36,722 nt of DNA from a virus: positions 1-36,722 of IMG/VR virus record IMGVR_UViG_3300037042_001073, one strand, 5' to 3'. Within the stretch, counting starts at the first letter, position 1, and every line of letters begins with the position of its first letter. The notes beneath the pieces are model-generated. The model did no database searches. It had not been told where the DNA came from and saw only the letters and a list, made by a program, of their open reading frames with translations. Position numbers and translations under genes: made by a program. Of this stretch, positions 1 to 36,722 are shown one piece after another.

Positions 1-4
1 ATAG

Positions 5-1018
5 TTATGATAATACTTTTGCGCATCGGTTACATAAGAATGCGTTGTAGTCTGAGCAGTACGTCAGCTCATCATTCGTTGCCTGCTCGCAGCACCCGTC
101 ACAGTAGTGAATAGGGGAGAGAGTAGAACTGATGCCTGAGCCGTATTTGATACGCTCACGATCTCTCTTCCTCCAATAGTTGTCGGTGTCATAGTCCATT
201 TCATCCCAAAAGCGTTGGTAATTCTTAGGTGTCCATTGGTTGCCCTCATTCTTGTAGTTCTTGTAATAGCTAGGGCGCTGATATGTATGAGGGTACGCAT
301 CGACAAGCGTGCTGATAATGCACTTGAATAAACTAAATGTATTCTCAACCTCACTCACCACCACGTACTCGTCAGCTGCATGCGGTCTGTGGTATCCACA
401 ACCTACGTTGGCACACGCTACCTTCAGCCCGTTCTCCTTGAGTTGCATCACGTCAGTCATCATACCATCAGAGCCCTTATACCCATGCACCCCAAGTAAT
501 GGATTAACAGCCTTCTTGAATTTCTTACTACTGAGATCGACACCACTCGCATTAGTAACGAAGTCGCTATTGCCACGCCGGTCCGCTTGTAACACAAATC
601 GGCAGTCGTCAAAGAACGTCATGTCAGCCTGACTGCTACCGATACACCCATGCTCCTCATTGACAAAGAACGATAGCTTGATAGCACTGAAGGTTTCTAA
701 GCATCGTAAAGCTATGTATATTCCCACCTTGTCATCGCCACCAATACCCGTCTGCTTCATAGTGCGGAAGTTAAAGCCCGTGAGCATTTTGCCATTACTA
801 ATAACAGTCAAGTCTTCGCCTATCTTATGCACACTGTCCATATGCGCTACCACACACGGGTAGGTGTTGCTCTTGCCTTTGGTGACGTATAGGTTACCCA
901 CTGCATCTTGTCGGATATGTGCGCCAAGGCGCTTACACTGTCGCACAATATAGGCGAACATCCTCCACTCCTCACCACTGTAGGTCTGAATGGCTAACAC
1001 CTCTTTTAAAATTATCAT
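5..1018 (-). CDS. Clan MH zinc metallopeptidase (M20/M28/M42-like) with Cys-rich C-terminal tail
   Basis: Predicted co-catalytic two-zinc aminopeptidase-type enzyme of 337 residues. Visible motifs are AHMD (H59, D61), GGDD (bridging Asp D95), NEEHG (general base E121 and ligand E122), AD (D146) and GYHRPHAADE (H210), in the order expected for peptidase T and aminopeptidase families. Only about 64 residues separate D146 from H210, so the roughly 100-residue dimerisation domain of typical M20 enzymes is missing and the protein is a single catalytic domain. The last 30 residues hold six cysteines (C316, C319, C320, C331, C339, C342), arranged like a small zinc-binding knuckle. It is the last gene of the leftward block and complete, with its TAA at the window edge. 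Start is ATG. The fold is well supported; the substrate and the phage role are unknown. Confidence 0.8.
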   Translation of the reverse strand: MIILKEVLAIQTYSGEEWRMFAYIVRQCKRLGAHIRQDAVGNLYVTKGKSNTYPCVVAHMDSVHKIGEDLTVISNGKMLTGFNFRTMKQTGIGGDDKVGIYIALRCLETFSAIKLSFFVNEEHGCIGSSQADMTFFDDCRFVLQADRRGNSDFVTNASGVDLSSKKFKKAVNPLLGVHGYKGSDGMMTDVMQLKENGLKVACANVGCGYHRPHAADEYVVVSEVENTFSLFKCIISTLVDAYPHTYQRPSYYKNYKNEGNQWTPKNYQRFWDEMDYDTDNYWRKRDRERIKYGSGISSTLSPIHYCDGCCEQATNDELTYCSDYNAFLCNRCAKVLS

Positions 1019-1045
1019 AGCTCTATGCTTTTTAAATTGTTATCA

Positions 1046-1393
1046 CTATAAGATACGCCCCTTGATGTCTCCATCAATAACCCACACGTCATACACAGGT
1101 GTAACACTATACTTCAAGAAATCACCATTAGGTGTCTTATAGTATCTGCTAGTAGACACATCGTCAATGTCAGTCATGCCACTGAATTCATCAGCATCGA
1201 AGGCTCTCACTTCCTCGCATTCATCAACCAACACATACTCATCGTCAACAGATATCGCACTTGCTATGCTTCCATCGCCATCGTAGTAGTAGTCTCCACT
1301 CTCTACCTTAATCGCATCTTCGTGGTGGATATATGCTCTATGATACTCAGACCAATATACGTCATCTTCATTGTAGTTGTTATTTCGCCCCAT
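1046..1393 (-). CDS. Hypothetical acidic, Tyr-rich protein (115 aa)
   Basis: I do not recognise this protein. It is strongly acidic, with Asp/Glu-rich stretches throughout and a Tyr/His-rich N-terminus (YWSEYHRAYIHHED). No signal peptide or membrane segment is visible. The pattern of short aromatic and acidic blocks (YYYDGDG, DDEYVLVDE) suggests a small beta-rich fold. Its ATG lies inside the end of the upstream 295-residue gene (14-bp overlap), so the two are almost certainly co-transcribed and translationally coupled. That overlap, ATG start and intact frame support it as a real gene. Function unknown. Confidence 0.65.
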   Translation of the reverse strand: MGRNNNYNEDDVYWSEYHRAYIHHEDAIKVESGDYYYDGDGSIASAISVDDEYVLVDECEEVRAFDADEFSGMTDIDDVSTSRYYKTPNGDFLKYSVTPVYDVWVIDGDIKGRIL

Positions 1394-2267
1394 GACCTGC
1401 CACTCCTGTTAGGCTTTCAAAGTCTCCGTCAGTACATTGCAGCTTCTTCTCTGCGTCAGCGCCGCTATTAGAGAGCGTCATGCCATTCATGTAACAGAAC
1501 GTATCTACGAAAGGGTAGCACCCTTGCTCGTCACACTCCAACTCAATATTAAAGTATATATGCTCTTCGCCTCCTTCCGGAGAGATGAATATGTTCCCTC
1601 CACCGGAACAGTCATCTCGCTTTTTGTACATGCCGTTCTCACGAGCATAGTCAAGCATCATGGTGATGAACTCCTCGCCACCGTACACTCTGTCTACAAC
1701 CCTGCGCCCCTCGTTGTCTGTCCACACCAACGCTCGTGATTGGCAGATGTCATTAGCGACCACATACAGCAATCCAATTTGGTTGGGGTTGTTAGCATAG
1801 AAGTTAATCTTGTTAGTGTTACTCCTCCCAAGCATACAGCTACCGAAGTTGCTAGGCATATTATAAACCTCGGCGATCTTCTTGCCTCTCGCCTCATGGA
1901 TAGTGTATAGGTCAGTGGCTTGACCTAGATACAAGTTAGAGAAGATCTCTAAGTCACGATTGGTGAGCGATCGTATCATTGCATTGCGCATGATATTGGT
2001 GATAGTCTTGGCAGGCTTGCCCTCTTGATGACCATCTCTACTCCATTCGCCCGCCACTGTTTTCTTTAACTCTCGACCGTACGGAAGGTACGAAATAGTA
2101 CCATTCTTACGCAGAGTGAGGTAGTTAATCTTCTCTGCCGTGATGTTACGGCACACTACATCTTTGTCACCGGCAATGTAGTTGTGCAGATATTTAGATA
2201 CCTTTGACTTGTCCTTTGTTTGAACGATGAATTGTTCAAAGGATGCGCTGAATTGTACTCTTCCCAT
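1380..2267 (-). CDS. Hypothetical phage protein (295 aa)
   Basis: A 295-residue soluble protein of unknown function. The middle part contains a segment (SCMLGRS, then NPNQIGLLYVVAND, then RALVWTDNEGRRVVDRVYGG) that resembles, from memory, an uncharacterised family in large phages with a conserved ALVW...DRxY core. C-terminal third is acidic and has several Cys residues (ELECDEQGC, FCYMNG). No catalytic motif could be assigned. It overlaps the start of the following 115-residue gene by 14 bp and belongs to the leftward block. Start is ATG in an A/T-rich context without Shine-Dalgarno, as usual in Bacteroidota. Being a real gene is well supported; the family link is a recollection. Confidence 0.7.
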   Translation of the reverse strand: MGRVQFSASFEQFIVQTKDKSKVSKYLHNYIAGDKDVVCRNITAEKINYLTLRKNGTISYLPYGRELKKTVAGEWSRDGHQEGKPAKTITNIMRNAMIRSLTNRDLEIFSNLYLGQATDLYTIHEARGKKIAEVYNMPSNFGSCMLGRSNTNKINFYANNPNQIGLLYVVANDICQSRALVWTDNEGRRVVDRVYGGEEFITMMLDYARENGMYKKRDDCSGGGNIFISPEGGEEHIYFNIELECDEQGCYPFVDTFCYMNGMTLSNSGADAEKKLQCTDGDFESLTGVAGHGAK

Positions 2268-2269
2268 GT

Positions 2270-2431
2270 TTATAGTTTTTTAAGGTCTGTTGTTAGAAGG
2301 TAAACGTACACTGTGAGCAATGCACATGAGCCACCCAATCGAGGGCGACCTGCGATGAAAAAGATCCCCGATACGCAAAGCCCTATTATTAATACCGAGT
2401 ATCGGTATACGTTAAGTGTTTTCTTTCTCAT
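2270..2431 (-). CDS. Small membrane protein (53 aa)
   Basis: Short ORF read directly from the reverse complement. It starts MRKKTLNVYRY and has two hydrophobic segments at about residues 12-27 and 33-47, with a basic N-terminus expected to stay cytoplasmic. Its ATG lies inside the last 20 bp of the upstream small membrane-protein gene and its stop abuts the start of the 295-residue gene (2 bp apart), so it fills the gap exactly. This tight packing and the two plausible membrane helices are the only evidence. Function unknown; a membrane-modifying or superinfection role is possible but not shown. Confidence 0.5.
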   Translation of the reverse strand: MRKKTLNVYRYSVLIIGLCVSGIFFIAGRPRLGGSCALLTVYVYLLTTDLKKL

Positions 2432-2597
2432 CTTGTGTTTTGATTATGGCTACCCCCAATAAAGGAGCAGCGCAGATTATTAATATTACGAATGATAACA
2501 GGTCGTTGTTCATGTTGTGGTTGGTGAACAACATGGCTATTGCACTTGTCTGCAACAACAGAAGCAACGCACTCAATGTATAGGCTATCTTTTTCAT
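2412..2597 (-). CDS. Small two-helix membrane protein (61 aa)
   Basis: A 61-residue protein with a Lys start (MKKIAYTL), two clear hydrophobic segments at about residues 5-25 and 32-53, and a charged C-terminal tail (KTQDEKEN). The first segment could also be read as a signal anchor. It overlaps the next membrane-protein ORF by 20 bp, so the two are probably co-translated as a pair. Nothing else is recognisable. Candidates include holin-like, anti-superinfection or host-envelope interaction proteins; the lysis genes recognised in this phage lie elsewhere (11855-12534), which argues against the main holin. Confidence 0.55.
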   Translation of the reverse strand: MKKIAYTLSALLLLLQTSAIAMLFTNHNMNNDLLSFVILIICAAPLLGVAIIKTQDEKENT

Positions 2598-2672
2598 TAC
2601 GATAGTGTGTTTAAAGTTTTATAATATTCAATTGTTTGCTTGCAGTCAGCTCTTACCCACGTCAAATCTTTG

Positions 2673-2954
2673 TTATGCCCAATTGCTACCTGACCGCTTC
2701 GATTTGACATTTGTGGAAGTTTTTTTTATATTTTTTTTGCCCTCCTTTTTTAAATCAATTTGCGAAGTGGTTTTCATAACTGATTTTCGGATAATGTAAT
2801 TTGCATTTTCAAATTCACCACTTTCAAAATCAAACCTATCTAATGTAAATTTTGAAACTCTCAAATCATCATTATCGTTGCATAATGCGGATAAACTACC
2901 ATAGTATTTATGAGAGTTATCCGACTTGGTTTGTAAATGGAAGAGCCTACGCAT
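2673..2954 (-). CDS. Hypothetical protein (93 aa), start reassigned
   Basis: Basic-tailed small protein of unknown function. A longer reading with a TTG start is possible, but the ATG giving MRRLFHLQTKS is preferred because it overlaps the end of the upstream 140-residue gene by only 8 bp, a typical coupled junction. The central part (YYGSLSALCNDNDDLRVSKFTLDRFDF) looks like a folded alpha/beta domain, and the last 25 residues are very Lys/Ser-rich and probably disordered or nucleic-acid binding. It belongs to the transcript starting from the promoter near 3414-3443. Confidence 0.6.
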   Translation of the reverse strand: MRRLFHLQTKSDNSHKYYGSLSALCNDNDDLRVSKFTLDRFDFESGEFENANYIIRKSVMKTTSQIDLKKEGKKNIKKTSTNVKSKRSGSNWA

Positions 2955-3369
2955 TTTCTTCCATTTTAACGTGACCTTTTTCTTTTTTGCTGTAATCGTA
3001 TCCATCAGGTGCATTGAAGTCAGTTTCGCCAACTAAATAGTATAAATTCATATTTTTCATTACACCATCTTGCTCCATTACAAAATCAGAATGGAAAACT
3101 TTTATTTCTGGTGATTTGCTCCAGTTAGATGAAAAATCCACGATTTCGCCATCTGACCAAAAATCGCCATAGCTAACGTGTTGGCTTCTTCCGTTGGTAG
3201 TTACTTCACACTCATCTTCAATTCTTTCTAACTTATCAGAATTTTCATTAAAGAAGTCAACCATTGCTTGCTCTACTTCTTGTAATTCTGTTTCAGCAGT
3301 AAATTGTTCAAAGTCAAATCCTAGTGCGATTGCTTGTGTGATGATTGTGTTTTTAATTAAATTTTTCAT
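2947..3369 (-). CDS. Hypothetical acidic protein (140 aa), first gene of a leftward operon
   Basis: A 140-residue acidic protein beginning MKNLIKNTIITQ, with helical N-terminal half (FDFEQFTAETELQEVEQAMVDFF) and a beta-rich C-terminal half. I do not recognise the family. A good Bacteroidota-type promoter (TTG-N19-TATCTTTG on the minus strand) lies about 45 bp upstream, giving a predicted 40-nt leader. The gene overlaps the next leftward gene by 8 bp. Its composition differs from the virion genes (AT-rich), in line with an accessory or host-takeover role, which is inference only. Confidence 0.65.
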   Translation of the reverse strand: MKNLIKNTIITQAIALGFDFEQFTAETELQEVEQAMVDFFNENSDKLERIEDECEVTTNGRSQHVSYGDFWSDGEIVDFSSNWSKSPEIKVFHSDFVMEQDGVMKNMNLYYLVGETDFNAPDGYDYSKKEKGHVKMEENA

Positions 3370-3413
3370 TTTTTTATTTGTTTAAATTGATTGCTTAATT
3401 GCTTTCAACTATA

Positions 3414-3443
3414 CAAAGATATGGAACTATTTTGTATTTGCAA
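3414..3443 (-). promoter_or_regulatory. Bacteroidota-type promoter for the leftward operon at 3369
   Basis: On the minus strand the -7 element TATCTTTG (plus-strand 3414-3421) is preceded by TTG (plus-strand 3441-3443) with exactly 19 bp between. This fits the TTTG/TTG-N19..21-TAnnTTTG consensus of the Bacteroidota primary sigma factor. The predicted start point is near 3410, 40 nt before the ATG. Confidence 0.65.
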
Positions 3444-3514
3444 GTATTTTCTACAATTATTTTAAACTATTTTGTAATTATTATATAACTCATTGATTTT
3501 CAAGTAAATTATTT

Positions 3515-3754
3515 TTAGCCCGCCCACAAAAAAAACATTAAAAAAACCTTGCTTCGATTGAAATTTTGTGCTGAAATACCGCAACGAGGCATAACAGCAC
3601 CTAACCAAAAAAATTTCGAAAAGCAAAAACTATCGGTTAGCTGCATCACGAAAGACTTGGTAAATACTGATTCTTTACTAATCCAAACGCCATTTGATGT
3701 TTGCGCTAACCACCTTCCAGATGATGAACGAATGAACCCGAATAATCTTAACAT
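3515..3754 (-). CDS. Possible small protein (79 aa), low confidence
   Basis: The minus-strand frame starts ATG with MLRLFGFIRSSSGRWLAQTS and is followed by an aromatic-rich sequence ending FFLWAG. The direction agrees with the neighbouring genes, and a copy of the palindromic repeat sits 16 bp upstream of the ATG, similar to the placement of another copy before the gene at 4587. Against it, the opposite strand is also open over the same stretch (77 codons), the C-terminal part is biased (Phe, Trp, Cys) and no promoter is visible. It may be a remnant or chance ORF. Confidence 0.3.
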   Translation of the reverse strand: MLRLFGFIRSSSGRWLAQTSNGVWISKESVFTKSFVMQLTDSFCFSKFFWLGAVMPRCGISAQNFNRSKVFLMFFLWAG

Positions 3755-3767
3755 AGCTTATGTAGTT

Positions 3768-3796
3768 TTACAGTCCAATTAGACTGTTTTTTGTTT
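3768..3796. repeat. 29-bp repeat with palindrome, copy 1
   Basis: Identical over 29 bp to 4616-4644. Core is CAGTCCAATTAGACTG (3771-3786), an almost perfect palindrome (CAGTC/GACTG arms), followed on the plus strand by TTTTTTG. It lies just upstream of the possible minus-strand ORF starting at 3754. Operator is favoured, since no plus-strand gene ends here to need a terminator. Confidence 0.6.
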
Positions 3797-3889
3797 CATC
3801 CTAACTTTTTCACCTTATACTATATGGCAATTTTCCACCTACTTGACTGCTTTGTAGCTAACTATCATCAAGGTGTATTTTATTAAATA

Positions 3890-3905
3890 CAGTCCAATTG
3901 GACTG
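3890..3905. repeat. 16-bp perfect palindrome, variant copy
   Basis: CAGTCCAATTGGACTG is perfectly self-complementary and differs from the other two copies by one base (G for A at position 11), followed by CTTTTTTTG on the plus strand. It could fold as a 6-bp stem with an AATT loop, or be bound as an operator by a dimeric repressor. Confidence 0.55.
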
Positions 3906-3934
3906 CTTTTTTTGCTGTATGGTTGTGAATCGAA

Positions 3935-3963
3935 CACAACAAAACCCCGCTTATTAGGCGGGG
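3935..3963 (-). terminator. Rho-independent terminator on the minus strand
   Basis: CCCCGC (3945-3950), 7-nt loop, GCGGGG (3958-3963); on the minus strand the stem is followed by TTTTGTTGTG. It lies about 60 bp beyond the stop of the DUF3102-like gene at 4021 and would end its transcript. On the plus strand no T-run follows. Confidence 0.6.
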
Positions 3964-4020
3964 TAACTTCCAAGCATACAAAGGAAGGGGCAAATTTGCA
4001 CCTAACCTTATTGTGTTGAT

Positions 4021-4587
4021 TTATGCAGTCACTAAGCTATTTAAATACTCGATTGCTAGTTTTACTGATTCATTCGTGAATTTACCTGATAAAATCAACT
4101 CTCCAAATTTTATAGATTTTTCGCACTCTTTATTCGTAGTAGCTTCAGTAGCTTCAGTAGCTTCAGTAGCTTCAGTAGCTTTCTTTTTAGGGGTGCAAAA
4201 TCTGTTGAAATTATCTACGGCAACATGATTTCCGATATGTCCAGATTCAAGGTATTCGGCTAACTTATCAATATTGCCGAAGGCTTTTATAAGCCTATTC
4301 GCATAACTTTCTGAAATAGTATAATTTTGCTCAATCCAAAAGGCAACATTGACTTTTAGCCCTATGTTTTTCCTTTGTTGCTTTTCTTCCGCACTCAAAA
4401 ATCTTGCTTTCGCACCTTCAATGAGTCCGCCTAAGTGGATCGCAAGGCGTAAGTTCTCTTTACTATCACAAGTTAGCTTGTGTAAGTATTCTTTAATTCT
4501 GTCAGTTTCAAATACCTTTTCATTTTCTTTTAGGTATTGAATGAACACTTCTGTATTCTTCATTGTGTCAACTGCTGCATTTCCCAT
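4021..4587 (-). CDS. DUF3102-like putative DNA-binding protein (188 aa)
   Basis: Start set at the ATG giving MGNAAVDTMKNTE; a longer frame exists only with a TTG inside the palindromic repeat. Residues about 45-110 (HLGGLIEGAKA, then FWIEQNYTISESYANRLIKAF) match the general pattern of DUF3102-type proteins, where a gatekeeping helix precedes a helix-turn-helix reading as ISxxYAxRLI. A repeat of Glu-Ala-Thr units follows (residues about 136-150), acting as a linker to a short C-terminal helical domain. A copy of the 29-bp palindromic repeat lies 31 bp upstream, so autoregulation through it is plausible. It is followed by a terminator at 3935-3963. DNA binding is inferred from the fold pattern only. 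Confidence 0.6.
   Translation of the reverse strand: MGNAAVDTMKNTEVFIQYLKENEKVFETDRIKEYLHKLTCDSKENLRLAIHLGGLIEGAKARFLSAEEKQQRKNIGLKVNVAFWIEQNYTISESYANRLIKAFGNIDKLAEYLESGHIGNHVAVDNFNRFCTPKKKATEATEATEATEATTNKECEKSIKFGELILSGKFTNESVKLAIEYLNSLVTA
4139..4181. repeat. 9-bp in-frame tandem repeat (GTAGCTTCA, four full units plus a partial one)
   Basis: Four exact GTAGCTTCA units from 4139 to 4174 and a partial fifth. On the coding (minus) strand they encode a Glu-Ala-Thr series between the HTH-like domain and the C-terminal domain of the gene at 4021-4587. Exact DNA identity suggests recent slippage-driven expansion, so copy number may vary between relatives. Confidence 0.8.
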
Positions 4588-4615
4588 TTTTTTTAGTTTT
4601 AAATTAATGTATAAA

Positions 4616-4644
4616 TTACAGTCCAATTAGACTGTTTTTTGTTT
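4616..4644. repeat. 29-bp repeat with palindrome, copy 2
   Basis: Identical over 29 bp to 3768-3796, core CAGTCCAATTAGACTG at 4619-4634. It lies 31 bp upstream of the ATG of the DUF3102-like gene (4587, minus strand), a natural place for an operator. Confidence 0.6.
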
Positions 4645-4652
4645 TTTACCAA

Positions 4653-4670
4653 TCGGACACACTTCGTCCA
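4653..4670. repeat. 18-bp direct repeat, copy 1
   Basis: TCGGACACACTTCGTCCA, repeated exactly at 4710-4727, 57 bp apart. Each copy has internal GGAC/GTCC arms, so it can be a protein-binding inverted repeat. Confidence 0.6.
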
Positions 4671-4709
4671 CAACCATTTTACAGGTTGATTCTTTTGGCT
4701 TTTTTACAG

Positions 4710-4727
4710 TCGGACACACTTCGTCCA
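4710..4727. repeat. 18-bp direct repeat, copy 2
   Basis: Exact copy of 4653-4670. Here outer arms extend the inverted repeat (AGTC at 4708-4711 and GACT at 4728-4731), linking it to the AGTC/GACT arms of the neighbouring palindrome family. Confidence 0.6.
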
Positions 4728-4785
4728 TGACTATAAAAGCCTACTTTTTTACTGCTATAAGCAAAGAACATAAAAGCCCTAACGT

Positions 4786-4808
4786 AGTAGCGTTATTTAT
4801 GCGCTACT
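4786..4808. other. 7-bp stem hairpin in the divergent control region
   Basis: AGTAGCG, 9-nt loop, CGCTACT. No clear T-run follows on either strand, so it is not called a terminator; it could be a binding site or an RNA structure in the leader of the leftward transcript. Confidence 0.4.
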
Positions 4809-4852
4809 TTATTAATACATTACAATGATACGTTAATACTGATCGCTCTCGA

Positions 4853-4860
4853 CAAAAGTA
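4853..4860 (-). promoter_or_regulatory. Possible minus-strand -7 element
   Basis: Minus-strand TACTTTTG fits TAnnTTTG, but no TTG/TTTG is found 19-21 bp upstream (nearest is 24 bp). It would give the DUF3102-like gene a leader of about 260 nt containing the direct repeats and hairpin. Confidence 0.3.
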
Positions 4861-5030
4861 ACAAACTTTTTTATCGCTGATAATCAACTACTTACATATC
4901 AATTCAATAGGCGGTGGTATTTATGTGGTAAAATTACGTCAGATTTTAGTCGTTACTTGGTTAAAGGTCTATTAAAGATCAATCAATACAATAACAATAT
5001 ACTAATACAACAGGAGCGAAAGGGCAAAGC

Positions 5031-5109
5031 ATTACGTGTTTCCTGTTACGTGTTTTGCATAACGTGGATGCAGTATCGGCAGTGCATTACGTGTTTCCCG
5101 TTACGTGTT
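5031..5109. repeat. 14-bp-period repeats with TTACGTGTTT core
   Basis: Copies start at 5031, 5045 and (degenerate, ATAACGTGG) 5059, then at 5086 and 5100, each pair exactly 14 bp apart. The consensus is RTTACGTGTTTCCY. The two well-conserved pairs are themselves a longer duplication, 27 bp nearly identical at 5029-5055 and 5084-5110. Possible iterons or clustered regulator sites. Confidence 0.6.
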
Positions 5110-5261
5110 TCCCGTAGCTACCAAAAGCCAAAAACATTGCAGAGGATTGCCGATTTCCCCACCCCACCCCCTCAAAAAAAAGTCGTTTTCGGATCACATG
5201 GAGGCTCGCAAAATCGCTATACTACCCAAACAATCTACATATCTAGCCCCAAAAAAATCCT

Positions 5262-5269
5262 TATCTTTG
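5262..5269 (+). promoter_or_regulatory. -7 element for the small gene at 5286
   Basis: TATCTTTG matches TAnnTTTG exactly; no -33 TTTG is seen at the right distance. Predicted start near 5273, giving a 13-nt leader. Confidence 0.45.
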
Positions 5270-5285
5270 TAAAAAACTAAGGGCT

Positions 5286-5519
5286 ATGAACATTAAAAAC
5301 AGCATTTATGCGAACGGTATTAGCGACGGTTTGACGATACGAAACGGTCGATTGATGAACCACAGACCTGACGAGACTACGGGTATTTCGAAGGCATGTG
5401 AGGTACGGAAAGGGATGAAAGAAGCCAATAAGATTAGTGTATTAAAGACGGCTATGACGGCCTCAAAGATGGAATGTGACGCTAATTCTTCCATGTCGAT
5501 TTTGGGTAAGCGGAGATAA
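5286..5519 (+). CDS. Hypothetical small basic protein (77 aa)
   Basis: A 77-residue, Lys/Arg-rich protein starting MNIKNSIYANGISDG, not recognised. It is predicted mostly helical in the second half (KGMKEANKISVLKTAMTASKM) with no membrane segment. It has its own -7 element just upstream and a strong terminator 32 bp after the stop, so it is a monocistronic unit isolated between the control region and the chaperonin operon. That isolation, with a clear promoter and terminator, is the main evidence that it is expressed; a small regulator or host-takeover protein is possible. Confidence 0.6.
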   Translation: MNIKNSIYANGISDGLTIRNGRLMNHRPDETTGISKACEVRKGMKEANKISVLKTAMTASKMECDANSSMSILGKRR

Positions 5520-5550
5520 GAATCCCAATATTTTTCTTTGATTTGTGTTT

Positions 5551-5580
5551 TGAGGGGGCTGATTACCCCCTCATTTTTTT
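5551..5580 (+). terminator. Strong rho-independent terminator
   Basis: TGAGGGGG, 7-nt loop, CCCCCTCA (8-bp perfect stem), followed by seven T. It ends the transcript of the 77-residue gene and insulates the groEL promoter. Confidence 0.85.
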
Positions 5581-5798
5581 ATCCTTTTCTTTTTAAGCCA
5601 ACAAGAATGTACAATAATCGACACAGCAGTGTACAATTTTATGACACTTAACTAATTGATTATTAATTTCTCTGTCGATTATGTCGATTTTAGAAATGAA
5701 ATGAGATTAATAAAATAATAATAAAGGGATATAATAATAGAGAGAGAATAAGGAAAACGTAAATTCGACATTTCGGTTTTTCGCAATTTTTCTGATGG
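5581..5798. promoter_or_regulatory. Upstream region of groEL with repeated short motifs
   Basis: Non-coding. TGTACAAT occurs at 5608 and 5630, 22 bp apart (two helical turns). TGTCGATT occurs at 5673 and 5682, with related TGTCGATT at 5493 in the preceding gene and the inverted form TCGACA near 5765. These are candidate operator half-sites controlling the chaperonin promoter. No matching regulator is identified. Confidence 0.35.
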
Positions 5799-5829
5799 TT
5801 TGGTTGGTATTAGATTTTTGGTATATTTG
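5799..5829 (+). promoter_or_regulatory. Consensus Bacteroidota promoter for groEL-groES
   Basis: TTTG (5799-5802), 19 bp, TATATTTG (5822-5829): a full match to the Bacteroidota -33/-7 consensus. Predicted start near 5833, leader about 32 nt. It decides the groEL start: a GTG overlapping the -7 element lies before the transcript begins and cannot be used. Confidence 0.8.
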
Positions 5830-5864
5830 TGGCATCGAATCACACAAATCAAAAATCAAATCAA

Positions 5865-7478
5865 ATGAACCAATCGGGATACAGTCCAAAGGATTTACAC
5901 TTCGGCCAATCGGGTCGCCAAAAATTGATTAGGGGCATTAGCAAGATGTCGCAAGCGGTCAAGAGTACTTTAGGACCGGGGGGCAACACGGTGGTCATTG
6001 AGTCTCCGCATCACACGCATGGCATTACGGTAACCAAGGATGGGGTAACGGTGGCTAAAGCCATTGATCTACTTGACCCGGTGGAGAACCTAGCGGTAAA
6101 GATGCTCAGGGAGGCGGCGGACCGCACGGCGACAAGTGCAGGTGATGGGACGACAACGGCGATTGTGTTGACCGAGGCGTTGGTGATGGCCGGTGACGAG
6201 CTTATCACGGCGGACGTAAACCGCACGGCGGTATTGAGGAGCATGGTGGAGGTGACCGACAAGGTGGTGGACAAGTTGAGGGAAGGGAGTCAGAAGGTCA
6301 GCAAGTCGATGTTGACCGATGTGGCTACGATTTCGGCAAATAATGACCCAACAGTTGGAGGCATCATCGCAGATGTCTACAAAAAGGTCGGGAATAACGG
6401 CATAGTGACCGTAGAACGCAGCCAAACGGCTGAGACGTATTCTGAGGTCACTAAAGGACTAAAAGTCAACAGAGGCTTTCTTTCGCCACTTTTCGTAAAC
6501 AACCAACGCAAGGACGAGTGTATCCTTGAGGACGCGATGGTGTTAGTGGCGGATATGGAGATTAGTAATATTTTGCAGTTGGAGTTGGTGTTAAAGCCGA
6601 TTATATCGGAGGGTAAGCGCTTGCTTATCATCTCTCCGTGCAATACAAATGTGGTCAACACGTTGGCAGCCAATGTGATAAAAGGGAACCTGAAGGTTTG
6701 TGCGATTCCGCCTCCTAATTTCGGGTACAAGCAGCATGAGTTGATGCAAGATATCGCCATCAGCGTTGGTGCAACCTACTACAGCGAGAAAACGGGAGAC
6801 GACCTGAGCCATATCAACTACGGGGACTTGGGGCATGCAGCAAAAATCATCGTGGGGTCGGACAGTACCGTCATCATAAAGTCAAATGTTCTGTCAGATC
6901 AGTCGAAAATTGACGAGCGTGTGAAGCAACTATGGGAGGCTAACAAGTTGGCGACCAAAAAGGGCGATAAGGACTTCATTATGGAGCGCATTGCCTCCCT
7001 AACCGGTGGCATCGGCGTGATTCATGTGGGCGGCAACACTGACCTAGAGCAAAAAGAGCTATATGACCGAGTGGATGACGCTGTCTGTGCGGTAAGGTCA
7101 GCACTTGAGGAGGGAATTTTGCCCGGAGCAGGCAAAGCACTCTATGACATTGACGTGGATGGCATTGTTGGCTGTGAAGACCTGACAAAAGAACAGGTCA
7201 TTGCGCGCAACATCATCAAAACCGCCCTTCAAGCTCCGCTAAAACAGATTTTGGCGAACGTAGGGTTAGCGCAGAAAGACATTTACACAGATCAAGTAGC
7301 TATTGGCGAAGGGTATAACATCAAGACCAATAAAATGGGGAATCTCATTGAGATGGGCGTGATAGACCCCGTGAAGGTAACACGATCGGCACTTCAAAAT
7401 GCGGTCAGCGTAGCTGTTACCATACTGAGTACCAATGCAATTGTTACAATGGCACGCGTTTATGAGGCACAATCATGA
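5865..7478 (+). CDS. groEL: Phage-encoded group I chaperonin GroEL (Hsp60)
   Basis: ATP-driven folding chamber subunit, 537 residues (usual length about 540-548). Equatorial ATP-site motifs are intact: TLGPG at 35-39, KDG with D59, GDGTTT with D94, and VDDAV at 403-407, where the second Asp (D405) matches the E. coli ATP-hydrolysis residue D398. The apical region has RGFLSPLFVN (203-212) at the substrate/GroES-binding site, with Phe and Leu replacing the usual Tyr residues. Start is the ATG giving MNQSGYSPKD. The C-terminal GGM-rich tail is missing; the protein ends VYEAQS. It overlaps groES by 4 bp (ATGA), with groEL first, the reverse of the common bacterial groES-groEL order. All catalytic residues are present, so an active chaperonin is likely, presumably serving virion proteins. 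Confidence 0.95.
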   Translation: MNQSGYSPKDLHFGQSGRQKLIRGISKMSQAVKSTLGPGGNTVVIESPHHTHGITVTKDGVTVAKAIDLLDPVENLAVKMLREAADRTATSAGDGTTTAIVLTEALVMAGDELITADVNRTAVLRSMVEVTDKVVDKLREGSQKVSKSMLTDVATISANNDPTVGGIIADVYKKVGNNGIVTVERSQTAETYSEVTKGLKVNRGFLSPLFVNNQRKDECILEDAMVLVADMEISNILQLELVLKPIISEGKRLLIISPCNTNVVNTLAANVIKGNLKVCAIPPPNFGYKQHELMQDIAISVGATYYSEKTGDDLSHINYGDLGHAAKIIVGSDSTVIIKSNVLSDQSKIDERVKQLWEANKLATKKGDKDFIMERIASLTGGIGVIHVGGNTDLEQKELYDRVDDAVCAVRSALEEGILPGAGKALYDIDVDGIVGCEDLTKEQVIARNIIKTALQAPLKQILANVGLAQKDIYTDQVAIGEGYNIKTNKMGNLIEMGVIDPVKVTRSALQNAVSVAVTILSTNAIVTMARVYEAQS

Positions 7479-7732
7479 GACCAATAGGACATAACATTGT
7501 CGTTAAAAATATTGAGGAGGAGGTGACAACCGCATCGGGGCTAGTCCTATCAGGAGAAGACACCAATCAGCTCCGCTACCGAAAGGCGCAGGTCATCGAG
7601 CCGGGAACAGACGTGACGGTCATTAACAAAGACGACATCATCTACTACGACAAAACACATGGCTTCACCATGATAATTGAGGATGCTCAGTACACCATCA
7701 TTCAGCTTCGGGACGTGGTGGTTGTTTTGTAG
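7475..7732 (+). CDS. groES: Short GroES co-chaperonin
   Basis: An 85-residue GroES (usually about 95-100). The N-terminal strand (PIGHNIVVKNI) and mobile loop with SGLVLSG (21-27, matching the GGIVL motif that contacts GroEL) are present. The segment that forms the roof of the GroES dome is cut down to about PGTDVTVINKDD, so the heptamer may have an open top, as known for phage T4 Gp31. The C-terminus (TIIQLRDVVVVL) matches the final beta strand. It follows groEL with a 4-bp overlap and its last 35 bp overlap, tail to tail, the end of the winged-helix gene on the other strand. Assignment is strong from motif and operon. Confidence 0.88.
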   Translation: MRPIGHNIVVKNIEEEVTTASGLVLSGEDTNQLRYRKAQVIEPGTDVTVINKDDIIYYDKTHGFTMIIEDAQYTIIQLRDVVVVL

Positions 7733-8144
7733 TGGCTTTTCTAAGCTCCATGATAAAGTACCGGTACACCTTATCGGTATAACTTACATTTCTTTTAAAC
7801 ATTGGGTTCACTTCGCTCTTGATAGGGATTTCTTCTCCGTTTAGGTAGCTGTAGATTGACTCAATCATGCGCATGGACTTCATGGATAGTCCGTACTTTT
7901 TGCGTCTTCCAATCATTACATTCTTATAAGATTCAATCCATCCGTTCTCGCGGAGCTTTTCAAACCGCTGCTTATCCCAAGGCAATAGGGCATTGAACTC
8001 ATCAAACTTATCACGGGTAAAATAAGGCTCGGTGTATAAAAACAGGAGCATATCAAGATCTGCTTGGCAAACTCCGTACTTTACTTTCATGTACTGACGG
8101 ATGGGTCTCCAATACTTTAGGAAGTCTGACTTCTTTGATTTCAT
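7698..8144 (-). CDS. MarR-like winged helix-turn-helix regulator
   Basis: A 148-residue putative DNA-binding protein. Residues about 25-105 follow the MarR order: a helix (CQADLDMLLFLY), a recognition-helix region (FTRDKFDEF then WDKQRFEKLRENGWI), a beta-wing (NVMIGRRKKYGLS) and a long helix (MKSMRMIESIYSYL). Residues 106-148 are an extra, Pro-ending tail. It is the only minus-strand gene between the chaperonins and the virion genes and is divergent from the late operon, with only 41 bp between the two start codons. Its promoter and that of the late operon face each other in this gap, so it probably represses or balances its own and late transcription. Its 3' end overlaps groES by 35 bp with no terminator between. 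Confidence 0.72.
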   Translation of the reverse strand: MKSKKSDFLKYWRPIRQYMKVKYGVCQADLDMLLFLYTEPYFTRDKFDEFNALLPWDKQRFEKLRENGWIESYKNVMIGRRKKYGLSMKSMRMIESIYSYLNGEEIPIKSEVNPMFKRNVSYTDKVYRYFIMELRKATTKQPPRPEAE

Positions 8145-8166
8145 TTGATTTTATTTTATACATTTG
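8134..8166 (+). promoter_or_regulatory. Late-operon promoter (rightward)
   Basis: TTTG (8134-8137), 21 bp, TACATTTG (8159-8166): full Bacteroidota-type promoter. The -33 element lies inside the winged-helix coding sequence. Predicted start near 8170, 16 nt before the ATG at 8186. Confidence 0.7.
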
Positions 8167-8170
8167 CCGT

Positions 8171-8202
8171 CAAAGTTACATCATTATGTCTAATATCTCA
8201 AA
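8171..8202 (-). promoter_or_regulatory. Regulator promoter (leftward), face to face with the late promoter
   Basis: On the minus strand TTTG (plus 8199-8202), 20 bp, TAACTTTG (plus 8171-8178). Predicted start near 8167, 23 nt before the regulator's ATG. The two -7 elements form an inverted repeat TTTG-CCGT-CAAA (8163-8174), so RNA polymerase cannot occupy both promoters at once. Confidence 0.65.
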
Positions 8203-8431
8203 AGATTCAACGGAGAAGCCTGATAAGGAATTGGCTGCAAGGGATAGTCAGATTGCTGACTTGAGGGCTGATGTTGGCATTTTAAAGCAACATATCAACA
8301 ATCGCGCTACGGCGGAAGCCAAGGCTGCATCAAACAAGCGCAAACTCTCGAACACTGTTCAAGGGTTAGGTAGATTAAGCGGTCTCCAAAATACATTAGG
8401 TACTCAATCCATAAATACAAAAACAAAATGA
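8186..8431 (+). CDS. Small coiled-coil protein (81 aa), first gene of the late operon
   Basis: Start set at the ATG giving MSNISKDSTEKPDKEL; the longer frame begins upstream of the predicted transcript start. Residues about 13-45 have a heptad pattern (ELAARDSQIADLRADVGILKQ split by charged residues) and suggest a short coiled coil; the C-terminal half is Ser/Thr/Lys-rich and probably flexible. It overlaps the next small gene by 4 bp (ATGA). Function unknown; as the first late gene it may be a virion or assembly accessory protein. Confidence 0.6.
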   Translation: MSNISKDSTEKPDKELAARDSQIADLRADVGILKQHINNRATAEAKAASNKRKLSNTVQGLGRLSGLQNTLGTQSINTKTK

Positions 8432-8577
8432 AAAGCACACCAAATCTTCCTGCGTCATCACGCATGCAAATGCCATCAGGTGGTGGCATGAAAACACCGT
8501 CAATGCCTAAAGGCTCAAATCCTGTTACTAAAAAAGTAATGGCAGGAGCCAAGGGAAAAGGGATGAAAAAGAAATAA
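8428..8577 (+). CDS. Very basic small protein (49 aa)
   Basis: Read directly from the sequence: begins MKSTPNLPASSRMQMPSG and ends KGKGMKKK. It is rich in Met, Gly, Pro and Lys and has no hydrophobic core, so it is probably disordered. The ATG overlaps the stop of the preceding gene (ATGA) and the next gene starts 2 bp after its stop, which supports real translation. Similar Lys/Gly-rich mini-proteins are common in late operons of Bacteroidota phages, from memory; role unknown, possibly nucleic-acid or capsid binding. Confidence 0.5.
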   Translation: MKSTPNLPASSRMQMPSGGGMKTPSMPKGSNPVTKKVMAGAKGKGMKKK

Positions 8578-8579
8578 TT

Positions 8580-8753
8580 ATGGCAAAGTCAATCAAAAAA
8601 GCCGTAGCTAAGAAAGGTATTTCTGAGTACGGTGGCATGGAGAAGTATCCATCCAAAGGAGCGATGAAAGCTCATGAGAAAGCTGAACCTAAGAAGGTAG
8701 AGACGGCCGAGAAAAAAGCATTTATGAAAATGATAATGAAAAAGAAAAAATAA
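8580..8753 (+). CDS. Very basic small protein (57 aa)
   Basis: Begins MAKSIKKAVAKKGISEYGGM, has a central EKYPSKGAMKAHEKAE stretch and a Lys-rich end (MIMKKKK). It lies 2 bp after the previous stop and 2 bp before the next start, so it is part of a tightly packed series. Net charge is strongly positive, as in its neighbour at 8428. Perhaps a DNA- or RNA-associated virion component; unproven. Confidence 0.5.
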   Translation: MAKSIKKAVAKKGISEYGGMEKYPSKGAMKAHEKAEPKKVETAEKKAFMKMIMKKKK

Positions 8754-8755
8754 TT

Positions 8756-8914
8756 ATGGCAAAGAATAAATTAGTAGAGCCTACTATTGAAGAACCAACG
8801 GCAGAGACTCCAATGGAAATTAATGTAGTCATTGACGCTCCTGTTGAGATTGTTGAGACCGTTGAGGCTGAGAACAATCAGCCCGGTGTTAACACTCGTG
8901 CATATCGTTCATAA
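8756..8914 (+). CDS. Acidic small protein (52 aa)
   Basis: Begins MAKNKLVEPTIEEPTAE and is dominated by Glu, Val, Pro and Thr, with no Lys after the N-terminus. It is the acidic counterpart of the two basic mini-proteins just upstream, 2 bp away, and could pair with them electrostatically, which is speculation. The C-terminus NTRAYRS is the only basic part. Not recognised. Confidence 0.5.
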   Translation: MAKNKLVEPTIEEPTAETPMEINVVIDAPVEIVETVEAENNQPGVNTRAYRS

Positions 8915-8917
8915 GTT

Positions 8918-9064
8918 ATGGATGACAAGTCTAAAATGAGCTGCAACCATCCTGTCCGGTCTGATAGACCGGGTAAGAACCTATGGGCAGGACAGTGCGG
9001 TGCAACCACAAGTAATCCAAAAGAAAGTCAAATAATCCTAAGAGTGACAATAATAATGAGCTAA
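8918..9064 (+). CDS. Short protein (48 aa), probably internally deleted or frameshifted
   Basis: Begins MDDKSKMSCNHPVRSDRPGK, then NLWAGQCGATTSNPK. From memory, related phage proteins share the first part (CNxPxxSDRPGKK) and end in a WACKNLWAG-type sequence, but have several dozen residues between. Here the two ends are joined directly, which looks like an internal deletion. After SNPK the frame turns to unlike sequence (ESQIILRVTIIMS) and stops, while another frame continues as good protein (see 9016-9315). I treat this as the 5' part of a degraded or frameshifted locus. Confidence 0.45.
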   Translation: MDDKSKMSCNHPVRSDRPGKNLWAGQCGATTSNPKESQIILRVTIIMS

Positions 9065-9315
9065 GGCAATCAGCGAAACGATGGGATAAAAGAGATAATG
9101 AGTATCGTCAAAATGAAGACGGAAAAGGCATTGCATTTCCTACTGTCTTTCCAAGAGATAGAGCAGGAACAAAATCTCACAACGCTAAAGAGTGGATAGA
9201 ATTAGACGGAAAAACAGCAATAGATACTGCTGCTGCAAGAGGGGAGTTATATCAATTTAAAAATTCTGCTAATGCTGAAAAGTGGGCAGCAGGAGAATAT
9301 AAAAAAAATAAGTAA
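9016..9315 (+). pseudogene. Start-less ORF, C-terminal domain of a broken gene
   Basis: This frame is open for 99 codons but contains no ATG, GTG or TTG at a usable position, yet the protein is of good quality: a charged helical start (ELRQSAKRWDKRDNEYRQ), then IAFPTVFPRDRAGTKSH, AKEWIELDGK, and FKNSANAEKWAAGEYKK. The end resembles a small C-terminal domain common in phage virion proteins (xFPTxFPxxxxGT...Wxxl...A.e.A..GelxxF.s...A..fa.GsyK), by recollection. It lies in the -1 frame relative to the 48-residue ORF and overlaps it. A real frameshift, an assembly indel or use of an unusual start are the options. Confidence 0.5.
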
Positions 9316-9325
9316 ATTTCAGCTT

Positions 9326-9487
9326 ATGGCAACACAAAAACCTAAAGGAAGAGATTATCCATTATCTCCAACACCTATACCTGCTATTGCTCCTGTAGCA
9401 GCCACAAACAAGATAATAGGGCGTACAATTGTAAATATACCTGCTCCAATAGAAGGACGCGCAATCGTAAATAAAGGGCAGGTGTAA
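9326..9487 (+). CDS. Small Pro/Ala/Ile-rich protein (53 aa)
   Basis: Start set at the ATG giving MATQKPKGRDYPLSPTP; upstream frame is an unused extension. The sequence is rich in Pro, Ala, Ile and Val, with a repeated idea (GRTIVNIPAP, GRAIVNKGQV), suggesting a small beta peptide. It lies between the broken gene and the gene at 9536. Function unknown. Confidence 0.5.
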   Translation: MATQKPKGRDYPLSPTPIPAIAPVAATNKIIGRTIVNIPAPIEGRAIVNKGQV

Positions 9488-9523
9488 TCTGTGGAAACTA
9501 AAAAATAACAAGCAAAATATTAA

Positions 9524-9531
9524 TATATTTG
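9524..9531 (+). promoter_or_regulatory. -7 element immediately before the gene at 9536
   Basis: TATATTTG matches TAnnTTTG. No -33 match is seen. The element ends 4 bp before the ATG, so any transcript from it would be leaderless or nearly so. Confidence 0.4.
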
Positions 9532-9535
9532 TGCT

Positions 9536-9715
9536 ATGGGAGTAAAGGTCAATGTACGTAGTAGAGGACTTGGCGACACCATTGCTAAGGTCACGCGAGT
9601 AACCGGTATTGAAAGAGTCGTAAAGACTGTCGTTAAGGCAGTTACGGGCGACGAAGATTGCGGTTGCGACAAAAGAATAGACATATTAAATAGGGTATTC
9701 CCTTATCAAAACTAA
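9536..9715 (+). CDS. Small conserved phage protein with CGCxKR...FPY end (59 aa)
   Basis: Begins MGVKVNVRSRGLGDTIAKVT, with an amphipathic helix, and ends DCGCDKRIDILNRVFPYQN. From memory, the pattern CGCxKRxxxLNxxFPY at the C-terminus recurs in small proteins of Bacteroidota and other phages; its role is unknown. The two cysteines could bind a metal or form a redox pair. The start is the only ATG in frame and lies 4 bp behind a -7 element. Confidence 0.6.
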   Translation: MGVKVNVRSRGLGDTIAKVTRVTGIERVVKTVVKAVTGDEDCGCDKRIDILNRVFPYQN

Positions 9716-9719
9716 AACA

Positions 9720-10187
9720 ATGGCAGCACAAAAACTACAAGTCGGAAGAGCATTAGCAGTATTGCCAAGCGACAATACGGACATTCCATTTCCTATGGAA
9801 GTAGCAATCGGAACGGCATCGGGCGGTTCGGCAACTACATTAGTGGATGCTACTGCTACTTTTATTACTAGCGGAGTGAAGCCGGGAGATATTATCTATA
9901 ACATAGGAACGGGGGCTGCAACAACAGTTCTTGGCGTTAATAGCGAGACCACTATTATGACAATAGGTGGTGCTGCTTTTGCTGCTACTAACACTTATGT
10001 TATCTATCAAGGTAGTAATAATGATGGATGTGTGTTATACATAGGAGTAGGAGGAGATCTTGATATTATAACTGTTGGAGGAGATCAGGTGACACTAGTA
10101 AATGTGTTGTCAGGTCAGTTTATTCCAATCCAAGTAAAACGAGTATTGACATCAAGTACTGTATCATCTGTATTAGCTCTTTGGTAA
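9720..10187 (+). CDS. Virion spike-base/decoration-like protein (155 aa)
   Basis: A Gly/Ala/Thr/Val-rich beta protein. The C-terminal 50 residues (LYIGVGGDLDIITVGGDQV, then FIPIQVKRVL, SSVLALW) match, from memory, the spike-base domain of the RCAP_rcc01079 type, in which a short beta-strand series ends in IxVKRVxxxxTTAxxIxALW. An inserted segment (about residues 38-96, with VDATATFITSGVKPGDIIYN) resembles segments in the ring protein at 22903 and possibly the capsid protein. It stands just before a small repeat peptide and the fibre gene, so it may anchor the fibre. Confidence 0.65.
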   Translation: MAAQKLQVGRALAVLPSDNTDIPFPMEVAIGTASGGSATTLVDATATFITSGVKPGDIIYNIGTGAATTVLGVNSETTIMTIGGAAFAATNTYVIYQGSNNDGCVLYIGVGGDLDIITVGGDQVTLVNVLSGQFIPIQVKRVLTSSTVSSVLALW

Positions 10188-10188
10188 T

Positions 10189-10341
10189 ATGAATAATGGA
10201 CTAGCTATTTGCATCAACAGTCTAATGATTGTTGGTTCAGTACGAGGAGCAACTCCTCCTCCTACTATCTTAAATATTGAGCTTCGTGAGGACGGAGGGT
10301 ATGAGCTTCGTGAAGATGGGGGATTAGAAGTACGTCAATAG
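10189..10341 (+). CDS. Small protein with LREDGG repeat (50 aa)
   Basis: Begins MNNGLAICINSLMIVGSVRG, with a short hydrophobic stretch, and ends in a duplicated motif (ELREDGGYELREDGGLEVRQ), also visible at DNA level as two GAGCTTCGTGARGA blocks. It lies 1 bp after the stop of the spike-base-like gene and 16 bp before the fibre gene. LREDGG repeats are frequent in phage tail-associated proteins, from memory. Probably a virion accessory peptide. Confidence 0.5.
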   Translation: MNNGLAICINSLMIVGSVRGATPPPTILNIELREDGGYELREDGGLEVRQ

Positions 10342-10357
10342 TTTAAAAAAGAATAAA

Positions 10358-11626
10358 ATGGCAGATAAGAAAGTAAGTCAAGAAACCGACCTAGGCTATG
10401 CGGCAATAGAGAATGACGTGTTTTATCGCATCATAAAGCAAGGCATCACGTATAAGCAGTCTTACTTGGACCTTTTTGATTATATCAATAATAATTTTTG
10501 CACCCTTCAGAATGTTTTAGATAATAGCCATAGTCTTATAGATGGCATCTTTCTAGTTGGAGCAGCAGCAGGGGCAGGTAGTACAGGAGTAGAAGTATCC
10601 TTTATCGGAACAGAGTCGGGTGCAGGTAATACAGGAAGTTATGTAACAGCCATTGGGTACAGGGCTGCGAATTTAAATACTGCTAGTGGGGCAATTGCAC
10701 TAGGAGGCGATAGCCTTACGGGGAATCATGGTCTTGCTCCTATAGGAATTGGGTTTGAGTCAGGAAGAAATAATTTAGGAGACGGATGCGTTATGATTGG
10801 GTCATATTCAGGAAGATCCAATCAAGGAGATTATATTACTACTGTTGGATGGAGCGCAGGAGACGGTGGAACTGAGAGTAATTTAACGGCGATCGGTGCA
10901 GGTGCAGGGATTGGAAACACAGCTCCTAATTTAACAGCAATCGGCGTGGGGGCGGGGGCATTAAATGGCGCAGCCAATTCAGTAGCAATCGGAATAGACG
11001 CAGGAAAAGCATCGACAGGAGTTAGTACTATTGCAATTGGGGAAAGTGTGGCGTTTTTAAATACAGGGAATCATTCTGTTTTGTTAGGATATAATGCAGG
11101 TAGTGTTAATGCAGGAGGAAGCTGTATTTTTATAGGGAAATATGCGGGATATGATTTTGATGGATCTTTAGTGGGGAATACGGGGCAATCTGTAATTGGA
11201 CTAGGGCATCAAAGCGCAGCCGCAAATACAGGATTAGGTGTAATCGCGATAGGTGATTATTCTGCATATCAGAACACAGCCGATGATAATATTGCGATCG
11301 GTTATGCAGCACTAAGGAGTAATATTAAATCAAAGAATATAGGGATAGGATATAGTGCAGGAGAGAACAATTCCGGAGGAAACTCTATTTTTATAGGAGA
11401 TAGAGCAGGAAAAGGTAATGGAGGAGATGACGTAATCGCACTAGGAAGTTCAGCAGCAGCTGATAATTTAGCTAGTGGGGTATTCGTTGTTTCAAATAGA
11501 TCTTTGCCAACATTTGCTGACGTTACAACAGCAGTGACATTCTTTTCTTCTGCGACATTAGCAGCATCTTGTTCTTATTTATATGTCGACTTAACAGACA
11601 ATACATTAAAAGCATATATAACATAA
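10358..11626 (+). CDS. Trimeric fibre/adhesin with YadA-head-like repeats (422 aa)
   Basis: Residues 1-50 form an N-terminal module (MADKKVSQETDLGYAA, then YKQSYLDLFDYINNNF) likely to attach to the virion. Residues about 75-370 consist of some 16 repeats of about 16-18 residues with the pattern xAIGxxAGxxNxG (AIGYRAANLNT, TAIGAGAGIGNT, AIGIDAGKAST, FIGDRAGKGNG). This is the left-handed beta-roll signature of YadA/Hep_Hag trimeric adhesin heads. The end (YLYVDLTDNTLKAYIT) is a short capping sequence. By family it binds surfaces, so receptor binding or capsid decoration is likely. It precedes the lysis genes. The repeats are also visible in the DNA and could recombine. Confidence 0.8.
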   Translation: MADKKVSQETDLGYAAIENDVFYRIIKQGITYKQSYLDLFDYINNNFCTLQNVLDNSHSLIDGIFLVGAAAGAGSTGVEVSFIGTESGAGNTGSYVTAIGYRAANLNTASGAIALGGDSLTGNHGLAPIGIGFESGRNNLGDGCVMIGSYSGRSNQGDYITTVGWSAGDGGTESNLTAIGAGAGIGNTAPNLTAIGVGAGALNGAANSVAIGIDAGKASTGVSTIAIGESVAFLNTGNHSVLLGYNAGSVNAGGSCIFIGKYAGYDFDGSLVGNTGQSVIGLGHQSAAANTGLGVIAIGDYSAYQNTADDNIAIGYAALRSNIKSKNIGIGYSAGENNSGGNSIFIGDRAGKGNGGDDVIALGSSAAADNLASGVFVVSNRSLPTFADVTTAVTFFSSATLAASCSYLYVDLTDNTLKAYIT

Positions 11627-11627
11627 T

Positions 11628-11843
11628 ATGATTTTAAATCTTATAAAAATAGAGGACATAAAGGTTGTCGGACTAAACACGCTTTGCGTTATTATGCTTA
11701 GACTAGGCGATATTACTCCTGAACTATCAGCCATATTATTAATGGCTACCATAGCCTACACTATAGCTAGGACATGTAATGAAATTCAGAAATTCAAGTG
11801 GGGGGGAGGGCATGACAGCCCTAGCTCCCATAAAAGTGATTAA
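11628..11843 (+). CDS. Small membrane protein next to the endolysin (71 aa)
   Basis: MILNLIKIEDIKVVGLNT is followed by hydrophobic segments at about residues 13-27 and 35-50 and a soluble tail (GGGHDSPSSHKSD). It is placed 1 bp after the fibre stop and 11 bp before the M15 endolysin, so a lysis role (holin, pinholin or anti-holin) is likely, but a better holin candidate follows the endolysin. Either may be the actual holin. Confidence 0.5.
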   Translation: MILNLIKIEDIKVVGLNTLCVIMLRLGDITPELSAILLMATIAYTIARTCNEIQKFKWGGGHDSPSSHKSD

Positions 11844-11854
11844 CATATAATGGC

Positions 11855-12304
11855 ATGAATCTAACAAATAGCTTCACTTTAAAAGAGATGACTGAGAGTA
11901 TTACGGCTACTCGGTTAGGCATTGATAATACTCCTTCGGAGACTGTTATCAAAAATCTTTTATTGTTATGTCAAAAGATTCTTCAACCTCTGCGCGATCA
12001 CATGGGCGATCCGATAAAGGTGAACAGTGGGTACAGGTCGCCGGCGCTGAATAAGAAAATTGGAGGGAGTAGTAAGACAAGTCAGCACTGTCTAGGGCAA
12101 GCTGCAGACATGACATGCGGAGAAAGAACGGCAGAGATTTATGAATTTATCAAGAATAATCTTATCTTCGACCAATTAATTTGGGAATTCGGCGATGATA
12201 CTATGCCAATATGGATTCACGTCTCTTATTCCTCAACAAAAAATCGCAAGGAATGTTTGCGGTCATATAAACTAAATGGTAAAACAGTTTACACGAAAAC
12301 ATGA
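11855..12304 (+). CDS. Peptidase M15A-type endolysin
   Basis: Zinc peptidase of 149 residues predicted to cut peptide cross-links of peptidoglycan. The family signature is intact: SGYRS (58-62), SQHxxGxAAD giving zinc ligands H78 and D85, and WIHVS giving the third ligand H122. Length fits the single-domain Peptidase_M15_3 type. No signal peptide is seen, so release to the cell wall needs a holin. It overlaps the holin gene by 4 bp (ATGA). An earlier ATG at 11850 is closed by an immediate stop, fixing the start. High confidence for family and lysis role; exact bond cut is not known from sequence. Confidence 0.88.
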   Translation: MNLTNSFTLKEMTESITATRLGIDNTPSETVIKNLLLLCQKILQPLRDHMGDPIKVNSGYRSPALNKKIGGSSKTSQHCLGQAADMTCGERTAEIYEFIKNNLIFDQLIWEFGDDTMPIWIHVSYSSTKNRKECLRSYKLNGKTVYTKT

Positions 12305-12534
12305 AATCTACCTACCTAACAATTAACATTGCAGATCTTTTAAAGGGAGCAATGGTAGCGGCCGGCACAGTTGTATTATCGCTAATTGGCGGAATGGTAC
12401 AGTCAGGAACAACGCCTACAGAGGCCGACTTAATACTAAGTGTAAAAGCAGGTGGCATCGCAGCCATTAGTTATTTAGTAAAGAATTTGTTTACCAACTC
12501 AAACGATCAAATATTTAAATCAGAATCAAATTAA
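12301..12534 (+). CDS. Putative holin (77 aa)
   Basis: Two hydrophobic helices at about residues 13-33 (LLKGAMVAAGTVVLSLIGGMV) and 46-62 (SVKAGGIAAISYLVKNL), connected by a short polar loop, and a polar C-terminus (SNDQIFKSESN). This is a class II holin layout. It starts inside the endolysin stop (ATGA), the classical coupling in a lysis cassette. No family was firmly recognised. Placement and topology give good but not conclusive support. Confidence 0.65.
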   Translation: MKSTYLTINIADLLKGAMVAAGTVVLSLIGGMVQSGTTPTEADLILSVKAGGIAAISYLVKNLFTNSNDQIFKSESN

Positions 12535-12777
12535 ATGATAATGGAAAAGGTAGTTTACTTAGAAAAGGAAGAATTGGAGAAAGTCCAATCAATGAACGCT
12601 GAGTTCACAAAAATGAAAGTAGCTCTTGGTGAAATGGAGCTTCGTAAGCAAGACATTATGTCTGCTATCAATGAGTTAAAGACTGCATTCGCAATTCATG
12701 AGAAATCATTGGTTGAGAAATATAGTCCTAACTCCATCATCAATATCCAAACAGGAGAAGTCACTCAGAAAAAATAA
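12535..12777 (+). CDS. Small coiled-coil protein (80 aa)
   Basis: Charged helical protein; residues about 8-60 have a continuous heptad-like pattern (ELEKVQSMNAEFTKMKVAL, then ELRKQDIMSAINELKTAF). The end INIQTGEV resembles a short beta hairpin. Two ATGs are possible (12535 or 12541); the first directly follows the holin stop. Family not recognised; such proteins downstream of lysis genes are often tail-fibre or scaffold chaperones in phages, which is only a possibility here. Confidence 0.55.
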   Translation: MIMEKVVYLEKEELEKVQSMNAEFTKMKVALGEMELRKQDIMSAINELKTAFAIHEKSLVEKYSPNSIINIQTGEVTQKK

Positions 12778-12783
12778 TATCCA

Positions 12784-13617
12784 ATGGCAAAAATAGGCTC
12801 ATACCCAAATGATAATGGCATTAGTTTTAGCGATAGGCTGATTGGTACAGATGCAGATAATAATGATGCAACAAATAACTATCTAATCTCAGATTTGATA
12901 GATTTCATCATAGCAAATGCTTCATTTGTGCCATATGACGGAGCTACTCAGAATGTAAATTTAGGTACTTACGTACTAATTGCAGGAAGTCTTCAGCTTT
13001 CTTCAAGCCTAGAGCTAGGAGCTAATAGCCCTTTATTTTTGAATGGAGATGAAGGCATTTTGGGTCAGCTATTGGTAAGTGTAGGGCCGGGATTTGCGCC
13101 TCAATGGATTGATGCTCCTTTTATTATTCCGGGAGCGCTGAAGTATGGGATGTTTCTTGCTAGCACGAGCCAAGCGGCTGCAGTTGTAGATACCGCATAC
13201 CCTATGATATTTGACATCACAGATAGCGATACTACAAATGGGATAACGGTAGAATCAAATGGAGTTAGCACTACGCGCATTACGCCATCTCGGACAGGGG
13301 TTTATAATGTTGAGGTATCTGCTCAGCTAAGAAGGGGAGCTGCAGGTGGAGCTGAGACAGTAAGCATTTGGATGAGAAAAGGAGGTGTTGATACAGCTTA
13401 CTCCAATAAAAATATCGGAGTTCCGGTAGATGCAGGAGCGCTTGTAGTTGCTACATGGAGTTTCCTTGCTAACATAAATACTGATGACGCAAACCCTTAT
13501 GTAGAAGTTGTGTGGGCAACATCGTCAACTGATATTTCTCTTGAATATTCAGCGCCTTTCGGAGTTGCTCCTGAGACACCAAGTATTACACTAACGGTAA
13601 CTCAGGTTAACGTGTAG
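12784..13617 (+). CDS. Fibre-like protein with C1q/TNF-like C-terminal domain (277 aa)
   Basis: The N-terminus (MAKIGSYPNDNGISFSDRLIGT, then NNYLISDLIDFI) is a virion-attachment-type module that I recall from many Bacteroidota phage proteins; it is comparable in layout to the start of the fibre at 10358. The C-terminal 135 residues (from about MIFDITDSD) alternate beta strands with the jelly-roll order of C1q/TNF-like domains (ITPSRTGVYNVEVSAQL, SIWMRKGGVDT, PYVEVVWAT, PSITLTVTQVNV). These domains trimerise and bind host surfaces. Likely a head or tail fibre. Domain call is by pattern. Confidence 0.65.
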   Translation: MAKIGSYPNDNGISFSDRLIGTDADNNDATNNYLISDLIDFIIANASFVPYDGATQNVNLGTYVLIAGSLQLSSSLELGANSPLFLNGDEGILGQLLVSVGPGFAPQWIDAPFIIPGALKYGMFLASTSQAAAVVDTAYPMIFDITDSDTTNGITVESNGVSTTRITPSRTGVYNVEVSAQLRRGAAGGAETVSIWMRKGGVDTAYSNKNIGVPVDAGALVVATWSFLANINTDDANPYVEVVWATSSTDISLEYSAPFGVAPETPSITLTVTQVNV

Positions 13618-13633
13618 TCTAACCTAACACTTT

Positions 13634-13861
13634 ATGGATATACGTAAAATCGCGATAGGTCCTGACTATAAAAACGGAGCTATGCACTATATTGTTGGGC
13701 AAAAAGTTCTTGGCGATACACATGAAATCCATCTTATAAGGCATAACGCAAGAACGAGCTTTATAGAAATCTATATTATTAATGGTAAGCAGGAAATTAT
13801 GCTATGGAAATCATTTAATTTATCCATGCCAATTTCTATTGAGTATAACATCAACTACTAA
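13634..13861 (+). CDS. Small conserved phage protein (75 aa)
   Basis: Begins MDIRKIAIGPDYKNGAMHY and ends FNLSMPISIEYNINY. The start IGPDYKxAMHY and the end MPISIEYNIN are patterns I recall from many Bacteroidota phages upstream of terminase genes, without known function. It is predicted beta-rich. The stop shares its last A with the ATG of the next gene (TAATG), so it is coupled with the GroES-like gene. Confidence 0.65.
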   Translation: MDIRKIAIGPDYKNGAMHYIVGQKVLGDTHEIHLIRHNARTSFIEIYIINGKQEIMLWKSFNLSMPISIEYNINY

Positions 13862-14424
13862 TGAAATCGCCATTTTACTTTATCGTTAGACCTAATAATG
13901 GTAAACGGTATGATAATACGAAAGAGATTGGAGGAGTGGAGTTAATAGTAAGTACCTCAGAAGAAGATCATAAGTTTTCAAATAGATATGCTATAGTAGT
14001 GGAAACGCCATTAGGGTACTCCGGTCCAATAATACCGGGTGATACTTTATTGGTACACCATAATGTATTCAAGTTCTACAACGACATAAAAGGAAGAACT
14101 AAAAGCGGTAAGAGTTTTTTTAAGGATGATAAGTTCTTTATTGAGCCGGACCAATTCTTCTTATTCAAGAGGGGGGAGAAATGGTTTTCGTACGATCGCT
14201 ACTGTTTCGTAAAGCCTTTGCCGGCAACAGAATCATATATCAAGAAGCCATTCTCGGAAGAGCCTCTTATGGGGATTATGAAATATCCCAATGAATACTT
14301 AATTAGCAAAGGTGTTATGGCAGGGGATTTGGTATGCTTTGCTCCGGATAGTGAGTATGAGTTTACTGTTGACGGTGAGAAGTTGTATAGAATGTACGAC
14401 CACCAAATAACTATTAAGCTATGA
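13861..14424 (+). CDS. Tandem GroES-like (Cpn20-like) protein, 187 aa
   Basis: Read as two GroES-type beta-barrels in a row. Half 1 (about 4-105): a strand FYFIVRP, a loop with IGGVELIVS at the place of the GGIVL mobile loop, RYAIVVETPLG, then IIPGDTLLVHHN matching the GroES VKVGDxVLF strand, and DKFFIEPDQFFLF as the closing strand. Half 2 (about 106-187): DRYCFVKPLP, GVMAGDLVCFAPDSEYEF, then VDGEKLYRMYDHQITI, close in pattern to the GroES end. A mobile loop is not evident in half 2. Chloroplast Cpn20 has the same two-domain design. It is coupled on both sides (TAATG before, ATGA after) directly ahead of the terminase genes. From memory, this family is common in Bacteroidota phages as hypothetical. 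Fold inference only. Confidence 0.55.
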   Translation: MKSPFYFIVRPNNGKRYDNTKEIGGVELIVSTSEEDHKFSNRYAIVVETPLGYSGPIIPGDTLLVHHNVFKFYNDIKGRTKSGKSFFKDDKFFIEPDQFFLFKRGEKWFSYDRYCFVKPLPATESYIKKPFSEEPLMGIMKYPNEYLISKGVMAGDLVCFAPDSEYEFTVDGEKLYRMYDHQITIKL

Positions 14425-14717
14425 AAAGCAATAAGGATATAAAGCAGCGCATTATAAATGCAGGGTACGAAGCCGTTGAGCAGCTTATAAAAGTTGCCAA
14501 GGAGGATATTATAAAGCGAAATATTGACGAAGATGAGTTCCTTGAGTTGGCTGCGGATAAGCTAAAGAATGCAGCAGCTACGAAGAAATTGGCTATTTTT
14601 GATGCGTTTGAGATATTAAGCAGGATTGAGGCCGAAACAGAAAACCTTGAACTCCCTGCTGAAGAAGGAAAGGGACAAAAAAAACAAGGCTTTGCTGAAC
14701 GAAACTCAAGATCATAA
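14421..14717 (+). CDS. Putative terminase small subunit (98 aa)
   Basis: Small helical protein (MKSNKDIKQRIINAGYEAVEQ, later DEFLELAADKLKNAAATKKLAIFDAFEILSRIEAE) located directly before the large terminase. Size, helical content and position fit a small terminase subunit that selects phage DNA for packaging, but no DNA-binding motif is certain. It starts within the stop of the previous gene (ATGA). It overlaps the large-subunit frame by 92 bp if the upstream TTG is used, or by 26 bp with the nearest one. An eight-A run at 14677-14684 in the overlap may allow slippage between frames. Confidence 0.55.
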   Translation: MKSNKDIKQRIINAGYEAVEQLIKVAKEDIIKRNIDEDEFLELAADKLKNAAATKKLAIFDAFEILSRIEAETENLELPAEEGKGQKKQGFAERNSRS

Positions 14718-16947
14718 TTCACTATATGTAGTCTTAAAAGACCATATTTCAACCGACATCATCAAAAGGAAGAATCGGGCGCGAACATGGTATTATGGAT
14801 ATAACGAGAAGTATGATGTCGTTGTTATTTCCAAGACAGGGCAGATAGGAGAGATTATTAGTATAGGAGGGCTTATAATAGCACTTCCGCTTGATCCTGA
14901 TGATTGCCATAAAAGAAGTTTTTCAAGGTCAGAGCAATATTGGGGAAGGACACCATTACCTAAAGAGCTTTCTAAAATAAAGTCTGTTTTTCAATGGAAT
15001 GAAATGCCTTCTTCTTTTAAATCTACATGGGTTGATTATATTGAGAAACAGTTTGACTATCGAGAGGGGGGCTTTTGGTTTTGGAACTGTGGAGTAAAAA
15101 CATACATAACAGGGGCTCATTGGATGTATCTTCAATGGTCAAGTATTGACATTGGGTATCCCGATTATCGAGAGGCAAATAGGATATTTTGGTTTTTTTG
15201 GGAAGCATGTAAAGCTGACGACAGGTCTTTTGGGGAGTGTTATCTCAAGATCCGCCGTTCGGGATTTTCATTCATGGCTTCATCAGAAGGGGTAAACATA
15301 GGCACAATAGTTCGCGATGCGCGTATCGGGGTCTTATCTAAGACCGGTGCGGATGCCAAGAAGATGTTCACCGATAAGATTGTCCCTATCAATAGTAAAC
15401 TTCCATTCTTCTTCAAGCCTATTATGGATGGTATGGACAAGCCAAAGACTGAGTTAGCGTTCCGTGTGCCGGCATCTAAGATTACCAAGAAGAATATGCA
15501 CGATACTGCCAATAACGAGTATGATGGGTTAGATACGACCATTGATTGGAAGAATACCGAAGAGAACTCCTATGACGGAGAGAAGCTGAAGCTACTCCTC
15601 CACGATGAAAGTGGGAAGTGGGTGAAGCCAAATAACATTCAAAACAATTGGCGCGTAACTAAGACCTGTCTTCGATTAGGAGGCAAGATTATTGGCAAGT
15701 GCATGATGGGTTCTACCTCTAATGCGTTGAGTAAAGGAGGGGATAACTTCAAGAAACTATATGAAGACTCTAAGCTATCTTCTCCTCGTAATGCCAATGG
15801 GCAGACTAAAAGCGGATTGTATGCTTTATTTATCCCTATGGAGTGGAACTTGGAAGGGTTTATTGATAGATATGGCATGCCTGTCTTTAGAAAACCTCTC
15901 AATCCGATAAGAGGAATAGACGATAAGATGATTTCCAATGGCGCTATCGACTATTGGGAAGCGGAGGTGGAGTCATTGAAAAACGACTCCGATGCGTTGA
16001 ATGAGTTTTATCGTCAGTTTCCAAGAACAGAGTCGCATGCGTTCAGAGATGAGAGCAAGCAATCGTTATTCAACCTTACTAAGATCTATCAGCAGATAGA
16101 TTTCAATGATGCTATGATTAAGGAGCATTACCTTACTCGTGGCAACTTCCATTGGAAGAATGGAGAGAAAGATACCACTGTGGTTTGGACTCCCGATAAG
16201 CATGGTCGGTTCTTGGTTAGCTGGATACCGCCATTGCATCTTCAGAATAGGTACTATGAAAAGAATGGAACATTTCACCCTTTGAATGACCATATAGGAT
16301 CGTTTGGATGTGACCCTTATGATATTTCAGCCGTAGTTGGGGGGCGTGGGTCTAATGGAGCATTGCATGGTCTGACTAAGTTTCACATGGATGATGGCCC
16401 TTCAAATGAGTTTTTCTTGGAATACATTGCAAGACCGCAGACTGCAGAGATATTCTTTGAGGATGTGCTGATGGCTTGTGTGTTCTATGGTATGCCGGTG
16501 TTGGCAGAGAATAATAAGCCAAGGTTATTGTATCACCTTAAAAATAGAGGATATAGAGGGTTCTCATTGAACAGACCGGATAAGCCTAAGCATAAGTTAT
16601 CGGCGACAGAAAAAGAGCTTGGTGGAATACCTAATACTTCGGAGGACGTAAAGCAATCTCATGCTTCGGCAATCGAGTCTTATATTGAGAGATATGTAGG
16701 CTTTGATTTGATAAATGCTTACCGACCTTCCGATGAAATAGGTACGATGCCATTTACACGAACGCTAGAAAGTTGGGCTAAATTTGATATTAACGACAGA
16801 ACGAAGTTTGATGCTTCCATCAGTTCAGGATTAGCAATAATGGCAAACCAAAAACACCTGTATGTTCCTGAGAAAAAAGAATCAAAAATTAGCATTAACT
16901 TCGCAAGATACAGTAATGATGGAAATATAAGCCAATTAATTAAATGA
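14626..16947 (+). CDS. Terminase large subunit (packaging ATPase and nuclease)
   Basis: DNA-packaging motor of 773 residues. The ATPase domain has a deviant Walker A (KIRRSGFS, 208-215), Walker B LKLLLHDE (321-328, D327/E328) and a coupling motif MGSTSN (361-366). The C-terminal RNase H-like nuclease has GCDPYD (D563), VLAENN (E628) and KFDAS (D729) as likely metal ligands. No ATG occurs before residue 127, although the first 126 residues look conserved (SLYVVLKDHI), so a TTG start (14626, 14647 or 14692) or a frameshift from the small-subunit ORF is needed. It overlaps the portal gene by 4 bp (ATGA). Type is that of Bacteroidota podoviruses, including crAss-like phages. Confidence 0.88.
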   Translation: MRPKQKTLNSLLKKERDKKNKALLNETQDHNSLYVVLKDHISTDIIKRKNRARTWYYGYNEKYDVVVISKTGQIGEIISIGGLIIALPLDPDDCHKRSFSRSEQYWGRTPLPKELSKIKSVFQWNEMPSSFKSTWVDYIEKQFDYREGGFWFWNCGVKTYITGAHWMYLQWSSIDIGYPDYREANRIFWFFWEACKADDRSFGECYLKIRRSGFSFMASSEGVNIGTIVRDARIGVLSKTGADAKKMFTDKIVPINSKLPFFFKPIMDGMDKPKTELAFRVPASKITKKNMHDTANNEYDGLDTTIDWKNTEENSYDGEKLKLLLHDESGKWVKPNNIQNNWRVTKTCLRLGGKIIGKCMMGSTSNALSKGGDNFKKLYEDSKLSSPRNANGQTKSGLYALFIPMEWNLEGFIDRYGMPVFRKPLNPIRGIDDKMISNGAIDYWEAEVESLKNDSDALNEFYRQFPRTESHAFRDESKQSLFNLTKIYQQIDFNDAMIKEHYLTRGNFHWKNGEKDTTVVWTPDKHGRFLVSWIPPLHLQNRYYEKNGTFHPLNDHIGSFGCDPYDISAVVGGRGSNGALHGLTKFHMDDGPSNEFFLEYIARPQTAEIFFEDVLMACVFYGMPVLAENNKPRLLYHLKNRGYRGFSLNRPDKPKHKLSATEKELGGIPNTSEDVKQSHASAIESYIERYVGFDLINAYRPSDEIGTMPFTRTLESWAKFDINDRTKFDASISSGLAIMANQKHLYVPEKKESKISINFARYSNDGNISQLIK

Positions 16948-19382
16948 AGAAAGAGATAGAAATCGAAATATTTAATACCTCATTTCCAAGTCAGTTGGCT
17001 TCTGATGAAGAAAAAGCCTCTGACCAATTTGGGTTGCAGGTCGGGCAGTCTATTCAATATGAGTGGTTCAGAAAAGACGGTACGTCATGCAGGTACTATG
17101 CTCAATGGAGAGATTTTCATCATGTGCGATTGTATGCAAGAGGTGAACAGCCGGTTGGAAAATATAAAAACGAATTAGCGATTGATGGAGACCTTTCTTA
17201 TTTAAACTTAGATTGGACTCCTGTTCCTATTTTGCCGAAGTTCGTTGACATTGTAGTAAACGGAATGTCGGACCGTCTATTTAAAGTTACTACCTATGCT
17301 CAAGATGCGATGTCGCAATCCAACAGAAGCAAGTATCAGGACATGGTTGAGGCACAGATGGCAGGTAAGCCGATATTGTCAATCATAAAAGAGAAGTCGG
17401 GCATCAATCCATTTATGATGAGCGAGGAAGATCTTCCGAACTCTGACGATGAGCTTTCTTTATTTATGCAACTAAAGTATAAACCGGCAATTGAGATTGC
17501 AGAAGAAGAAGCTATAAATACCACTTTTGATGAAAACCACTATCAAGACACTCGTAAAAGACTTGATTATGACGCTACTGTTCTTGGCATTGCCATTGCA
17601 AAGCATGAGTTCCTTCCCGGAGCAGGAGTTAAAATTTCATATGTTGACCCTGCAAACGTGGTGTACAGCTACACTGAAGATCCTTTCTTTAGAGATTGCT
17701 TTTATTGGGGCGAGATTAAAACAGTTCCTCTTACGGAGATATACAGAATAACCCCATCCATTACCAAAGAGGAGCTGCAAGAGATTAGCATGTACAGTCA
17801 AGGATGGTATGACTACTATAATGTTGCACAATTTTATCAAAATAGTTTATTCCATCGCGATACTTGCACTTTGTTGTACTTTAACTATAAGACTACGAAG
17901 AAGTTTGTTTACAAGAAAAAGATTCTTGACAATGGAGGTGCGCGAATAATTGAGAAAGACGAGAACTTTAATCCTCCTGCCGAAATGATGGATGAAGGTC
18001 GTTTTGAGAAGATCGAAAAGACTATTGACGTATGGTATGAAGGAGTTTTAGTCATGGGGACTAACATCTTGCTAAAGTGGGAGCTGTCAGAAAATATGGT
18101 TCGCCCCAAGTCTTCAGCTCAGCATGCAATCCCTAACTATGTTGCATGCGCTCCACGTATGTATAAAGGAGTTATCGACTCTTTAGTTAGGCGTATGATT
18201 CCATTTACTGACCTTATTCAGATTACGCACCTGAAGCTACAGCAGGTAATAGCAAGGGTTGTTCCGGACGGTGTATTCATTGATGCCGATGGTCTTAATG
18301 AGGTTGACTTAGGAACGGGTAACGCATATAATCCGGAGGACGCATTACGACTATATTTTCAAACGGGTAGTGTTATTGGGCGTAGCTATACGCAAGATGG
18401 AGAGTTCAATAATGCTAGAGTTCCGATAACTCAGTTGACATCTAATTCAGGGGCATCTAAGGCCACAATGCTTATAGCCAACTATAATCATTACTTAGAT
18501 ATGATTCGCTCTGTAACGGGCTTAAATGAGGCTAGGGACGGAAGTTCTCCTGACCCTAACGCATTAGTTGGCGTTCAGAAGTTGGCTGCATTAAATTCAA
18601 ATACAGCTACTCGCCATATTCTTGAGACGGGATTGTTTGTCTACCGGTCTTTAGCAGAAGCATTGACATATAGGGTTTCTGATATTCTTGAATATTCAGA
18701 TTTCAAGGATGACTTTGCTAATAAGATTGGAAAGTACAATGTGTTTATCTTAAACGAGATAAAAGACCTTTACCTATACGACTTCGGCATTTTCGTTGAG
18801 GTATCTCCTGATGAAGAACAAAAAGCTCAGCTTGAGGCAAACATTCAAATGGCATTATCTAAAAATGACATAAACCTTGAGGATGCTATTGACATTCGCG
18901 AAATCAAAAACTTAAAACTTGCAAACCAATTATTGAAGCTCAAGAGAATGCGCAAGCAGGACCGCGAAGATAAAATGGAGATGCAAAAGCAAGCGATGAT
19001 TTCTCAGCAACAATTAAAATCTCAAGAGTTAGCCGGTCAGGTTGCTATGCAAAAGATTCAGATGGAAGGTCAGATGAAGATGCAGATTAAGCAAGCGGAG
19101 GTAGCATTTGAGATTGAGAAGATGAAAGCGGAAGCTGAGTTAAAGAAGGAGTTGATGAGCGATGAGTTTAACTACAATATGCAGTTAGGTGGAATCAAAG
19201 AAGAAAAGATAGGCAAGCGAGAGATAGAGAGAGAGAAAGCGAAGAAAGATAGGATTGCCGTTCAAAATACTCAGCAATCTAAATTGATAGATCAGCGCAA
19301 GAATAATCTTCCTCCGATGAGTTTTGAATCTAATGAAGATAGCTTAGATGGCTTTGACTTGGCTGAATTTGAGCCTCGATAA
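16944..19382 (+). CDS. Portal protein (812 aa)
   Basis: Forms the dodecameric ring through which DNA passes at the capsid vertex. The assignment rests on position (directly after the large terminase and before scaffold and capsid), large size typical of crAss-like portals, and segments such as RLYARGEQPVGKYKN, ILPKFVDIVVNGMSDRLF and a stem/clip-type middle. Residues about 640-785 are a long Lys/Glu/Gln/Met-rich coiled coil (barrel-type extension), ending in an acidic tail (DSLDGFDLAEFEPR). It starts in the terminase stop. A -7 element follows its stop. Confidence 0.85.
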   Translation: MKKEIEIEIFNTSFPSQLASDEEKASDQFGLQVGQSIQYEWFRKDGTSCRYYAQWRDFHHVRLYARGEQPVGKYKNELAIDGDLSYLNLDWTPVPILPKFVDIVVNGMSDRLFKVTTYAQDAMSQSNRSKYQDMVEAQMAGKPILSIIKEKSGINPFMMSEEDLPNSDDELSLFMQLKYKPAIEIAEEEAINTTFDENHYQDTRKRLDYDATVLGIAIAKHEFLPGAGVKISYVDPANVVYSYTEDPFFRDCFYWGEIKTVPLTEIYRITPSITKEELQEISMYSQGWYDYYNVAQFYQNSLFHRDTCTLLYFNYKTTKKFVYKKKILDNGGARIIEKDENFNPPAEMMDEGRFEKIEKTIDVWYEGVLVMGTNILLKWELSENMVRPKSSAQHAIPNYVACAPRMYKGVIDSLVRRMIPFTDLIQITHLKLQQVIARVVPDGVFIDADGLNEVDLGTGNAYNPEDALRLYFQTGSVIGRSYTQDGEFNNARVPITQLTSNSGASKATMLIANYNHYLDMIRSVTGLNEARDGSSPDPNALVGVQKLAALNSNTATRHILETGLFVYRSLAEALTYRVSDILEYSDFKDDFANKIGKYNVFILNEIKDLYLYDFGIFVEVSPDEEQKAQLEANIQMALSKNDINLEDAIDIREIKNLKLANQLLKLKRMRKQDREDKMEMQKQAMISQQQLKSQELAGQVAMQKIQMEGQMKMQIKQAEVAFEIEKMKAEAELKKELMSDEFNYNMQLGGIKEEKIGKREIEREKAKKDRIAVQNTQQSKLIDQRKNNLPPMSFESNEDSLDGFDLAEFEPR

Positions 19383-19401
19383 AAAGTTAAAAAATATTGT
19401 A

Positions 19402-19409
19402 TAAATTTG
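19402..19409 (+). promoter_or_regulatory. -7 element for scaffold and capsid genes
   Basis: TAAATTTG matches TAnnTTTG, with no good -33. Predicted start near 19413, 18 nt before the scaffold ATG. A dedicated capsid promoter would fit the high demand for capsid protein. Confidence 0.45.
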
Positions 19410-19430
19410 TCCAAACTAAAATTTAATCAA

Positions 19431-20549
19431 ATGGAATTCAAATCTGTAAAAGTACTAGGAGAAACTGAGGTTAAGAGCGCTCAGGAGATAGAACAAGAGT
19501 TGCTTAAAAAACACGAACAAGAAAATGGTGGTAGCAACGATAATCCTCCTCCTGCGGATGATCTTAAAAAAGAAGAATCCCCTGCAGATAACCTCAAGAA
19601 AGAGGAAGTTCCTATGGAGCTAAAAGAAGAAGACGTTCTTTCATATATTGCCAAAAGATACAACAAGCCAATTAATTCATTTGATGAGTTGATGGCTGAA
19701 AGAAAAGAGAACGAAGAGCTACCTGAAGATGTGGCTACGTTCTTGAAATATAAAAAAGAAACTGGGCGCGGCTTCGATGATTTCTTAAAGTTAAGAAAGG
19801 ATTACGATGCCATAAACTCTGAATCCTTACTCAAGGAGTACTTGCTATCAACGCAAGATGGACTTGATGAAGAAGACATTGAAGTTATGTTAGACGATTA
19901 TCGTTTTGACGAAGATGTTGATGATGAGTCTACGGTTAAAAAAGTGAAGATTGCAACAAAGAAAATGGTTGCGGAAGCAAAGAAATACTTCAACACTCAA
20001 AAAGAAAAATACAAGATGCCCCTTGAGTCAAGTGGAACATCCGTTTCTTCTGAAGAGAAAGAGCAGTATGAATTGTATAAGCAATATTTAAGTGAGGCTA
20101 AGACCACTGAGGAGGAGAGCCAACGCAAGCGCGATTGGTTCAGTCAAAAGACAAATGAAGTTTTTGGTAATGAGTTCAAAGGTTTTGAATTTAACGTCAA
20201 CGACAAGAAGATTTCTTTTACTCCGGGTGACACTGCAGAAATTAAGAAGCTACAATCAAATCCTTCAAACTTTATAAATAAGTATTTGGATGACAAAGGG
20301 CTAATTAAAGATGCAATAGGATACCACAGGTCTTTAGCGGTAGCAATGAACCCTGAGAAGTTTGCAAAATTCTTCTACGAACAGGGATTGGCTGACGCAA
20401 CGGAAGACGTGATGCGCAAGACAAAGAATATAAACATGTCTGAACGCAGAGCGCCTGAAATTACTAAGTCAACAGAAGGAGTACAGGTGAGGGCGGTAAA
20501 CCCTGACTCCGGTAAAAAATTAATAATCCGCAGTGCTAAAAAACTATAA
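19431..20549 (+). CDS. Putative capsid scaffolding protein (372 aa)
   Basis: Start is the ATG giving MEFKSVKVLGETEV; the upstream TTG lies within the -7 element. Highly charged and mostly helical, with an acidic N-terminal third containing two similar blocks (ADDLKKEESPADNLKKEE), a long helical middle and a basic C-terminus (SGKKLIIRSAKKL) that could bind the capsid protein. This composition and place, between portal and major capsid gene, are typical of scaffolds in podoviruses. No protease domain is seen. Confidence 0.7.
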   Translation: MEFKSVKVLGETEVKSAQEIEQELLKKHEQENGGSNDNPPPADDLKKEESPADNLKKEEVPMELKEEDVLSYIAKRYNKPINSFDELMAERKENEELPEDVATFLKYKKETGRGFDDFLKLRKDYDAINSESLLKEYLLSTQDGLDEEDIEVMLDDYRFDEDVDDESTVKKVKIATKKMVAEAKKYFNTQKEKYKMPLESSGTSVSSEEKEQYELYKQYLSEAKTTEEESQRKRDWFSQKTNEVFGNEFKGFEFNVNDKKISFTPGDTAEIKKLQSNPSNFINKYLDDKGLIKDAIGYHRSLAVAMNPEKFAKFFYEQGLADATEDVMRKTKNINMSERRAPEITKSTEGVQVRAVNPDSGKKLIIRSAKKL

Positions 20550-20561
20550 AACTAAAACAAA

Positions 20562-21992
20562 ATGGCATCAGCTTTACTCGGTAGCCCTACATATGCGTTG
20601 CAACCTGCATCGGAGCAAGTAGCGTTACAAACAAACTACATTACTAACTTCAACTTCTTGAATCAGTATCTTCCGGATACTTACGAGAAAGAATTTGAGC
20701 GTTATGGTAATCGTACCATCGCATCGTTCTTACGTATGGTGGGCGCGGAAATGCCGTCTAACTCTGACCAAATCAAATGGGCAGAACAAGGACGTTTGCA
20801 TATTAAATATATCAGCGTTGGCTCTGCAGCTCTTGCAGCAGCGAACACTGCTACATTCCAAGTGAATGACACAGGAGTTACTTACGTAGCTATCCGTGTG
20901 GGTCAGACAGTAATGATTCAAGTGAACGCAACCGGTGTTTACAACAAAGCAATCGTTACTGCTGTTCCTTCAGCGACAACATTCACTGTTGCTTTCTATG
21001 AAACAGGTGGACTTGCGGTAGCAGGTACAGGAGCAGGCGATGCTCAGTACACTGTATTTATCTACGGTTCAGAGTTCAAGAAAGGAACGAATGGAATGGT
21101 AGGATCTTTGGAAGGAGAAGATGACATCTTCTCAAACTCTCCAATCATCATCAAGGACAAGTACGCAGTAAACGGGTCTGATATGGCTCAAATCGGATGG
21201 GTTGAGGTAACGACTGAAAATGGAGCTACCGGGTACTTATGGTATTTGAAGTCAGAACACGAAACTCGTCTTCGCTTCGAGGATTACTTAGAGACTGCAA
21301 TGATTGAGGCAGTACCGGCAGCAGCAGGTTCAGGAGCTAGCACAGCAGGCTTCAAAGGATCTGAAGGTATCTTCTATGTTGTAAACTCTCGCGGTAACGT
21401 GTGGGGAGGTGGTACACCAACAACATTAGCAGATTGGGATAGCATTGTTTCTCGTCTTGATAAGCAAGGAGCTATCGAGGAAAACGTAGTGTTTGTTAAT
21501 CGTGGACTGTCTTTCGACATCGACAATATGTTAGCAACGCTTAATGGGTACACTTCAGGTGGTGTAGCGCAATCTGCATCATTCGGTCTATTCGACAATG
21601 ACATCAACATGGCATTGAACTTAGGCTTTACAGGCTTCCGCCGTGGATACGACTTCTACAAGTCTGATTGGAAGTACTTAAATGACCCTACAATGCGTGG
21701 TGGCCTGAATGCAACTGCTGCTTCGGCAACAGGAACAATCACAGGTATCATGGTCCCTGCAGGTTCAACGTCTGTCTATGACCAAATCATGGGCAAGAAT
21801 GCTAAGCGTCCGTTCTTACACGTTCGCTACCGTGCATCTGAAGCTGAAGATCGCCGTTACAAAACTTGGATTACAGGTTCTGCCGGCGGCGCATCAAACA
21901 GCGACTTGGATGCAATGGAGGTTAACTTCCTTTCTGAGCGTTGTGTGTGTACTTTAGGTGCGAATAACTTCGTATTATTCCGTTTCGGTTAA
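20562..21992 (+). CDS. Major capsid protein (HK97-type)
   Basis: A 476-residue capsid subunit, recognised by order and sequence type. The N-terminal arm (VALQTNYITNFNFLNQYLPDTYEK), the E/D-rich loop region, and the C-terminal segment (RRYKTWITGSAGGASNSDLD, then VNFLSERCVCTLGANNFVLF) resemble major capsid proteins of crAss-like and related Bacteroidota phages. Residues about 80-170 (TATFQVNDTGVTYVAIRVGQ, FTVAFYETGG) look like an inserted beta domain. The gene follows the scaffold by 12 bp and is followed by a terminator. Codon pattern is visibly richer in GC-ending codons than nearby genes, suggesting high expression. Confidence 0.85.
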   Translation: MASALLGSPTYALQPASEQVALQTNYITNFNFLNQYLPDTYEKEFERYGNRTIASFLRMVGAEMPSNSDQIKWAEQGRLHIKYISVGSAALAAANTATFQVNDTGVTYVAIRVGQTVMIQVNATGVYNKAIVTAVPSATTFTVAFYETGGLAVAGTGAGDAQYTVFIYGSEFKKGTNGMVGSLEGEDDIFSNSPIIIKDKYAVNGSDMAQIGWVEVTTENGATGYLWYLKSEHETRLRFEDYLETAMIEAVPAAAGSGASTAGFKGSEGIFYVVNSRGNVWGGGTPTTLADWDSIVSRLDKQGAIEENVVFVNRGLSFDIDNMLATLNGYTSGGVAQSASFGLFDNDINMALNLGFTGFRRGYDFYKSDWKYLNDPTMRGGLNATAASATGTITGIMVPAGSTSVYDQIMGKNAKRPFLHVRYRASEAEDRRYKTWITGSAGGASNSDLDAMEVNFLSERCVCTLGANNFVLFRFG

Positions 21993-22006
21993 TATTAATG
22001 TTGAGT

Positions 22007-22042
22007 AAAAAGGGGTGTGTCTTCAAGGCACACTCCCTTTTT
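22007..22042 (+). terminator. Rho-independent terminator after the capsid gene
   Basis: Arms AAAAAGGGGTGTG and CACAC-T-CCCTTTTT pair over 13 bp with one bulged T; loop TCTTCAAGG; the 3' arm ends in T5. It lies about 15 bp after the capsid stop and before the next gene, whose transcription would need read-through or another promoter. Confidence 0.8.
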
Positions 22043-22076
22043 AACTTAATCTAAACTTTAAATCATATCATATCAA

Positions 22077-22817
22077 ATGACAAAACCAACTCCTCAAGAC
22101 AGAATTTATAAGCTAAAGAATGGCGGTCCGCTATCTTACACATTAGCTTCAAGAAATCACCCTCGATTCCCTTTAATGTGGTATGATGAGGAAAAAAATG
22201 TAAATCGCGCATTACGATATAGCGTAAATCAGAAATCTCCTTTCGAGGATGAGCAAGATGGAAACGCAATCATAGAGCCAGTCATTTTTGAAGATGGCTT
22301 ACTTAGAGTTACAAGAACGAACCCTGTTCTTCAAGAATTTTTATACTACCACCCTTTAAGGGGAATGGTATTTGAAGAAGTTGACAATGAAAAAGATGCT
22401 AATGATGAAGTTAAAGAGTTGAACTATGAGGTAGATGCCTTGATAGAGGCTCGTCAATTGACAATTGAGCAGATAGAGACAGTTACTCGTGTTATGTTCG
22501 GCAAAGACCCTTCTACGGTATCTACTGCAGAGCTGAAGCGTGACATCTTAGTGTTTGCAAAGCGAAGCCCAAAAGAGTTCTTAAATATTATCAATGACCC
22601 TATGCTTAAATTCCAAGATAAAGTTCGTCAGTTCTTTGACAATAAGCTATTGGTATTCCGGAACAATGATAAGGAGGTGTGGTTTAATACGCCAACGAAC
22701 AAGAAGAAAATGCTCTCTGTTCCATTTGGGGAAGACCCCTTCCAAACAGTATCATTGCATTTAAAAACAGATGATGGGCTAGAAGCATTAAAAATGCTAG
22801 AGGTTTCAATGGATTAA
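22077..22817 (+). CDS. Putative structural/assembly protein (246 aa)
   Basis: Begins MTKPTPQDRIYKLKNGG, has a mixed beta N-terminal half (PVIFEDGLLRVTRTNPVLQEFLYYHPLRG), a helical middle (IEARQLTIEQIETVTRVMFGK) and a C-terminal part (EVWFNTPTNKKKMLSVPFG). I recall similar proteins next to the capsid gene in Bacteroidota phages, but no function is known. It sits alone between two terminators, with no visible promoter, so expression probably depends on read-through from the capsid unit. Neck-associated or decoration roles are possible. Confidence 0.6.
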   Translation: MTKPTPQDRIYKLKNGGPLSYTLASRNHPRFPLMWYDEEKNVNRALRYSVNQKSPFEDEQDGNAIIEPVIFEDGLLRVTRTNPVLQEFLYYHPLRGMVFEEVDNEKDANDEVKELNYEVDALIEARQLTIEQIETVTRVMFGKDPSTVSTAELKRDILVFAKRSPKEFLNIINDPMLKFQDKVRQFFDNKLLVFRNNDKEVWFNTPTNKKKMLSVPFGEDPFQTVSLHLKTDDGLEALKMLEVSMD

Positions 22818-22849
22818 TACTAATCAATCTTAATACAATTTACTAAAAT

Positions 22850-22878
22850 GGAGGGTGTCTATGCACCCTCTTTTTTTT
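22850..22878 (+). terminator. Perfect rho-independent terminator before the neck/tail genes
   Basis: GAGGGTG, 6-nt loop, CACCCTC (7-bp perfect stem), followed by eight T. A -7 promoter element begins 2 bp after it. Confidence 0.88.
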
Positions 22879-22880
22879 CC

Positions 22881-22888
22881 TATATTTG
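22881..22888 (+). promoter_or_regulatory. -7 element directly after the terminator
   Basis: TATATTTG matches TAnnTTTG. No -33 match; that position is occupied by the terminator stem. Predicted start near 22892 with an 11-nt leader. It restarts transcription for neck, tail and cargo genes. Confidence 0.5.
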
Positions 22889-22902
22889 TAAAAAGAATTA
22901 AG

Positions 22903-23919
22903 ATGATAAACTCTGTAAGAAATACGGTATTGTCCGTTCTTAATAAGAATAACTACGGATATATCTCTCCTGCCGACTTTAATTTATATGCCAAGCAAGC
23001 TCAAATGGAGCTGTTCGAGGAGTATTTTAGCCAATACAATAAAACTATTGGCATGGAGAACTCTCGGTTATCAGGCACAGGATATGCAGATATTTCAAAG
23101 AAAGTAGCGGAAAACCTAGAGACCTTCTTAACTTCTGCTTTTTTACTGAAAATAGTAGGGTATTCATACAACAGTAACTTCAATGAAAATAGCTTCTTAA
23201 CTCCTAGTTTTAACTATACGGGGGATACAGCTTACATGATAAATAATGTTGTAGTATACCCTACAGTAGTTAATATAGGAGTGAATACAAATATTGATGC
23301 TTTTAACGTAGATAAATTAATAGATACTACTGTTGATTTTATTGCATTGGGAGTAAAAACGGGAGATGCTGTTTCTAATTTTAATACGAATCAAGTTGGG
23401 TTTGTGCTGTCTGTCCTTTCTTCAACGAGTATATTGGTTTATCCTCCAATGTTTGCATTTATAGGAGAGTCGTATGGCATATTCTCAATAGATAGCGCTG
23501 CTGAAGCAGAGAAAGTTCTTAGTGATAAAATATTTGCATTAACTAGATCAAATCTAACTGCACCATCTGCAATGTTCCCTGCGTATGTTTATAATAACTT
23601 TAATACTATTGGGAACTCAAGTTTGCCTAGTATTCTATCCGTTTACCCTAAGACAATAAATTATTTCGGTCAAGTTCAGGCTACTTACTTTAGATTCCCT
23701 AAAGACCCTAAGTGGACATATATCACCTTAGTTAACGGAGAGCCTTCATTTGACCAATCACAACTTGACTATCAAGATTTTGAGCTGCAAGGAGAGGATG
23801 AGTATAAGTTAGCAATGAAGATACTACAGTATTGTGGCATCTCAATTAGAGAGCAAGAGGTTGCTCAATTTGCTATGGCACAAGAGCAGCATGAACAGCC
23901 AACATTCATTCAACAATAA
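22903..23919 (+). CDS. Neck/ring structural protein (338 aa)
   Basis: Start set at the ATG giving MINSVRNTVLSVLNKNNYGY; the longer frame would begin inside the terminator. The start (ISPADFNLYAKQAQMELFEEYF) is a pattern I recall from structural proteins beside the ring protein in Bacteroidota podoviruses. Residues about 135-196 (DTTVDFIALGVKTGDAVSNF, later SYGIFSID) form an inserted beta module like the one in the protein at 9720. The C-terminus (PKWTYITLVNGEPSFDQSQ, DEYKLAMKILQYCGI) is a conserved-looking helical end. Likely a head-tail connector ring component. Confidence 0.65.
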   Translation: MINSVRNTVLSVLNKNNYGYISPADFNLYAKQAQMELFEEYFSQYNKTIGMENSRLSGTGYADISKKVAENLETFLTSAFLLKIVGYSYNSNFNENSFLTPSFNYTGDTAYMINNVVVYPTVVNIGVNTNIDAFNVDKLIDTTVDFIALGVKTGDAVSNFNTNQVGFVLSVLSSTSILVYPPMFAFIGESYGIFSIDSAAEAEKVLSDKIFALTRSNLTAPSAMFPAYVYNNFNTIGNSSLPSILSVYPKTINYFGQVQATYFRFPKDPKWTYITLVNGEPSFDQSQLDYQDFELQGEDEYKLAMKILQYCGISIREQEVAQFAMAQEQHEQPTFIQQ

Positions 23920-23934
23920 TAAAAATAAAGATCA

Positions 23935-24858
23935 ATGGCATACTTATCTCAATACGCTTATTATGAAAATAATGGCAATCAACCTGAAGAGGCTAATTGG
24001 GGATCATATCAGTACGTAAGCCTCTTTGATATTGTCAATAATTTCATGTTGATGTATTCAGGGAATCACTCTCTAGTTAATAATGAGGAGCGATATAAAA
24101 TCTTATTCCATGCTAAGCGCGCTATTCAAGAGTTAAATTATGATGCGTTTAAAGAGATAAAAGTTTTAGAGCTTACCGTAACCGATAGCCTTAGATTTAT
24201 ACTCCCTCCTGATTTTGTGAATTGGGTTAGAATTTCTTTGTACAAAGACGGATACCTACGCCCATTAAGTGAAAATATTCAGACGATATCAGCAAAGGCA
24301 TATCTTCAAGATAATGCCGGCAATATTTTGTTTGACCAAGACGGGAATGTTCTTGAGCCTCAATATTCAGAAATCGACTATGACAGACTTCATAAGCTGA
24401 AGAAGAGCATCTACCTAAATCCGGGAAGCCAATTCTATGGTAGTTATGGGTGGTTTATGGATGGGAAGTGGTATTTTGACTATAATGTAGGGCAGCGACA
24501 TGGTCTAAATACGGAGACCGCTAATTCTAACCCTACGTTTAATATTGACAAGAAAGCCGGAGTTATTAACTTTAGCTCAGACATGGAGGAGAAGAGTTGT
24601 ATTCTTGAATTTATTTCTGATGGCATGGAAGGAGGAGATGATAGTAGGATTTCCGTAAATAAGTTATTTGAGAAATATGTTTACGCATATATCCATTATG
24701 AAATATTGAACTCTAAATTAGGAGTCCAAGAGTATATCATTCAGCGAGCTAGAAAAGAAAGGACTGCCTTATTACGAAATGCAAAAATTAGAATCAGTAA
24801 CATACATCCGGGAAGGCTATTAATGAACCTTCGTGGAATGGATAAGATGATAAAATAA
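23935..24858 (+). CDS. crAss-like ring protein / tail tubular protein A-like (307 aa)
   Basis: Residues 28-85 (YVSLFDIVNNFMLMYSG, FHAKRAIQELNYDAFKEIK, then LPPDFVNWVRISLY) closely resemble, from memory, the connector (ring 1, P22 gp4/T7 gp11-like) protein of crAss-like phages. The C-terminal half is helical (FEKYVYAYIHYEILNSKLG) and ends in a basic helix. It binds below the portal in that family. It is followed after 1 bp by the large tail protein, the same order as in crAss-like phages. This is one of the strongest lineage markers in the window. Confidence 0.78.
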   Translation: MAYLSQYAYYENNGNQPEEANWGSYQYVSLFDIVNNFMLMYSGNHSLVNNEERYKILFHAKRAIQELNYDAFKEIKVLELTVTDSLRFILPPDFVNWVRISLYKDGYLRPLSENIQTISAKAYLQDNAGNILFDQDGNVLEPQYSEIDYDRLHKLKKSIYLNPGSQFYGSYGWFMDGKWYFDYNVGQRHGLNTETANSNPTFNIDKKAGVINFSSDMEEKSCILEFISDGMEGGDDSRISVNKLFEKYVYAYIHYEILNSKLGVQEYIIQRARKERTALLRNAKIRISNIHPGRLLMNLRGMDKMIK

Positions 24859-24859
24859 C

Positions 24860-27800
24860 ATGACTAAGTTATCAAGAAGTTTTAGCGCAGGAAGGATGAA
24901 CAAAGTTCTTGACGAACGGTTCGTTCCTCAAGGAGAGTACATTGATGCGCTTAATATCCGTATGGGGTCTACCGAGCAATCGGAGATTGGAGTTATTGAG
25001 AACTCTAAAGGAAACTTAAAGTTGACGGCATTGCAATTTAAAGGTAGCCCACTCAGTAGTGATGCAAAGACAATTGGATCTATTGCATATGGGGAAGGAG
25101 AAACGATCTATTGGTTTGTTCATGACCCTTCATTTGTTGCTTCGCCTACCGGAAAACTTGACATGGTAGTCTCTTTTGATGAGAAGTCAATCCTATTAAC
25201 ATACCACATCATCAGTATTAACGATGGTAATGGCATTAACACTACACTAAACTTTAATCCTCAATACCTGATTACCGGTGTTAGCATGATTGATAACCTT
25301 ATCTTCTTTACTGACGATTACAATCAACCGAGATTCTTTAATATTCAAAGGAGCTATCCATTGCCAACTTTAGGAGTTGACTACTCGTTGCTTTGGGAGT
25401 CTATCCTTGTTATTAAGCGTCCACCAACAGAGTCTCCTGAAGTAGAGCTTATCGAGCTTGCAGGACAAGAGAACTATCTTGAAGACAGGTTTATCTGTTT
25501 CGCTTACCGGTATCAATATGAGGATGGAGAGTACTCTGCCATTTCTCAATTCTCTGCCCCTGCATTCTTCCCTCAGTCATTTGACATCACCAATGATGCC
25601 TTTTTGAATGAAGGGATGATTAATCAGTTTAATGCTGCCATTATTACTTATAGTACCGGATGCCCACTTGTAAAGTCAATAGACCTATTGTTTAAGGACA
25701 TGAACAGCAATATCATCAAGGTTATTGAGAAGCTGAACAAAAAAGACTTAGGGTTTACCGATAATGTCAATAACACTTATACCTTCTCTAGCAGTAAGAT
25801 ATTTACAATTCTTCCTGAGTCGGAGTTGTTGAGGTTATACGACAATGTGCCTTTACTAGCAGAAGCTCAAACAATCATGGGCAATAGGTTATCTTATGGC
25901 AACTATGTTGAGGGCTATGACCTGACTGACAAGAACGGAAACCAAACAATGCTTGAGTATTATTTGGATGCAATATCTATTCCTATTGGGCTAAAAAGTT
26001 ATGATGCTAATGCAATTACAAGCAATTACAGTATCAATAACCCTTTAACTGTGGCTGATTCTTCACTTGAAATTGATTTATCGGGAGCAACACTAGTGCA
26101 GGGAGGATTGTTAAGTATTGACTTTACTTTTTCGCATGCAGCATTTTCGGGAGGAACATACCCTACTGATACCACATCAAATGTTTCGGCATCTCTAGTA
26201 TTTCAGTTGCCACGCGACTACAATTCTGTTTTTGACATGGTGACGAGCGTTGAGTTCCAAGATAGGACAGGGACAGCGCTGAACATATTACCGGTATATG
26301 ATCCATTAGGCCCTTTGACACCATGTGATGGAACAACATTTACAGATGTCTTCAATTGTCAAATACCTAATCAGCTTGATACGTATATTAAGTTTGCAAG
26401 TGGCATTAGCGGTCAAGGCCAACCAATAAGTGTTACGGCAACAAGCGGAAGCGATATTATTACTCTTCAGCTTTTAGCCATGCGATTTGTTGATGATCTA
26501 GTTGCGCCTACAGTAAATGTTTATGAGTACTACAAAATAGCAAGTTCAGAAGTTACGTATGAGGAGATAGGAAATAAGAAAAGCCTTCATAGCAATCGCG
26601 ACTACGAGGTTGGGATTGTCTATATGGATGAGTTCAATAGAGCCACAACATCGTTAGTAAGCCATCGAAGTACGGTGCATATTCCATGTGGCTCTTCCGA
26701 TTTGCAGAATTCAATAGAAGTAATTATCCCGTCAACGCAGGTAGCTCCTTCTTGGGCAAAGCGATATAAGTTTGTCATCAAGCCCGACAAGGCAGGATAT
26801 GAAACTATTTACAGTGATATTTACTTTCAAGACCTTGCGACAAATTCTGTCTACCTTTTATTAGAGGGAGAGAATGCGCGCAAGGTTGAGGTGGGAGATA
26901 GATATATTGTGAAGGCTGACGCGACAGGTCCATTAAATGCTTGTGTGTATGCCACTGTTCTTGAGAAAGAATCTAGGGCATCGGGCTTCTTAGGATTTGC
27001 TGCTGCACCTGCAGGAGTTTATATGAAGATGAATGCTAATGATTTTTCTGTTAGTAATGATGCAAACTCAAAAATTCTTCCGGGGTATAAAAGTAAGGAT
27101 GCTACGCCTATCGAGCCTGCTCCTATTGCATATCCAATGAATATTCCCGACATTAGTAATCCGGGCCAATACATAGACTACACCGTACCTGAAGGGTCAA
27201 TTATAAAAATATCTATTAGGGCTAATAGACCCGGGCATGGAAGTAAGTGCGAGCATATAGAGTGGGTATTCAATCAGTCGTTCACCTCCCCTGCTAATTA
27301 TGTAAATATGTATGATTGGTTTATTGGAGAGAATATCTTCGAGATAATTAAAGTGCAGGCTGCCACGACTCCTACAGGTCCATTTGCTCCTGACATCAAC
27401 TACGACTCCTCATTAGGCGCATGGCCTCCATCGTGGTCTGTATTGGCAGATGATAACTTCTTGCAGTTCTATCGAGATGCTACTAATAACCAATTAATAC
27501 TATTGATTATTGGAGGCTATTCTTGTTCGGGATGGGGAGGAGGAAAGAGAGCGAACCTTGGAGTAAATATTCAGGTATTTAGAGCTACAAGCACTTTAAT
27601 ATTTGAAACGCTTCCTGCTGATGCACAGCCGGGCGTGTTCTTTGAGAATGAACTTTCACTTCCTATTGGGCCAAATGGAGAACACTTGGGTAATATCCAA
27701 GATCAAGACTTTCTTACTAATACGCCTGCTATTATAGATACAGGATTCTTTAACTGCTATACGTTTAGCAATGGAGCAGAGTCTTATAAAATACGTGACT

Positions 27801-29449
27801 CCATTATTGGAAGAACACTTGAGTTTGGCAATAGAGTAACTTCTGCATCAGCACAGGACTATCAACGAGTTGACAGATTTGCCGACATCACATACAGTGG
27901 TATCTATAATAATGAGTCGAACGTAAATAAACTCAATGAGTTTAACTTAGGTCTTTTAAACTATAAGAATTGCGAGACTTCTTTCGGGCCAATCTATTTG
28001 ATGGATGGAAGGGAGACTGACATTCTTGTATTGCAAGAAGATAAAATATCATATGTCTTAGCAGGAAAGAATTTACTATCCGACTCTGCTGCAGGAGGAG
28101 CGATCGCTTCTGTCCCTGAAGTGTTAGGTACTCAGATAGCAAGGGGAGAAAACTATGGTATATCATTCAACCCTGAGAGTTATGTACATTGGGGATACGA
28201 CAGATATTTTACTGATGCAAAACGAGGAGTCGTGATTCAGCTTAAAGGCGACTCTTATTCTAGTGACCAACTAAAAGTGGTATCAGAAAACGGCATGCGC
28301 ACATGGTTTAGAGACTTATTCAAGGACTCTTTTGCAACGCAGAAGCTAGGCTCTTTTGATCCTTATATGAACGAGTATGTGTTGTCTTCAAATGATATTT
28401 CAATACCTCAACCGGTAGAGTGCATAACATGCGGAATCACTCAGGCATTTACTTTTGAGCAAGCAGGCACAAATAGTTTCTGCGTAAATGAAGGGCTTCC
28501 AATCGGTGATGTAATAATCTACTATAGCATTGTTGGCATTACTACAAATGATTTTGTTATAAACGCAGAATATAATGGGAATACCTACACTACAGGAGTG
28601 GTATCTACGTCGGGAGCGTTAGCCGTTCCTAAAGATGTAAATAATGTACGGACCATAAATATTGAGGTTGTATCATCGGATGCAATGGTATTAGAAGTGC
28701 TTGTAACATGCGTTCAGCCAATTCCGCTTACTGTAGTTGAGGTCGTCATAACGAATGACTATGAAGCAGGAAAAACACTTCATACACAATATCGCTACTC
28801 AAAAGGCACATATAACTCTCCATTACAATCTACGCTCGTTCAGTTTGGGACGCAACTATCAAACTTTGTGATTTCAAGATACAACGCAGTTTATGGATTT
28901 GTAGGAGCAGGAGCATTCCCTCCGGAGGGAAGTACAATGTATTTAATAAGCAATCAATTCTCGTCAGATACATTTGTCTTTGACTCGGCAACTGATAATT
29001 TCAGATACTTAATGTCAAATACATTGTATGGCAACAATACGGCAGACATAACAGCGCTATTATCGCTATCCTCTGCTGCTACGCCAAGCACTGTAAGCCC
29101 TTCTGTAAATGACGCTACGCTCACTGTCCCTCCAATCCAAAGTTATCTATACTTGATATGGGATTTAAGGGATTCAGTAGAGACAAGATTATGTTTTGGG
29201 TCATCAGGATTAGACGTATGCTGTAATTGCGACTCGTGCGCAGATAGTAATTGTAAGTCATTTGTTGTCTCAAACGCTTCAGCTCCTTTCGTTGAAGTTC
29301 AGTATGTGGAATGCGGAGATACAACCCCTATAACAATAACGGTTCAGCCAAATAAAAGCGTTGTGATTTGCATTAATAAGGATTACCCTACGCCAACAAT
29401 AATATCAGGAACGGCAGACATAACAATTTATAATAATTGTGAATGCTAA
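24860..29449 (+). CDS. Large tail protein, crAss-like muzzle/tail stabilisation type (1529 aa)
   Basis: The N-terminal 400 residues (GEYIDALNIRMGSTEQSEIG, then GSIAYGEGETIYWFV, DNLIFFTDDYNQPRFFNI, and YLEDRFICFAYRYQYEDGEY) match my memory of the tail stabilisation/muzzle proteins of crAss-like phages, which close the DNA channel at the tail tip. The rest is beta-rich with an interrupted series of repeats. The C-terminus is Cys-rich (VCCNCDSC, SNCK, VECGD, VICINKD, NNCEC), unusual for a cytoplasmically assembled virion protein. It is followed by two further tail proteins. Start at ATG, 1 bp after the ring protein. Confidence 0.78.
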   Translation: MTKLSRSFSAGRMNKVLDERFVPQGEYIDALNIRMGSTEQSEIGVIENSKGNLKLTALQFKGSPLSSDAKTIGSIAYGEGETIYWFVHDPSFVASPTGKLDMVVSFDEKSILLTYHIISINDGNGINTTLNFNPQYLITGVSMIDNLIFFTDDYNQPRFFNIQRSYPLPTLGVDYSLLWESILVIKRPPTESPEVELIELAGQENYLEDRFICFAYRYQYEDGEYSAISQFSAPAFFPQSFDITNDAFLNEGMINQFNAAIITYSTGCPLVKSIDLLFKDMNSNIIKVIEKLNKKDLGFTDNVNNTYTFSSSKIFTILPESELLRLYDNVPLLAEAQTIMGNRLSYGNYVEGYDLTDKNGNQTMLEYYLDAISIPIGLKSYDANAITSNYSINNPLTVADSSLEIDLSGATLVQGGLLSIDFTFSHAAFSGGTYPTDTTSNVSASLVFQLPRDYNSVFDMVTSVEFQDRTGTALNILPVYDPLGPLTPCDGTTFTDVFNCQIPNQLDTYIKFASGISGQGQPISVTATSGSDIITLQLLAMRFVDDLVAPTVNVYEYYKIASSEVTYEEIGNKKSLHSNRDYEVGIVYMDEFNRATTSLVSHRSTVHIPCGSSDLQNSIEVIIPSTQVAPSWAKRYKFVIKPDKAGYETIYSDIYFQDLATNSVYLLLEGENARKVEVGDRYIVKADATGPLNACVYATVLEKESRASGFLGFAAAPAGVYMKMNANDFSVSNDANSKILPGYKSKDATPIEPAPIAYPMNIPDISNPGQYIDYTVPEGSIIKISIRANRPGHGSKCEHIEWVFNQSFTSPANYVNMYDWFIGENIFEIIKVQAATTPTGPFAPDINYDSSLGAWPPSWSVLADDNFLQFYRDATNNQLILLIIGGYSCSGWGGGKRANLGVNIQVFRATSTLIFETLPADAQPGVFFENELSLPIGPNGEHLGNIQDQDFLTNTPAIIDTGFFNCYTFSNGAESYKIRDSIIGRTLEFGNRVTSASAQDYQRVDRFADITYSGIYNNESNVNKLNEFNLGLLNYKNCETSFGPIYLMDGRETDILVLQEDKISYVLAGKNLLSDSAAGGAIASVPEVLGTQIARGENYGISFNPESYVHWGYDRYFTDAKRGVVIQLKGDSYSSDQLKVVSENGMRTWFRDLFKDSFATQKLGSFDPYMNEYVLSSNDISIPQPVECITCGITQAFTFEQAGTNSFCVNEGLPIGDVIIYYSIVGITTNDFVINAEYNGNTYTTGVVSTSGALAVPKDVNNVRTINIEVVSSDAMVLEVLVTCVQPIPLTVVEVVITNDYEAGKTLHTQYRYSKGTYNSPLQSTLVQFGTQLSNFVISRYNAVYGFVGAGAFPPEGSTMYLISNQFSSDTFVFDSATDNFRYLMSNTLYGNNTADITALLSLSSAATPSTVSPSVNDATLTVPPIQSYLYLIWDLRDSVETRLCFGSSGLDVCCNCDSCADSNCKSFVVSNASAPFVEVQYVECGDTTPITITVQPNKSVVICINKDYPTPTIISGTADITIYNNCEC

Positions 29450-29464
29450 AAATTAAATTTTAAT

Positions 29465-30778
29465 ATGTCAACATCAGGAATATATTACTTAAACGCACCG
29501 TCTTTATCCTCGGCAACGTCCGCTTATACGGATGCGGCTCTTACGATCGTGGCCTCTGACGGATGGTATTCTGACGGCACGACAGTTCGTGAGTTGGTTT
29601 CGGGAGTATTTACAAATGTGATTTCTTCTTGCGCACCATGTGCATCTCCATGTAGTACTACGCCAATAGCGTTTGTAGGAGATCTTGCTTTCCTTGAAAT
29701 GAACCAAAGTACAGGAACAACAAGCAGTGATGTTGGGGCTGTAGTTATAGAGGTTAACTTCAACGGAAACGCAAGACCTTTGGGGATATATTTTGAGCAG
29801 AATGGTGTTGTGTACAATTCGCTTAGCTGTCAGAATTATGGGCGTGTTCAAGGACCGGCCGGACCAAATCAAGTTGTGTATATTGGTAATGTAACATTTG
29901 ACTGCGGTATTTTGGCAGCAGGATTTTTACCATTGCCTAAATGCGAATACAATCCTGTAACAAGTGCATTTGAAGCGACAGGTGAATATCTTTCTGCGAA
30001 GGCACTGTCCCCACAAATTGATTTAAGCGCAGGAGTTCCGGGTAAATTTGTTGCCGTAATACCTAAGCTAACCCCTGACCCTTCTAATATCTATACTCAA
30101 TGCAGATTGCTTTGCAGTCTAAATGATTTTAATATCACCATTAAATGCCCTCAAAGACTTCCTTCATTTACCTCAACAGGTGTTAATGCTGCGAGCGTAG
30201 ATGCTTGTGGCGCAGGAACGGTTAATGAATACTACTCAGCAGACGTAAATGGGGGTGTTTCTTTAGGGGGATTCTTAGGGTTGTATGATTGGGTGTTTGC
30301 TGACTACAATGGCGAGACTGTATTAGCAGATGGGTTTTATAGATCTCCGTCTGTTCCTTCTCCTAATACCTTCTTTGAAGTGCAAGATGGCGTAGTAGTT
30401 AGCTTTGGAGCTTGCGGAGCTGTTCCTTTATGGACAATCACTTACGAAGATGAGAACGCTATCGCGGGGGCTTGTGCAGCGAATGTTAGCGATTTAAGGC
30501 TGACAGTGTCTCAGCCTCCGGTGACTCCATATATTGACGTGTCAGCACCTGCTACCGGTACATCAAATGTTCCTGAAGGGCTTACGCATGTAACATTAAG
30601 AATGTATTGGTTTGAGGCAATACCTGCATGTGGGCAAGTAAAAATGGTTATTGAGAAGAACGGAGTCGTTATTGCATATAAAACGATTACTCCTACGTCG
30701 GGAGTATATGAGTATTTAGATGTAGATTTTATCTTAGAAGACGATGCAAGTATTTATGGATATGTTACCTTAGTATAA
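29465..30778 (+). CDS. Putative tail-associated/fibre protein with Cys pairs (437 aa)
   Basis: Begins MSTSGIYYLNAPSLSSATSA, a module (YYLNAPSLxxATxxYTDAALT..DGWYSDGTTVRE) that I recall from many Bacteroidota phage and host proteins. A related copy appears at about residues 255-320 (EYYSADVNGGVSL, VLADGFYRSP). Cys clusters (SSCAPCASPCS) sit after the first module. The last 110 residues (LRLTVSQPPVTPYIDVS, VTLRMYWFEAIP) form a beta-sandwich-like domain. Position after the large tail protein suggests a tail-tip or receptor-binding component. It shares its stop with the next start (TAATG). Confidence 0.6.
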   Translation: MSTSGIYYLNAPSLSSATSAYTDAALTIVASDGWYSDGTTVRELVSGVFTNVISSCAPCASPCSTTPIAFVGDLAFLEMNQSTGTTSSDVGAVVIEVNFNGNARPLGIYFEQNGVVYNSLSCQNYGRVQGPAGPNQVVYIGNVTFDCGILAAGFLPLPKCEYNPVTSAFEATGEYLSAKALSPQIDLSAGVPGKFVAVIPKLTPDPSNIYTQCRLLCSLNDFNITIKCPQRLPSFTSTGVNAASVDACGAGTVNEYYSADVNGGVSLGGFLGLYDWVFADYNGETVLADGFYRSPSVPSPNTFFEVQDGVVVSFGACGAVPLWTITYEDENAIAGACAANVSDLRLTVSQPPVTPYIDVSAPATGTSNVPEGLTHVTLRMYWFEAIPACGQVKMVIEKNGVVIAYKTITPTSGVYEYLDVDFILEDDASIYGYVTLV

Positions 30779-31569
30779 TGGAATACACACTCACATATAG
30801 CGAAGAGGTTCAAGGATGGGTATCCTTCTACTCTTTCATTCCGGATTGGATGATTGGGATGAACAATTATTTCTATTCATTTAAGGGAGGCAACCTGTTC
30901 CGCCACAATGCCAATCCATTGAGAAATAACTTCTACGGGAATCAATACAACTCAACGGTGCAAAGCGTGTTTAACGAATCTCCACTTGAGAATAAGCTAT
31001 TCAAAACAATAACTATTCAAGGGGATGATACTTGGGATTTAAGTCTTTACAGCGACCTTCAGACATCGGGATCAATTCAAAGTGGGTGGTTCGAGAAGAA
31101 AGAGCAGGCGTACTTTGCCTTTATTCGAAATTTAGGAACTTCACCTGCATCTCCTTCAGAATATGCGATGCGATCTCTTGGTGGTATTGGGAGAAGCACA
31201 TCAGTAATTGGTGGAGCGCAAATTAACTTTGACATAACAATAGACATAGGCTCTATCATTAGCGTTGACGACTACTTATACTTTGCTGTTGCTCCAAATT
31301 ACAACATTCCTCTTTTGGCAGGTAAAATAGTACAGATAGTTAAAATACCTGCAGCTCAAGGGTTAGTCAATAGAATTAATATCAATACTGCAATAGCCGG
31401 AACTACGCCTATTATTTTGCAGACTCCATACTTCCTGTACATGAAGAACTCAATTGCTGAGTCTCATGGCATCTTAGGGCATTATGGCGTTTTCACGCTT
31501 ACAAATACCAATATAAATAAGATTGAGTTGTTCGCACTTGAATCTGAGGCGATGAAAAGTTATCCATAG
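30778..31569 (+). CDS. Conserved tail structural protein (263 aa)
   Basis: Begins MEYTLTYSEEVQGWVSFYSF, followed by PDWMIGMNNYFYSFKGGNLF and NNFYG. This pattern (GWxSFxSFxPDWMxGMNNxFYTF..GxLYxHN) I recall from crAss-like and Bacteroidota phages, either as a separate protein or as the C-terminal part of the tail stabilisation protein. It is predicted to be beta-propeller-like. Its place just after the large tail protein fits a component split off from it. The gene overlaps the previous stop by one base and is followed by a -7 element. Confidence 0.7.
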   Translation: MEYTLTYSEEVQGWVSFYSFIPDWMIGMNNYFYSFKGGNLFRHNANPLRNNFYGNQYNSTVQSVFNESPLENKLFKTITIQGDDTWDLSLYSDLQTSGSIQSGWFEKKEQAYFAFIRNLGTSPASPSEYAMRSLGGIGRSTSVIGGAQINFDITIDIGSIISVDDYLYFAVAPNYNIPLLAGKIVQIVKIPAAQGLVNRININTAIAGTTPIILQTPYFLYMKNSIAESHGILGHYGVFTLTNTNINKIELFALESEAMKSYP

Positions 31570-31579
31570 AAAAAATCAA

Positions 31580-31587
31580 TATATTTG
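31580..31587 (+). promoter_or_regulatory. -7 element immediately before the GNAT gene
   Basis: TATATTTG matches TAnnTTTG; no -33 match. It ends 5 bp before the ATG, so the transcript would be nearly leaderless. Confidence 0.4.
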
Positions 31588-31592
31588 TAAGG

Positions 31593-32003
31593 ATGGATTT
31601 AACGATAAAACGGCTAGCCGAAAATGATTATGAAAACATCCTTGTAGGATGGTGGAACGATTGGAAGTGGACTCCTCCTATGAAAGATTTTTTACCTGAA
31701 AATGGAGTAGGTGGTCTTATTGTTTATGACGATACCACTCCTGTTTGCGCAGGGTTTGTATACGTTTCAAATTCAAAGGTAGCATGGGTAGATTGGATTA
31801 TTTCAAATAAAAATTATACCGATAGGGAAGGAAGAAAGTTAGCGATTAAATTGCTTTTGGCTTCGCTTACAAATGCTTGTAAGTCTTCCGGAAGTAAATA
31901 CGTATACGCATTAATTAAACACCCACGTCTCATGAAAACTTATGAGGAGCTTGGCTTCTCAAAAGGAGATTCATATACAAGTGAGATGATAAAAGTAATA
32001 TAA
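31593..32003 (+). CDS. GNAT-family N-acetyltransferase-like protein (136 aa)
   Basis: A 136-residue protein with the GNAT layout: strand 1 (MDLTIKRLAENDYENIL), central strands (GGLIVYDDTTPVCAGFVYVS, VAWVDWIISNK), an acetyl-CoA loop region (DREGRKLAIKLLLAS) and a final helix-strand with MKTYEELGFSKGD, where the YExLGF sequence is typical of GNAT proteins. The loop deviates from the usual R/QxxGxG/A. A family of this kind is common in virion modules of Bacteroidota phages, from memory. Substrate unknown; modification of a virion or host protein is possible. It lies between tail and cargo genes with its own -7 element. Confidence 0.72.
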   Translation: MDLTIKRLAENDYENILVGWWNDWKWTPPMKDFLPENGVGGLIVYDDTTPVCAGFVYVSNSKVAWVDWIISNKNYTDREGRKLAIKLLLASLTNACKSSGSKYVYALIKHPRLMKTYEELGFSKGDSYTSEMIKVI

Positions 32004-32004
32004 C

Positions 32005-32823
32005 ATGGCAGCATTTACAACAATAGCAACAGCAGTAGGACTCGGCATGTCGGCTACAACGGCAGGAATGTCATTTGCAAACGCAAGTAAGCAGGCGAGA
32101 TTGCAACGACAAGCGGAGGCTGACGCAGCTAAGGCTATGGCAGAGGCCCGAAATAAACTTGAAGTTAACTTCTATGACCAATTAGCGGTCAAGAAAGAAC
32201 CATACGAATTAGAGCGTGAGGCAGCTCTCGCAGCAGGCGCACAAGCAATTGAGGCCGGCAAAGAAAGCGAAAGAGGAGCTACAGCAACTGCAGGTCGCAT
32301 TCAAATGGCGCAGACTGACCAACAACGTCAGATAGCTTCAGCTATGGGCGATGAGCTAAGTAATCTTGAGAAGCTCAGTGCTACTGAGGATTCAAGGCTT
32401 CGCGATGTTGGCGTTCAGCTAGATCTTGGAGAGGCAGAAGGCGCTCAGCAAGCAGCAGCAGACGCTCAGAAGGCTAAGGCTACAGCTATCACGCAAGGCA
32501 TGCAGTCCGTTGGCGAATTAGCTCAGCAATCATCAACACTTCTGCATCTATATGAGAAGAACAGAGGGAAGCAAATTGATGCTATGGGGCAGATGTCTTG
32601 GTCTCAGGATGATTATGCTAAGTTCAAAAATGTACCTTCTAATTTTGGAATGGGAGATGCAGTACAGGGAGGAAGCAATTTGGATTTTGATGCGATAAAG
32701 AACATGAGCAAATCACAGTATTCTCAGTTCATGAAAACCCTTACTCCCGAGCAAAGGAAGATGTTGTTTACAAATCCTCAGTTCATAAACAACTTCAATA
32801 ACATTGACCCCTTTAAATTTTAA
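32005..32823 (+). CDS. Internal virion (cargo/ejection) protein, 272 aa
   Basis: Residues 3-25 are hydrophobic (FTTIATAVGLGMSATTAGMS), followed by a long Ala/Glu/Gln/Lys-rich helical region (to about residue 180) and a more globular C-terminus (YAKFKNVPSNFGMGD, MSKSQYSQFMKTLTPEQRK). This is the layout of T7 gp14- and P22-type internal proteins, which leave the capsid with the DNA and insert in the host envelope. It is followed by two further cargo-like genes, a trio typical for podoviruses. The assignment is by layout and order. Confidence 0.65.
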   Translation: MAAFTTIATAVGLGMSATTAGMSFANASKQARLQRQAEADAAKAMAEARNKLEVNFYDQLAVKKEPYELEREAALAAGAQAIEAGKESERGATATAGRIQMAQTDQQRQIASAMGDELSNLEKLSATEDSRLRDVGVQLDLGEAEGAQQAAADAQKAKATAITQGMQSVGELAQQSSTLLHLYEKNRGKQIDAMGQMSWSQDDYAKFKNVPSNFGMGDAVQGGSNLDFDAIKNMSKSQYSQFMKTLTPEQRKMLFTNPQFINNFNNIDPFKF

Positions 32824-32830
32824 TTAGAAT

Positions 32831-34360
32831 ATGGGAACATATTACGGATACGCAGAAAGGAATGTAGACTCTCAAGTTAATTGGGCTGAAGTCGGCAAGA
32901 ATATTACCGATATGCTTTCTAAGGAGACCCAACTTAGAGAGGAGAAGAAGTCAGCCATAGAGCAAGCGTCACGAGAGTACGGAAAACAGCTATCAAATGC
33001 TCCTACCGGAGAAAACCAAAATATAAACGGAACGGTATTGAATTTTGCAAATGACGCATCTCAGATGATGCTGATGCAAGATAAGCTGCTAAAGAACGGG
33101 ATGCTCAAGTTGAAGGACTATGCGATTGCTCGACAGAACTTAACTGATGGGACAAGTCGTTTATTTGACTTATCGAAGGAGTGGCAGACTGTTGCTAGGG
33201 AGAAGATGGACCGGTACAAGGCAGGTGATGCTTCTGTTACCGAGACTGATATTATGTCAATGGTTGAGGGGTTTGGGAGACTGAAGGATACCAAGATTTA
33301 CATCAATCCAACTAATGGTATGATTAGCGCAGCTAAAACCAAGAGGTCGATTGTTGATGGCAAGGAAGTAGATGTAATGGATAGCGATGCTAATAACTAC
33401 AATACCATTAATGAGCTAGGCAACTTCATGAAGCAAAGGATTGATAAGTACAAGGTCACCGACTCTCTTGAAGAGCAAGTTAAGGCTACCGGTACTTTTA
33501 TTGATTCTTTCATACATGACCCTCGCGTCCAAAAGACCGGCTCTATCACATTAATATCAGACCCTACGCTAAAGAAGAACTTTGACCAATATATGAAGAA
33601 TGTAGTGGACGGGCAGTTGGATAACCCATTTAACACGCTTTCTGTGCTTAGGGATTGGACTGTAAACCCAAATACTAATAAGCCATATGGTATTTCTTTC
33701 AATAAAGAGGACAAGTCAAACCCTGATGTTATTTTCTTGAAGAAGGATGGGCAAGGTGGTTTTGTCCCTGAGTTCTCAAAAGAGCAAAAGAAGGTAGCGG
33801 AAGAGTATATGAAAACTCAGTTTACGCATATGCTTGACAGAGAAGTTAAGAAACAAAGTATTGGAGAAATCTCTCAAACAAATGAGTCGGGATATGCAGA
33901 GCAGAAAAGAAAAGCTAACTCTGATGTATTAGGTCAAGGACTAGCAATGGCTATTGCCGGAAACGACAAGGCTATTGTAGATCAAGGATTAGCAACGATA
34001 GAGTCGATACCGGGAGTTAAACGCGCTGATAAAGAAGGAAACTTCATCACGATTGAAACGGACTCAGGAAGAAAGCACACCTACGACATCAAGGGAAATC
34101 TTGACCAAGTATTTAATCAGTTGGTGGCAAAAATAAAATCAGAGGATGCAGAAAACATATTTGACATTAATCCTGCATATGTGAAAGCCAAGGCAAACAA
34201 GTATGCTCAAGATAATAAATGGTCTTCTTATTCTCCTATTGATGCCATGTCTCCTAAAAAGACAACCTCTGAATATGCAAATAGCGAAGAGAAAAAGGTA
34301 AAATTAAAAGGCTCAGCTTCTGCTGCCATTGGTGCAGGTGATATCGTATTAGGCAAATAA
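32831..34360 (+). CDS. Internal virion (cargo) protein, 509 aa
   Basis: Begins MGTYYGYAERNVDSQVNWAE, followed by a helical region (NITDMLSKETQLREEKKSAIE) seen in cargo proteins of crAss-like phages by recollection. It is mainly helical and charged throughout with no membrane segment or enzyme motif. The end (KKVKLKGSASAAIGAGDIVLGK) is basic and small-residue-rich. Second of three consecutive cargo-type genes. A structural role inside the capsid or tail channel is the best guess. Confidence 0.6.
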   Translation: MGTYYGYAERNVDSQVNWAEVGKNITDMLSKETQLREEKKSAIEQASREYGKQLSNAPTGENQNINGTVLNFANDASQMMLMQDKLLKNGMLKLKDYAIARQNLTDGTSRLFDLSKEWQTVAREKMDRYKAGDASVTETDIMSMVEGFGRLKDTKIYINPTNGMISAAKTKRSIVDGKEVDVMDSDANNYNTINELGNFMKQRIDKYKVTDSLEEQVKATGTFIDSFIHDPRVQKTGSITLISDPTLKKNFDQYMKNVVDGQLDNPFNTLSVLRDWTVNPNTNKPYGISFNKEDKSNPDVIFLKKDGQGGFVPEFSKEQKKVAEEYMKTQFTHMLDREVKKQSIGEISQTNESGYAEQKRKANSDVLGQGLAMAIAGNDKAIVDQGLATIESIPGVKRADKEGNFITIETDSGRKHTYDIKGNLDQVFNQLVAKIKSEDAENIFDINPAYVKAKANKYAQDNKWSSYSPIDAMSPKKTTSEYANSEEKKVKLKGSASAAIGAGDIVLGK

Positions 34361-34385
34361 ATTAATAAGGTTAAAAACAAAGATT

Positions 34386-36722
34386 ATGGACGGTAAATTA
34401 CAAAAACTATACGACCTATACAAAGATCAAGGCATCATAAAAGAAGCGAGCTTTGAAAAATTTGCCTCGGCAACTCCTGAGCAACAAGAGAAGTTATACA
34501 ATCTTGGTGTGGAGCAAGGTCTTTTTCAATCTGCTGAATTATCAGACTTTCAGTCTGCTTTTGAGTCGCAGGACGTTGGGTTTATCGACAAGGCAAAAAA
34601 CTTCTTCGGCTTTGGCGAGGATGACGTAAAAAAAAAAGACCAACCCGTTTCTACGGCTTCATCTTCGGACGTGTCTTCATCGGTATTACCATCAAAGCCA
34701 AGTACTCCATTTGAGATTGCTGCTGCAAAAGCTCGCGGTGAGTATGTAGCCCCTACCGGAACACTTCAAGAACAAATTCAAGCTGCCGCAAAGAGTGGCT
34801 TGAATGAGTCTTATATGGGCAATGAAGTTCCTTATGAGCAAACTTATACTGCCAAGCATGCGCCTGAAGTTCAGAAGCAAAAAGAAGAGGCGATAGCAGA
34901 GAAGAAGTTTTCAAGTGAGATGACCTCGCAAGAGGACTTTAAGAAGTCTATGGGCCAAATCAATAAAGACCTTGTCAATAACGATGAGGAAAATGTGACG
35001 GCAAGACTCAAGTACCTTTTCGGGGATTATGGCTTTAGTTTCAAGGAGGCAACTATAGGGGTTGATGCCATAACTGTTACTGCGCCCAATGACAAAACAC
35101 TAGACCTTTCTATTGATAGATTTACCGATAAAGGAGATATTGAAAGCTCTAATGAGCTTAGATCGTTTATTGATGCCAACAAGCCAAAGATTGATAGGCT
35201 TACTGCTCAGTATGATAAGTACTACAAAAAACTCACAACTCAAAAAGAAGTTGATGAGTCGATAAAGAGTATTGCGTCCGAGACAAATGCCTTGGGTGCT
35301 GCTCAGAAAAAATTAGCGGTTGATGTATCAAAGATAAAGTCTGACGAGCAATTTTTAAATAGCATTCCCGAAGATCAACGAGGCGCTCCTGAATACACAG
35401 CAATGGTAAATGATCTTTATGCTAGGATTACAGATGCTGATGCAAGGAGAAATCAGATAAGAGCTAAGGAGGTTGAGAATAAAAACAACCAAGCAAAACT
35501 TGATATTGCAGTAGGTAAATTCACCAAGGCCAAAGTAGAGGAAGGAGGCTTAGGAAAGGCTTCTGTCAATGCCATGATTAGTGGTGTAGGAACAGTTGCC
35601 GGCGCAGCAATTGACTTGTTGTTTTTTGTTGCTTCGCATTTACAAGAAGATAAGTCTTGGTCCGAACAAAGCGAAGACTATCAAAATGCTCACGATAAGG
35701 TGGCTTCACAAATAGCTCCTATGCTAAAGGAGAATGTTGGGTTTTCAGGAGTTAGTAAAGAATATGAGCAAGCTGCGTCAAAAGATTTTGTTAAAAGAAA
35801 CACGATTGGGGCTGCAGGATTTATTCCTATTATGGCAGGGGCAATGGCGCAGCCACAATTAGCTGCACCTTTATTTTTTGCAAGTGGCTATGGCGGAGCT
35901 ATGGAGGAGATGGATGCAAATCCTGCATTTAAAGATGTGCCGGCCGGAGAAAGGGTAGCTGTAGCGACAACGCTTGGTTTTATAAATGCAGCACTAATGA
36001 AGAAAGGTGTCACAAACATTTTCTTGGAGTCTAACGCAGGAAAGGCATTCACCGAGTCATTAGTGAAGAAAATGGGTACTACCGCCTCTGCCAAGACCGT
36101 TCAAGAGTTTGTAGACAACGAGGTAGAGTCAGCTATCGCTCGTGGAGCTATTACAACGGCTTCTGCTGCAGCGCATGGTGGGGCTGTTGGTATGGAGCTG
36201 AAGATTGGAGAAGACGCTGTTAAATACGCTTATAATGCGATGAAAGACGAGCGCAAGTTTGAGACTCCTGAGACGTTCAGGGAGTGGGCTAGTCAGGTTG
36301 CTGAGTCCGGTTTAGACATGGCGATGGGCGGAGCTATGCTTGGTCAGATTCATGCTTTCAGCTCTGCATATAAAGAAAACAACTACGAGGGTGTTTCTGA
36401 TGCTACATTAAATCAGCTTGGAGACTTCAAGGATGAGTTTTACCGCAGTGTTTATGAAGAGAAGCTAAAGTCACAAGTTGCTAGCGGAGAAATTTCTGCA
36501 GGCGAGGCTATTGAGAATATTAGAAACTTGAGCAAAAGCATTGCTGCTTTAGACCAAATACCACAAGAGTATACGCCTGCGCAGAAAAGAAAAGTGTTGG
36601 TTTTACTTAGAGAGAAGGAGGAGTTGACGAGAAGTATTGACGGAAAGGATGCTAATTTAGTAAAGCCACAGAAAGAAAGGATTGACGCTATTAACGCTCA
36701 GCTAGAGGAAATCTCTAAAGCT
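34386..36722 (+). CDS. Very large internal virion/cargo protein, 5' part (779+ aa, runs off the window)
   Basis: Open reading frame with an ATG start and no stop before the end of the window, so 779 residues are visible and the real protein is longer. The first 45 residues (MDGKLQKLYDLYKDQGIIKE, TPEQQEKLYNLGVEQGLF) form a short helical module that I recall at the start of giant cargo proteins in Bacteroidota phages. A charged low-complexity linker follows (about 75-140). Hydrophobic stretches at about residues 395-420 and 471-505 could insert in membranes. Helical, Lys/Glu-rich segments continue to the edge. It may carry an enzyme (lytic or RNA polymerase-like) further on, but none is visible here. 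Confidence 0.7.
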   Translation, partial: MDGKLQKLYDLYKDQGIIKEASFEKFASATPEQQEKLYNLGVEQGLFQSAELSDFQSAFESQDVGFIDKAKNFFGFGEDDVKKKDQPVSTASSSDVSSSVLPSKPSTPFEIAAAKARGEYVAPTGTLQEQIQAAAKSGLNESYMGNEVPYEQTYTAKHAPEVQKQKEEAIAEKKFSSEMTSQEDFKKSMGQINKDLVNNDEENVTARLKYLFGDYGFSFKEATIGVDAITVTAPNDKTLDLSIDRFTDKGDIESSNELRSFIDANKPKIDRLTAQYDKYYKKLTTQKEVDESIKSIASETNALGAAQKKLAVDVSKIKSDEQFLNSIPEDQRGAPEYTAMVNDLYARITDADARRNQIRAKEVENKNNQAKLDIAVGKFTKAKVEEGGLGKASVNAMISGVGTVAGAAIDLLFFVASHLQEDKSWSEQSEDYQNAHDKVASQIAPMLKENVGFSGVSKEYEQAASKDFVKRNTIGAAGFIPIMAGAMAQPQLAAPLFFASGYGGAMEEMDANPAFKDVPAGERVAVATTLGFINAALMKKGVTNIFLESNAGKAFTESLVKKMGTTASAKTVQEFVDNEVESAIARGAITTASAAAHGGAVGMELKIGEDAVKYAYNAMKDERKFETPETFREWASQVAESGLDMAMGGAMLGQIHAFSSAYKENNYEGVSDATLNQLGDFKDEFYRSVYEEKLKSQVASGEISAGEAIENIRNLSKSIAALDQIPQEYTPAQKRKVLVLLREKEELTRSIDGKDANLVKPQKERIDAINAQLEEISKA

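Follow-up and report, generated by a model that had tools for sequence, protein, structure and literature searches.

Predicted facing promoters between a MarR-like regulator gene and late genes, conserved among related phages

Genes and predicted promoters at the junction

The window, by which we mean the whole stretch of 36,722 nucleotides analysed here (IMG/VR virus record IMGVR_UViG_3300037042_001073), contains a junction with the gene for a wHTH regulator of 148 amino acids (7698–8144, − strand) on one side and lysis, packaging and virion genes on the other. The first rightward gene (8186–8431, + strand, with its ATG at 8186) encodes 81 amino acids and is variable among relatives. The regulator gene is convergent with the phage-encoded groEL and groES (5829–7732, + strand) and overlaps groES tail to tail by 35 bp (7698–7732). 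Comparable spacing is seen in many relatives, and as a result of the overlap the two transcripts may be mutually antisense. The order groEL, groES (+), regulator (−) recurs with the same strands in about 80 loci, where the + strand beyond the regulator carries the gene for the spike-base-like protein and further late genes. In phage phi18:3 some of the proteins encoded past the junction carry a structural annotation that is based on MS/MS.

We also note two repeated features in the region of leftward genes. A recurring motif, CAGTCCAATTAGACTGTTTTTTG or CAGTCCAATTGGACTGCTTTTTT, with a hairpin and a T-run was picked out by eye at 3772–3800, 3891–3915 and 4619–4645 and possibly represents repeated terminators or binding sites. 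A perfect 9-bp tandem repeat, AGTAGCTTC, is present in 4.9 copies at 4138–4181, within an ORF on the − strand (4021–4626), and encodes ATEATEATE. An Rfam search of the window returned no RNA families.

Two predicted promoters occupy the junction, and both match the Bacteroidetes sigma-A −7 box TAnnTTTG. In the window each also has a TTTG at the spacing of about 19–22 nt that is expected of a −33 element, although relatives keep this feature less consistently (see below). On the + strand, the −33 TTTG (8134–8137) lies within the codons of the regulator, by which it is partly constrained, and is followed after 21 nt by the −7 box TACATTTG (8159–8166). The leftward elements, read on the − strand, are a TTTG within the rightward gene (8202–8199) and, 20 nt on, the −7 box TAACTTTG (8178–8171), so that the two −7 boxes face each other across 4 nt. 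The coordinates, sequences and spacings given in the preliminary description proved to be exact, and each −33 box does lie inside the opposite coding sequence, as it had claimed. The TTTG-CCGT-CAAA inverted repeat to which it drew attention is likewise present, but consists simply of the two −7 boxes, with a spacer of 2–6 nt in relatives.

The sigma-A box of Flavobacterium psychrophilum is located at −12 to −5 (PMC9723704), which places the predicted starts at 8171 (+) and 8166 (−), each at the edge of the opposing −7 box. The earlier estimates of about 8170 and 8167 were near these positions, although the exact positions shift slightly, and the predicted RNAs diverge without overlap. With the melted region taken as about −11 to +2, the predicted open complexes would cover approximately 8160–8173 and 8164–8177 and share a stretch of about 10 bp. 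Overlapping open complexes accommodate one RNA polymerase at a time, so simultaneous use of both promoters is sterically implausible. The mutually exclusive occupancy proposed earlier fits this overlap, and for the promoters as predicted here we regard it as well founded.

Six copies of the combination TTTG-N19-23-TANNTTTG are present in the window, compared with 1.22 expected, and none of 100 shuffles reached six. The facing pair TANNTTTG-N0-8-CAAANNTA occurs once, and at least one was found in 42 of 500 shuffles (p about 0.08); the window by itself is suggestive of a facing pair, with chance possible. Promoters of the sigma-70 type (TTGACA/TATAAT) were also considered and rejected, as the scan gave five matches against 5.2 expected, none of them relevant.

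Transcription from the rightward promoter would run from 8171 to 22036 on the + strand if it ends, as we suppose, at a terminator-like hairpin (22012–22036). This unit would contain small ORFs and the genes for a spike-base-like protein, an M15 peptidase, terminase, portal and a virion protein. The idea that the rightward promoter drives the virion operon stands to the extent that lysis genes and those for terminase and portal lie downstream of this promoter, but there is a separate −7 box, TAAATTTG (19402–19409, + strand), upstream of the gene after portal, and terminator-like hairpins are found on the + strand at 22012 and 22850. The box at 19402–19409 is probably an internal promoter of the capsid genes. 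In view of its conservation in 24 of 24 unique relatives we rejected the rightward promoter as the sole promoter of the virion operon; the rightward promoter thus does not govern all virion genes. Elsewhere in the virion cluster (22850–22888), a hairpin with a T-run is followed directly by a TATATTTG −7 box, placing terminator and promoter back to back.

Conservation among close and distant relatives

Used as the query against IMG/VR, the regulator retrieved 13 close relatives; an alignment retrieved 335 loci, and we retained 80 of these. After removal of regulators that were more than 90% identical, 44 sequences remained, the window included. The region scored was the 70 nt adjoining the regulator start, with expectations obtained by dinucleotide shuffling of these sequences. 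The preliminary description had staked its reading on the conservation of at least one −7 element in related phages, and both are decisively present: the rightward box TANNTTTG, directed toward the late genes, in 43 of 44 sequences (3.6 expected) and the leftward box CAAANNTA in 36 of 44 (4.5 expected). The exact facing pair, with 0–8 nt between the boxes, was found in 34 of 44 sequences against 0.085 expected, where the common ancestry of the sequences means that all of these shuffle expectations overstate independence. If one mismatch is permitted in the leftward box the figure rises to 42 of 44. The exact pair is kept in 24 of 32 sequences at less than 80% regulator identity and in 11 of 15 at less than 70%, and the gap separating the facing boxes across relatives is 2, 3, 4, 5 or 6 nt. 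A rightward −33 TTTG at a spacer of 21–22 nt was found inside the regulator codons in 20 of 43 relatives. The leftward −33 TTTG (spacer 19–23 nt) was present in only six of 36 and is not conserved.

Two other promoters of these phages served as controls. The single promoter of groEL (5799–5829, + strand) has its sigma-A-type −7 box in all 59 unique relatives and a facing box in none of them, while the capsid-group promoter after portal, with its −7 box likewise in every one of 24, has a facing box in two. The difference from the junction is significant in both comparisons (Fisher p of 1e-18 for groEL and 3e-8 for the capsid group), indicating that the facing box goes with the divergent gene pair and does not generally occur downstream of promoters in these phages. 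Furthermore, the first rightward genes of the 44 relatives fall into 18 clusters, so the leftward box persists in leader regions of genes that are unrelated to one another. Sequence comparison thus confirms two conserved, predicted promoters at the junction, and as a sequence feature the facing pair is present across relatives far beyond chance.

More distant phages show other arrangements. In Maribacter phage Panino the regulator operon is preceded by a facing pair without a gap, which makes up a perfect 16-bp palindrome, TATCTTTGCAAAGATA. Divergent −7 boxes are also found at the junction in MW202828, L018 and four Cellulophaga phages of the Pachyviridae (phi18:3, phi13:2, phi19:3 and phi46:3), but in back-to-back order, with separations in MW202828, L018 and the Cellulophaga phages of 2, 13 and 25 nt; the facing geometry is therefore not essential. 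Elemovirus and Pervagoviridae have a weak homologue of the regulator that is not divergent. Judged from these sequences, divergent promoters in close proximity occur widely, with the facing order being usual in the group to which the window belongs. In MW202828 (locus L020, 5930–5985) we noted by eye a 9-bp inverted repeat, TGTCACAAA/TTTGTGACA, which spans the back-to-back −7 boxes and is a candidate operator.

The regulator

The structure model of the regulator, based on 57 sequences (mean pLDDT 76), consists of four helices, wing strands and two further helices, which is the MarR topology. MarR-type structures dominate both the Foldseek and the VIA lists, with modest scores. The best Foldseek match is AbfR/MarR (E of 7e-4, TM about 0.46; MarR entries about 0.45–0.5), and VIA aligns the regulator with 2a61 at a Z score of 10.0 and an r.m.s. 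difference of 4.1 over 110 residues. The activation domain of T4 MotA is also among the structural matches (Z 8.4). PHROG 12817, a transcriptional regulator, was assigned to 26 of the 57 family members, and at the predicted recognition helix all 57 sequences have the residues Trp56 and Arg60. Pfam MarR profiles did not match the regulator, the best Pfam results being weak ones to SarA/Rot and PaaX, and the profile of the regulator had no significant match among PDB sequences. The model thus supports the earlier claim of a MarR-like protein; we regard the regulator as MarR-like in predicted fold and not as an established member of MarR, and in view of the Pfam result we use the former name.

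Alignments of relatives did not reveal a conserved dyad that could be the operator of the regulator, and we infer its action at the junction only from position. A palindromic operator of fixed spacing was considered and discarded, given the spacer of 2–6 nt and a dyad that is not in excess in the window.

Proposed working of the pair and comparison with known systems

In our view, the best reading is that the pair sets the level of the regulator and the timing of the first late unit. Overlapping promoters of the host sigma-A type would fire divergently from −7 boxes that face each other 2–6 bp apart, the leftward one transcribing the wHTH regulator and the rightward one the first late unit with its small virion and lysis genes, terminase and portal. 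The regulator would act in the junction region, and the side that it favours would suppress the opposite side, giving self-limiting timing or dosage. A role in timing and autoregulation is likely, and the divergent pair is probably autoregulated; to the scheme as a whole, a compact, mutually exclusive and autoregulated divergent pair that a lytic phage uses to control timing or dosage, we would give about an even chance. Overlapping promoters do not by themselves amount to the switch proposed earlier: in E. coli, bidirectional promoters of basal strength compete little, although activation on one side can lead to repression on the other (PMC12825309). The relevance of exclusion would thus depend on promoter strength. 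We are doubtful of the more general proposal that facing, exclusive −7 promoters are a conserved class in which a MarR-like regulator and polymerase competition would together make up the central timing circuit of a widespread group of phages of Bacteroidetes, the direction being set by competition and not by distinct early and late promoter classes.

The arrangement could also reflect genome compaction only, with ordinary promoters that overlap in a gap of about 40 bp, fire independently at moderate levels and leave the regulator free to act elsewhere. Such an explanation accords with gaps that are mostly very short, with the weak basal competition in E. coli (PMC12825309), with the different box order in MW202828, L018 and Pachyviridae and with an inter-box gap that varies from 2 to 6 nt. 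It does not readily account for near-consensus boxes kept over great divergence, or for Pachyviridae, where the gap is roughly 100 bp and the promoters are still close together, and we consider it possible but on the unlikely side. Another, improbable reading is that the regulator activates the rightward promoter, in the manner of T4 MotA or of SoxS at acrA/acrR, so that the rightward site is occupied, the leftward promoter is shut off and the regulator limits its own synthesis. Host-type late promoters require some source of timing, the MotA match would suit an activator, and in E. coli activation of one side does lead to repression of the other (PMC12825309). The wHTH matches are generic, however, and an activator site was not identified. 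Moreover, MarR-like proteins are mostly repressors.

It is highly unlikely that the TTTG-N-CAAA dyad is an operator of the regulator and not, in part, a leftward −7 box. Its symmetry and the inverted repeat seen by eye over the promoter pair of MW202828 would be in keeping with an operator, but the spacer varies by several nucleotides (2–6), the conserved unit reaches CAAANNTA, which is the full −7 consensus, the TTTGN2-7CAAA core shows no excess over chance in the window, and a divergent regulator requires some promoter in any case. We see equally little probability in a bistable lysis/latency switch of the CI/Cro type, whether for a carrier state or for lysogeny. A repressor-like gene is indeed divergent at overlapping promoters, and carrier-like delayed lysis has been reported for crAss001 (PMC8375218). 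The phage of the window is not a close crAss relative, however: its TerL is related to those of MW202828 (the nearest annotated complete genome, 76.5% identical), Elemovirus, Pachyviridae and Pervagoviridae, and is only about 21–33% identical to those of crAss-like records, with E values of 2e-5 or weaker. The crAss-like assignment implied earlier is thus not supported, and the carrier-state argument is not directly transferable. In addition, the first rightward gene is not conserved and has no regulator match, a second repressor was not recognised and the capsid gene group is served by a separate promoter. Prophages were not found among 84,980 cellular species genomes, where the regulator had three matches, all in short MAG contigs; MW202828 has no annotated integrase; and for Panino, which has one, neither maintenance nor integration of the phage was seen (PMC11590407). 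A latency switch of the kind envisaged in the preliminary description is accordingly unlikely; most likely the pair is not a lysogeny switch, and our preferred reading places it in lytic phages. The literature searched contained no transcriptome papers for phi38:1 or other close isolates.

Phage transcriptional control in Bacteroidetes is hardly known. The junction provides a control element that is precisely located and deeply conserved, with predictions at the level of single bases, and isolated relatives have versions of it, facing in Panino and back-to-back in the Cellulophaga phages. It makes testable the notion of phage timing without a phage-specific promoter class.

Several known systems resemble the phage locus in part. 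In autoregulated divergent operons of the MarR family a wHTH protein is divergent from its target operon, as it is here; the phage locus differs in its setting, in lacking a Pfam MarR match and in that an operator was not found. Phage switches of the CI/Cro type also have divergent promoters around a regulator gene, whereas no second repressor or prophage is recognised for the present locus. On plasmid pLS20 a regulator and an operon likewise have divergent promoters that overlap (PMC4207663), but this is a Gram-positive plasmid with DNA looping. The bidirectional promoters of E. coli and Salmonella have the same divergent, overlapping transcription, often of a regulator and its target, and polymerase bound in one direction blocks the other (PMC12825309; PMC10268837). 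According to the same sources these promoters share a −10 element, and 10, 18 or 23 bp commonly separate their starts. In contrast, two separate TAnnTTTG boxes with 2–6 nt between them face each other in the phage pair, in place of the shared symmetric −10 by which bidirectional promoters are defined in E. coli, and the predicted starts are about 3–7 bp apart. Although we do not class it as a member, the phage pair may work like one bidirectional promoter.
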